Assembly: GCA_003024785.1 (NCBI GenBank)
Contig: PUQB01000704.1
Coordinates: forward strand, 1-64,000
DNA from: Selaginella tamariscina
Lineage: Eukaryota > Streptophyta > Lycopodiopsida > Selaginellales > Selaginellaceae
Length of the DNA: 64,000 nt
Direction: 5' to 3'
Every line of letters starts with the position of its first letter. Position 1 is the first letter of the stretch. Shown one piece after another: positions 1 to 64,000 of the stretch. The notes under the pieces were generated by a model, which was given only the letters and a program-made list of their open reading frames with translations, had not been told where the DNA came from and did not search any database. The position numbers were made by a program, and so were the translations under genes.

Positions 1-150
1 TATATATATACACACACACATAATATATGTGTGTGTTTTATCTGTATAATTTTTTATTTATTAATTTTATCTCTCGCACACACGCTAAGCCCCTCGAGCG
101 CGGATTATTTATTTTATTCTATTTAATTTTATCTAATCTCCCGCGCACAC
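1..150. repeat. TG/TA satellite-like DNA at the left edge
   Basis: The stretch opens with TA and CA/TG dinucleotide runs. It then carries the phrase TTTATCTGTATAATTTT and a segment ending TCTCTCGCACACACGC. The same phrases recur at about 17,650, 18,130, 18,410 and 18,620, just before the second module copy. It is therefore the right end of the same satellite block that precedes the second copy. No gene is seen. Confidence 0.7.
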
Positions 151-1790
151 GGCGGATTAAGCCGCCTCGAGCGGCGGGATTAATCCCGCGCCGAGGCCCG
201 TCACGCAGGCTATGGGCGGCGGGATTAATCCCGCCGCTCTAGGACAAACCGAAGAGCGGCGGGATTAATCCCACCGCCCATGGCCTGCGTGAGGGCCTCG
301 GCAGCGGGATTAATCCCGCCGCTCACCCATGCCCTACGCGGAATGCGGCGGGATTTATCTCGCCGGCAATGGCCTGTGTGAAGGCCCTAATGGGCGGATT
401 AATCCCGCCGGATTCTGCGCAGGGCATTTACAGGGGATGGGCGGCGGGATTAATCTCGCCGCTCATGAGGCTAACCGAAGAGCCTGCATGAAAGATCCTG
501 CATGGAAGGCTAACCGAAGAGCCTGCATGACATGTCCTGCGCGTAAGGCGGCGGGATTAATCCCGCCGCCCAGGGAATTCACGCAGGACATAAACGGCGG
601 GATTAATCCCGCCCCACGCTCATGCCCTTCGCGGAGGGCAGCGGGATTAATCCTGCCGCTCAGGCACTTCCGCAGGATATAAGCGGCGGGATTAATCCGC
701 CCCCACCCATCCCTATTCAAAATGCCGCAGCCAATATATATGTGTGAGCGCATGATTTACGAGAGGGCGGTGGGATTAATCTCTCTGAACCTTCATTGCC
801 GGTGGCGGGATTAATCCCGCCACCCTTTTTCCTCATTGGTATGTTGAATCAATCCTGACAAACTCTGTCTGAGACGGAGAAGGTTTACAAAATACCAATG
901 GAGGGAACTGAGAAGGGTGGTGGGATTAATTTCACCATCCCTTACATGGTGGGCGGGATTAATCCCGCCGCGTACGCATGCCATGCGCGGAATCGGGCGG
1001 GATTTATCCCGCCGCCATTGGCCTGCCTGAAGGGCCTAGGCGGCAGGATTAATCCCGCAAGATTTTGCACAGGCATTGGCGTTCGGCGGGATTAATCCCG
1101 CCGACTAAGGCCCGAGTGAAGGGCCTAGGCGGCGGATTAATCCCGCAAGATTTCGCACAGGGCATTGGCGTTCGGCGGGATTAATCCCGCCGACTAAGGC
1201 CCGAGTGAAGGGCCTGGGAGGCGGGATTAATCCCGCGCGACGTGCCCTGCGAATCGGGCGGGATTTATCCCGCCGCCATTGGCCTGCCTGAAGTGCCTAG
1301 GCGGCGGGATTAATCCCGCCCGATTCCGCCAGGGAATTGGGCGTCCGGCGGGATTAATCCCGCCGCATAGGGACCGAGTGAAGGCCCTGGGCGGCGGGAT
1401 TAATCCCGCCGAGTCTTCAATGCCTGTTGGAGGAATGAATCCCGCCACCCTTCTCTTTTTTCTCCATTGGTGAGTCGGACCAATCCCAAACGTTTCTGTC
1501 TGAGACGTAGAAGGTTTACAACATACCAATGGAGAGAATTGGGAAGGGTGGGGAAATTCATTTAACCATCCTTACATGGTGGGCGAGATTAATCCCGCCT
1601 CCTTTCTGGAGTCACTGAAGGGGTGTGAGAAATAAATCCTGCCCAGTTCTCTCTGAGACCGAGAAGGGTGGCAAGATTAATTCCGCACTCCCGTTCAAGG
1701 CCTCCAGAAAGGTGGCGAGATTAATCCCGCCCACTCTTTCAGGAGGCATTGAAGGGGTGGCGAGATTAATCCCGCCGCACCTTCCATGTG
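150..1790. repeat. Palindrome array A (18-bp perfect palindromes)
   Basis: About 25-30 copies of the perfect palindrome GGCGGGATTAATCCCGCC and close variants (ATTTATCTCG, ATTAATTTCACC, CGAGATTAATCCCGCC) are spaced roughly 35-90 bp apart. The intervening spacers (for example GCCCATGGCCTGCGTGAGG and its reverse complement) also occur in both orientations, so palindromes nest inside larger inverted repeats. Copies decay towards the right end, where GCGAGATTAATCCCGCC predominates. Short open frames here only translate the palindrome as repeated Gly-Gly-Ile-Asn-Pro-Ala or Ala-Gly-Leu-Ile-Pro-Pro and are not taken as genes. Confidence 0.93.
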
Positions 1791-1890
1791 AATATATATG
1801 TGTATTAGTATATATAAGTTGCATATCTCATTTTATTTACTTTTATCATCTTATCATAATATTTCGAGTAAAAGCTAGGAATCTATGTAA

Positions 1891-1977
1891 AACTGTCCAG
1901 AGCTCACATTTGTGGTGGTTCTAAAACGAAATGTTATCTTTCTTTTGCACTAACACAAATGTGAGCTTCGGACAGTT
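1891..1977. other. 87-nt stem-loop upstream of gene A, copy 1
   Basis: A 25-nt left arm (1891-1915) is complementary to a right arm (1953-1977) with about three mismatches, enclosing a 37-nt loop. The structure lies about 100 bp upstream of a splice-acceptor-like TTTTGCAG that precedes the first recognised coding segment of gene A. It is conserved in the second module copy. It could be a small-RNA hairpin, a MITE-like relic or a 5'-leader structure; the sequence does not decide. Confidence 0.6.
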
Positions 1978-2118
1978 AATTACGTCTACTTCTCTCTGTG
2001 TATTATTTTTGTATATTCGGGTTTATACAAGTGTGTGTGCGTTTTTATATAATTTGTATTATAGTGTATTATTTTGCAGAAGGACGATTTGATCAAACAA
2101 GGAGATCGAGTCATTAGT

Positions 2119-5100
2119 ATGGAGTCGTCGTCAAATTCTGGGTAAGAATTAAAATAAAATCTGTTATACTCGGATACTTGAACTAATCATTTTTGTATTC
2201 AGATGTGGAATTGAGGTGACATTAAAGACAAGAGCAGGAGAAGAGATGGGCAGGGGGATTCTGGAATCAACTTGGCCATATTTTAAGATAAATGGGAAGC
2301 GCATTGGAGCAACCATGGTTGCTGTCAAATTAACCTCTGTCACATCTCATGGACAAGCAAAACAATGGAAAGTAGATTCGCTAGTCAAGCACCCGAAAGC
2401 AGGCTGCGAACCCAGATTGGACGATGCTCGACAATATGCCTTGTTCCATCCAATGTCACGTTCTCGGATCCAGAGGTCGTCAGTTACAACATTAATTTCG
2501 GGTGGTTTTGTCGACTTGTGGATAATGACGTTCACGTGTTCACTAATGATGTTGACCTTGGAGTTCTTCTTCAACTCAACGAAAGCCCATCTATGGAGGG
2601 GATCCATCTGGATGTCTACTTCGAAATCTTCAGACTCATCGAGTAGGTGTATTGTCAGGAGATATTGCTTCACAATACAGAAAATCAGCAAGTGGAGCAA
2701 TCTTCCCTCTTCACATTGAAGAAGAACACAGCGACATCATAAGGAGATTGAGAGGGTGGCTCGGTCTCAGGTTCTCTACAGATCACGTTCAATTTGCTTA
2801 GGAAGCTTTGGGAGCTGGAAGAGTGTACCGAGAACACTAGAACAGCTGCAGTCGGGGATCACACATGTTGATTCGGATCGCAAAAGAAAATCATCAATCG
2901 TTTTGTCAGCTGCACCTGTGGCATCTCATGCTGCAATAAGTCACAAGGAAATGATGTTGGATGATAAGATTTATCCTTGTAGGGTTAAATATTGCAGCGT
3001 CAACCCAAACTTCAATTACAGGCCACTCAACCAGGAACGTGTAGCTGAGCTCATGGAGAAGATGAAGGACGACAATTCTTATACCGTTCCACATAATGCT
3101 GTTTTGTGTCCATACTATGAAAGAAGGAAGGGCGCTGACAAAGTCTGGATCACAACACCAGAACAACTCATGAAGATTCAGACGGAGAATAAAAATCTAT
3201 CAAGTACTACATCATTAGTGGCCAGCACACAATAACGGCAGCCCAACGACTTCTCGATGAACACAACAAAGGAACGATGGCAACAAAACTTTCCGAGCAT
3301 ACCCGTGAGAAGCTGACAAAAAGATCGGCGTTTTTAGCTAAGCCGAATCTCACAATCGAGCAGTACCATAAGTTATCGGCGGAATGGGACGCTGCCGACA
3401 CCAACCACTACAACAGCAAAATATGGGAGAAGTTTAAACACACGCGAGCCGTGTGGGAATCTCTTCAGCGACCACAAAGAGCTACCGCAGGGAATACACA
3501 ATCTGCGGAATACCGGGTAAGCAAATTGTTTGGGCGGGATTTATCTCGCCGGTATATTAATCTGTCTTTTTCCTCAGAGAGTTGAAGAAATTGCAGCAGT
3601 TGATTTTGCCCAGGTGGGCGGGAAGGAAACATCCTTTCTGATGATGTTGATTTCTTGCCCCGAAGATAGGATCTTTGCCAAATGGTTGGGGATTATGGAA
3701 TCCTTTTCAAAAGGAACACTGAAGAAGAAGCAGACAAGTGAAGGGGAGCCCTCAGAAAAGTCTGCAAAGAAACCCAGTAAGACGCCGAAGGCTAAGTCTG
3801 TTCAATCTACAAAGGATGTAGACAACGATTTCAAGCTCACATGGTTGAAGCCTTTAAATGGAACAACGATGGAGGAGATGGAAGTCTTGGCTGATTTGGT
3901 GATCGATGGCAAACTACAAATTAATAACAGCAGCCCAACCTCTCCTTTTCATCTCAAGGCAATGGAGTTGAAGACGGTCAGGCATTTCAAGGAGTGGTTG
4001 GGAATACACTGCCACAAACTGGGTTGGACCTCGACTTCAACATATGAAGAGGTCAGCAAATATTTGCATGTGACGAACGATGATATGCTTGTCGAATGGG
4101 TGAACCAATCGGAAGATCTAGGCAAGAATCTATTGCACGCCAACGCCAAAAAGGAGAACATTGGGATGACGCCTTCTCTTATGGCAGTCCTTCAGCAGCG
4201 GAGAACCGAATTGAACCTTATAAAGGAGGATGCTACGAATCACGACAAGCCCTACAGATGTTTGTTGTTAGATTCGGAGACTTTATGGGGTAACATCACT
4301 GCTTGTAGGAAACCGTTTCAATTGTTCGTGATGGATCGGCGGGTGTCAAAAAATCTTTCGACAGATAGGGCACTAGAGGATCTGGTGGAGAAACTTAGCC
4401 GTGCAAGCATATACATAGAAGGTATTTATTATTGAATTCATGCTTGCGCTCTTCACTGATACCTACTTTTTCAGGTATTTATTTCTTGATTCTTGCTCAT
4501 GTCACCGATACTTTTGCCTTCGCCTTCGCCAAGAAGAATAGACATCGTTGGACAGGATTTTATATGAACGATGCTAATCCCAAGTGCATTGATACCGTTG
4601 TTCACTTGGTTGTTAGGAATGCGCCAAACAATTTCAAGCTTCCAAATGACTGGCCAGGCATCTGTTTGCACTCCAACGGCCCTGAACCTCCATCCGATAC
4701 ACCGATAGGTATGAGTGACGTATTCGGCAATGTACGTTATCCAAACATTACAAGTCAAGCGGCACGGAGCATCGTCAACTTGATCAGGGGTCCTCACAGT
4801 GATGCGTGGGTTTTTGACTACTGCACTAGGGGGTCCGTCTTGAAGGAGTGTTACCTTCGGCATACATGTGTGTTTGCCGTTGAAAAGGATAAGACCATGG
4901 TTGAGGACCTGAACAAGTGGATAGATTGGGTCTCAACTGAGTACCCCAACGATCCATAAAGGCGTATTTGAGAAAGTTCCCTCCAGATAAGTGCGATAGC
5001 TCTGAAGGTGAATCTGGTTCAATCTCGGAGTCTGAGAACGAACTTCAATCAGATATTAGACCGGAAGTTATCTCGAGGAGTACAGAACATTCGCACACTC

Positions 5101-5219
5101 CAGGACCCATGGAAACATCAATAGAAGATGCAGAAGATCTTGAACCATCTCACAAGCGGCTTAGACCTTCTTCGCCTCACTCAGAAGGTAATAGCGAAGA
5201 AGAATTGATAATGAATTGA
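2119..5219 (+). pseudogene. Gene A copy 1: ParB-like / methyltransferase-like gene, frameshifted
   Basis: This is colinear with the intact copy at 20,627-23,732, with very few substitutions and the same three introns: 2142-2202, one around 3,517-3,578 and one around 4,421-4,474. Compared with that copy it lacks single bases near 2433, 2622, 2743, 3191 and 4951, each of which breaks the frame. The reading frame is therefore split across at least five pieces. All five differences are one-base deletions, none is an in-frame stop substitution. This is compatible with recent pseudogenization or with uncorrected long-read indels. The domain layout is described at the second copy. A variant palindrome (GGGCGGGATTTATCTCGCC) sits in the second intron at about 3,533. 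Confidence 0.8.
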
Positions 5220-5330
5220 TAGAGTGATGAATAGTTGTAAATGAGTGTAACATAAGGCATTTTTGTATATTTCTTTTATATTTGTACAGAAAATAAATTC
5301 TCAAGGATTAATGAAGCTTTTAGTTCAAAC

Positions 5331-6654
5331 ATGGGTCACACATTAACAAGGTAAATAATATACCTTGATAATTTTAAGGTCAGCTAATTATCATTTTGCA
5401 GATGTAATGAAATAATTGAGAACATGGATTTTCAGCATTGCCATGAGGTAAGAGAGGGGTTTGGCGACAATTTCTTGTGCCACATGTCAGAATGACAGAG
5501 TTCATGCAGGAAATGGATAATAATGCAGCTCAAAACATCGTTACCATGGGGGCCACTTCATCATCATTTTTATTGGCTTCATTCCGAAATCAATTTCTTC
5601 AGCGCATGCAATATCTGAATCTTGTAAGGATGATGTACAATTAAATGATGAAGGGATAGGCAACGAGATAGTGGCAACGGATAAATGTGAAAGGGAGCAA
5701 ACAAGTGATTTGCAAAGTATTCAAGAGGCAACGCTATCTCATGTTACTCATGGCCATATTGTGTTGTTGGATGTCAATGGTGTTCTGCTTCATCGACAAA
5801 GGCCCAGGATAGAAAAAAGAAATCAAACAAGGAGATTTCATTCCTTGTCATGGTAAATTTCGATATGATATTATTTTTCGTCCAGGGTTGGATCGTCTCT
5901 TTCAAAAGCTTAAGGAGATGGGTGCGCTTGTGGGGATTTGGTCATGCATGCAGATTCATAACTTAACACCGCTGTTGAATTTACTTAAGAAACATTGTAG
6001 TGTTGCAGAAGAGGTGATTCGTAAAGATTGGATTTTTGACCAGCGAATATGTTATAAACCTCTCGAATTTCACAATATAAGAAAGGAAAGCAAGCCTACT
6101 TCTTCAAGAATGAAAGAATAATTGGGACTCATGGGGAGATCAGTCGCTTAAGGATAACGAAGAATGCACATATCTTAGTAGTAGACGACTCTCCTCAGAA
6201 GGCTATGCTCAACCAAAACATTGCTTGTATTCATCCAATCACTTTCGATCCATATTCTGATACCGATATCATGGATGAGCTAGTGAACTACTTGGATACG
6301 TGCCTCAGAAAGAAGAATCTCGAAAATTTTTGTGAGCAGTATCCACCGTATCATACATTTCCTGAAGCTTTTCTTTCTCGTGATATTGAATTTTATAAAA
6401 TGAAGGATAGCAACCGGGCGCTTTATAATATTATTCTTAAGGAACGTCAGTTTTTAGATGAGCCTTTATGCAGACCTTCTCTTATCACATCTTATGTATT
6501 AACAAGGATGGCAACTCCCAATTGCATTCGTGAGAGTGTTAAGTGGTGGCAACAACATCAAGATATTGACCAAAATGATTTGATTAATCCGGAGAGTGAT
6601 GATTTAGACAAAATGAAAAGATTTCTTTGTATGATAGAAAGAAAGTATTTATAA
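5331..6654 (+). pseudogene. Gene B copy 1: NIF/FCP1-like HAD-fold protein, frameshifted
   Basis: This encodes a protein of the NLI-interacting-factor (FCP1-homology) type. Visible are a first HAD motif L-L-D-V-N-G-V-L near 5,768, a middle block around F-R-P-G-L-D-R-L-F and G-I-W-S, and a second acidic block V-V-D-D-S-P near 6,180. The C-terminal 149 codons (6205-6654) are open. FCP1/SCP phosphatases use D-x-D-x-T/V; here the second Asp is Asn, and from memory several plant NIF-family members also read D-L-N-G. Relative to the second copy this one lacks about 9 bp near 5,560 and has indels near 5,580, 5,810 and 6,090, so the frame is interrupted. The start is uncertain: a short exon from ATG 5331 followed by a GT-AG intron is plausible. 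Confidence 0.7.
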
Positions 6655-6935
6655 AAAAATTAACATGTTGATAAGAAAATGATTTCATTTGTAATTATGT
6701 TTGATAGTATTTCTTCATTATTGTAAACTATTTTTAGAATAATATGAATATTCTAAGATATTTTAGGAATATTCCTTACTAAGTAAGGTTATTGAAGGAT
6801 TAATTAATTAATTAATTAATATTTAAGGCTTAATTACATATTAATTAAATGATTAATTAATAATTAAAACTTAAGTATTAATTAGTAATTTATTTTATAT
6901 TCCCATTTTCACGTATCATGCCCACTTTAGTTACA
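6655..6935. other. AT-rich 3' tail and right edge of module copy 1
   Basis: The DNA is AT-rich with runs of TTAATTAATTAA. It is nearly identical to 25,178-25,463 of the second copy. Identity between the two copies stops exactly after TTACAACGTGCAT, which marks the module's right edge. No gene is seen. Confidence 0.75.
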
Positions 6936-6959
6936 ACGTGCATAGTTCCTAAGTTCTGT

Positions 6960-7043
6960 CTTGCTCTCCGTCCTGCTCCTGCGTCAAGCCTTCTTGTTCT
7001 TGGAATCCTGCTCTCTTCCTGTTTCCTGAATCGTGGCTTGACA
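6960..7043. repeat. Left arm of inverted repeat flanking the gag-pol remnant
   Basis: The core at 6,983-7,043 (begins GTCAAGCCTTCTTGTTCTTG, ends CGTGGCTTGACA) matches the reverse complement of 10,448-10,508 at roughly 87 percent by eye. The outer 23 bp also match more weakly. Confidence 0.75.
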
Positions 7044-7126
7044 TTTGATAGTAACTGCTTTCATAACAGCTACTTTTTTTTCTTTGATTCTTTTCCTTTG
7101 TTTTCCTCCTTTTTCTTTCATAGATC

Positions 7127-8048
7127 ATGGCTGATTTTAAGCACTTTCAACGCAAGCACCAAATGTTGCTTCATGAGCTGGCCACTTTGCGCCAAATGGT
7201 CACCGACCTGCAAGGTTCCACCAACGTAGTGCATGCAGCTGCTGATGCATCCTCCAAGGCTGCTGCTCAGGCTCTTTCTCAGGCATTGGTGGTTCCCTCT
7301 TCATCGAACTTTTCTTCGGAGCCGAAGATCAGCATGCCAGAAAAGTTCAATGGCAATCATGCCGATTTCCAAGGTTTCTTGAATCAGATCCGGCTCTTGA
7401 TCCGCATGCAACCACGCCGCTACTCGACTGATGCACAAAAGGTTGGCCTTTAGCATCCTTACTAAGTGGATCTCCACGGGCTTGGGTTGCCCCCTTGCTG
7501 GAGCGTGACGACCCATTAATGAAAGACTTTGAAGGTTTCGTGGCTGCCTTTGAAGCTTGCTTTGGGGATCCTGACAAGTACCTTTCCACATGCACGAAGT
7601 TACGAAAGCTCACTCAAGGATCCCAACCAGCTTCCGTCTATGCATTCGAATTTCAGCAACTTTGCATGAACATTCCATGGGACGAGACTGCATTGATCGA
7701 ACACTTTCGTTTTGGGTTGAGGGATGACGTGAAGGACCTTCTTACGTTACCAGATGCCCAAACATTAGCGGAGATCATGCAACAAGCTGTTCGTTGTGAC
7801 AACCGTTTGTTCAAGCATCGTCAGGAAAAATCCCGTCAGTAGTTCCTGCAAACCAATCCTGCAATTATGGTACATGTTCTGCACCACCTTCTGGAGTAGT
7901 TTTTATGGAGGTTGAGAAATCCAAGCGTGGCTCTCTTTCCGCTGCTAAGAAGCAACGTCGCCGCAGTGAGAACCTATGCTTGTATTGTGGTGAAGTAGGA
8001 CACAAGGTGGCAGAATGTCCTATTAAAGCCAGGAAGTTCAAGACGTGA
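7127..8048 (+). pseudogene. gag-like region of the retroelement
   Basis: A coding stretch starts M-A-D-F-K-H-F and carries a heptad-like N-terminal segment. A retrotransposon gag domain follows (P-E-K-F-N-G near 7,341; later A-F-E-A-C-F-G-D-P and W-D-E-T-A-L-I-E-H-F-R-F-G-L). It ends with a zinc knuckle of the form C-x2-C-x4-H-x4-C near 7,976-8,020. A frameshift lies near 7,450 and a stop near 7,842, so the frame is open only in pieces. Gag would form the retrotransposon particle and bind its RNA. Confidence 0.7.
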
Positions 8049-10483
8049 AGTTGAAGCTGGAGTTCAGTCAAAAACTTCAATGTCCACTTCGTCTAGGAGC
8101 TGTGAAGTTGGACGTAGGTGCAGGCTCCATTGGTGCTGCTACCATTTCATCACTCAAGTTTCTTGTACACATTCATTTTAATAATCGAGAGCTTAAGGAG
8201 TTTGCCATGTTAGACACTGGTGCAAATGCATGCTTCATGGATGACACTTTTGCAGCTCAGCATGGCATTCCGGTGGTGAAGTTGAAGCGTACAGTTCCTG
8301 TAGAGGTGGCCGATGGTCGTTTGATTGCTTCTGGCGCAGTTACCCACGCTACCACACCTCTCTATTGTAGTCATGGCGCATTCAACTGTTCGATTTTCTT
8401 CAACTTGATCAAGACTCGGTCGACTCCCATCATTTTTGGTATGCCATGGTTTGTTGTTGCAAATCCGCAGATCGACTGGAGGTCTAGGACGCTCACGTTT
8501 TCCTCTCCAGTAGCCAGGATCAATCCTGTACCTTCCTGCGTGCAGGATACATCCTTGGTGTCTGAGGCAGTACAAGCTACAGGATTGACCGTGCCTGTTC
8601 CTGTACCAGTGTTGAAGGCTCCTCCTCGACAGGATTCACCTCATGTCAGTTCCTCAGCACATCCGCAGGCTCTCTCCACTCCTGTAAGTTTGCGGATTCC
8701 TGTACAGGGTTCTTCCAATCCTGTATCAGTGTCGAAGGTTCCTCCTCAACATGATCCACCTCCCGTTGGTTCGTCAGCACACTTCGCAGGCTTCCCTCAC
8801 TCCTGTGCAACCACAGACTTCTGTACAGGATTCTTCCAATCCTGTACACTCGTCAACATCCACACAGATTTCCCAATCCTGCCTCCTTTTGTTACTCTGT
8901 TTTTGTTCCACCCTCCAAGATCCTTTCTCTTTTTCAGTCACAGTTCCTCCTTCTCCTCTCCGAGTTCTTACCACTACCATGCATGAACTTGCCACTGATC
9001 CTGCTCCTTTCCACCTTTTTGCCTTTCAAGTAACTCCTACGTCCTGTTTTGCCTTTCCTATGTCTAACTCTCTGTTTTTCAATCTCCTTCTCCTGCTCCT
9101 TTTCCTTCTCCTCCTTCTTCCCTACCATCCAAGTATCACTCCTTTCAGGACGTTTTTGATAAGCACAAGGCTGCAGTTCTTCTGTTCACAGGTCCTACGA
9201 CTGTCCTATTGATCTTGCGGAAGGAAAGACTCCACTGTTTGGACCGATTTATGCACTGTCACCCACAGAGTTGGAGGTTCTTCGTCAGTACATCGAGGAC
9301 AACTTAGCATCGGCTTCATTCGTCACTCAAAGTCCCCTGCAGGAGCACCTATTTTCTTTGTCAAGAAGAAGGATGGGAGTTTACGTTTGGTTGTGGATTA
9401 CAGGGGTTTGAATCAAGTCACCACTCGAAATCGGTACCCGTTGCCATTGATCCCGGAACTTCTCGATCGGTGCGAGGAGAAAAGGTGTTCACAAAGATCG
9501 ACTTACGAGGGGCCTACAACCTTGTACAGATTCGTCTAGGCGATGAGTGGAAGATTGCCTTTCGTACAAGGTATGGACACTTCGAGTACACGGTGATGCC
9601 TTTCGGCCTTACCAATGCCCCAGCCATGTTCCAACACATGGTGAATGTGACATCTTTCGTGACTTCTTGGACCAGTTTGTGGTGATCTACCTCGACGACA
9701 TTTTGATTTTCTCCAAGGACCAGGAGGCACATGACAAGCATGTACGATTGGTTCTACAGCGGCTTCGCGAGCATGGCCTGTATGCGAAGTTGGAGAAGTG
9801 TTTTTTCGATAGGGATTCTGTGGAGTTCTTGGGCTACATCGTCTCTCCTGCTGGCGTTTCCATGGACATGCACAAAAGGTGAAGACATCATGGAGTGGGA
9901 GAGGCCCAAGTCTGTACGAGATGTACAATGTTTCCTTGGCTTTGCAAACTTCTACAAGCGGTTCATACATGACTTCTCCAAGCGTGTACTTCCACTCACG
10001 GAACTCACCAAGCGCACAGAGGATTTCTCTTGGTCCGACAAGGCGGAACGTGCATTCACAACACTCAAGAACGCCTTCACGACAGCTCCGATTTTAGCAC
10101 ATCCTGATCCTTCTCGTCCTTTCTTCGTTGAAGCAGATGCCTCGGATTTTGCAGTAGGATTCGTCCTATCATAAGTTGGAAAAGACAAGTTGCTTCATTC
10201 TGTACTTTTCACTCTCGTAAGTTCCTTTCAGCAGAGATCAATTATGAGATTCATGACAAGGAACTCAAGGCCATTGTGGATTCGTTCGAGGAATGGCGGC
10301 ATTTCCTGGAAGGCGCTACGCATCCTGTACAAGTTCTTACGGATCACAAGAACTTGGAGTATTTTCAAATGGCTCGAGTTCTCAGTCGACGACAGGCTAG
10401 GTGGGCGGATTTCCTATCACGTTTTGATTTCGTCATCATCTACATGCTGTCAAGCCACGATCCAGGAACCAGGAAGTGAGTAG
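8045..10483 (+). pseudogene. pol-like region: protease, reverse transcriptase, RNase H
   Basis: The protease segment holds M-L-D-T-G-A-N near 8,210 and G-M-P-W near 8,440. A proline/serine-rich linker follows (about 8,530-9,180), full of repeated ATCCTGTAC-like phrases. Reverse transcriptase shows [11 protein letters not shown] near 9,487, F-G-L-T-N-A-P near 9,603 and Y-L-D-D-I-L near 9,690. RNase H shows the E-A-D-A-S-D-F block near 10,130 and T-D-H-K-N-L near 10,340. Frameshifts occur near 9,180, 9,650, 9,880 and 10,175. No integrase zinc-binding or D-D-E core follows. Confidence 0.75.
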
Positions 10484-10531
10484 GATTTCGAGAACAAGAA
10501 GGCTTGACTCAAGAACAGGACCGAGAGCAGG
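10448..10531. repeat. Right arm of inverted repeat flanking the gag-pol remnant
   Basis: The core 10,448-10,508 (TGTCAAGCCACG ... AAGGCTTGAC) is the reverse complement of the left arm. It begins within codons just past the RNase H domain, so it overlaps the end of the pol frame. Confidence 0.75.
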
Positions 10532-10720
10532 ACAGGAACCAGGAACAGGAACAGAACAGGACGGATCCAGGAGCAGGACAGGATCAGGATAGGATCGGGA
10601 ACAAGACAGGAAAGCAGGATAGGATCCAGGAACAAGATAGGAACTAGACAGGATCCAAGAGCAAGACAGGAGCAGGAGGCAAAGAGTAAGACAAGAACAA
10701 GACAAGAGCAAGGAACAAGA
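10520..10720. repeat. Purine-rich degenerate tandem repeat
   Basis: About 200 bp are built of CAGGAACAGGA and CAGGATCCAGGA-like units of roughly 11-12 bp, almost entirely purine on the plus strand. It lies directly outside the right inverted-repeat arm and resembles short phrases of the element's own linker in reverse complement. No coding capacity is claimed. Confidence 0.65.
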
Positions 10721-10759
10721 ATAATCGTAGAATGACTGGTGTTGATAGTAACTGATTGT

Positions 10760-11700
10760 ACAACAATTAGGTCAGAGCTTTTATGCTCACAACTCCAAGC
10801 TAATCTAGTCATGAGTCTAATATGCAAGTTGTAACTAAATGGGCATGGCTATAGTCCCATTTCCTAATAATTTAGCAATTTTAGCTATTTAATTAGCATT
10901 TCTAATATTAAAGGAATATCTTTAGAATATATGTTTGAAAAGAGAATATTCTTTAGAATATCTATTTTGTATTCTACCCTTTAATAAATTATAGCATTCA
11001 TTGAACAAAAATTAATAACATTAAAAAGTAGAATGTATTAAATTATATAATATATTGCCTAATAACAATTAAGGAAGAGCATAAGAGGTACATTATATAA
11101 ATATTGATGTTGTTATTAAAATATTAATATTTAATATAACATTATTAATTAAAAATTTGTAGTAGTAATATATATATAAAAATCCTATAATAATATAGTC
11201 AATCTTCCATATCATTTTTTAAATTTATATAGTTAAGTATACAATTTGGTACTATTATTAAAGAGTTTATAATAATTATGAATATTAAATATATGTATTT
11301 TATAATTTTTGTAATTGCTTTAAGCTTCAGAAAACATACATTCCTTGCAGTTTTGTTAATCGTGACTTTATCAACGCTTCTTGACATCCACCCATATCGA
11401 ATGGATTAACATTTATAAAACATGCTGGGTCTTTTTGATTGGGAGACATGTTTTCTCTAGGCATCCATTATATCTTTCGCTCTCCTTCTCGTGTCGCCTT
11501 TTTGTGGTTTGAACCATGCAACCTTAACAATACTATTTTGTGATTACTTCAGGTGTGTCGATAATTTGACCCATCCAAATAGGCTGATTATATGACGCAT
11601 CTGGAGTAATGAGAACCATCATTAGTTTTTGAAGATCCTTGCAGCAATCAAAGTATGCTTTAGGTTTTGGTTCCTTTGTCCAACAAAGTGTGGGGTTTGC
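10760..11700. other. AT-rich intergenic DNA
   Basis: AT-rich sequence with TAATAATAT-type runs separates the gag-pol remnant from the minus-strand DUF7869-like gene. No coding region, RNA gene or clear repeat boundary is recognised. Confidence 0.6.
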
Positions 11701-11774
11701 ACTTCCACATCACTACTGGCTTCTATGTCGTCTGTGCTCAGTGATGTCATTTCAATCTCCTCTCGCCACTTGTT

Positions 11775-14522
11775 TTAGGCCAGAAAGGGTGTTGCAATTC
11801 TGTACTTGACAGTAGGCCCTTCCAACTCTCGAACAACAGTCTCCCAATAGTTGACCACATGCTTATATAGTTCTGAGTAACCAGTTGCCTTATCAGAATT
11901 CTTTGGCATCGATTTTTGAACCCATGCCACATATTTTTTGATGCCATCAATAATAACCTCTTGTTCCTTGAGCTGGGCACTCAATGGAATAGGGTCTGGT
12001 TGTCCTTCTGGGAGAAGTGGCTTTCCATCCTCTCCACTTTTGAAGAGCATTAAGCCCTCTTTCGGTAACCACTCCTGCTCTGATGGCCGTAACTTGTACT
12101 GCATAATAGGTATACCATCTCGTATGGAGAAAAAGAATTGTAGCGGCACAAGGTGACCAACTAAAGAATCACTCCCTTCTTTTATATCTCTTGAGAAATT
12201 TTTTGAAGTCTGGCACCTCAGTCACAAGCAAAGCACAACTTTTTTGGAGATGCAATTTTCAAAAAGATTCATCATATGCGGTAAGGTAAGTGCACTTGTC
12301 CTTTTTGTAGAGTTGGAGACCTTGCTGAAGAACGCATCAATATCTTCATGAGTGTGACCAACCATAAGGAAACTGAGCGTGATTGTTTCAAACACACCTT
12401 TGGCAACAAGCATTGACAAGTATGCTAGCACATATCTAGAAAATAAAAGTAAGTATGAGCTTGAGAAACCCTTAAGTAAAATGATTTACCTATTTTTGTT
12501 CTCGCCTGCACAATTATCCATCTGTAAAAGCAAATGACGAGGAAGCTTATTTGATGTTGAGGACACATGTACACTATTTGAGCTAGATCCCTCCACTGAA
12601 CCTGAACTCTCAACAGGGCCATCTGTTTTTTGTGCAGGTTGCTGACAATGCTCTCATATTCCCAAGTAGCCTCAAGTGCAGACGTGTTCATGAGAGCATT
12701 ATGTAAAGGTTGAAGGTGTTGTTTCTTCACTTTGAGATCACTGATAGGATTTGTCTGAGAGTGGGCTTCAAGGTTTCTGAAACACATGGCTAACGACCCA
12801 ATAGTGAAATTGGAGTCGCTAGACCAATGTGGAAGTGAAAAGTGTCCATATGACTCACAACCGTGTCCATGTGTTAGCACACCTGTTAAAGAAATCGGAA
12901 GTTTCATGACATTTCCAAGGCACTTTGGTGTTGCAAAGAGCTTTGGAATGCTGGTCTTTGAATGATCCATCTTGTCATGGATCAAGCACAGATACTCTGA
13001 TGGGCGTGACACAGAAAGCATGCGGTGTGCATAGTACTGAGACCGACAAGTTTGTTGTGCAATCATGTGGGCCTCCATCTTCTTTTGAATGGTATGATCT
13101 CCACCAAGGTTTTTGCACAAGCCTCTGCAGCCTTCAATGATGTACAAGTGTCACACTTAGAAAAGCTAGAGTGTTTTGCAATCTCCACATCCTTAAAATG
13201 AGTATTCCATATGTTGTTGAAGGTACCAGTGCAGATTGCTTGGAGCCCCATCAAACTGAGGCACTTGTTCACATGTTCACACAGTTTCAATTGAGTGTAG
13301 ATTGAAGGTAAAACCTTGAGATTTTCCCTGACCCTGCATTTGTGGTTCGGCATTTGTGAGGCATCCTGTCTGCATTTGCTTCCACAAAAGCCTTGAGTAT
13401 CTCTATGGCTGCCATGATGTGAGAGCGGGTTTTGACCAAGCGAGTGTTCCCATGAACTGAGGTTCGCGCTCCATCTAGCCACTCATCCTCCGACGGTAGA
13501 ACGTGGTCTTTGGGATCCCGTATATACTGTACCAAGCTTTGAAGCAGATGGCCACCTTATTAAATACCATGGATGTACTCTGATAACCTGTGTCCGAGGC
13601 CATTCCATCAATACACCCAGTTAGTGCAGCATATACAAACTCATGCCTTTGCTTTTGGGTGAGCATACGAAAGACATGTCTACATTGGGTAATTTCATTC
13701 CGGTCTGCCATCTGACAACACTTCTTCTTGCAACAGTCAATCGTGGAAATGCTCGTAACACTTTCGGGAATGTAGGATCCATCTTTACCCTCTTGCTGAA
13801 ACTTGCAGGGGAAGATCTACAACCCATGAATCGCCTTTTTCTTACAATAGGACCAATGCAAGGAACCTCTTCAAATATGAGTTGTTCTTCCGGGTTGTTA
13901 TTATTGAAATCCAACCCAGAATATGTTGAACCATCTTGCCGTCTTAATTCAGATGTTCGCCACCTCACGAGGGATCCAGGATACAATGTGCCATTAGGTG
14001 AAACCTCTGTCACAACTAACCCACAAGTCGGACCCTAGTTTCTCTTCTGACACTGCTTCCATTGGATTTATAGCTGTGATGATGCCTCTTCCGACTTCAA
14101 TCTCACGAAGAAAGAGAATCACCTCATCCATCACAGCAGGCAAGCCATCATCTGGTAAACTCGTGCTACTATTTGTTTGTGACTCTGCATATTTGTGTCA
14201 GCCTTGACTTCATCCAAATTCCACAATACAGGAGAACCTCCTCAAATTCCATTCCCAGAACCTCAACATGCTTGAAAATGGTGTTCACCCATACGTACAC
14301 ACAAGATCCTTGGGAAATATTGTGACATGATGCATTATTATCTCGAACTTCCACAGTTCCAATGCCAACTATCTCGTTGTTCCGAAGAAGACATACTTTA
14401 TCTCCAGTATTAAACATATTGTCCTGCAATAACATAAATATTATTTTATGATATCTGTTTATGCAATATTTTAAGAAATCTGAATTACGGTTACTTAATA
14501 ATATGCATATGCAATAATACAT
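11775..14522 (-). pseudogene. DUF7869-like gene (putative transposase-derived), broken
   Basis: Read on the minus strand, the N-terminal half has a segment at about 13,475-13,711 with C-R-H-V-F-R-M-L-T and the phrase Y-G-I-P-K-T-T-F-Y-R-R. Near 12,500 comes M-D-N-C-A-G-E-N-K-N, and across a short intron (about 12,435-12,490) R-Y-V-L-A-Y-L-S-M-L. This is followed by F-L-M-V-G-H-T-H-E-D-I-D-A-F-F at about 12,330-12,380. The D-N-C-x-x-E-N-K-N-R and V-G-H-T-H-E-D-I-D signatures are those of the plant/animal family I know as DUF7869, generally regarded as mobile-element related. Several frameshifts separate the pieces. The upstream part (13,621-14,522) is less conserved and its gene structure is uncertain. 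Palindrome array B lies directly upstream of its 5' end. Confidence 0.6.
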
Positions 14523-14571
14523 AATTATGTTTAGAGATAATATCTCATGTTTGATTAATACAACTGATGGG

Positions 14572-15143
14572 CGGGATTAATCCCGCCACTCCCTCCGACG
14601 AGGAAGTCGGCGGGATTAATCCCGCCGACTCCCCCGGAGAGAGTCGGCGGGATTAATCCCGCCGGACTCCCTCCGCGGAAGAGCGGCGGGATTAATCCCG
14701 CCGCTCTTCCTCGTCGGGGGAGCGGCGGGATTAATCCCGCTCTTCCTGTCGGAGGAGTCCAAGGCGGGATTAATCCCGCCCACAATTCTTACGACGGGGA
14801 ATGGGTGGGGGATTAAATCCGCACATAACTCTCTCCAAAACTATGATTTCAAAGAGATCTCGGGATAAATCCTGTCCCCAAATCTTTAAAACAGTGAAGT
14901 GGTGGCGAGATTAATCCCGCCACCCCTTCCCTGCCTCCTAAAATGGTTGGCGGGATTAATCCCGCCGACAACTCTTTCTAATAAATTCTGGTAACTCTTC
15001 ATCAGTTGAGAAGGTTATCGACGGGATTAATCCCGCCACTCTTTTTCAGTGGCGGAGAAGCATTGCCCGGGAGATGGTGGCGGGATTAATCCCGCCACTT
15101 CTTCAAAGAGGCGAAAAAGAAATGGCCGGATTAATCCCGCCGC
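14572..15143. repeat. Palindrome array B
   Basis: About 12 copies of GGCGGGATTAATCCCGCC or close variants occur, the first six at 35-41 bp spacing, then more widely spaced and more degenerate. Spacers such as CGACGAGGAAGTCGG are themselves partly palindromic. This array belongs to no recognised gene A copy; it lies upstream of the minus-strand DUF7869-like gene. Confidence 0.9.
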
Positions 15144-15149
15144 CCCGGT

Positions 15150-16600
15150 TAACCTAGAATATTAAGTTAAAAGGATATTTAAACGTGATAAATCCCTAAC
15201 GGAATATATTATAATCCTAATGCATTTCTAAACCCCTAAATTGTAATTTTAAGAGAGAATGTAAGAGAGTGAATCTTAATAAGTATTTTTAAATTTGTTT
15301 ATAATACTTACTTGTAAACAGCACTGAAGGCGCCGTGCTTTCCTATAAAGAATAGCACCCAATTTAATCTCGCTCCTGAGATGATCACTATGAAGAAAAA
15401 AGAAGATCTAAAGAGTGAAAAATACAGAAATGAAGAAACCCTTGCCGGAGAAAGAACCAGATCTGAATTTGAGTGGGAAATTAAATGCATTTTCAAATTT
15501 ATATGTCAGACCGACAATACATATGTCAGAAATTCAAATTTTTAAAAAGAACAGAAAATAAAATTTAAGATGAGTTGACACAAATATCCGACACTCTGAC
15601 ATATATACTCTCCAGTTCCAATGAGTATTTTAAAATTGCATTTAATGTTATTCAAGTGATTCAAGCTGTTTAATATTACGAAATTTTAGACTATATTCTA
15701 CATTCTTAGTATTCAAGTATATTTATATTATATATATATATAATAAATACTTATACAATAAATAAATTGATATATTATTATGTATCATTTAAAATATATT
15801 CATAGTCTGTTTATTATTATTATTTTCTTAATTACTCGAGTATTTAGTTTTCATTTCCTAGTATCAATGGGATATTCTTTAATATTTTATTAATATTTGA
15901 AGAATATTCTAATATTAAACCTGATTATCATAATTAAATTAGTCTTGTTCTTAATTATTGCAGTAATTATTCTACATTTGTATATATTAATGGGATTTTC
16001 TCAATTAATTTGTTATTATTTCAAGAATATTCATGTGTTAAACCTTATTATCAATATTAAATTAATACACACTATGAACATATTTTAAATTATACATAAT
16101 AATACATCATTTTATCTAATATATAGTCATATATAGTTTTAATAATATATATATTAATATCATTTCCTTAATTACTTGAGTAATTAATCTTCTTTATATT
16201 AATGGGATATTCTTTATTATTTTCTTATTATTCCAAGAATATTCCAATATTAAACATGATTATGATAATTAATTTAGTTAATTATTTGAGTACTTAATTT
16301 ACATTTGTATATATTAATGGGATTTTCTCAATTAATTTCTTATTATTTCAAGAATATTTCAATGTTAAACCTTTTTATCAATATTAAATTAATATATATT
16401 ATTAAAACTATATATGGCTATATATTAGATAAAATCATATATTATTATGTATAATTTAAAATATGTTCCTAGTGTGTTTATTAATTTTATTTTCTTAATT
16501 ATTCGATGTTTGTTTTGCACACATATATAAACACAATCATAAATTTACACACGCATTACAAGAACTTACAAAAACACATATGCACACACATGCACAACCC
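15150..16600. other. AT-rich DNA with internal degenerate repeats
   Basis: Very AT-rich. A phrase like TATTAATGGGATATTCTTTAATATTTTATTAATATTTGAAGAATATT recurs in altered form at about 15,870, 15,990, 16,200 and 16,320, giving a degenerate tandem repeat of about 120-200 bp. No coding region is recognised. Confidence 0.55.
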
Positions 16601-16738
16601 TAAACCAAACTGAAGAAATATGTTGCTTCTTTATTGAAAACATCATGTTCAACGCATGTATGATATATGTACTCAATCTGTGTATATGTAACACATTGAA
16701 TTTACATGTGTAATATTTATATTAAGCTTGTTGGGAGC

Positions 16739-16782
16739 AAACCCTAAACCCTAAACCCTAAACCCTAAACCCTAAACCCTAA
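16739..16782. repeat. Interstitial telomere repeat (CCCTAAA)n
   Basis: Six uninterrupted plant-type telomere units (AAACCCT) lie in an internal position. Isolated CCTAAACC phrases occur near 16,600. Confidence 0.95.
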
Positions 16783-16789
16783 TATGTAA

Positions 16790-17345
16790 CACAATGAATT
16801 TACTCATGTAATATGTATGTATGTCTGTGTGTATACACGTGTGCATGTATATATGTGTACTCTGTATGTATATATGTGTACTTTCTGTCTTCTCTCATAC
16901 ATACACACCATGCATGATCCATGTTAATATGTACTGTCTCTCTTCTCTCAAACATACACACCATGCATGATCTATAATATGTACTCGGTCTCTCTAATAT
17001 TATGTACTAATATGTATGTATGTCTGTGTGTATAATACACACCATGCATGATCCATATTAATATGTACTGTCTCTCTTCTCTCATATACTATGTATGTAT
17101 ATCTGTGTATAATATGTGTAAGTATATATGTGTACTAATATATGCAATGTGTACAAAAATAATTTTTCAACACTCTCTCTTCTCTCATACATACACACCA
17201 TGCATGATCCATCCTAAATCCAAAACCCTAAACCCTAAACCCTAAACCCATGTAATATGTGTGTATGTCTGTGTGTATACACGTGTGTATGTATATATTA
17301 TGTGTATTAATATATGCAATGTGTACACATGAAACTTTAACACTC
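16790..17345. repeat. Subtelomere-like tandem repeats
   Basis: The phrase CATACACACCATGCATGATC recurs near 16,900, 16,955, 17,038 and 17,192. It alternates with TGTAATATGTATGTATGTCTGTGTGTATACACGTG-type blocks at about 16,805, 17,010 and 17,250. The block lies between two telomere-repeat tracts, so it resembles subtelomeric satellite DNA. No gene is seen. Confidence 0.6.
17214..17250. repeat. Second interstitial telomere repeat tract
   Basis: It begins CCTAAATCCAAAACCCTAAA and continues for three further CCCTAAA units in the same orientation as the tract at 16,739. Confidence 0.9.
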
Positions 17346-17599
17346 TCATGGACACACACATGTTAAATCCCTGCATGATTTATATTTTTGAGGTGTATGT
17401 GATACACCCACACACACGCACGCGCTAATAATATAATGAAAGAATATTCGTTTAGGGCGAATCTATATTTTATTCTTTTTAGGGTTTAAGTATATTCTCA
17501 GAAGGAATATTCTATTAGGGTTGATATATATATTTAATTCCTTTAGGGTTTAGGTATATTCTTAGGGTTTCAAGAGGCGGCGGCTGTGAAATCGGCGGC

Positions 17600-17871
17600 G
17601 GCGGCTGTGCACACAGGTGAGATCTGTGTGTGTGTGTATGTATGTATATATGTATAGGAGTGTGCGTATAATTTTTTTTCTTAGTTTTATCTCTCGCACA
17701 CACACGCACACTCCTGTGTATGTATATGTGTCTGTATGATTTATTTGTTTCGCTCACACACGCATACACACGATATACATATACACATATATATATATAT
17801 ATACCTATATACATATATACATACATATATTATGTGTACCAGTATCTGTAAATTTTTTTTATTGATCTTGC

Positions 17872-17937
<66 letters not shown>

Positions 17938-18022
17938 GTGTACCAGTATCTGTAAATTTTTTTTTATTGATCTATCTCTCCCACACACGCGCACTGCTTT
18001 ACACACACACACACACACACAC

Positions 18023-18056
<34 letters not shown>

Positions 18057-18720
18057 ATGCATATTAACAAATAGTATACAACACTAGTTTATATATATGC
18101 TTATATATTCATAATATACACACATATATATATGTGTGTGTTTATCTGTATAATTTTATTTATTTATTAGTTTTATCTCTCGCACACACACGCACACTCC
18201 TGTGTATGTATATGTGTGTGTGTGTGTGTTTGTTTATCTGTATGATTTTATTTGTTTCGCTCACACACGCATACACACAATATACATATACACATATATA
18301 TACCTATATACATATATACATACATACAACACTAGTTTATATATATGCTTATATATTCACAGACTCTCTCTCTTTCTCTATAGATTATATATCTATATAC
18401 ACATATATATGTGTGTGTTTATCTGTATAATTTTATTTATTTATTAGTTTTATCTTTTGCACACACACGCACACTCCTGTGTATATATATGTGTGTGTGT
18501 GTGTTTGTTTATCTGTATGATTTTATTTGTTTCGCTCACACGCATACACACGATATACATATACACACATATATATACCTATGTACACACATATATTAGG
18601 TGTACCAGTACTGTATAAGTTTATTTATTTATCTATCTCTTGCACACACACGTACACTCCTATACATACATACATACATACATATATACACACACACACA
18701 TATATATGTGTGTGTTTTTA
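17600..18720. repeat. TG/CA/TA satellite block preceding module copy 2
   Basis: Repeated blocks carry TTTATCTGTATAATTTTATT, then TTATCTCTCGCACACACACGCACACTCCTGTG, then TG and TA runs. Starts near 18,130 and 18,412 give a unit of about 282 bp. A 104-bp repeat of GTGTACCAGTATCTGTAAATTT occurs at 17,835 and 17,939, with another copy near 18,600. Pure CA runs lie at about 17,876-17,908 and 18,000-18,022, and TA runs at about 17,910-17,936 and 18,025-18,053. Open frames here are low-complexity artefacts. Confidence 0.75.
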
Positions 18721-18734
18721 TCTCGCTAAGCCCC

Positions 18735-20285
18735 TCGAGCGGCGGGATTAATCCCGCCGCTATATAGTTGGGGCCATGGCGGCGGGATTAATCCCGCCGC
18801 CGAGGCCCTTCAGGCATGGGTGAGCGGCGGGATTAATCCCGCCGCCGAGGCCCTTCACGCAGGCTATGGGCGGCGGGATTAATCCCGCCGCTCTACGACA
18901 AACCGAAGAGCGGCGGGATTAATCCCGCCGCCCATAGCCTGCGTGAGGGGCCTCGGCGGCGGGATTAATCCCGCCGCTCATCCATGCCCTGCGCGGAATG
19001 CGGCGGGATTTATCTCGCCGGCAATGGCCTGTGTGAAGGTTCTAATGGGCGGGATTAATCCCGCCGGATTCCGCGCAGGGCATTTACAGGGAATGGGCGG
19101 CAGGATTAATCCCGCCGCTCTTCGGTTTGTCGTAGAGCGGCGGGATTAATCCCGCCGCCCAGGGAATTCACGCAGGACATGAACGGCGGGATTATCCGGC
19201 CCCACGCTCATGCCCTTCGCGGAGGGCGGCGGGATTAATCCCGCCGTTCATGTCCTGCGTGAATTCCCTGGGCGGCGGGATTAATCCCGCCCCCACCCAT
19301 CCCTGTTCAAAAATGCCGCAGCCAATATATATGTGTGAGCGCATGATTTACGAGAGGGCGGCGGGATTAGCCTCCGAACCTTCATTACCCGGTGGCGAGA
19401 TTAATCTCCGAACCTTCATTACCCCATTGGTATGTTGAATCAATCCCGACTAACTCTGTCTGAGACGGAGAAGGTTTACAAAATACCAATGGAGGGAACC
19501 GAGAAGGGTGGTGGGATTAATTTCACCATCCCTTACATGGTGGGCGGGATTAATCCCGCCGCGTACGCATGCCCTGCGCGGAATCGGGCGGGATTTATCC
19601 CGCCGCCATTGGCCTGCCTGAAGGGCCTAGGCGGCGGGATTAATCCCGCAAGATTTCGCACAGGGCATTGGCGTTCGGCGGGATTAATCCCGCCGACTAA
19701 GGCCCGAGTGAAGGGCCTGGGAGGCGGGATTAATCCCGCCGACGCCAATGCCCTGTGCGAAATCGGGCGGGATTATCCCGCCGCCATTGGCCTGCCTGAA
19801 GTGCCTAGGCGGCGGATTAATCCCGCCCGATTCCGCGCAGGGAATTGGCGTCCGGCGGGATTAATCCCGCCGCATAGGGACGAGTGAAGGCCCTGGGCGG
19901 CGGGATTAATCCCGCCGAGTCTTCAATGCCTGTTGGAGAAATGAATCTCGCCACCCTTCCCTTTTTCCTCCATTGGTGAGTTGGACCAATCCCAAACGTT
20001 TCTGTCTAAGACGTAGAAGGTTTACAACATACCAATGGAGGGGACTGGGAAGGGTGGCGAGATTCATTTAACCATCCCTTACATGGTGGGCGAGATTAAT
20101 CCCGCCTCCTTTCTGGAGTCACTGAAGGGGTGTGAGAAATAAATCCTGCCCAGTTCTCTCTGAGACCGAGAAGGGTGGCAAGATTAATTCCGCACTCCCG
20201 TTCAAGGCCTCCAGAAAGGTGGCGAGATTAATCCCGCCCACTCTTTCAGGAGGCATTGAAGGGGTGGCGAGATTAATCCCGCCGC
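18735..20285. repeat. Palindrome array C
   Basis: About 27 copies of GGCGGGATTAATCCCGCC and close variants, plus several weaker ones. The first six (18,741-18,975) are nearly all perfect and spaced 40-50 bp. Spacers invert around a centre near 18,895, where GCTATGGGC and its complement flank the sequence symmetrically. The right third is homologous to the right third of array A, with the same decay to CGAGATTAATCCCGCC. Confidence 0.93.
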
Positions 20286-20397
20286 ACCTTCCATGTGAAT
20301 ATATATGTGTATTAGTATATATAAGTTGCATATCTCATTTTATTTACTTTTATCATCTCTTCATATTATTTCGAGTAAAAGCTAGGAATCTATGTAA

Positions 20398-20484
20398 AAC
20401 TGTCCAGAGCTCACATTTGTGGTGGTTCTAAAACGAAATGTTATCTTTCTTTTGCACTAACACAAATGTGAGCTTCGGACAGTT
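20398..20484. other. 87-nt stem-loop upstream of gene A, copy 2
   Basis: This repeats the arrangement at 1,891-1,977: left arm 20,398-20,422, right arm 20,460-20,484, with the same arm sequence. It ends about 100 bp before the TTTTGCAG that precedes gene A. Confidence 0.6.
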
Positions 20485-20626
20485 AATTACGTCTACTTCT
20501 CTCTGTGTATTATTTTTGTATATTCGGGTTTATACAAGTGTGTGTGCGTTTTTATATAATTTATATTTATAGTGTATTATTTTGCAGAAGGACGATTTGA
20601 TCAAACAAGGAGATCGAGTCATTAGT

Positions 20627-23600
20627 ATGGAGTCGTCGTCAAATTCTGGGTAAGAATTAAAATAAAATCTGTTATACTCGGATACTTGAACTAATCATTT
20701 TTGTATTCAGATGTGGAATTGAGGTGACATTAAAGTCAAGAGCAGGAGAAGAGATGGGCAGGGGGATTCTGGAATCAACTTGGCCATATTTTAAGATAAA
20801 TGGGAAGCGCATTGGAGCAACCATGGCTGCTGTCAAATTAACCTCTGTCACATCTCATGGACAAGCAAAACAATGGAAAGTTGATTCGCTAGTCAAGCAC
20901 CCGAAAGCAGGCTGCGAACCCAGATTGGACGATGCTCGACAGATATGCCTTGTTCCATCCAATGTCACGTTCTCGGATCCAGAGGTCGTCAGTTACAACA
21001 TTAATCTCGGGTGGTTTTGTCGACTTGTGGATAATGACGTTCACGTGTTCACTAATGATGTTGACCTTGGAGTTCTTCTTCAACTCAACGAAAGCCCATC
21101 TATGGAGGGGATCCATCTGGATGTCTACTTCGAAGATCTTCAGACTCATCGAGTAGGTGTATTGTCAGGAGATATTGTTTCACAATACAGAAAATCAGCA
21201 AGTGGAGCAATCTTCCCTCTTGACATTGAAGAAGAACACAGCGACATCATAAGGGAGATTGAGAAGGTGGCTCGGTCTCAGGTTCTCTACAGATCACGTT
21301 CAATTTGCTTAGGAAGCTTCGGGAGCTGGAGCAGTGTGCCGAGAACACTAGAACAGCTGCAGTCGGGGATCACACATGTTGATTCGGATCGCAAAAGAAA
21401 ATCATCAATCGTTTTGTCAGCTGCACCTGTGGCATCTCATGCTGCAATAAGTCACAAGGAAATGATGTTGGATGATAAGATTTATCCTTGTAGGGTTAAA
21501 TATTGCAGCGTCAACCCAAACTTCAATTACAGGCCACTCAACCAGGAACGTGTAGCTGAGCTCATGGAGAAGATGAAGGACGACAATTCTTATACCGTTC
21601 CACATAATGCTGTTTTGTGTCCATACTATGAAAGAAGGAAGGGTGCTGACAAAGTCTGGATCACAACACCAGAACAACTCATGAAGATTCAGACGGAGAA
21701 TAAAAGATCTATCAAGTACTACATCATTAGTGGCCAGCACACAATAACGGCAGCCCAACGACTTCTCGAAGAACACAACAAAGGAACGATGGCAACAAAA
21801 CTTTCCGAGCATACCCGTGAGAAGCTGACAAAAAGATCGGCGTTTTTAGCTAAGCCGAATCTCACAATCGAGCAGTACCATAAGTTATCGGCGGAATGGG
21901 ACGCTGCCGACACCAACCACTACAACAGCAAAATATGGGAGAAGTTTAAACACACGCGAGCCGTGTGGGAATCTCTTCAGCGACCACAAAGAGCTACCGC
22001 AGGGAATACACAATCTGCGGAATACCGGGTAAGCAAATTGTTTGGGCGGGATTTATCTCGCCGGTATATTAATCTGTCTTTTTCCTCAGAGAGTTGAAGA
22101 AATTGCAGCAGTTGATTTTGCCCAGGTGGGCGGGAAGGAAACATCATTTCTGATGATGTTGATTTCTTGCCCCGAAGATAGGATCTTTGCCAAATGGTTG
22201 GGGATTATGGAATCCTTTTCAAAAGGAACACTGAAGAAGAAGCAGACAAGTGAAGGGGAGCCCTCAGAAAAGTCTGCAAAGAAACCCAGTAAGACGCCGA
22301 AGGCTAAGTCTGTTCAATCTACAAAGGATGTAGACAACGATTTCAAGCTCACATGGTTGAAGCCTTTAAATGGAACAACGATGGAGGAGATGGAAGTCTT
22401 GGCTGATTTGGTGATCGATGGCAAACTACAAATCAATAACAGCAGCCCAACCTCTCCTTTTCATCTCAAGGCAATGGAGTTGAAGACGGTCAGGCATTTC
22501 AAGGAGTGGTTGGGAATACACTGCCACAAACTGGGTTGGACCTCGACTTCAACATATGAAGAGGTTAGCAAATATTTGCATGTGACGAACGATGATATGC
22601 TTGTCGAATGGGTGAACCAATCGGAAGATCTAGGCAAGAATCTATTGCACGCCAACGCCAAAAAGGAGAACATTGGGATGACGCCTTCTCTTATGGCAGT
22701 CCTTCAGCAGCGGAGAACCGAATTGAACCTTATAAAGGAGGATGCTACGAATCACGACAAGCCCTACAGATGTTTGTTGTTAGATTCGGAGTCTTTATGG
22801 GGTAACATCACTGCTTGTAGGAAACCGTTTCAATTGTTCGTGATGGATCGGCGGGTGTCAAAAAATCTTTCGACAGATAGGGCACTAGAGGATCTGGTGG
22901 AGAAACTTAGCCGTGCAAGCATATACATAGAAGGTATTTATTATTGAATTCATGCTTGCGCTCTTCACTGATACCTACTTTTTCAGGTATTTATTTCTTG
23001 ATTCTTGCTCATGTCACCGATACTTTTGCCTTCGCCTTCGCCAAGAAGAATAGACATCGTTGGACAGGATTTTATATGAACGATGCTAATCCCAAGTGCA
23101 TTGATACTGTTGTTCACTTGGTTGTTAGGAATGCGCCAAACAATTTCAAGCTTCCAAATGACTGGCCAGGCATCTGTTTGCACTCCAACGGCCCTGAACC
23201 TCCATCCGATACACCGATAGGTATGAGTGACGTATTCGGCAATGTACGTTATCCAAACATTACAAGTCAAGCGGCACGGAGCATCGTCAACTTGATCAGG
23301 GGTCCTCACAGTGATGCGTGGGTTTTTGACTACTGCACTAGGGGGTCCGTCTTGAAGGAGTGTTACCTTCGGCATACATGTGTGTTTGCCGTTGAGAAGG
23401 ATAAGACCATGGTTGAGGACCTGAACAAGTGGATAGATTGGGTCTCAACTGAGTACCCCAACGATTCCATAAAGGCGTATTTGAGAAAGTTCCCTCCAGA
23501 TAAGTGCGATAGCTCTGAAGGTGAATCTGGTTCAATCTCGGAGTCTGAGAACGAACATCAATCAGATATTAGACCGGAAGTTATCTCGAGGAGTACAGAA

Positions 23601-23732
23601 CATTCGCACACTCCAGGACCCATGGAAACATCAATAGAAGATGCAGAAGATCTTGAACCATCTCACAAGCGGCTTAGACCTTCTTCGCCTCATTCAGAAG
23701 GTAATAGCGAAGAAGAATTGATAATGAATTGA
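20627..23732 (+). CDS. Gene A copy 2: ParB-like domain + methyltransferase-like domain protein, intact
   Basis: Four exons with GT-AG introns (20,627-20,649; 20,711-22,028; 22,090-22,933; 22,987-23,732) sum to 2,931 bases, an exact 976 codons plus stop. The frame also stays open upstream to an acceptor at about 20,587, so the true N terminus may lie in an earlier exon. Residues about 265-370 look like a ParB/sulfiredoxin-type N-terminal domain: V-N-P-N-F-N-Y-R-P-L near 275, then Y-Y-I-I-S-G-Q-H-T with G-Q-H at 349-351, where ParB proteins have G-E-R-R. A Lys/Ser-rich linker follows. Residues about 690-880 follow the layout of beta-class amino-methyltransferases: F-V-M-D-R-R-V (D700) where D-P-P-Y is expected, then V-F-D-Y-C-T-R-G-S (D843) and F-A-V-E-K-D (E865), a motif I-II spacing. 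The tail is Ser/acidic with a basic H-K-R-L-R patch. Domain calls are inference from motifs. Confidence 0.7.
22046..22065. repeat. Palindrome variant inside the second intron of gene A
   Basis: GGGCGGGATTTATCTCGCC lies within the 61-bp intron 22,029-22,089. The same variant is present in array C near 19,009 and at the matching intron of copy 1 (about 3,533). Confidence 0.8.
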
Positions 23733-23843
23733 TAAAGTGATGAATAGTTGTAAATGAGTGTAACATAAGGCATTTTTGTATATTTCTTTTATATTTGTAC
23801 AGAAAATAAATTCTCAAGGATTAATGAAGCTTTTAGTTCAAAC

Positions 23844-25177
23844 ATGGGTCACACATTAACAAGGTAAATAATATACCTTGATAATTTTAAGGTCAGCTAA
23901 TTATCATTTTGCAGATGTAATGAAATAATTGAGAACATGGATTTTCAGCATTGCCATGAGGTAAGAGAGGGTTTGGCGACAATTTTTTGTGCCACATGTC
24001 AGAATGACAGAGTTCATGCAGGAAATGGATAATAATGCAGCTCAAAACATCGTTACCATGGGGGCCACTTCAGTTTTTGCATCATCATTTTTATTGGCTT
24101 CAATTCCGAAATCAATTTCTTCAGCGCATGCAATATCTGAATCTTGTAAGGATGATGTACAATTAAATGATGAAGGGATAGGCAACGAAATAGTGGCAAC
24201 GGATAAATGTGAAAGGGAGCAAACAAGTGATTTGCAAAGTATTCAAGAGGCAACGCTATCTCATGTTACTCATGGCCATATTGTGTTGTTGGATGTCAAT
24301 GGTGTTCTGCTTCATCGACAAAGGCCCGAGGATAGAAAAACAGAAATCAAACAAGGAGATTTCATTCCTTGTCATGGTAAATTTCGATATGATATTATTT
24401 TTCGTCCAGGGTTGGATCGTCTCTTTCAAAAGCTTAAGGAGATGGGTGCGCTTGTGGGGATTTGGTCATGCATGCAGATTCATAACTTAACACCGCTGTT
24501 GAGTTTACTTAAGAAACATTGTAGTGTTGCAGAAGAGGTGATTCGTAAAGATTGGATTTTTGACCAGCGAATGTGTTATAAACCTCTCGAATTTCACAAT
24601 ATAGGAAAGAAAGCAAGCCATACTTCTTCAAGAATGAAAGAATAATTGGGACTCATGGGGAGATCAGTCGCTTAAGGATAACGAAGAATGCACATATCTT
24701 AGTAGTAGACGACTCTCCTCAGAAGGCTATGCTCAACCAAAACATTGCTTGTATTCATCCAATCACTTTCGATCCATATTCTGATATCGATATCATGGAT
24801 GAGCTAGTGAACTACTTGGATACGTGCCTCAGAAAGAAGAATCTCGAAAATTTTTGTGAGCAGTATCCACCGTATCATACATTTCCTGAAGCTTTTCTTT
24901 CTCGTGATATTGAATTTTATAAAATGAAGAATAGCAACCGGCGCTTTATAATATTATTCTTAAGGAACGTCAGTTTTTAGATGAGCCTTTATGCAGACCT
25001 TCTCTTATCACATCTTATGTATTAACAAGGATGGCAACTCCCAATTGCATTCGTGAGAGTGTTAAGTGGTGGCAACAACATCAAGATATTGACCAAAATG
25101 ATTTGATTAATCCGGAGAGTGATGATTTAGACAAAATGAAAAGATTTCTTTGTATGATAGAAAGAAAGTATTTATAA
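23844..25177 (+). pseudogene. Gene B copy 2: NIF/FCP1-like HAD-fold protein, frameshifted
   Basis: The gene lies about 110 bp downstream of gene A on the same strand. A possible first exon begins at ATG 23,844 with a GT-AG intron 23,864-23,914. A 218-codon open stretch runs 23,989-24,645 and contains L-L-D-V-N-G-V-L at about 24,286-24,309. The frame slips near 24,605, and the expected V-V-D-D-S-P motif is in the next frame near 24,705. A GGG-to-GG change relative to copy 1 near 24,941 causes a second slip, and the stop homologous to copy 1 is at 25,177. The family (NLI-interacting factor-like phosphatases) acts on phosphoproteins such as polymerase II tails; here the D-x-N variant of the first motif lacks the usual second acidic residue, so phosphatase activity is doubtful. 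Neither copy in the window is uninterrupted. Confidence 0.7.
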
Positions 25178-25463
25178 AAAAATTAACATGTTGATAAGAA
25201 AATGATTTCATTTGTAATTATGTTTGATAGTATTTCTTCATTATTGTAAACTATTTTTAGAATAATATGAATATTCTAAGATATTTTAGGAATATTCCTT
25301 ACTAAGTAAGGTTATTGAAGGATTAATTAATTAATTAATTAATATTTAAGGCTTAATTACATATTAATTAAATGATTAATTAATAATTAAACTTAAGTAT
25401 TAATTAGTAATTTTTTATATTCCCATTTTCACGTATCATGCCCACTTTAGTTACAACGTGCAT

Positions 25464-25570
25464 TTATATACAAGAGCGAGTGGTCCAGATTGAATCCAAT
25501 CCGACGGCTATCAAAATCCACTACGCTAATAATAGTATGTGCACATGCAGCCGTACACGTGGATCTTACA
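25464..25570 (-). repeat. Truncated 3' LTR
   Basis: These 107 bp are identical to 30,177-30,283. The 54 bp that should complete the LTR at its left end are replaced by module copy 2 sequence ending ACGTGCAT. Confidence 0.9.
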
Positions 25571-25602
25571 TCATCCCCTCCTCTCGGAAGGGTGTAAGTT
25601 GG

Positions 25603-28600
25603 TTAGGGTTCTCTTGTAGACGGGCCCGGATCTGGAGGAACATCAGGAGGAGGCACTGGTGGATCTGTAGGCGGCACAACTTGTTCCCGTTGCACAAAAT
25701 GCTTCAACCGTTGTACATGTACAATCTCCGGAGGATCGGGTTGAATGTCGTGCCGAACCTCATAAACCTGTGGTCCTACTTGCCGTAACACTCGATACGG
25801 TCCTTTCCATTGAGGAAGGAGACTCTTAGCTAAACCACGTACCGTAAGCTTGGGAAAACGAACCAACACCAGTTCATCAACCTTGTACTCCGCAGGAGGA
25901 CGATGATGCGAGTTGTACCGTTGTTGTTGTCCTACTTGTACGCGGCCCAAGTGTTCTGCTGACTCCGCACGAACCAATGGAAGGATGCTGTCAGATACCG
26001 ATCCCATGACCTAGCATCAGCAGCTCGCGGTAACCGAGACGGCAAACCCAACTCCGTTGGCAACACCGGGTCATGACCATACAAAAGCTTATATGGAGAA
26101 GTACCAATGGAACTTTGAACTCCAGTGACATAAGCATATCGGAGAGACGGCAGATAACCATCCCAATCTGAATGTTGAAAGTTCACATACTTTGCGATCA
26201 TCCCCTTGAAGGTTCTAACAAGCCGTTCCACTAAACCATCTGTCTGAGGATGATAAGCACTTGTGAAAGTGTGGCGTATCCCTAATCGAGATGTCAAAAC
26301 ATGAAATGCCTCAGCCATAAATGCGGGACCATTATCCGAGAGAATTCGCTCCGGACAAGAATGCTGAAACACGACCCGATTCAGGAGAAACTGACCAACA
26401 GCAGAAGCAGTCGCACTAGCAAGAGCACCAACTTCTACCCAACGAGTTAGGTAATCAGAAGCAATAATAACGTACTCGTTACCAGCAGTTGACCGCGGAA
26501 AAGGTCCCATCAAATCAAATGCCACCAATTCAAACGGACGAGAAACTGCAATTGACTCCAACCGTCCTTCCGAAGCACATGGGGGAGTATTGCGAGCTTG
26601 GCACCACACACAACTACGCACATACCGAATCACATCTCCTCGCAACTCCGGCCAATAGAAAGATCTGCGCAGCTTCTCCATCACCCGACGATGTCCCATG
26701 TGCCCGCCAAGAATAGGAGAGTCATGGTAAGCATGGAGGAAGCGTGGAATGAAGATTGAAGGCACCACCAACCGCAAAGGATCATCTGGATCAGTCCCCA
26801 CAAAATAAAGAAGGTCATCCTGAAGGCGATACTGTGAATGTAAATGCCTGAAAGGCAAGTCATCAGCAAGTGATGCAGGATTCTCAAACCCATCACGAAG
26901 CCTTCGAATCCACGGCTCAACCTTTTGAGCTTCCCGAACCTCATCCAAAGACGGCAAATCTAACTCTGCATTCTGCGGACACTGAACGTCAAGCACAGCA
27001 ACTGCTGATGGTACGGAATCTTCATCCAAAAAGTCCACTGAAGCTGGAACAACTGGTTCCTCTGGGGCAACAGAAGAGAGAGAAGGTGGAAGAGGAGCCC
27101 GAGAAAGAGCATCAGCATCAGCCATGGAACTCCCTGGACGATGAACAACTTCAAAGTCGTAAATTTGAAGTTTCAAGGCCCACCGAGCAGTACGCCCAAT
27201 CAAATTCTTTCGCTTCAACAACGAAGTGACTGCTGCATGATCACCTTCCAACAACGTCCGCGAACCATGCAAGTAGGCATGGAGCTTCTCAAAACCCCAA
27301 ACTGCTGCTAGACACTCCTTTTCAGTTGTGGAGTAATTCACCTCTGCTGGCTGCAATGTACGGCTGATGTACGCAATGGGATGTCGTTGGCCAGGAACAC
27401 TTGTACTCTCCTGCATCAATACACCCCGAGGCCGATGTCAGAAGCATCTACACGCAAGATGAAAGGACGAGTGTAATCCGGGTACGCCAAAACTGGAGGA
27501 GTCGTCAACAACTCTTTGAGATCTGCAAATGCCTGCTTGCAATCCTTAGACCAAACAAAAGAAGTCATTGACGATTTCAACAACGCGCGCAACGGTGCAG
27601 TACGATCTGAAAGATGATCCAAAAACGACCCAGATATTGTACCTTGCCAAGAAAGCGTTGCACATCATTCACACACTTCGGCGTAGGGAACTTCAAAACT
27701 GCAACTAGTTTGTCAGGATCGACTTGCAAACCTTCACGTGAAATGCGATAACCCAGATAAGTGGTGTCCTTTGATCCAAAACACACTTAGATGGCTTCAA
27801 CTTCAAACCAACTTCCCGCAGTCGATCCAAAACCTTACGTACATCACCGACATGCTCCTCCCACGTTCCATGAATGGATCAAAACATCATCGATGAAATC
27901 AGCAGTCACCTCCGGCATGTCGCAAAGAACCTCATCCATCATACGCTGGAAAGTTGCTGGAGCATTGCTCAAACCGAAAGGCATCACCAGGAACTCGTAC
28001 AGGCCAAATGGTGTTCGAAAAGCAGTCTTGGGAATGTCCATGTCAGCCATCGGAACTTGCCAATATCCAGATGCGAGATCTAACTTGGTGAACCAACGGC
28101 TCCGCCCCAGTCGATCCAAAAGGTCTGCAGTATGAGGAAGTGGGTACACATCTGAGACGGTTACCTCATTTAACGGGCGATAATCAATGCAGAATCGAAC
28201 GCTCCCATCAGGCTTCGTCACAAGGTGAGGTTCGCACGCCCAAGGACTTCGAGACTTCCGGATAACACCCTTCTCCAACATCTCTTTGACATTCGCTCGT
28301 AAGATCTTGAGCTCCTTTGGTGATCGACGCCGAACAGGTACCTTGATTGGCCTAGCTTCTCCAGTTGGAATAGGGTGGCGTGTCGCAATCTTGGCCCCAG
28401 ATGACAAGTCGAAGTTGAAAAGATCAGCATACTCCTTCTTGAGTTGATCAACAACTACAGCACGACGATCATCTGATGGATCCAAAGAAGAAAAGGAAGA
28501 GCATGAAGGGAAAATGGTTGGAAATAGGGTGAGACAAAAGTGATGGAAGCAGAGGTGGAAGCAGATGGACGAAGTGGAATAGAAGTAAGAGGAATGGAAG

Positions 28601-28623
28601 AAAGACGAGGGAGAGTCAAACAA
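25603..28623 (-). pseudogene. pol region: reverse transcriptase, RNase H, integrase
   Basis: Reading from the right, reverse transcriptase (28,623-27,844) has V-R-F-C-I-D-Y-R-P-L-N, K-L-D-L-A-S-G-Y-W-Q, F-G-L-S-N-A-P and F-I-D-D-V-L. The thumb and RNase H start lie at 27,786-27,416 in two frames (R-V-D-A-S-D). A 495-codon open stretch (27,419-25,932) holds the rest of RNase H and the integrase: an H-x-H-C-C zinc-binding block (G-H-M-G-H-R-R, C-V-W-C-Q) and a catalytic core with D-L-M-G-P-F and S-D-N-G-P. The C-terminal domain (26,007-25,603) includes K-G-P-Y-R-V-L. At least three frame changes split the polyprotein. Confidence 0.85.
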
Positions 28624-29024
28624 GGGGGAGACTTTTCAAAGTCACACTTGGCATGATTGCGAGTTAACCAATCCATACCAAGAATAAGGTGAAAAGCTTG
28701 ACTCGGCACCACCCGCAAAGATTGAAGCTCGAGCTCACAATCATCCACACGAACAACAATGTCCACTTCATCCCGCGAACAAGCATGAGTATGTCCGTTG
28801 CCGTACAGAATGAAGACTGGTTCTACCGCACGACGCAAATGAAGGCTGCAACGTGTAGCAACAGATTGAGAAACAGAGGACAAACTTGAACCTGTATCCA
28901 CCAACACTGAAAGGAAAACAGGATGAGGTGTGCGATTGAAACGAGCTTGAAAAGTGAAAACCGGATGATTTGGTGCCGAGTGAACCCCTTGATGATACTC
29001 CCGAAAGAAAGATGGAGGGGTCAC
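28455..29024 (-). pseudogene. Aspartic protease segment of the retrotransposon
   Basis: An open stretch holds the protease motif V-L-V-D-T-G-S-S and the downstream I-L-G-M-D-W-L. It overlaps the start of the reverse transcriptase piece in another frame, so it is either separated by a frameshift error or expressed by frameshifting. It would process the polyprotein. Confidence 0.8.
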
Positions 29025-29050
29025 TAATTTATTCGCACGAGGACCCTCCT

Positions 29051-30010
29051 CTACTCGTGCGATTCGTCGTTTCCCGGAAGATCCACCGCATCACAACCTT
29101 CCACTGCAGCAGCACCAACCGGACGTTGTTGACGCCATGGCCTCCATCCTGGAAATGGGGGACGCCAATCGGGAAACCGTTGACAGCGCCGATACGTGTG
29201 TCCAACCTCATCACATGCCCAACAACGAACTGCACGTCCACGTCCTCGTCCACGGGCCCCACCTTGTGCTGGTACACGAGCGGCAACAGCCTCAACCTCC
29301 ATCGGAGCAGGTCCATCCCCAACATGGAGTGGAACAAGAGCACGTGAAGGCACAAGTGGGAGAGGTGACGACTCATATCGTTGTGCCAGCCTCAAAGCAT
29401 CGTCAAGAGTCACTGGAGCTAGTGCATGCACAAGCCCCACAAGGTCTTGACGAAGTGCTGGCCACAACATACCTAACTTGATGCGTTCCGACATGTTAGG
29501 TTCTGCACGCAGCAAAAGGCTTCGAAAGCGAACACCAAACTGCATCACCGACTCAGATGGCTCCTGACGAATACGATGCAACTGCTGAAAAGCATCATCA
29601 CAGTCGTCCGCATGCCCAAATGCACGTTTGAAGATCTCTGGAAGAATATTCCAATCGCCACGAGTTGCAACGTCCAGACCATTGTACCACTGCAACGCCG
29701 TCCCTTGAAGACAAGTAGGAAACTCGCGCAAACACTGAGCACCGTCCCACGAATGATATGTGGCAACCACAGTGAAGTGGTCAAACCAATGGTACACATC
29801 ATCTCCAGGATTTCCGCGAAAGAAATCCGGTCGGACACGGGGGTTTGCAACATGAGTAGGAGGAGTACCCTGGCCTGTGAATGCTGCCATCAACTGAGAA
29901 TGATTGTTCAGTTGCACACGCATGGCATCCAACAACTGCATGAGTAACTGCTCCACAGACAAGGGATTTGTCTGTTGTGGATTCATGGATGAAGAAGAGA
30001 CAAAATCCAC
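29051..30010 (-). CDS. gag protein of the retrotransposon
   Basis: A 319-codon frame starts at M-D-F-V-S about 110 bp inside the 5' LTR. It has a retrotransposon gag core (G-D-D-V-Y-H-W-F-D-H-F; F-P-T-C-L-Q-G-T-A-L-Q-W-Y) and, near its end, a single zinc knuckle C-W-A-C-D-E-V-G-H-T-Y-R-R-C preceded by an Arg/Gly-rich patch. It is open throughout, unlike the pol region. It would package the element's RNA. Confidence 0.85.
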   Translation of the reverse strand: MDFVSSSSMNPQQTNPLSVEQLLMQLLDAMRVQLNNHSQLMAAFTGQGTPPTHVANPRVRPDFFRGNPGDDVYHWFDHFTVVATYHSWDGAQCLREFPTCLQGTALQWYNGLDVATRGDWNILPEIFKRAFGHADDCDDAFQQLHRIRQEPSESVMQFGVRFRSLLLRAEPNMSERIKLGMLWPALRQDLVGLVHALAPVTLDDALRLAQRYESSPLPLVPSRALVPLHVGDGPAPMEVEAVAARVPAQGGARGRGRGRAVRCWACDEVGHTYRRCQRFPDWRPPFPGWRPWRQQRPVGAAAVEGCDAVDLPGNDESHE

Positions 30011-30122
30011 AAGAAAGGAATAGATCTAGACAATGGAAAAGCTAGACCTAAGAAGACAGAGAAAAAAGACACAAATCCGAGCACTCCGTAGGGACAATTA
30101 GAGGTGCCCCCACCTCCACCAA

Positions 30123-30283
30123 TGTGAGAGCTCGGAATATAGAAATGTGTATATCCATTAGTTCAGAAACCCTAACTTATATACAAGAGCGAGTGGTCCA
30201 GATTGAATCCAATCCGACGGCTATCAAAATCCACTACGCTAATAATAGTATGTGCACATGCAGCCGTACACGTGGATCTTACA
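30123..30283 (-). repeat. Complete 5' LTR (161 bp)
   Basis: It is bounded by TG...CA on the minus strand. It contains the 107 bp shared with the left LTR plus the 54 bp missing there. It ends 203 bp before the L2HGDH start codon, which points the other way. Confidence 0.88.
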
Positions 30284-30486
30284 GAGCATTATTTCATTCT
30301 TTAATATATTATTTATATTTATCATAATAAATTTAATACATTTTAATGTATTTTAGCAAGTTCTTCTTGTGTATGCCACGTGCATTCGACGAGGAGTAAA
30401 ACAATGGAGGGTGGTGCCAAGTGGCACCTTCTTGGTGTTATTACAATGGCGATGAACAGCTAAGAAGGTTTGGCTGGTCGTGCTAC

Positions 30487-30827
30487 ATGGCGTGCTTGAA
30501 TCGATTGATAGCCGCAGGATCTCGATCCGGAATCCAAAGGCGATGGACGATCGATTCAAATAACACCAGCAATCTGCTGGATTATTCCGGAATCAGGGCT
30601 CTAGGGTCTCTCTCTGCTCGCGAGAAGCGGATGGATCAGCACTTCCAGGTATGAATTTGAATATACATCTATATCTATATATTTTGTGTGTATCTATATG
30701 ATTCGTATATTACACACATTTTGGAAAATGTGTGTGTATAAGTACGCACAGATTATACATTGAACTTACACATTTTGTGTGTATAATACACGTATGTAGA
30801 AGTATTTACAAATGGGAATCATCCATG

Positions 30828-30865
<38 letters not shown>

Positions 30866-32532
30866 CTAAGTTAAACGTGTACATACACATAATTAAGCAG
30901 TACAAGCAAGGACCGGATGTCGCGATTGTTGGGGGTGGGATCGTAGGGCTTGCAACTGCTCGAGAGATTGTTACGAGGTTTCCATGGGCTACTGTTACTG
31001 TTTTGAGAAAGAGAAGATTTGGTCCCTACCAGACTTCACATAACAGGTAGTAACTATGTGGTGATATTAATTATAGATAATTATATTTGATATATTAAGT
31101 ATGAAACCCTGCTATATATGTGTGTGTGTAGTTTGCTTTCATTAATGTTAGCTTGAACAATGCATATCTATGTATGTGTATATGAGTATGTATATATTTG
31201 TACATATTAAACAATATCAGATCGCTATATAATTGTGATATCTGCAACATTGTGCACAACTGTTAACTACCGCATTGATTTTTACAATATATACACAGAC
31301 CGCTAATAAGAATGCAGTGTGCAGCGGAGTTATACACGCAGGTATATATATGAACCAGGAAGTAAAATGGCAAGACTTTGTGTGGAAGGTGCTTTACCAT
31401 CTCTATATATATATACGTCATAAGACACATACTGTACTTATATGTGTATGTATCATTTATCATACTAGGTGCGAGACGTATGTATGAATATTGCGGGCAG
31501 AAAAATCTTCCGCATCAAAGAGTTGGCAAGCTTGTTGTAGCAACTTCAGAAGAAGAGATTCCTGTTTTACAAAATCTATATGAACGAGCAACAGCAAATA
31601 AGGTATTTGTGTATATGCTGATTATATGAGCAAACGTTATACTTGTTAATGAAGGTGCAAGGACTGGAATTACTCGATACTAAACAAGTTCAGAACTTGA
31701 ACCGAATGTCCGTTGCCTACGTGCTCTGCATTCACGAATACGGGGATCGTAGATTATGCCGCTGTTGGACGATCCTACGCTCGGATTTTCTGGAAACAGT
31801 CGAGGTGAAATCCACACCAAGTAAGCCAAACACAGAAACTTGTTTATCTTACTTTACTTTTGCTTATATAACCATCACGCTCAGGCACATATATATCGTG
31901 TAAAATTATATATAATACTGTGGTATACTGTATTTATAACAGGCAATCGTCTAGACATATGTACAAGTCTTTTACATATTGTGAACTCTTGACTACTTAA
32001 ATTGTAAGGCTCTTATATATAAATATAGACATCCTTTATACATACATATAGATTGATAGATAGACACACACACACACACACACACATATTGAACAATTTC
32101 TCTCCCTACTCCCACTCTTTATAGAGCAAATAGTAACAATGTTTGAGTGTTAATAAATATAATCATGTGCGTGGTGTACACACACATTTGCACTCATTAT
32201 TCTAACATTGAGTCAATAAAACGATAATTGAACACTTCTGCTATGTGTATTTTATATATGCAATTATCCATATGTATGTTATAAATATTATATATCACAA
32301 AACAGAGATGTATATGTATATATTTATTTACAATACGTAATTTCATATAAACATACACATAAACTAAATATGTACACTGTATACTAATCTAAAAGTGCGT
32401 AGTATACATATCATTGCATCCATGAAAAGCAATGATATACATCTATATACTCAGATAATTGTGTTTTATGCATGTATATATATTACAACATCCCACACAA
32501 CGTACACTACACCTTCCCATACTTCAAGCTTC

Positions 32533-32564
<32 letters not shown>

Positions 32565-32648
32565 TTAAGCTTTGTTAATGTGACAGTTTCCGAGCATGTA
32601 TCTATATACAACATGCCCACAAACGTACACATACACCTTCCATACTTC

Positions 32649-32681
<33 letters not shown>

Positions 32682-33313
32682 TTAAGCTTTGTTAACGTGA
32701 CAGTTCCGAGTTAAAGCGATAGATGCGGATGAGAATAAGGGAGTGGAGGTGCTAAGTGAGAAGGGCAAAAGCGTGAAAGCGAAATGGTTAATTACGTGTG
32801 CTGGGCTTCACTCTGATTACGTGGCACGTATGGCTGGTGGTGCTAAGGACCTACCGTGTTACCATTCCGTGGTACATACCATGAACTTAAACCTGAGTAC
32901 CGTAAGCTCATTAAACGCAACATATACCCAGTACCTGATCCAAGTAAGTGTATTTACTATGTTTACATATGTATGTATGTGTGTGTGTCTCTCTCTAGAT
33001 GTGTTGTGTGTGTGTTTGTTTAATATTTGTATATATAACTAACTAAATTAATAGGTTTCTATGGTTGGTGTACACTTGACACGCGTGTGGATGGCGTGTG
33101 TTAATAGGCCCCAATTCTGCTCTTGCGTTGGCAAAGGAGGGATATCAATTCTGGAACCTCAAATATAAAAACGCTCTTGAGTTTGCTCTCACAAAGGGCT
33201 GTGGAAACTCGTCCTTGGCAATCCCAAGATTGTCTTTCAAGAAATATGGCGAGATGTAAATAAGAAATCATTCGTTGGTGAAGCACAAAGGTACTAATTA
33301 TCTTTATTAACTC

Positions 33314-33349
<36 letters not shown>

Positions 33350-33606
33350 ATAATGTAGGTATTGTCCGAACTTGAAAGTGGAGTACACAACAAAGGGATG
33401 GTCCGGGGTACATGCAGTGGCAATAGACGATACTGGATTGATAATAGGTGACTTCCTGTTGAGAATGGTAAAGCAAGACGTGTTCTAACGTGAGGAACGC
33501 ACCGTCTCCTGCTTGCACTTCTTCTCTTGCTATTGGTACCATGGTTGTGGATCGAGCCGCGGACCAATTCGACTGGAAGAAGGGAGCCTTCAGGTGCTCG
33601 AACTAA
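30487..33606 (+). CDS. L2HGDH: L-2-hydroxyglutarate dehydrogenase, mitochondrial (frame-broken copy)
   Basis: This FAD-linked enzyme oxidises L-2-hydroxyglutarate to 2-oxoglutarate in mitochondria. Exon 1 (30,487-30,648) gives an Arg/Ser-rich presequence. Exon 2 (about 30,901-31,046) has the Rossmann motif A-I-V-G-G-G-I-V-G-L-A-T-A-R and ends in Q-T-S-H-N. Further exons lie at 31,325-31,388 (G-V-I-H-A-G), 31,469-31,602, 31,655-31,820, 32,704-32,943 (C-A-G-L-H-S-D), 33,055-33,290 and 33,359-33,606, the last with N-A-P-S-P. All introns are GT-AG. The order and motifs match the family closely, but single-base slips occur near 31,005, 31,345, 31,697, 31,735, 31,800, 32,860, 33,065, 33,455 and 33,488. 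Most are deletions beside short homopolymers. It is either a recent pseudogene or a normal gene with assembly indels; I favour the latter slightly. Confidence 0.82.
30832..30864. repeat. (TG)n microsatellite in L2HGDH intron 1
   Basis: A nearly pure TG run of about 16 units lies roughly 36 bp before the exon 2 acceptor. Confidence 0.95.
32470..32703. repeat. Tandem duplication of an intron 3' end in L2HGDH
   Basis: Two blocks of about 115 bp follow each other. Each runs ACATCCCACA or ACATGCCCACA, then ACGTACAC, then CTTCGTGTGTGTG, GAGAGAGAG, then GTTAAGCTTTGTTAA(T/C)GTGACAG. The first carries a decoy acceptor near 32,588 and the second carries the one used before F-R-V-K-A-I-D-A at 32,704. 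Confidence 0.8.
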
Positions 33607-33609
33607 GTG

Positions 33610-34370
33610 TGAAGCTCATGAGTATGAGCCTGTTGCTGCATCTGGTGCAAGGGGTTAATTATGAGTTTTACTTCATTTAATATATATAAGATATCAGTGT
33701 GCGCGCGTGTGTGTTAAGCTGTATATATGTATATGTTTAAGATAGAGGCTCAGATGCTCAAATTTGTATATTTAAAATGTCTCGAGCTTTAATTGAAAAT
33801 TATCTAAATATTGAAATGGTATTTTGCTATATAAAGTATATGATTTTTATTTCATACTTAATTTATAGATATATTTATTAAGATATGAACTTTTTAACTC
33901 ATTTAGTAAATTTGTGAATACAATCGTAGAAAGAGTTGTGCTGCAGTCGGGTTAAAGATTTAAATGTAAAATTTAAAATTAATAAATTAAATTAATTATA
34001 TTAATTCAATATTGGTGGATTAATAAAAATTGTTAAAATTGATTTATAATTAAAATATTAACCATATACAAATGCATGTAAATATATTTATCGCAAAATT
34101 TATATATGCACGATATATTGTATCGAGACCAAGCAGATCCTATACAGTAGAGTGATTATTGATTTTATATTATAATTCTATTTTCCATAATATTTTATTA
34201 AAACTCGGACCACCATTTTATATTAATTAATAGAAATTATTAATTAATATAGGATTACTTTCAACAGGTTTGCATTTATATATCTTTTAGTATGAATAAC
34301 AAGTACAAAACCCGTGAACACCGCCCACACACACATTTCACTGTTATACATTAATAAAATAAAAATTAAT
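33610..34370. other. AT-rich intergenic DNA
   Basis: AT-rich sequence lies between the end of L2HGDH and the tRNA-like gene. No coding region is recognised; any polyadenylation signals for L2HGDH would lie in the first 200 bp. Confidence 0.6.
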
Positions 34371-34375
34371 TAATT

Positions 34376-34442
34376 GCACTGCCGGGAATCGAACCCGGGT
34401 CTGTTCCGTGGCGGAACTATTCTACCACTAGACCAGCAGTGC
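34376..34442 (-). tRNA. tRNA-Gly(GCC)-like gene, slightly short
   Basis: On the minus strand it reads GCACTGC then TGGTCTAGTGGTAGAAT, an anticodon arm GTTCC-GCCAC-GGAAC, and a T arm GGGTTCGATTCCCGG, then CAGTGC. This is the plant tRNA-Gly(GCC) pattern with intact A- and B-box-like sequences. It is 67 nt where 71 is usual: two bases are missing from the anticodon loop before GCC, and one G is missing at the T-arm/acceptor junction. It could be a tRNA pseudogene, or a functional gene with assembly deletions. Confidence 0.75.
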
Positions 34443-34640
34443 AATTGACAAAAAAAACTGATTTCAAGTTACATGTACATTTTCTATTATGCACTTCAGT
34501 GGACCCACAAGCAAGTCGTGGCCTATCTGTCACGTCACACTTTGACAACTCAACAGACTGGAAAAAAATATACATCGTATACACCAACAAGCACACTTCA
34601 CACTTCCACCATGTAAACATCCACAAAACAGAAAAGCAAT

Positions 34641-35935
34641 ATGGAAAACATACTCAATTCATTCTCCTGTTGCACTGTTCCTCGTCATCCCATCATTGTG
34701 TGTAGCTTAAACACTTACACTGTCGGGGGCGATCTCGGCTGGACAACTCCAATTCAAATTCAATTGTCAATTACACATCTTGGGCCTCTAATTTCACATT
34801 CTCCTTGGTGATTCTCTTGGTAAGTATTGTATATATATGTACGTATGTACATAGTTGGTTCTACACTTGCGTATGTATACATTCTCAGTTGGTAATGATC
34901 TCCTTGATTAGATCTTGTCCGTTATACTGTTTTCTTATTGTTTACTGCAACTTTTGCGTGTATGTTGGTTAACAGGCACTCATTCCTAGACGTCATTAAT
35001 TTGCTAATGTGCTTATCACATTTAAAAGTGCATATATAAATAAACTGTAATATGTACACATCTTGGGCCTAATCTAGTAATATATGTATGTATATGTATG
35101 CATGAAATCTGCACATGGTGTTTCTCATGTTGGTTCAACATTATGTATGTATATACTCCAGACGGTAATGATCTGCTGATGATGTCATCAGTAAACTTTT
35201 GTCCGTTATAGAAACACTTCTTTTCTATTAATTGTTTATGACTTAAGAAGTGCAACTTTGCGTGTATTTGGTTAGTTAACACGCACTCATTCCTACACTA
35301 ATGTGCGTGTGTGTGTGTGATACTAGTTTGCAGTGAATAAACTAGCAGAATATTGAATAAAAGAGTTTGAGAATATACTTACAGTGGTATCGATGTAATA
35401 TATACTAGAAAATGTTTGAGCATGAGTAGTTAACAATTAACACAATCTTCATTATGTGCACGTCTATGTATGTTTATTATACGTTCACGTCTGTGTACGT
35501 TATACTTATAATAACGGTGTGTGTGTGTTGTGTGTGTGAGAGAGAGAGAGTTATACTTTGCGTACAGAGTTCCATTATACACAGGATACACAGTAATACA
35601 AACAGACAACGTAACCACGTACAACTTGTGCGATGTAACACTCCAGACGATGACACCGTGCAAGTATGGTCCTCACTCAACTCCACAGGCGCGACCGTCA
35701 GACTCACGAAGACGGGCGACACATACTTCTTTTGCTCTGCTTCCGACGGGACCATTGCATTAACTATGGTATGAAGTTTATACATGTGGTGCATGGTCAG
35801 GGTTTACCACCCGCGTCCTCGCCTGCACCACAGAACGGTGACGACGGTGACACTGGTGGTTTCCCGGACTTTGACACGCTACACCACCCGCCTCCACCTC
35901 CGCCTGCAGCTGCCTCCGGCAGTTCCTTTGCATAG
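34641..35935 (+). CDS. Phytocyanin (blue copper protein, uclacyanin/early-nodulin-like type)
   Basis: A small secreted copper protein, probably attached to the plasma membrane or wall. Exon 1 (34,641-34,819) encodes a hydrophobic leader, then T-Y-T-V-G-G-D-L-G-W-T and N-Y-T-S-W-A-S-N-F-T-F. Exon 2 (35,568-35,935) follows a 748-bp intron rich in TG and GA runs. All four type-1 copper ligands can be seen in exon 2: His in H-S-V, Cys in Y-N-L-C, His in D-H-C, and Met in Y-G-M-K. A Pro/Ala-rich C terminus (P-P-P-P-P-P-A-A-A-S-G) suggests an arabinogalactan-like tail. A hydrophobic segment in a neighbouring frame (to about 35,996) could be a GPI signal. Single-base slips occur in the leader, near 34,808, near 35,590 and near 35,750. 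Confidence 0.72.
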
Positions 35936-35999
35936 CCTCAGCCTCGGATGGTGTTTCTCTTACTTGTTACTTTGCACATGTCACTTAATTTTCTAGTGG

Positions 36000-38900
36000 C
36001 AAATATTTTGTTCCTTACATATTGTAAAGTATTTACATAGAATAAACTTGAGTTGCAAATAAGAGATATGTATATATATTGCAAAGTATTTATATAAACA
36101 CATAAATAGCAAGTTTCGTAATATAGTTTATCAAATGAAAAACCAATTTAATAAAAATACATAAAATTTTAGTAACCAAATACTGATTACTTAGTGTAAA
36201 GAAAAGAAAATATATATGTTAATGTAGTACGAGATTTAACTTATCAAATATATATACTTACTTTATTATAAGAAATATTTTACATGAAAAGTGAATCATA
36301 TAAGGTTGAATAATAAAATATATCTCTTTACATTTTAATATAAGATCTTATGGAATGTAATTTAATCACATAAGTGGCATTCTCGCAGCTAGAGTTTGAG
36401 AATATGAACATAAATAATTCTTAAGAATTAATAAAATACAGTGTAAATTATGAAATAGAATAGCACTTACACTCTTGACAATATTTGACAGCTTTCTAAA
36501 TCTATTAACCAGCCTCACTAAAACTATGTATCATTTTCAAGAAATGTATAATTTATAAGTATTAATAATTATTAATTATAAAATAATGTTTTTTATACAT
36601 TTAAGATATGAATAAATTTCACTTCAGTCCATAAAAGAGACCCATAATACATTTTCAGTTATAAAGGGAACTTAAAATAATCTATCAAAAAACATATTTA
36701 TTAAAACACGCCATTATAAATATTAGACAAAATTATTTGGTTTTAGGAGTAATTAACTCAAAAAATTATGCATATTTCTTTACTTTAACATTTTCTCAAA
36801 TATATAATCAACAACACCCAACACTTTGTAATATGTTGTGCATTATAGTATAAAGTGTTGTACATTATAATTTATTAATTTTAGTAATATTAAAAGGAAT
36901 AGTATATATTTTTTCAAATACGATATTATTAACTAACCTTTCTTATATACGATCTATGTACTTAAAATGATTTTAATTAATGTTTCATTCTTATAAACAA
37001 TCTTTAAATCTTTAATATGTTTCTCATAAACACAAATAACTTTATATATCTTATTTAAAAATTAAAATTCTTAATTAAGTTAATAATTTCTTCAACATCA
37101 TGAGTTTTACACCACTTATTAGTTTTTTTAACATCCTTTTTTCATAAACTAATTTATATTTTAAGTAAAACGAGTAAGTGTTGGTTTTATTATGTCTTTT
37201 AAAACAATTTAACAAAATAAATTAAAAATTTAATGTTTCTAATAAAAAAAACCTTCACAAGCACTTATATTTCTTTATGAAATGAGCAACTTAATTCAAC
37301 TTATTAATATTGTTATATAAGAGATACAAAACATTATATATACATTGTTCATGTGCAATATAAGGAAAATCAATAGTCAAATACTTTTCCATATTTATAC
37401 AATTGTTTGTATTATTTATAATGAATTTTATAACATTTTAAACTTTAATTTTCTTAATAATAAGTTTTAACTACCTATTAATTAATATTCATTTATGATA
37501 TTTCACAAAGTATTAGTAGATTTTAAGAAAACATATATAATACTTACAATTATAAATTTTTATTTTTGTTTATATTTTAGAAACACCTCAAAAGATTTTA
37601 TTGCATTAAGTAAAATTCTCTCTCTTTTAAGTAATGTTCATTTTTAATATTTTCTGAAGCATTGATATATTTTAAAAAAACACATATATAAATACTTGCA
37701 ATCATAAAATTTATAATTGTTTTTTCATATACCATTATTATTTATTAATGCATTCATAATTTTTTTTTAACTACCCCCCACTCGTTACATTTTCTTATAT
37801 AAGTTATTATATCTCTTATTTAAATATTAAACATGTAAGGCCTCATACTTTTTAATATAAAGACATAATAAAAATTAATTCATTTAATATTATTAGAATC
37901 ATTCATTTTATTAAGACTTAAAGAGCTATAGATAGAATTTAAATATCATTTCAAAATGAAAATTATATAATGTTGAATAGTAAAACATTTGTATATTAAC
38001 AACTAGGTTACACTTTAATGATATGAAAAATAATTAATATCAATTATTTATTTAAAAATAAATCTTTATATGTTTCATGCCTAGGTTAAACATGATATTT
38101 AATTAGTACATGTACCTTTAATTTAAGATATTAATTTTGTAATAGCTTCATAATTAAATCTTTTGTGTATATCATTAATAATTAATATTATTTCATAACA
38201 AAATCAACCTCAATACCTTATAATTCTTAAGGTTCTTATTACATTTTTATTAATTAATAAAAATTAAGTATTATTTATTTTTATTCAATTATGTGAAACC
38301 AACACTATGTAATATATATTAACCATACATATTAATATGAATTCATTAATGTGTTATAATAATAATTTCGATTCCCTGCTTGTTCCACCACCAAATTATA
38401 TTATTTAGTTCTTACCTCATTTTATATATATATATATGTGTGTGTGTTAATATAATATGATGTTTTAGCTCTATATATAATTATAAACTAATGTACAATT
38501 ATAATGTAAATAAATTTATATATAAAGCTTATTATTGTAAACTTATATTTTATAATTTATTTAATTATAAATGAAATAAGTATTAAAACATTTATTTACC
38601 ACATAAATTCTCTCTTATTTATATAAAGTACATGACATTAACTTTATTTTAACATAGAAGTCTGATTTTAAGTAACTATTAAATAAATTATCATTCAATA
38701 TAATTAAATTAGCTCCAATTTAAACATTATATTATGAATCATTTTAAAAACTTTATTAATTCTAAGATATTAAATTTACATGGATGTGAACTTTATAACC
38801 AATATTAAATTTACATAGGAAAGGAAACGTTATTAAAGAAATCTTTAAGAATTAAGACTTTCCTATAGGGCATATACTAAAAGTGATTATAAGATAATTC

Positions 38901-39164
38901 ATGAGTTTAAACAACAGTGAAAATACAAATTAATTTAATATTAACACAAATATTCTAACATTAATAAATATTGAAATATACTATGATAAAAAAAATAGTA
39001 TAAAGATTTTACATAGAATAGTTTTTATAACTCAATATAAATAAATGCAGGTATTCATATATATTGCAAAATATTTATATAAATGAAGATGGCAAGCTTA
39101 AATGAGATATTGTTATCCATAATAGAAGTATATAGTTTAAAAAATAGAACAACTTAACCAAAAT

Positions 39165-39248
<84 letters not shown>

Positions 39249-39530
39249 TACTAATAAAATACATATTCAGTCCAATACAGGCTTTGGATACGTTTCTTAA
39301 GTGCTTTATAAGTTATTCAATAATAACAACTAATAATTAATAAACTACGTAGATACCTATGTATAAAACAAGGATATAACATTAACATCTTTAAATTATT
39401 ATCTTTAATATCTTTATTATATTTAAATTATTATCTTTATTAACTTTAATTACCTTTCTAAATTAAAATAAAGTTATAAATATTCAAAAGTATAAAATTT
39501 AGAAATTATACGTATTTTATTTGTGCAAGC
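36000..39530. other. Long AT-rich gene-free stretch
   Basis: About 3.5 kb of strongly AT-rich DNA without a recognisable exon, RNA gene or TE domain. A (TA)n-TG microsatellite lies near 38,423-38,450. No long open frame occurs on either strand. Confidence 0.7.
39167..39246. repeat. (CT)n(AT)n compound microsatellite
   Basis: A perfect CT run of about 24 units is followed by an AT run of about 16 units. Confidence 0.95.
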
Positions 39531-39545
39531 TTGCCTCTGAGTCGT

Positions 39546-40870
39546 TTAGCTAATCAAAAAGCCAATTAAAATGCCAAGTAAACCAACCAGTAGAACTACA
39601 AGAAAAGAATATCCCGTTTGTCTCTCCAACTTCCTCCTGTTCATTGTTGACTATAACAAATCATATTAGTATTAGATTAATATAATTCAATTTTTCATAA
39701 ATACTTGTTTTGTATATATAATAAAACTAATTATAAAACTTACCAATTCTTGCTGTAGGCGTTGGCTCAAGCCAACGGCAGCATTTCTTTCTTCCGAAAC
39801 TGTTGTCAATGCAGCATTGACCTACAATGAGTTTATTGATTTACATACACGCGTCTATATGTCCTATGTGTGTGTGGGTGTGTATTTATATCATAATATG
39901 TGTAAGAAGAACTAACCTCTTGAATCTTTGCTTTCAAAGCAGCCGAGTCCTTAGCCTGCAAGTGTAATATTTAAACCGTTTATAATAAAAATAATTCAAT
40001 ACAATCGAGATTATGTTAATAAACCTACAGAAATGACTTACATCATCCCGGTATGCATCTCCGTTGCTTGCTGTGTTATGATCATTGTCAGGGAACACGT
40101 AAACAACTCTAAGCTTGGTTTCAAATAATTCATTCCCAGAATCCTTTGTAAACTACAAATATAAACATAAAATATATTACAGCACAATATATAAATATAA
40201 ATATCATACCATTTCTTGGTTAATATCACCAGCAGTAAATCCATCTGGTGCTACAACACTTTGCACCAGAAACTTGTCTTTACATTGAGGGTCCGCTGGT
40301 TGTTCATGTTGTGCTTGCATTGTAACTACAAACCCAAGATTTAAAACATCAACACACACACACACACACGCGCACACATACCAGTTATTTCTGATGTGCT
40401 TCGAGGCAAGAGAACACCTGTGTTGGGCCGGACAGAATACTTCCTGGGAGAAGTAGTTTTAACCTGCAACAATTGTAGTATAATTGAAAAAATATGCATA
40501 ATACAGATACCACTTGTTATATACACATACATATCATACCTTGAAAGCAACATAGAACTCATTACTGTTGATTAGTTTCAATGTACTCGTAATCTGTTTA
40601 TTTAACTTGACTGCGAAAACACAAATTCGGAAGAGATCAGCTAGTGTGTATATATATCTATTAAGAGAGAAAAAACGCACAGCATATATCAAAACACAAA
40701 TTTGACTCAGATCAGCTAAGAAGAAGGATGTATAATGTACGTATGATATGTGTGTGCGTGTATGTATGTAAATATATGTGTATGTATATTTGGAGTAACT
40801 TACATGGGAATTTTAACTCAGATGCATCTACTTGGAGGAGTTCTGAGAGATCGGAAGCGCCTGACGCCAT
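39546..40870 (-). CDS. VAP27-type MSP-domain protein
   Basis: This is an ER-membrane adaptor of the VAMP-associated protein family; its MSP domain binds FFAT-like motifs at ER contact sites. The first exon (40,870 to about 40,803) encodes M-A-S-G-A-S-D-L-S-E-L. It joins across an intron to give the family signature L-K-F-P-F-K-L-N-K-Q, then Y-V-A-F-K-V-K-T-T-S-P-R-K-Y and V-R-P-N. Later exons carry D-K-F-L-V-Q-S and a heptad-rich coiled coil (A-K-D-S-A-A-L-K-A-K-I-Q-E-V). The last exon ends with the hydrophobic tail anchor FLVVLLVGLLGILIGFLIS and stop at 39,546. Introns are GT-AG, with a CA run after one splice site near 40,350. Unlike its neighbours I saw no frame break. Confidence 0.88.
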
Positions 40871-40879
40871 AGCTCCTGC

Positions 40880-42480
40880 AGCTGTGGAAGAACCCTAAAA
40901 ACAAACCCGTAGCTTTTGCAGGAATTGAACGTCCAACTCCGCGTGTGATGCCGCGTGGCGTTTCCCACGTCATCGTGACGTGGCATTGGCGCAATTTTCT
41001 TATAGTTAATGGGATTTGTAACGTGCTGATGTTAGCTCGTCCGTCATATCACCATCGTCACTCGTATGAATATATTGATATTATATACGAGATATTAAGT
41101 AAGGTCATTAGAAAACACCTAGAATTTTTAAACAGTAATTTGCCTGAATAAGAATATACCAAAACTGATTCTAAGAATCTTTATTAAGGTTTGCAATGAT
41201 ATATTGAGTAATGTGATATAAACAAGACAAATGTATCTTATATAATAAATTTATCATTTTAAATCTTAAATCCCGTGTATTATTGACACAGATTATTAAC
41301 AAGGTTAAGGATAATAATTAAATTAAAAGTAAATTCATTAGGTTAATGATATAACTTATTAAAATTAAATTTATTAAGTTAAAATAATAATTAAATTAAA
41401 ATACCTTACCAAATTAAAAAAAATAACAATCCAGTTAAGGGCTCTATAACTTATTTTAAACTCATCTTTCCACTGTTATTTAATTTTAAATATCCTTCTC
41501 ATTAAATCGTTAAATAATTAAGGCCATGCATAATGCATAGATAAGTCCACCAGCTTAAAGATTGTTAAATAATTAACAATTTTAATTAAAGGTGAGTCCA
41601 TTAATTAATAAATTATTATTAAATAATTAAGCCCACCACATGTGTACTAATATGTATATAAATATTAAGAAATTAAAATTTAATTATTACTGTCACATAG
41701 AGTGACTTTATAAATATTTAAATCTAGGCTACGTTCGTAAAACACATATACGGTGTTTAGAGCATCACAAATTTGAAACTGCATATACGCTGTGCGAGAT
41801 TGAGATGGGCAATATTATATATCTATTTAATACACACAGTTAATTGTCAATCGCGTGGAATGTGCGTGTGCGTGTACTGTTTACATGTATGAATGCAGCC
41901 TGTCTCCTCTCCCTCTCTCTCTTGTTTCGTCGCAATGAACACATATATATATATACGTACACACGTTCTGCTGTCCCTGGTTTTTGCGTATTCCATATAT
42001 GCAACTTAGTCCGTAAATTTAATCTACACATATCTACATCATATATACACATAGCATTCATATTACAACATTCAATGTATCATACAAACTAACCTTTTGC
42101 GAGGAGACATTCATATAACCACAGCTGGGAAAAGCATATAAACATATACAATGTCGTATGCGTGATAAACTCTATTGTAAAAAATATTATTTGGCACCGA
42201 CAAACGCCAAAGACATCATTTGTAAGGCACACACGCACGCGCGCGCACATACACATATACACGTATGTATTTTAAAGTATATGCATCTAGTCAATTTTAC
42301 CACTAAAGGCCCAAATGCATTGTACTTGAGTGCTGTTTGATTCCCCGTGCTCCATAGTTCGTTTATGTTTGTGGATCTCAGTTTCCACTAATATGTGTAT
42401 ATATATATACACATATCGGCACACAAGATATGCATATCTACTCACATGCCTCATCAACACGCGGAGTGTGTATACACCTT
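40880..42480. other. Intergenic DNA between VAP27-type and UPF0643-like genes
   Basis: After a GC-richer 150 bp (possible shared 5' regions, with ACGTGGC and GACGTGG phrases near 40,955-40,985 that resemble G-box/ABRE cores), the DNA is AT-rich with TG/CA runs near 42,230. An upstream exon of the next gene may lie here but is not recognisable. Confidence 0.5.
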
Positions 42481-42483
42481 GTT

Positions 42484-43217
42484 CCAAGGATTAACACCCA
42501 CGCCTCTTGCATATACGCATCCGCTCTCCACACCTCTGTCTGAATGCTTTGAATTCAAGGCTCTCTTAAACAAGATGCATGGGTTGAAACAGCACAGGTT
42601 TTATGTGGTCGTGTTTCGATCTGTCCGAAGTTTAAATGCAGATGACGAGCTTCTTTATGCATTGGATGCTGCTGCTCAGGCTGAAGCCCACAAGTCTGGA
42701 GGCCTCTTGAAGGTACTTGCTGTGTGCGCGTACGTGTCTGTGCGTGTGCGTGTCACACACGCACACATAGGCCTCTATGCTGTTTCATTGCCTATCCAGT
42801 ACTGCATATGTTGTTTCTTTTGTTACGTATCTATATTTATCAACACAGTTCATTATGACATGAAAACATATCTTTGTGGACATGAGGTGTCGATCTTCGG
42901 TTCGAAACCCTGCAGCATCAGTTTCCCCATGTTAATCCAACGGCCATTTTCTTCTCATAACAGACGGCCAGGATTGTACTTCCCATATATTCTAACTTAC
43001 TATTACAGTATTGGTATGGGACCTTGAACAGCAGGAGGAGTGTCTTGCAACGTGCATATGGGAAACAAGAGAGGATGCCGTACGCGCATCGACAAAGCCT
43101 GCACATGTACGGGCTGCTTCCGTGGCATCCCAGATGTACGACACGTATGAAATAGAAACCTACTGGCTCGAACTCTCGACGCCTTCGTTCAACTTCAAGC
43201 TCATTGGCAAGCGCTAA
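42484..43217 (+). CDS. UPF0643-like conserved protein (5' end uncertain)
   Basis: Two exons are seen: about 42,484-42,712 and 43,009-43,217. Exon 1 encodes F-Y-V-V-V-F-R-S-V-R, then D-D-E-L-L-Y-A-L-D-A-A-A-Q-A-E-A and G-G-L-L-K. Exon 2 opens Y-W-Y-G-T-L-N and continues C-L-A-T-C-I-W, then K-P-A-H-V-R-A-A and Y-D-T-Y-E-I-E. This layout matches my memory of the UPF0643 family of fungi and plants, whose function I do not know. A one-base slip near 43,040 separates the Y-W-Y-G frame from the C-L-A-T-C-I-W frame. The intron starts with a TG-rich tract. The start codon was not identified. Confidence 0.55.
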
Positions 43218-43229
43218 TCAAGTTTTAAT

Positions 43230-43700
43230 TCTTTCTAATTATCTGATTAATAAAGAGATATTCTTTAATATCCACCGCCAGAATTTCCGTTGGGTGCATT
43301 AACGATAACGGTAATGGTAAGCGTCCGTTTTTGGTGTTTGAAAATCACAATTATGAAAATGATGACGTCCTTTGCTGAGCTGGAGCAAGGACAGCCTTCA
43401 GATTGGCGGCCGTGTATAAAGGCCGGTATACATTGCCATTTTTCAAATCATTGGAACATCACACTTGGGGAAATCATAGCCGATAATCTCCTATCCGAGG
43501 GCTGTCTTTGTTCGTCAACATCTGACGGTAGCCATGGTTCTTGATTCTTGGATTAGGGTTCTTCCCAAACACTTGGTCTTCCGTACGATTTTAGATTTTC
43601 AGTTTTCTTCTCAGGAATTTTGCCACATTTTTCTACTGTTTCTAGAAAATGTAAGCGATTCAATCTGCATTCTCAGAAAAAACTAGTTTTGTGCGGTTTC
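43230..43700. other. Region upstream of the bHLH gene
   Basis: A moderately GC-richer stretch contains short open frames but no recognised domain. It likely holds the promoter and 5' leader of the bHLH gene. A TATAAAG phrase lies near 43,415. Confidence 0.45.
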
Positions 43701-43701
43701 T

Positions 43702-45254
43702 ATGGAAGATTACAGCCCGAATCCTTCAAAGTCCGAAGAATTTCTTGCAGCGCCACAGTTTTGGAGCTATCCAGTCGCTCAATCGTTGAGTTTGACGGCT
43801 CAAGATCATGATCCGGGGTGGATGCCGCAATGCGGCATATTGGCCGGCTTCCGAATTTCTCCAAGAAGGCGATCATATGAGCAATCGGATGCTTTCGGAA
43901 ATCTATGGCGGCAGCAGATGGATGTTTCCTTTGGCGAATCAGCTGTGGAGTTCGTATGATTCGCTCCCGGACTTGGAAGCGGAGTCCGATCAAATTCGAG
44001 AGGATTATCAAGAGTCGATGCTTCAATTAGTCGGATCGGTCGATGAAGGAAGCTCTTCTGAGGAACGTTATCCATATTATGTCCCGGTCTCTCAGCATGC
44101 GTGCGAATGTCATAGTCTGGAGACAGAGCAGATGAAGAAAGTCTGGATTTCTTCGGGAATCGGAAGCAACGATCGTCATGAGACCGGTATTCATGATCAA
44201 GATTATCTGGGATTGGATGGGAATCAGCGGGAGCCGCCTAACAAGCTGCGGAAACTATGGGATTCTCAGGAAATCCCGACTGAAAGTCAGCATTGTGCTC
44301 TTAATTTACAATCAACTGAGGTACATTCACACGTATGCACGCACACATCGATTTTCTGTTTTATTTGTCAGTGTTTTGACATGTGTACGATGTAATGTAC
44401 ATGTACAGTTCTTTTCAAGTACATAGCATTTAGTTGGCATTTAGGTACTCTACACGTAAACAGTGCCCATATGCATGCACGCATGAACCTGTCTTAAGCA
44501 AATACGTTGATGGGTATTCATAATATTTATATTCAGAGTGGATATATGTATATTAATTCTACGTGTTTATCATATACTCACTCACGCATGTGGATCTACA
44601 GTGATATGATTATAAGACGACTCACGTACTTTGTAATGTGTGTGTGTATGTGTGTGTGTGTGTGTGTGTGTGATATACAAAACCTACATCTGTAGAAGCA
44701 GCGTGGCATGCACAAGTCATCAACATTGTGCTCAACAACATTGGCACATTCGAATTTCATCATCGACAAAACCGGCGTCAGCATTTCGGAATAAGCCAAA
44801 CGAAACCCGGAATATGCCTGTTGATCCACAGAGCGTTGCAGCAAGGGAGCGAAGAAAAAGGATAAGCGAGCGTGTACGATGCCTGGAGAAGTTAATTCCA
44901 GGTAAACACACACATGTATGTATGTAGTGTATATGTCTAGATATAGGGTTGCATCCGTGTATATATACATGTGCAAATAGACGGTCTCACTATATCTTGT
45001 GCATATACACATGCACACAGACGATATATACACATGTGTATATAGCTGTAAGTTACAGGTGGGAGTAAGATGGACACGGCGAGTATGCTAGACAAGCAAT
45101 ACGGTATGTGAAGTTTCTACAGATACAGGTGAATATTCTGGAATCCTTGGGTGATTCCAAGAATGATAGCTCGTTGGTTTTGTCGAGGAGCTTCAAGAGG
45201 CTCTTTTCAGGAAGAGGTGCTGGTGTTGCTGCTATCTCACAGTCAGCTAAGTAA
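43702..45254 (+). CDS. bHLH transcription factor, group VIIIb-like (HECATE/INDEHISCENT type)
   Basis: A nuclear DNA-binding factor. Exon 1 (43,702-44,320) encodes an N-terminal region of no known domain, with a frame change near 43,830. Exon 2 (about 44,696-44,901) ends with the basic region D-P-Q-S-V-A-A-R-E-R-R-K-R-I-S-E-R and helix 1 C-L-E-K-L-I-P-G. Exon 3 (45,059-45,254) continues G-S-K-M-D-T-A-S-M-L-D-K-A and Y-V-K-F-L, giving helix 2. The H-E-R (here R-E-R) basic residues predict E-box binding. The D-P-Q-S-V-A-A-R and G-x-K-M-D-T-A-S-M-L-D phrases point to group VIIIb. One base is missing in helix 2 near 45,100. The intron before exon 2 ends in a long TG run. Confidence 0.82.
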
Positions 45255-45259
45255 CTTAA

Positions 45260-46719
45260 AATTCTAGTATTATGTTAAAAGCTAATGATAGTAACAAAAC
45301 ATATATATACAATTATACATATATATTCACACACATATAACACAAATACAATATTTTAACTGTATATGCTAGTACTGTTAGGTTAACTCGTGTAACATTA
45401 TCAGAGTATATAATATGGTCAGAATAAGCATTAAGATTTTGAGACTAACTAACGAGAGACTTACCAGTCTTAATCATATTCATCTTCTTAATCATGCTTA
45501 TTAGTGTCAAAGGCATCTTCTTAGTGAATGAATCTTCTTGATCATAGTCACTAAGAGGATAGTCTTAGTCATTGCATTTTCTAAAGCATCTTTCTAATCA
45601 TAAATGGTAGTTTTCTAATTATAGTCATTAGTGACTCCATTATTCATTATTAAAATGTTTTTGGATATAAATTTTTAATGATGTTAATATTAAGATTAGG
45701 AAGATGCTTCATTTTTTCATTATTAAAATGTTTTATGATACAATGATGCTAAGAGGATGCTTTCAATATTAAAGGTATCATTAGATTAGCACTAGGAAGA
45801 TAATAAGATCTTTAATACAAAGATTTTAAAAAGATGCTTTCAACACTAAAGATTAAGAAGATGTTTTTAATATAATGATGCTAAGAAGATGCCTACAATA
45901 CTAAAGATTAAAAATATTTTGAATATATTTTTACATTAATGCTGTCTTTGTTAACTTTTCAAAATATGATAATTATTAAGTCAATTTTGATTAAAAGGAT
46001 GTTTTTAATCCCAGATTGTTACATTTATCAATATTAATGTCTTTTACAAATTGTTATATTCAATAATATAAGTCTGTCTTTATCATTTATTTGAATATAA
46101 CTTATTTCGTAGTTGTTGATTAAAATAATTTATTATATCAATTTTGATACTTTCGATATAAATTGGACTCAAGACTTTATATGATTTTAAATTTTTTAAT
46201 ATGTTATATTAATGAATTTAATAAAAAGGCAATTCTTTATGAATATGTTTGCAAGATTCTTGAAATTCTTTATATTTTATAGATTCTAGAGTTTTTCTTT
46301 AAAATGATTTAAATATTATTAATCTTAATTGATTTATATACTTTATTTATTTACATACAAAAAATACACAGAATTATTAATCTCACAAAATAATTAAAGA
46401 TCAATAATTAATTTGTTAATCTTAATGCGGCATAAGATTTTTTCTTTTAATTTCAGAGCTTTATATGAACAGTAAGGTATCTCGAAAATACGTGATAAAA
46501 AACGTAAAGAAAATAAATGCGTGAAAAAGACATGAATCAACATTGAAAAAATAATTAAACTAGTTAGAAAGATAAAAAGAAATAAAACTATTAAAATATT
46601 ATAAAAAATAAATAAATAAAAAATCCAAAGTCAAAATAGTTGAGCCTTCCCTAGTTGTAATTAAAGGTGTGTAATATTTAATAATAAGCTTAATTTTACT
46701 TTATGTCTCACACTTACAT

Positions 46720-46758
<39 letters not shown>

Positions 46759-47650
46759 AGTTATATAATAATCAGCTATATATTAAAATATTTTATATGA
46801 ATTAAAATATGTAAATAAATATATTAAATATATATACATTATTATCATTATGCTCATGTATATATATGTATGTGTCATGCACATACATTTGCCTATATGT
46901 GTAATTTAGAATTTATGTGTCATCAATGAGTCATTATGATAATTATAATCTTAAACTAGTGTTTGGTGTGTCCTCAACTCTTATCAGCACACACGTGGCA
47001 TTATAAACACCGGTTGAGTGTTTGTGTGTTATCAATTCTTCATTAACGTCCATTTTAAATTTTAAATTCTATTGTTGTGCATGACTATGCATAAGCACAT
47101 GTTAAAAATAAATTCAACATATTAAGAATAATAAATGGATTAAAAATTTAACTTAAGAATAAATTCACTAAAGTAAAAGTTAAGAGTCATTAATTAATTT
47201 ACATTAAGCATAGGTAAATTAAAAAACTTAAAGATAAATTAATTATGTTAAAGATAGCAATTAAATTAAGGATTTAACTTACCAAATTAAGAATAAATAA
47301 TTAAATTAATGGTAATTAAATACATAAATTTAAGGATAAATTTATTAAGTCAAGTATAATAAATGGGATATAATTAGGTTAAGGGTTCATAAATTAATAA
47401 ATTATTATTAAATAATTAAATTGACCAACAACTAATATTTTTCATAAGTCTTTAATATTCATAATTAATTTATAAAATTAACATCTAATTTTTTTAATAC
47501 TTATAATTATTAATTATATTTTGTGTATTTATGAATACATAAATACATGTTAAGCCTACACCACCCTTTTATTAATCTAATTAATCTTATATAATTAATT
47601 AAAAAACACTAAAAACTAGCTAAAAAACCTGTCATATGTAAAAATAGAAT
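45260..47650. other. AT-rich DNA with degenerate AAGATGCTTT repeats
   Basis: Between about 45,470 and 45,930 the phrases AAGATGCTTTCAATA, CTAAGAAGATGC and TAGTCACTAAGAGGAT recur in degenerate form. The rest is AT-rich, with a TA/TG microsatellite near 46,720-46,760. No coding region is recognised. Confidence 0.55.
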
Positions 47651-47849
47651 AATGGCCTCCGCACCTGTCTCTTGGTTAAAAGTCTCTTTTAAGCATTTCA
47701 AAGAAATGTTTTTAAAACCAAATTGCTGATGTTTTTTGCACATATCCTTTTAGCAATTTCCATTTATCATTTTCAAAGTAGAATTCAAATTCAAATTTTG
47801 AATTTCAGATAATGTGAGCTTCAGCTCAATCTTCATTTTGGAATGAAAT

Positions 47850-49042
47850 TCACTGGGCAATAACATGACGAATTTCAATTCTGTCCTTGGTCGCATTTAG
47901 CACATCTCGATATTTCTTCCTCTTGAGCTTAAGTGTTATCTTCAGCATTGCCTTCCATCCTACGATGTTCATCAAGCAATGCCTCCACATTCGATCCTTC
48001 AAATCAATGAACAAATTATGCAAAATGCAACAACTCGCCCATATGTTTGGCATGTTTTCCACCGCCATCCATTGTTGCTGGTCCAAAAACCTAAACTTTT
48101 GTTTTAGCAGCCTGAAGGCATCCTCCACAACCACTCAAGCTTTTGTATGTTGCCTGTTGAAATTCCTTGTAATAACGTTGTCAGCTTGGCCAAGCCCCAC
48201 TACAAAATAGTTAAGTGATTCAATCAAAGGATTTCAAATCAATTTATTACCTTTGTATGGAGTGAGGATCCAAGGAGCAATTGATACCCCTTATCACTTA
48301 CCATATATGGTTTCATCTTTTGGCCTAGAAGATATATCTCTGGCTGTTGAAGAACTCGTTCTTGTTCTATCTTTTGATTTAAAAGGTTGTTTCTATAGAC
48401 TCTCATGTCATGAACACTACTGAAACATCAAATTAAACATTTCAATTCAATATAACTACTGAAAGAAAATATCTGGCTAGCCTGCGTATATGCTGATGAA
48501 TCTCTTCTTGGCATTCACTACAACTTGCATGACGACTGAGTAGTCATGTTTCCTATCACAGTAATCTTGGCTGCACCTTTTGGTTGCACAATTAGAAAGT
48601 GGGTGCAATCGATAGCACCCACAACATTTGGCAAAGTTGCTTTGTCACCTCCGGAATCTTCTGCTGCTTGCCATACCTCCTCTGCTGCTGATGGGAGCTT
48701 CAACATGTGCCCAAACACCTGAGTGATAGCTGCACAAGTGTCCAAGAGAATCTCTTGAAAAGTTGACTTCCCTATCTCATATAACTCAGTGATAGTTTTA
48801 GTGTCAAAATTGTGGATGAGTTTGTGTAGGGTGGCGGCAACCAAACTCGAACAAGAACTACAACCTTGTAGCGCGTGTTTTGACATTTGAATCACTAGGG
48901 CCAATTGCCCACATAGGTGAATAAATGTGTCCTTTGACATCATCAACAACTCGTACCATCGAGGATCGTCGTAGAAGTTACACATATAAATATCAAACCA
49001 TGTAACACTCCTTGGCTTCACCCACCACAAACCTTCATTCAT
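47850..49042 (-). pseudogene. Harbinger transposase (HARBI1-like DDE nuclease), broken
   Basis: On the minus strand the first 174 codons are open from M-N-E-G-L-W-W and include the first acidic motif G-A-I-D-C-T-H-F near 48,610. The second acidic motif (S-D-K-G-Y-Q-L-L, near 48,300) is in a separate piece. The third (V-E-D-A-F-R-L-L-K, near 48,120) lies in the last open stretch (48,134-47,850), followed by C-C-I-L-H-N-L. All three DDE positions are thus retained although the reading frame is split, at least partly by an intron-like gap around 48,200-48,520. Confidence 0.8.
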
Positions 49043-49739
49043 CGTTCTAGTCGAAGCTGCTACAAGTTTACCAGTATGTTGTGCATGTCCTCATCAATGT
49101 CGTCTTCACCTTCAACAGCTAAACTCTAGATCACAGCTTCAACTCTTTGGACCACAAGAGCTTGAAAGTCCTAAAGCTGTTGAAAAAGTTGAACTCCAAA
49201 CATCAAAAGGGAGATGAGCATCAACTTCAATTGCTGCATGCACAATATAATTGTTTAGATATATATATCTATATATAAAATAAATAAATAAAGTGCAATA
49301 ATATTCTTAAAATAACGTGCAATTATCTTAAAATACTAGGTCTCCCTTTTAGGAAAGGCAGAAGATGTCCTAGGAGCTGGAGTAGTAGAAGCTTGCTTGG
49401 GTTCATATAACCGGCCAAAGATCTCTGTCAACTTCTAGAAGGAGTTGGCTAGAGAAAGCTTGCTTGAGCAACCGAAGTGGAGGCATGAGCAGCTTGAGCA
49501 GAGGCCTCTACATTCTTTCAGTTAGTTTATAGCTGCGTTCAAACTGATCCTTCTTCATCTCCAACTGCAACCTCATGTTCTGCATGTCATGCTGGTGTGG
49601 CTTCCTAGAGCAGCAACCAGTGTCTCGTTGCTCTTTTTTTCTTCTTCCTGCCCATGCTCCCTACAACCTAATCACCATCACCACAATCAACCTCACTCTC
49701 GGGTTGCTGCTCATTTGATGCTAGTTTCTCTCTAAGCTG

Positions 49740-50374
49740 AAGAGGCCACGAGGCACCATGACTAGTATGTCCTTCCACCAGTTGTCCAAGGCCTCAAACC
49801 AGCACTGAGGAAAGTCATTGGGGATCTTGGGTTAGACTTTTTCTCCTCCAATGACAAGCTCCAGTAATTCCTAGCTCCAGATGCGATGATAATCATTGAT
49901 CTCACAGTATTTTGTCATGAGCCTGTCCCAACGGCCAGATACCTACTTGTCGTCTTTATAAATGCTGGTTTTATCTGCTAAGGCTTTGGCTAGAATTTCC
50001 CACTTTTTTTGCCTTGACAGAGGGAGAAATCGTTCCGGATGCTCTCTGTCCTCTTCTTCCTTCAAATTGATGAGCGCAAGCGTTTCTTCTGAGGTCCAAT
50101 TGTTTCCACATACTCGTTTCCCACCAGTCTTGTCATCATTGCCATCAGCACTTTCCTGTGTTTTATGTCCAGGTTGACCTCGGCCTTGGCTTCTTACACC
50201 ATGACAAGCACCTCTACCAACAGCACTTGAAGGATGTGCAAAACACTCATAATTTTGAAAACTGAAAAAGTATTTCAAGTACCTATTTCAAGTATTTCAA
50301 CGTCTTCATCCTCCTTTGAACTCCTTCAACGCTTGGCTCGGCACCGCTTTACTTCAGCATCTATCTGAGATGCC
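49740..50374 (-). pseudogene. Harbinger Myb/trihelix-like DNA-binding protein, broken
   Basis: From a possible start at 50,374 (M-A-S-Q-I-D-A-E) the minus strand carries a frame at 50,278-49,943 containing N-W-T-S-E-E-T-L-A-L-I. W-E-I-L-A-K-A-L then follows, a Myb/SANT-like helix set. Downstream codons (C-W-F-E-A-L-D-N-W-W near 49,790) continue the family pattern in another frame. In PIF/Harbinger elements this partner protein helps bring the transposase to the ends. Confidence 0.65.
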
Positions 50375-51131
50375 ATCGTGCATGCATACTACCTCCACCA
50401 CTAGGATGGACGCCAGCTGCTAGGTGAGCAGCGAAAGAAGAGCTCCCCAGCTGAGCAGCTAAAAGAAAGAGTTGCCCGACTGAGCAGTAGCAAATGGAGA
50501 TCTGTCTGGCTGAGTAAAAAACACTGGGCTACTCTGTTGAGTTCCAAACATTGGGCTACTTAAATACGCTGGGGAGCTTTGATGAGCATAGACTAAGCTA
50601 GGAATCCCCATAAAGTGTCCCGCTCCTGTGAATCCCATTGTGTATCCCCTGCCATGGACCTAGGCAGGTCCATGGAACCCTCTAGTCCTTGGCCAACTCC
50701 TTGATCACCTACTAGAGACGATCGCAATGGGATTGCTAAATCCACCCAGGTCTACTCGACTGCTGAGAAAACGCACCTACCCATGACTTCAGGACCTTGA
50801 GCTTCAGAGGCTTGAACTTGCTTGAGAATCATCCATGATCGGTACTTGGTGGCACGAAAAGCTTTCACCACTTGCACCATATATTAAATGTTGTTGTGCC
50901 ATCATTATGTGGCACTTAGAAAGCTTAAAGATCCTCTTTAGGATCTTTAGGCTTCTCTAAATTTCTGTTAGAAATGATGGATTCCCATGTTTTCCTATTA
51001 GAAGAATTTTTGAGAAAATCCCTTGCCTAAAAGAACCAATTTAGCACTTTTAGCCAAGAAGTAGCTGCAGTCACGATTTGTTCACTTTTTAAGGAGATAA
51101 AAGTGGTTTTAGAAGTATGTGCAGAGGCCAC

Positions 51132-51273
51132 TAATATCTTTTTTATTTATTTAATTATATATAAAATAAGAGGTGGGTGGCCTTATTAAATAGTAATGTT
51201 TATATAATTTTTATACACATGTATGCTTAGATAAATACACCTTTTCATAACTTATATATATTATATATATATA

Positions 51274-51308
<35 letters not shown>

Positions 51309-52150
51309 ATTATATATTTCTTTTTTTGTCTTAATTCTTAAAAATATCTCTTGGGAAATCGAGTATATATGTTATTTTAAGAGTATACAGTAAAGACCAA
51401 CAATGTTAAATTAATTAAATAATATAATGTTATTTTAATATTTTTTTTCTTTTTAAGTAGATATTAGGTTTTTTATTTTAAATATAAATTTTCTATTTGA
51501 ATACACACACACACACATCCTTGCCCGTTACATAAGGAATTATTTGAAGTGCGTGTACGTGTGTGTATACAATTAGCAAGAAGAGAACTTAAATATACAA
51601 ATTTTATTATATATATTTTTATTTATTCTGGTAACAAAGACTTATGATAGTTAATTCATAAGACACACCAAATAATAAATACAGTGTTACTTTAGGTCGT
51701 GCATGCAATGCATATATACGGTAAATAATATACATATAAATTAACACGCATTTATGCATGTGTGTGCGTGGGCGTGAGTGACAATATCTTTTTATCACCC
51801 AACGGTGATGTCAATGATATACCTACCAGTTGAAAAAAGGAATACTTTAAATATTATAAAAAAACTATATAATAATGTCAAAGTCATGGTTGCTAGCGTT
51901 GACTAGCGCACACTCTCAAAAATAAATGCATATAAATGTTATAGATAGTCATTTATGTTTCTTTTTCCTTCTCGTTGGTGGATTCGATTGATCCACGCAC
52001 GTCCTGCTGTATGTGTGTGTGTGCGTGCATGGAAAACACTATTAAATGGAGTTGACATGCTGCCTTATTACCTTGCATGCTTGACTTTTAACTCCCACAG
52101 TCATACTGCAGGATTTTCATAAGAATCTTTGTAGAAGTTCAAATTCAAGA
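51132..52150. other. AT-rich intergenic DNA
   Basis: TA microsatellites lie near 51,250-51,305; the rest is AT-rich. No gene is recognised. The promoter of the G-type lectin gene would lie in the last few hundred bases. Confidence 0.6.
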
Positions 52151-52151
52151 G

Positions 52152-52917
52152 ATGAAGCGTGTAATTCTTTCCTTGATTCATCTGCTACTAATACACACAG
52201 AAGGCTACAGTACTGGTTCGATTTCAAGGGGATTCACATTCACATTACCAAGGAATCCATCGCGTTTCACTGCAATTCTAGCGAGCAGTACATGGAGTTT
52301 GCTGCAGGTTTCTTACAGATCCAGACCAGGTTTCCAGTTTGCAGTGGTGGGTACGGACGATCTATCCAGTGGTTCTGTACTTGACATTATCTGGACGGCG
52401 AACAGGAACAGTCCCTTCGGTGGGACTGGAATGCTTGTGTTTGCTAATGACACTGGGCAGCTTCAGATTTTTCTGTTCGAGCCTTCTGTGGGAATCGAGC
52501 GCTGGTGGGATGTGCTTGAGCTTTCGGACTATGGAAATTTGGTATCGTTTTGTGTGCGTGTGTGTGTGTGAGAGAGAGAGATGCATATATAAAGCTCTTG
52601 TAAGTGCGTTCGGTGCTGTTTCTTATATATTATATATAATATATATATACACAACACACCCGTTTGACTTTAAAAGCGGCCTTAGTTGACTTAAGAAAGA
52701 TAAGTACGAGTTCCTATTGTCAACCTGCCACATGTAATTAAAAGTTTAATGAAAATATATTTAATTTATACTAGTTATATATTTTAATCTGTCCGCTACC
52801 AACAGGTGTCTAATTCATATTGAGTAACCTCTGTTTTATATGTGAATTCTGGGCCTAGTTGACTCTTGCCAAGTATTAGTATATACATACACATACATAC
52901 ATATATATATATATATA

Positions 52918-52954
<37 letters not shown>

Positions 52955-52957
52955 GAG

Positions 52958-52997
<40 letters not shown>

Positions 52998-54051
52998 AAT
53001 ATATATATTATATACATACACACACACACATATATATATAAGTTTTTTGTAGATTTTAGCAAAGAGAAACGTCTCGGAGACACTCTGGCAGAGTTTTGCC
53101 ACCGACAACGTTCTAATGCAAACACAAAACTTCACAGGGAGCATGCAGTTAACCTCGGGAATTCGGGAGAATATTCCCTCCGTATGAACAAGGACCGCCT
53201 CGTACTATACGCTGATAATGGCGTATTGGATGACGTCAGCACTACGCGAACAGAACTCACCCGGCAACGATAGTACGTATACGTGAGAATCCAATCGGGG
53301 GTTACCTGGGAATGTACGCTAACGAGACTAGGATCCACTTTGTTCCATTCTCGAGCCTCAACAGGTACGAATCTTTGTATATCAGAAATGTATAACACAC
53401 ACGTACAGTTCCCATACAGGTTGAGCGGGATGTCACTCGCGAGCAAGACTGGATTTTCAGACGGAAACTTACGTGTATATTACTGGCTTAACGGGCAGCG
53501 CGTGGAGGATTACACAGCACTAAACGCTCCGTGTGAGTATCCAAACGCTTGCGGAGCATATGGAATATGCTCCCCTGGGGATATCCCATACTGCAAGTGT
53601 CCCGTGTGCGAAAGTCCCTCTCGTTTACTGCAGTGGACGGTCAGGATTCACACAAGGGATGCAAACCAGCGCGTGGGGTGGTCGATGTGTGTGCGTTACG
53701 TCGTACTTATCTTCTTTATATTTTCTGGAGATGAACGGTGTTGATTATTTACCGATTGATTTAACGGCTTCGATTTACCCTGGTGCTGTCTCTGTTTCCA
53801 CATTTGAGCATTGTAAGGCCTTGTGTTTTCAAACTGCTCTTGTAAAGCTTTCTTCTTCAGGTAACGTGTGTGCGTGCGTGCGTGCGTGCGTGTTGGTGTT
53901 TACGTTTTAAGATTTAATTTAAAAACTTAAGCTCAACATTTTAAATTATATATAATTAATTTGTAATTCTTGGTATTTAATTCTAGTTATTAAAAATTAC
54001 ATTTGGTATTATACTATTTCATTCTAAATTTGCTATAAATATATATATATA

Positions 54052-54083
<32 letters not shown>

Positions 54084-54503
54084 AATATAATATATATATA
54101 AATTGAAGCAAAATAAAGTTTATGTAATTAACTCTTTTAATTTAAAATAACTTGTTTTAAAGCACACATCATATATTCTCTCTTTCTCTCTCACACACAC
54201 ACGCACGCACGCACGCACGCACTAATACTAATACGTGGTTAATACAGGAATGATACGGGGTTGTGTTTTGTTACGGACACAATGAGGAGCATGCAACAGA
54301 GTGGCGATGCTCAGGACGTTGTGTACATCAAAGTGGGGGAAATACCGACTGCCGGACGTGACAACAGTCGGAGAGGATTGGGAATATTCTTCCTGGTGCT
54401 TACCGTGGCTTTAGGAATATCCTTGCTGGCAGTCGGACTGTGCTATTTCAGAGCTAAACGTTCCCAGAAATATGGGTTTTCCGATCAGCAAAGAAGAATA
54501 TAG
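52152..54503 (+). CDS. G-type lectin receptor-like protein without kinase domain
   Basis: A plasma-membrane surface protein. Exon 1 (52,152-52,541) encodes a signal peptide (M-K-R-V-I-L-S-L-I-H-L-L-L) and a bulb-lectin domain with I-I-W-T-A-N-R-N-S-P and Y-G-N-L. After a TG-GA-TA-rich intron, the next exon (from 53,053) gives E-T-L-W-Q-S-F and an S-locus-glycoprotein-like region. An EGF-like C-G-A-Y-G-I-C-S and a PAN-like segment (S-T-F-E-H-C-K-A-L-C) ending at about 53,861 follow. The last exon (54,249-54,503) ends with a membrane span GIFFLVLTVALGISLLAVG and a basic 20-residue tail, then stop. No kinase-like sequence follows before the next gene. Frame slips occur near 53,175, 53,270, 53,610 and 53,700. 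It could be a receptor-like protein, or a receptor kinase that lost its kinase exons. Confidence 0.72.
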
Positions 54504-54738
54504 GTTTGTACATGTACACATATATATGCCACAGAAGTTTTTGTATAGTAAATGACACACACACGCGCACGCACACGCACACGCACACGCAGGCACACAC
54601 ACACGTATAATATAGAAGAAATACTTACATGAAATATAATAAATTATTTAGTCAGTGTTATTATAAATTTTATTATAAAGATGAAAATTCTACAGGAAAA
54701 AATTATATATACTTGATGAGAATACAGATTCTAAGTTC

Positions 54739-55005
54739 TTGAAGTTCATTAATAAAAATATTAATATTTGTGTGTTTGAAGTTCATTAATAAAAATATTA
54801 AATTTGTGTGTTTGAAGTTCATTAATAAAAATATTAATATTTGTGTGTTTGAAGTTCATTATTAAAAATAAATATTTGTGTGTTGGTTTTCTATATAAAT
54901 TCTTGAAGTTCATTAATAAAAATATTAATATTTGTGTGTTGGTTTATATATAAATTCTAAGTTCTTGAAGTTCATTAATAAAAATATTAATATTTGTGTG
55001 TTGGT
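54739..55005. repeat. 36-bp minisatellite
   Basis: Six units based on TTGAAGTTCATTAATAAAAA followed by TATTAATATTTGTGTG. The first four are tandem with a 35-37 bp period; the last two are separated by TTGGTTT-TATATAAATTC spacers. Confidence 0.88.
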
Positions 55006-55234
55006 TTTATATAAAATTTATGAGCAGCCTCCGGAAGATTTTTTAAAGTATAATCAATCAGAAATTTATGATATACATTTAAATTCTTTTGTATAGAATA
55101 TAATTATGATATACATTTAAAATACCCTTATTATCATTATTATATATTTATGCTTCATAATATATACATGCGTTACAAATGTTATTGCATTATCATTGTA
55201 CAAAGAATAAGATGAAAATTCAATATTTTAAAAA

Positions 55235-57306
55235 CTAAACGAAATCCTCTGAAGAGTCGTCCGGAACAGTATGGTTTTGTACGGAAGCACATAGATTTAT
55301 ATTTGAGTCACTGGGACGAGGCGAGCTGCTCAAAGCAGATTGAACAGTGTTGTCCTTCCTACTACAATTTTAAACTTCAGTATGTGTGTGGATATATATA
55401 TGTGTTGTGTATACATATCTATATCTATACATATACATATATAACATGTACATGCAATATACGAGAGAGCATTTCTAGTATGACTACATAAACATATGTT
55501 ACTGTAGTGTGTATACACCTCCTTGATATGGCTCTATCAGTACCTCTCTCTCTCACACACACAGAGACACACACACACACATAGTGTATGCGTATGTACA
55601 TATCTATATCTATATCTATATACATATAACATATACTATACATACACACACACACACATATATAATAAGAGTATCATAACGTCCTTGATATGTACGTCTC
55701 TCTCTCTTCTCTCTCTCACACACACACACACACACGTACACACCTTGAAGAAGTACTATTTCTTGCCCCAGACGAGCTCTCATCACGAGGAAGCAAACCA
55801 AAGCCGTTCCAGAGCATAACATAGAGCTGAATAGGTTGCAAGGACTGCTTATGTAGTGAGAGTATCTCACTTATTACCAACGTATCGTAGCACCGTATAG
55901 TACCAGAGGATTGTACCATCCATGGAGTTACTTTTTTACCCGCAATACGAAAATTACCACCAGTTTACCATTTGAGCGAGCTGATTCGTACACCTCTTTC
56001 AGCCCTGCCCTGTCCGCTGCTGTTCCGTACTCCACGGATGATACATACAAAAATCCCTGTAAATAAAGAACGTGCATATATATAGACACACACACACACA
56101 CACACTTTTTATTCTCACACACACACGCACAAATACGTATATACATAGTACCTCTTCTGTGTGACTAATACCAACACCGAGCTTTTCATTCTCATCAGGG
56201 ATCAAGTTCAAAGCCATTTCCGAAGCTGCCGGTGCATACCAAAGCCGTACACCTCTCAAGATCCCTATATCACTCCCTGGCTCATCATGTACGGTATAGC
56301 TTCCCGAGTTAATAATACTCAATGCTTCTTCTTGTGACCCCACACCAAAACCTACAGAGCCTGATCCCTAGTGTAGAAAATATGCATATATATATATAGA
56401 GAGAGAGAGAGAGACACACACACAACACAATAATTCTAAGTCAATATACAAATACCATCAAATAGATATTCATTGCTTATTGATATCAATTTCTTTTTAA
56501 ACTAATATATGTATATTACACACACACAACAGTTACCTGTCTGAGAATTGGCTCGGTCTGAATGTTCACAAATATAATGGGAACCCCCGCTTTTTGTGAT
56601 GCAGATAACCAAGCCATTGCTCTCGCCGAAGTATCATCAACGTCGTTAAACTCTAGTTAAACAGGAGTTTAACTTAAATACACACACACACACACACAAG
56701 AACCTGGACTGGGACGAACAGGTTGGAAAGGCATGAGGAGGAGAGAGAAGACAATGGCAGAATTTGGTGAGGGAAGAAAATGTTGCATTTTTTGCTGCCA
56801 TGAATATGAAATGAGGCAATCCTTCATCTGTAGAGTGGACACCCTCATTTTGCTCCTCTCTCCTAATAATCTTTGACTTTGATCTATAAAAGAATCATTT
56901 AGTCCCTCTGTGTGTGTTTGTGAGAGAGAGAGAGACAGACAGACAGAGACAGAGAGACAGACCTTGGGTTAAAGCGCATTCCTCTTCATTGGCATCCATG
57001 AGTGTAACAACATAGTTTCTATCATCAAAAAAAGCGAGAGCATAGTTTTTCCGAAGCATAGACTCCTCAGCAACAATGCAAGCAGTGATCTCCAGTCTCC
57101 CGCCTTGCCTCGAAACTCTAACATATCTTTTCGTTCTTAGGTGCCAGCTTACGAAGTTCACGGGTTAATCCTGCTTTACCTGAATTTAATGAGTATTAGT
57201 AATGTATCAACACACACACACAAGTTTTCATCCTCCAAACATATATAAACACAATCTTTTAGAGTTGTAAATATGTATCGTCCTCAGAAAGACCCTCTCC
57301 CTCCCT

Positions 57307-57341
<35 letters not shown>

Positions 57342-57586
57342 GCGCGCACACACGCATGTATAAACATAAGTATACCTGGAAACGGTGATTTTATAACAGC
57401 CAATGCCTGTCCTTCTAGTCTAAGCTGCTCTATAACATCCCCAGGAAGAAATTTATCTTCACTCCATGAATCTATCCCCTGACTAACACATTTCACAGCT
57501 ACCGATGTTCTTTGTCCCACTCCCATCCTTCCCAACATAAATATCAACGCTTTTTCTGAACTATACGTACAAACAAAAAGAGATTA

Positions 57587-57642
<56 letters not shown>

Positions 57643-57812
57643 GCATACAGACGACAGAAACGCACCTAGATAAGTTGTGGATGTGTGTGCGGTTAAGAGA
57701 GAGATAATGCAAGTAATACATCAAAGGAACTCACTACTAAACAATAAATAGTGAATTATATAAATGATTAATGTGTTCACCTGTAAAGACCGTCTGGTTC
57801 ATAGCTGTTCAT
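55235..57812 (-). CDS. Conserved plant protein with PDZ-like segment, function unknown
   Basis: Multi-exon gene on the minus strand. A plausible start is ATG at 57,812 (M-N-S-Y-E-P-D-G-L-Y-R). Later exons give E-D-K-F-L-P-G-D-V-I-E-Q-L near 57,440, a beta-rich domain at about 57,160-56,960, and I-I-F-V-N-I-Q-T-E near 56,560. Then come W-Y-A-P-A-A-S-E near 56,235 and G-F-L-Y-V-S-S-V-E with G-T-A-A-D-R-A-G-L near 56,040, a PDZ-like carboxylate-loop/helix arrangement. I-R-C-Y-D-T-L near 55,890 follows. The last exon closes P-D-D-S-S-E-D-F-V and stop at 55,235. I recall a plant family with this combination but not its function. Frame slips occur near 57,510, 55,930 and 55,790. Introns hold TG/GA runs. 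Confidence 0.58.
57590..57637. repeat. (AT)n microsatellite
   Basis: A nearly pure AT run of about 24 units lies in the intron between the first two exons of the PDZ-like gene. Confidence 0.95.
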
Positions 57813-57989
57813 AGTTCCACATCATTCTGCTTCCAAGGTATGAATTTTAGAGAGATAAAGAGCTGGACAATGACAATTATAACTGTATATAACACTATGA
57901 CAAATATACCTGATAGCGAACTCAAATTAAACATCGATCAGTATATAGTAATCAAAGGTTTAAGCACCACAAGATCCGAATTTCAATAA

Positions 57990-58920
57990 AAGCAAACCTT
58001 CGCTTGAGACCCTATAGATAGTACTCGCACACACTGTAATAAGCAACCGGCTATTCCCGGTGGAGGTTACCGGCTATTCCGGTCAAGTCCTTCCGTTCCA
58101 CGTTGAAAGGGGTCCCCGCATATTCTACTCTTCTCGACAGTTGCTTCCCATAGTGCTTCTAGACGTCCTTTTCAACCTGAAAGGGTAAAAAGTCAAATAT
58201 AGTGTAGTGAATCCTGAAAATGTTTAACTAAACCAATATTTGAATATAATAAGCTTGTTAAAACCTCTTATAATATATATTTGTATATTTTCATATGTGA
58301 GTATATTCTCATTTTATATGATTAATCATTTCTTTAAACAAAATCTATTAATATAATAGCATAGTTTAAACAGACATTCATGTGTATTTGTATCAGTGTT
58401 GGAATATACTAAATATGGTGTAGACAATTAGTGTATACTACAATGTCTATCTAAACTCACAAATATTAATAAATATATTTTGATTGTTTTGTCATTATCT
58501 TACATAAAGTTTAAAACTGAAACAAAATCTAAACCATCCTGACATATACTAACTAATATATGTTAATTTTGATATGGTTATCATTTGTTAAACAATTGAG
58601 GATATATATGTAAATTAATTATTTATTTAATAGAATAAAGTTGACTTATTACCTATTTATGTTGTTATTCACATACATAAGAAGTCAATATGTGAGTTCA
58701 CAAACAAAAAAACTTTTTGACTTGTATTTGATTCTATGTATACCATTATGTATAAAGTATTAATTTTATAATTAACAGTAATTTAGTTATAGAGTCTTCC
58801 ATAGAGCATATTCTCTAAAATATTATGTTGACATATATACAGTATATAGACAAGGATTTTTATCAACAATAAGGATATGCTATATAATTAGATTATGCTT
58901 GTATAAGTATACTCGTTTAC
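57990..58920. other. Intergenic DNA between two minus-strand genes
   Basis: Near 58,040-58,090 there is a short repeat ACCGGCTATTCC(C/G)G separated by 24 bp, in a GC-richer island (57,995-58,180) likely to be the 5' region of the PDZ-like gene. The rest is AT-rich without recognisable features. Confidence 0.5.
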
Positions 58921-61900
58921 CTATCTTATCGTACGGACTTGGCGAATCTCTGTCTGGGACCGTACTTCAAGCAGTTCACCATCTGGGTTATAGTCTCGTT
59001 CAATTACCAAGATAGTTTCCTCTTCTAAATGCCACCCACATCCAATTGTCAGATTACCATGCTGGTTAAGCTGTGCATATGTGTATAATCCACCTGGTAA
59101 ATACAAAAAACAGAATCAAATACACATATGCATACAGCTTTGACATCACGCTAGGCGTATATATATAGGTTTCACTTAAAGACATACAAGAGAGAGAGAG
59201 GTTTGATATCAACTGTCAAAATTTCTTCGTTACTCAGGTAGTGTATGCACACATACTTTATGCATTTGCACACACACATACATGTGCATATATCAATGTG
59301 TAGGGGTAACTTACCTGGTAAACACAACATGGTGCCTTCGTCTTTATTTATGCCTTAGGCGATTTCCTGCGTGCCTTATATTCTTTGCATGCATGTTGTC
59401 TCTCCTGCTGCTCTGTGATAACTGCATTTACCTCAAACACCTTCCAAATTCCAGTTAACTCTTTCACGTTCAATCTCGGCCGTTGAGACAGCAAACTAAC
59501 CTCATCTTTCTTTGATTTACTGTGAAAGTTTATAATTAATTATCACAATTCATTACTATTAGTTTAAATACTTAATATATTAAGTATTAATGTTCAAGTT
59601 ATATACTAACAAAACAGTGAATTACTATTTAGTTGTAATTATGATAATATGCTTAGAATATATATAATCTATTTACCTTATGCCGTCTGAGTTAACTGGT
59701 GCAATCCATCTTCTTCATATGCAGCAATTTGCAACACTTGCACTTCATCTGTTTCATCATGTACTGAAATTGTGTGAATTATTCGAACACGCGTATGCCC
59801 TCCTTTAACAAGACACTGACATATAAAATACAAACATCATATACATAGCGCATATACTTATACATATATGTGTATATAAGTGTGTGTCTCTCCGTGTATA
59901 ACGTGAGGAGTCACACACACACTTGCTCGATTTTGTAGGTTGGTGCGTAGAAGTAGCCCCTCGCAACGCTTGTGTCGTCTTTTGGCCTTACTAGCATTGT
60001 TGGTCCTCGAGAATAAGTTCCATCCTGATATAAATATACATATACATACATATATATTAGCTATTTTTTTTTTACATACTCGGTATAAACAGATGCTATA
60101 ATATATGCATGGCAGAATATACTACACATCTATGGATATTTAAGCTAGTACAAGTAGTTTAACGTACTCATGTGGTTATATAGTAAATACAAAGGAATAA
60201 ATGTATAGCTTAGATTACATTTTGCGTATACCTACTATAATAGGGTTTATCTGTGCATATGAGAGAGAGAGAGAGATATGTAAACTATATATATACCTCA
60301 AAGAAGACAAGACCTGCTTCTGGGGTCATAATATCGTTCTCCATGACTTCCTTCATGCCTTCATATGTGTGTTTAGCAGTAACCTGAGGTAAAGGATATG
60401 GTTCCACGTCTTCTTCTGTAGCTTCCTTCGTATCCCATTCTGTATCTTCATCTGTATAGACATCACCTTCTTCTGCACTGCTTCCTGTATAATCACCTTC
60501 TGCCGCATCACCATTTTCAAAAGTGCTATCATCGTCAAAATCTGTTTATAAACTCCTGTCAAATTGCTGTGTGCGTGTGTTTGTTGTGTATGTGAGACAA
60601 AAACGCATACACAAACCTTCCGTATCATAATCTTCTTCCAAGTCTTCATCATCCTCTCCATCTGTTGTTACATATATATGCATAGCTATTCCACAAATAC
60701 ACACGCATGCACGCACACACACATTCATACCTCCAGCCACATCTTCAATATGACGCTCGTAACTCTCTATATCATCTTCATCTTCGTCATCTTCTTCTTC
60801 CATAAGTACTTCTTCAGCCATTATATCTTGTTCAATCAACTCATTTTGCACCTGTATTTTATCCCCGGTCTTGTCACCATATGGATTAGCAAGATTCCAT
60901 AAAGTTTCCCTGGATATACCCTTCTTGTCAGGTGCAGACTCCACAAAGCTCACTATACGGCAGTCGTATAAATACTCTTTCTTACCACCAAGACCGATCG
61001 GTTCCACTTCTGCTGTCTCTGGATTGAACACGGCACCTACTCCTTCCCACACTCCATTGTTATTGTTCGCAAATGTGTTCCAGAGTGGCATAGGAACTGT
61101 CTCCTGCACATACATACATTCATACATAACATACATTATGTGTGTGACAGTACAGATACGCACGTACCATTTCGTGGACTGACTTAGAGTACTAAACACA
61201 ACAGTTATCATATTTAGTCATGAAGAGTATTACCAGTACATTCCACTCTGTGTGTGAGTGTCTGTATGTGTGCGTGTGTGTGTTGATGTATAACAGCTAA
61301 TATAGCAATGCGACTATGAATAATACAATTGTGAGATTGTTATATGTTGTCATAACTACTAAAATGCCCAAATGTTAATACATATAAAAGCTAAACCACA
61401 AGTCAGTACACAAAATTTAAAAACATGCCTCGTATGGATGTATATTATATCTGCACGTTACAGAGACAATATTGAAATCTGGTACACAAGCACGCAGAAC
61501 TATATAGATATGATGCAATACTGCTACAACATCATAGTATTGAACACAATAGTACGCTCTTTCTCAAATACGTATATTTAAGTAATTAGAATTTTTCTTT
61601 CACACACACACACACATATATATATATACGACTTCTATATATCATGATGTACTATATAATATTTACCTCTTCTTGGAGGATTTCTTTTCGATCAACTATG
61701 AATATCCCTGTCACGTTGGAGGGCTTATATCCGCTTCCTGTGTTCTTGGATTTCGCAGGGGAACGCTTGTAATCTGCCTGTTTCCTGTCTTTGAGTGCTA
61801 AACTCCACAGATTCTCCTTCCTCTTCTTAGGCCCATTTCTTGCAGATGCATAGATCTGTACACATACCTTGAATGTGCGATTTCCGATAGGATACACGCT

Positions 61901-61987
61901 CCTGTGATGAAATCGGCTCTCTCCATGCTCTCCGTTACAAGCATTGCCTCGTCCCAAAAGCGGAAATGTGCTCACTACACACAGCAT
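58921..61987 (-). CDS. Putative chloroplast protein, calycin/DUF3598-like (tentative)
   Basis: Multi-exon minus-strand gene. The first exon (61,987-61,670) has a Ser/Arg-rich, transit-peptide-like N terminus ending near V-Q-I-Y-A-S-A. The next contains G-V-W-E-G-V-G-A-V-F and E-P-I-G-L-G, typical of a lipocalin-like opening strand, and Y-L-Y-D-C. Very acidic exons follow (E-E-E-D-D-E-D-E-D-D near 60,790, again near 60,630). Then come E-A-G-L-V-F-F-E-D-G-T-Y-S-R-G-P, C-L-V-K-G-G-H-T-R-V-R and L-T-G-I-W-K-V-F-E-V. The last exon ends G-C-G-W-H-L-E-E-E-T-I-L-V-I-E-R-D-Y and stop at 58,921. This resembles a conserved plastid protein of plants whose name I do not recall. One slip lies near 59,355. 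No catalytic motif was recognised. Confidence 0.6.
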
Positions 61988-62264
61988 TTCATAAACCCTA
62001 AGAAACCCTAATAAGTTGGGTATGGTAATTAGTAAGGTTTAACGACTGATTAATTATTGTTAAATATATTGTAAATGCAAATAACATATATGCTAGCAAA
62101 TAAGTTAACCACATACATGTGTTCACACAACACACAAGAGCATACACATGCATGCATTCATACATGTTTACAGATATACAAACACAATGCTTATATGTAC
62201 CTACAACACATAACAATATATATATTTACATAACAAAAGTAACAAAAGTAACAAATGAGATGTT

Positions 62265-62265
62265 C

Positions 62266-62308
<43 letters not shown>
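62265..62308. repeat. (AT)n microsatellite
   Basis: A pure AT run of about 21 units. Confidence 0.95.
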
Positions 62309-62309
<1 letters not shown>

Positions 62310-62311
<2 letters not shown>

Positions 62312-63600
62312 TACATATGTATGAATGTACATATGTAAATATAAACATGCCACATATACAAGTACACATTATAATATATATCTTTATATATTGAGAGGGA
62401 GGTGCCAATTGAAAAAAAAAAAAATCAAAAAGAAACTAAAAGTATCCATTATAGGGAAACTTAGCAACCAACCCTATAAAAGGTGCATTGTTGTAAGTAG
62501 TAGGTTCTAATTGAGTAACATTAGATCTAATATTATTAAATTCATTATTTTCATATAACAATTGCATTAGTTAAGATGTTAGGGTGTTGTTATTAAAGTT
62601 TTAACCCTAAGAGCTAATAGGTGGTAACATGTGGTTGTTAAGTGGTCATTCGATGTTAACATTTTATGTGAACAATATTAAGTCTTTCAAGACAACTCTG
62701 AGAGTTTAACTTAGATGCCTAAATAAGCATGAGACTTAGGGTTTTACCCTAAGTCCTCTAGAATGACTACTTTTTGAACCTTAGAGGATAACCTGAGTAG
62801 ACTTTAAGATTCTACCTTATGAAGTCTAAACAAGTTCATGCCCTAACTCCACTAAGAAGACGTGTCCCACACATACCCCCATGATAAAGCTAATGTAGTA
62901 TCACTTATCCCTTAAGAAATCACATTTGCCTGGGAGTACAACCTCTTTTGGGCAACAAGACCTTAAATCACAATTAACCCTAAAGTGTTTGAGTGGCTAA
63001 GTCATACTTTAAACCTAGGGTTCATACGTAGTGAAGACACGAATGTGCACCATATGTGGACACAAGTGTTTTACTAAGTAAACTCTTTAAGGCTAAGTTT
63101 GAATAACCTTAAATACATGACCTTGCGAGTGCCTTGCAAATGGGCTCTTACTAATGAGATTAAGTTGTTCAACCCTTGGATCCCATAGCCCATTAGTACA
63201 TCCAATTATGAGAATTAAACTCCCTTGAGCAAATGCCTAAGGCTTAACACCCATGTTGTCCCTATTAGGATGGTGCCAATGTGGCGGCCTACCTCATCTG
63301 ATACGACTGGCATGTCTACCCATGCGCCATAATAGGGTATTAATGGCACTGTCTACCATTATTACCCTATTTTATATGCTCATGCGTGTGGTCCATCCTC
63401 GTGGACCATGTGACCCTGTGAGCTGGCCATATGTGCGGGAGTAGGATACCGACTCCCCCATTGGGTGCCCCTTCCTTCCACTCTTAATGCCACTACTTTG
63501 GTTGCGCCTTCGCCCTGAAGGGCAGTGGGGTTCACCTTTCTTTGCTCGATTCTCCTGAGGGGAATTTTGCCAAGTGGATGTACGGTTTGAAGTGATTACT
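62310..63600. other. Non-coding DNA upstream of the terminal integrase fragment
   Basis: From about 62,500 the sequence becomes less AT-rich and contains phrases such as TTAGGGTTTTACCCTAAG and repeated CCTTAAG motifs. It could be the 3' LTR and 3' non-coding part of the retrotransposon entering at the right edge, but no repeat partner lies in the window. No gene is seen. Confidence 0.45.
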
Positions 63601-64000
63601 GTTAACCTTCTATCGTAACAACTGCCCGTTGGCTCTCAGTAGAACCATACCATTGTTGAAGGTTTCTAGTACCTCATATGGTCCTTTCCATCCTGGCCGA
63701 AACTTGCCCTTCCGGAATATTTGCAGCTTCTTGTACACTGCCCTTGCGCATAATCTCAGAGTTTCTTTTTCTTGTCCTTTGCTTGTTTGGTCTGCTGTTG
63801 GTGGTTCTCTCTCGCCAACTGCGCCAGGAATCGCACCTCATTTAGTTGTTCTAGTTGCTCTAGTCTTTTTCGTGTAACCGTCGGTTCGTCCGTGATCCTG
63901 TGGTTTAGACTTGTCCGTAAGCTAGGTATTGTGAACTCCCATGGCATGATGGCCTCCAGACCATAGGGTAGATGGAAGGGTGTTGCTCTCGTTGCAGTTT
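63600..64000 (-). mobile_element. Gypsy-type integrase C-terminal fragment (continues past the window)
   Basis: On the minus strand the right edge reads L-P-Y-G-L-E-A-I-M-P-W-E-F-T-I-P-S-L-R, then E-Q-L-E-Q-L-N-E-V-R near 63,840. After a frame change it reads F-R-P-G-W-K-G-P-Y-E-V-L near 63,690. This is the standard end of a Ty3/gypsy integrase. Two frames are used. The rest of the element lies beyond base 64,000. Confidence 0.75.

Follow-up and report, generated by a model that had tools for sequence, protein, structure and literature searches.

VANDAL elements are MULEs. In Arabidopsis, VANC and VANDAL form an anti-silencing system for which binding and demethylation are reported as proven (PMC5735166, PMC10398659); the targets of VANC21 are described as short motifs that are dense in tandem repeats, mainly in non-coding sequence, including introns and the region upstream of one gene, and the motif itself, YAGTATTAY, is given as nine bases in one orientation, with no description there as a palindrome (PMC5735166). 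In the brown alga Ectocarpus, the transposon Sola1-1_Ec32 is reported to carry a ParB-plus-methyltransferase accessory gene whose strand is opposite to that of the transposase, similar green and red algal transposons with ParB and DNA-methyltransferase accessory genes are listed, and the authors suggest that such proteins may bind and modify the DNA of their own transposon (PMC12477816). For the Sola superfamily as a whole, a 4-bp target-site duplication is given as the rule, with terminal inverted repeats of 11-1124 bp, some elements longer than 15 kb and a report from moss (PMC10741241).

We analyzed a window of 64,000 nucleotides of Selaginella tamariscina DNA (positions 1 to 64,000 of contig PUQB01000704.1). 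The unit with gene A and the palindromes is a large and very abundant cut-and-paste DNA transposon of approximately 14.6 kb (Table 1). The original prediction had delimited it as 18735..25463; the right end was correct, while the ends common to other copies place the left end at 10822. The left end was found at 10820-10822 in three of the five upstream stretches compared (L030, L031, and L033), the other two either stopping inside the element (L029) or holding flanking repeat only (L032). In all 20 copies compared the right end lies at most 10 bases from 25463; in the 17 whose junctions were inspected divergence begins after GTGCAT, and the 20 copies have 18 distinct right flanks because two pairs of copies share one. 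Fixed ends with imperfect terminal inverted repeats recur at many unrelated places, as in a cut-and-paste TIR DNA transposon. The repeats fall within the length range described for Sola; the 4-bp duplication described as the rule there is exact in just two of our five end pairs (CTAT, ATTT), agrees at three of four bases in two more (the window copy and a contig C1 copy) and is absent in L030/L010, a comparison made with the published description of the superfamily. A gene A tag occurs at 1,758 genome places (873 + 885; control 0), a figure that counts tags and not complete copies, and many copies of the element in the host genome are near-identical. The second copy of the arrangement announced 18.5 kb away is indeed there, with 98.4% identity over 5,887 columns (1085-6943 versus 19587-25463).

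Table 1. Coordinates of the element and its parts in the window.
Feature	Position	Strand	Remarks
Whole transposon copy	10822..25463	.	14,642 bp; interval of the original prediction = right 46%
5' terminal inverted repeat	10822..10847	+	ATGCAAGTTGTAACTAAAT.GGGCATG; 2 mismatches in 19 against reverse complement of 3' end
DUF7869 gene	11536..14437	-	limits approximate; broken into frames in this copy
Left palindrome array	14570..15141	.	11 sites at <=3 mismatches; ~0.15 kb upstream of first recognized DUF7869 coding stretch
Spacer	15160..18735	.	AT- and microsatellite-rich, with AAACCCT (telomere-like) runs
Right palindrome array	18741..20283	.	23 sites at <=3 mismatches; ends 0.34 kb before gene A ATG
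Gene A exon 1	20627..20649	+	from splice joining
Gene A exon 2	20711..22028	+	contains ParB-like block
ParB-like block, by eye only	21490..21775	+	VNPNFNYRP ... ISGQHT; ISGQHT at residue 347
Single palindrome in gene A intron 2 (22029-22089)	22045..22062	+	<=3 mismatches
Gene A exon 3	22090..22933	+	FVMDRRV where DPPY-type motif IV expected; MDRRV from residue 699
Gene A exon 4	22987..23732	+	by eye only: VFDYCTRGSVLKECYLRHTCVFAVEKD similar to beta-class amino-methyltransferase motif I
Gene B, NLI-interacting-factor/CTD-phosphatase-like (NIF-phosphatase-like)	24004..25170	+	right limit approximate
3' terminal inverted repeat	25437..25463	+	ATGCACGTTGTAACTAAAGTGGGCATG when read on minus strand
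Second copy: right array, gene A, gene B	173..6943	+	left part missing; contig starts inside
Second-copy array	173-1776		26 palindromes at <=3 mismatches

A third array (the left one) and the minus-strand DUF7869 gene, neither part of the original prediction, belong to the same element, in which gene A and the DUF7869 gene are divergently oriented. PF25273 matches the stretches 12225-12485 (E=1.6e-23) and 12489-12653 (E=1.1e-6) beyond its curated cut-off, and the 12425-13150 frame just below it (E=1.3e-5). The gene has the blocks HDKMDH, QMDNCAGENKN, and GHTHEDID, which may be catalytic, and is probably a DDE/D-type transposase; its open frames are longer in L033 and L031 than in the window copy. 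That the protein is a Sola transposase is a guess. Gene B matches PF03031 at 24004-24642 (E=8.9e-9); it is frameshifted in the window copy and uninterrupted in L012, L021, and L025, where the open frame measures 406-415 codons from stop to stop.

Gene A had been called intact with 976 codons, and splicing bears this out: joining 20627-20650, 20712-22028, 22090-22933, and 22987-23732 (+) across three introns gives 976 amino acids with no internal stop. With the first junction shifted by one base (20649/20711) that intron becomes GT-AG, as introns 2 and 3 are, and the residue is unchanged. Reassignment of TAA/TAG to Q in an alternative code was dropped, since the introns account for the frame. 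Frameshifts are common among the copies, 976 amino acids being obtained from four of 22, and exon 2 is stop-free at 90 of 96 scored genome places. Its dN/dS is 0.30 in the most diverged copy, which carries a stop, 0.71 and 0.55 in L037 and L040, and 1.40 in L038 and L039, where it is calculated on six changed codons each. MDRRV is found in 22/22 gene A copies (MDWRV in one older copy) and FDYCTRGS in 20/22.

The ParB fold and the amino-methyltransferase fold originally proposed for gene A are not established; what speaks for them is motifs recognized by eye. The whole protein had no Pfam match at E<=10, three exon pieces had none in NCBIfam at the same threshold, and two exon pieces gave only unrelated Pfam matches under the Pfam cut-off. 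Aligned with a phage ParB-methyltransferase alignment in hhalign, gene A scored a probability below 1% three times (0.5% for the ParB part, 0.1% for the methyltransferase part). AlphaFold models of single exon pieces reached pLDDT values of 45 and 35, too low for use, and Foldseek on the first returned nothing at E<=0.001, its best E of 0.41 being counted as meaningless. We found no homologue at E<=1 in a database of 5.8 billion proteins (7,620 candidates), no solved structure at E<=10, only chance matches when phages were searched by tblastn with the ParB-like and the methyltransferase-like part (best E 5 and 9), and one PHROGs match (E=0.049), whose family has no assigned function. The profile and structure tests are weak and not decisive. 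No [DNS]PP[YFW] motif occurs anywhere in the 976 residues; the protein thus appears to lack the DPPY-type motif IV of N6A/N4C methyltransferase domains, and the fold itself could still be present. Bacterial parS sites are clustered palindromes, and the likeness of our locus to ParB-parS and to phage ParB-methyltransferase fusions (e.g. AcaML1 gp25) consists in such clusters and the VNPN...SGQH block; in contrast to those systems, gene A is eukaryotic, spliced, and carried in a transposon, and there is no detectable sequence relationship.

The 18-bp palindrome GGCGGGATTAATCCCGCC has 62 matches in the window at <=3 mismatches, compared with a mean of 0.00 and a largest count of 0 in 100 dinucleotide shuffles, and the host genome has 27,128 exact matches to it (control 0). 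One array lies on the 5' side of each divergent gene. In the right array, where about 27 palindromes had been predicted upstream of gene A, the array is real and the count is lower, 25 even if <=4 mismatches are allowed; the commonest spacing is 44-46 bp. The palindrome in intron 2 has a counterpart at 3533 in the second gene A copy and recurs at the same position in five of five further copies (L036-L040). Read as an RNA hairpin it is unremarkable and was set aside (z -1.5; 15/200 shuffles fold equally well).

Palindrome arrays and gene A do not occur independently. On contig C1, each of the seven gene A tags in the compared stretch is accompanied by palindromes at a distance of 1.68-1.86 kb on its 5' side. 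All seven probed palindrome clusters, of the 11 in that stretch, lie inside the element (six two-part, one single); four of the 11 are without a gene A tag, and 178272, 2057730, and 2071485 are outside the probed set. The gene A tag and the DUF7869 gene flank the arrays on opposite sides in five of five clusters probed on that side. Conversely, all five copies picked by gene A alone bear palindromes (23-31 sites in four, and three in L039, whose matching part starts only at 20192). In the window and the seven clusters, the dense motif is confined to non-coding regions and introns of the element. The predicted association is therefore real, but its cause is that one transposon contains both, and linkage alone is hence no proof of binding.

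Comparison between copies points to constraint on the palindromes. Summed over L036, L037, L038, and L040, palindromes differ at 13 of 838 positions and spacers at 121 of 2,841 (1.6% versus 4.3%; Fisher p=9e-5, nominal because the copies share ancestry); window copy 1, outside this sum, gives 1/179 versus 19/525. Between units of one array, identity is 0.949 in the core and 0.416 in the flanks. Such constraint does not reveal which protein binds. Within aligned blocks of >=1 kb of L036-L040, all nine C/G changes in palindromes are on CpG (seven transitions and two transversions, of 279), with 0/346 elsewhere. With changes limited to CpG, the palindrome CpGs may at times be methylated, which does not favor full protection.

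The palindromes resemble landing sites and may keep the genes of the element switched on. Our preferred reading, which we hold tentatively and at somewhat less than even confidence, is that they are self-recognition sites of an element-encoded anti-silencing protein, most likely gene A, acting in a VANC/VANDAL-like manner. A protein from the element itself, gene A being the likeliest, would recognize the palindromes; with its ParB-like block and a methyltransferase-like block that is probably without catalysis, it would bind to, or spread from, the clusters. Once bound, it would activate both promoters and shield them from silencing by the host, as VANC is described to do for VANDAL in Arabidopsis, and the NIF-phosphatase-like gene B may, as a guess, aid transcription. 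The element resembles VANDAL as described in carrying dense, repeat-borne short motifs in non-coding sequence and introns, with units gained and lost between copies; binding and demethylation are reported as proven there, whereas here they are inferred. The dN/dS of 0.30 counts in favor of this reading; against it count the higher values in the other copies, the stop in the most diverged one, the frequent frameshifts, the CpG changes, and the ATTA-cored palindrome of a kind that homeodomain-type sites can show. We consider doubtful the narrower claim, in which gene A encodes a methyltransferase-like protein with a ParB fold and no catalytic activity that reads the 18-bp palindrome and lifts the silencing of its own transposon; plants would then have a second sequence-specific anti-silencing system, of independent origin.

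Homeodomain-type binding sites can be palindromic and ATTA-cored, and the palindrome, with its TAATCC/GGATTA core, presumably resembles them. Together with the position of palindromes 5' of the two divergent genes, this would suit sites of a host transcription factor that the element has taken over as strong or constitutive promoters of its two genes; such an origin is unlikely given that all 62 window sites belong to one or other of the two element copies and the seven probed genome clusters are inside the element. Binding of the DUF7869 transposase, or a role in excision, as for the subterminal repeats of other DNA transposons, seems to us rather improbable: the palindromes are part of the element and change less than the spacers, but they are internal, located where genes start and within an intron, no closer than 3.7 kb to the left end and 3.4 kb (intron site) or 5.2 kb (array) to the right end, and the window copy has no site at <=3 mismatches near either end. 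Less probable again is that gene A encodes an enzymatically active N6-adenine/N4-cytosine methyltransferase by which its own palindromes are marked, an activity that has been suggested for the Sola-1 protein of brown algae. The order of motifs, judged by eye, would fit this, as would the published analogue, for which binding and modification of its own transposon are proposed (PMC12477816); against it stand the missing [DNS]PP[YFW], FVMDRRV at the expected place with MDRRV in every one of the 22 copies, and profile searches that lend no support. A functionless structural tandem repeat spread by slippage and hairpins could account for units gained and lost between copies (3-31 sites per copy) and for inverted-repeat spacers, but is very improbable where the core is 95% and the flanks 42% identical between units and the palindromes diverge less between copies.

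The original prediction spoke of an uncharacterized module, which is too strong: the Sola1-1 element of Ectocarpus has a published ParB-plus-methyltransferase gene opposite its transposase, and this kind of element is already known (PMC12477816). Both are giant DNA transposons whose accessory gene, with ParB-like and methyltransferase-like blocks (in gene A by eye only), lies opposite the transposase strand. Unlike the algal protein as described, gene A has no profile support for either domain and no [DNS]PP[YFW]; the Selaginella element adds a NIF-phosphatase-like gene, its host is probably a land plant, and it has dense palindrome arrays, palindromes being unmentioned in the main text of that paper. 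What is new is the dense palindromes where the two divergent genes start and within the gene A intron. A literature search, with preprints and most subscription journals outside its range, found no paper naming DUF7869 and none joining palindromes, anti-silencing, transposable elements, demethylation, and tandem repeats.

The element family supplies a concrete candidate binding site, with about 27,000 exact genome copies, at both gene starts and in the intron. A single protein and a short DNA probe would therefore be enough to test the suggestion, put forward for the algal elements, that such proteins may bind and modify their own DNA (PMC12477816). Should gene A prove to be an anti-silencing factor, a protein of a new type would be doing the job that VANC does in Arabidopsis, and it could possibly become a tool for site-specific epigenome editing.

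We found that the palindromes and gene A, the ParB-like/methyltransferase-like gene behind them, lie in a mobile element with two divergent genes, palindrome arrays 5' of both and a further palindrome in an intron, and that the palindromes change less than their spacers. The original prediction had placed this arrangement at 18735-25463. The right end was retained, and the left end was moved to 10822, the unit being a 14.6-kb element at 10822-25463 with imperfect inverted ends of ~26 bp, because an inverted end lies at 10822, upstream copies start there and the right end is common to copies. Specifically, similarity between copies continues left of 18735, the right end recurs in reverse complement at 10822 with two mismatches, and three of five fetched upstream stretches start matching at 10820-10822; as for the other two, L029 ends within the element and L032 shares with the window copy just a flanking repeat.

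In the host genome (300.7 Mb, 1,391 contigs), 40 loci, including the one in the window, matched the array along its full length at 99-100% identity (40 of 2,006 candidates scored). All 20 fetched array copies (L009-L028) match up to at most 10 bases from 25463, L018 and L028 in two pieces, and in the 17 right junctions printed the copies diverge after GTGCAT. Their right flanks are of 18 distinct kinds, with two pairs on different contigs sharing a flank (L022/L024 and L014/L028, 99.8% and 95% over 500 bases), reflecting either one insertion assembled twice or duplicated flanks. A putative 4-bp target duplication was exact in two of five end pairs, agreed at 3 of 4 bases in two and was absent in one. 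One element copy is nested in an older, ~92% identical one, having inserted into its gene A (L009, oriented 8510-9898, and L034), with the junction GTGCAT|ATATGCTTG.

Identity was 98.4-99.7% over one main match in 18 of the 20 copies, the remaining two matching in two pieces. Despite this near-identity, gene A was intact in only three of the 20, owing to either assembly indels or decay. To the right, the transposon is directly abutted by a Ty3/Gypsy-type retrotransposon (25464-30283, minus) with gag, RNase H and integrase domains and identical 107-bp terminal repeats. To its left, 10447-10821 is a separate repeat, with 80-84% similarity to stretches of L031, where the element also adjoins, and of L032, where no element adjoins.

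Features of the element and its palindromes in the window (palindrome sites at 3 mismatches or fewer)
Feature	Position	Strand	Size or sites	Evidence or remark
DUF7869 gene	~14.4 to 11.5 kb	minus		PF25273, E 1.6e-23 on 12225-12485
Gene A		plus	976 codons	splicing of four exons
Gene B, NIF/CTD-phosphatase-like		plus		PF03031, E 8.9e-9
Array, window copy 1	173-1776		26 sites
Array, left (DUF7869 side)	14570-15141		11 sites
Array, right (gene A side)	18741-20283		23 sites
Single palindromes	3533 and 22045			equivalent intron position in both gene A copies

The sequence observations behind the original prediction were borne out: gene A splices into a frame without internal stop; the 18-bp palindrome (GGCGGGATTAATCCCGCC) has 62 window matches at 3 mismatches or fewer versus 0 in 100 shuffles; and 19587-25463 has a 98.4% copy at 1085-6943. 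An AT-rich spacer separates the two arrays of the element, which lie 0.34 kb before the gene A start codon and ~0.15 kb upstream of the first recognisable coding stretch of the DUF7869 gene. At 16743-16793 and 17213-17249 this spacer carries tandem AAACCCT, which is the telomere repeat of plant type. The DUF7869 gene is split into frames in the window copy and is spanned in L033 with three long open frames (375, 306 and 345 codons); its blocks HDKMDH, QMDNCAGENKN and GHTHEDID appear to resemble the acidic triad of a DDE/D transposase. Gene B has an uninterrupted frame of 406-415 codons in L012, L021 and L025. Elsewhere, an S-locus glycoprotein domain (53274-53741; PF00954, E 1e-5) probably belongs to a receptor-kinase-like plant gene, and a minus-strand frame at 48518-49090 resembles a Harbinger-type transposase by eye, with no Pfam match at E<=0.01. 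The S-locus domain, the AAACCCT runs and GT-AG introns mark the host genome as eukaryotic and probably that of a land plant.

Genome-wide, there were 27,128 exact palindromes (reversed control, 0) and 873+885 places with a gene A tag, 30 bases of the ParB-like block at 3 mismatches or fewer (control, 0). Positions were compared on host contig C1 only, up to the last listed palindrome. All seven gene A tags listed there had exact palindromes 1.68-1.86 kb 5' and lacked any in the 4 kb on their 3' side; the chance estimate for this arrangement used a distance window set post hoc. Among the matches listed, a tag adjoined seven of the 11 palindrome clusters and not the other four; the one tagless cluster probed sits in an element copy, flanked by the DUF7869 gene and the spacer. 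Probing alongside all six two-part clusters found the element at each (DUF7869 side in five, with the gene A tag opposite, and gene A side in one). Over the stretch compared, gene A and the palindromes are therefore not independent, independence being the outcome that would have counted against the original prediction; the cause of the association is that both belong to one transposon.

Exon 2 of gene A was free of stops in 90 of 96 scored places at 90-100% identity, a biased sample as these were the best-scoring of 6,564 candidates. Five further copies (L036-L040) were picked by gene A alone, for lower protein scores, and all contained the palindrome at 4 mismatches or fewer, with 31, 26, 23 and 31 sites in four and 3 in L039, whose match starts only at 20192. 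Main-block DNA identity showed L036, L037 and L040 to be clearly diverged (93.9, 95.7 and 97.2%), with L038 and L039 differing less (97.7 and 99.1%). Pooled over L036, L037, L038 and L040, differences affected 13/838 palindrome bases versus 121/2,841 spacer bases (4/196 vs 40/552, 6/144 vs 27/486, 0/249 vs 20/910 and 3/249 vs 34/893, respectively), with p 9e-5 being nominal given the common ancestry of the copies. Between units within one array, the core is 95% identical and the flanks 42%. The dN/dS of exon 2 was 0.30, 0.71 and 0.55 in L036, L037 and L040; the value of 1.40 in L038 and L039, with 6 changed codons each, is uninformative. Palindrome C/G changes in L036-L040 fell at 9/279 CpG and 0/346 other C/G positions (counted in aligned blocks 1 kb or longer; small numbers), which suggests occasional CG methylation. 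The 20 near-identical copies, picked by array similarity, had no transitions at 5,594 palindrome C/G positions.

The proposed ParB and amino-methyltransferase blocks can be recognised by eye (VNPNFNYRP...ERVAELMEKM...ISGQHTITAAQ and TSQAARSIVNLI...VFDYCTRGSVLKECYLRHTCVFAVEKD), and profile and structure methods gave them no support. Gene A had no hits in Pfam or NCBIfam, its fragments gave only unrelated matches below cut-off, and the protein database search returned no relative. Against phage ParB-methyltransferases, hhalign gave probabilities of 0.6, 0.1 and 0.5%, the first run aligning another region and the third having the expected helix in register; AlphaFold on pieces of gene A reached pLDDT 45 and 35. 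The protein contains no [DNS]PP[YFW], and MDRRV stands at the motif IV place in 22/22 gene A copies, so that any methyltransferase fold would probably be inactive.

The element can be likened to the Ectocarpus system, in which the transposon Sola1-1 has a ParB and methyltransferase gene on the strand opposite its transposase, and for which the authors suggest that such proteins may bind and modify the DNA of their own transposon; the stem 'palindrom' is absent from the main text of that paper (PMC12477816). In the Arabidopsis VANDAL anti-silencing system, VANC21 is described as binding a short motif that occurs at high density in tandem repeats, both upstream of VANA21 and within introns of VANB21 and VANC21; VANC causes methylation loss across the element, and VANC6 has a different motif (PMC5735166). 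Repeat regions of the VANC system are reported as targets of RNA-directed methylation (PMC10398659). The finding in Selaginella is real and of a known kind, to which the dense palindromes at both divergent gene starts and in the gene A intron add something new and useful. A protein encoded by the element, with gene A as the likeliest candidate, would read the palindromes and may in this way keep the element expressed.
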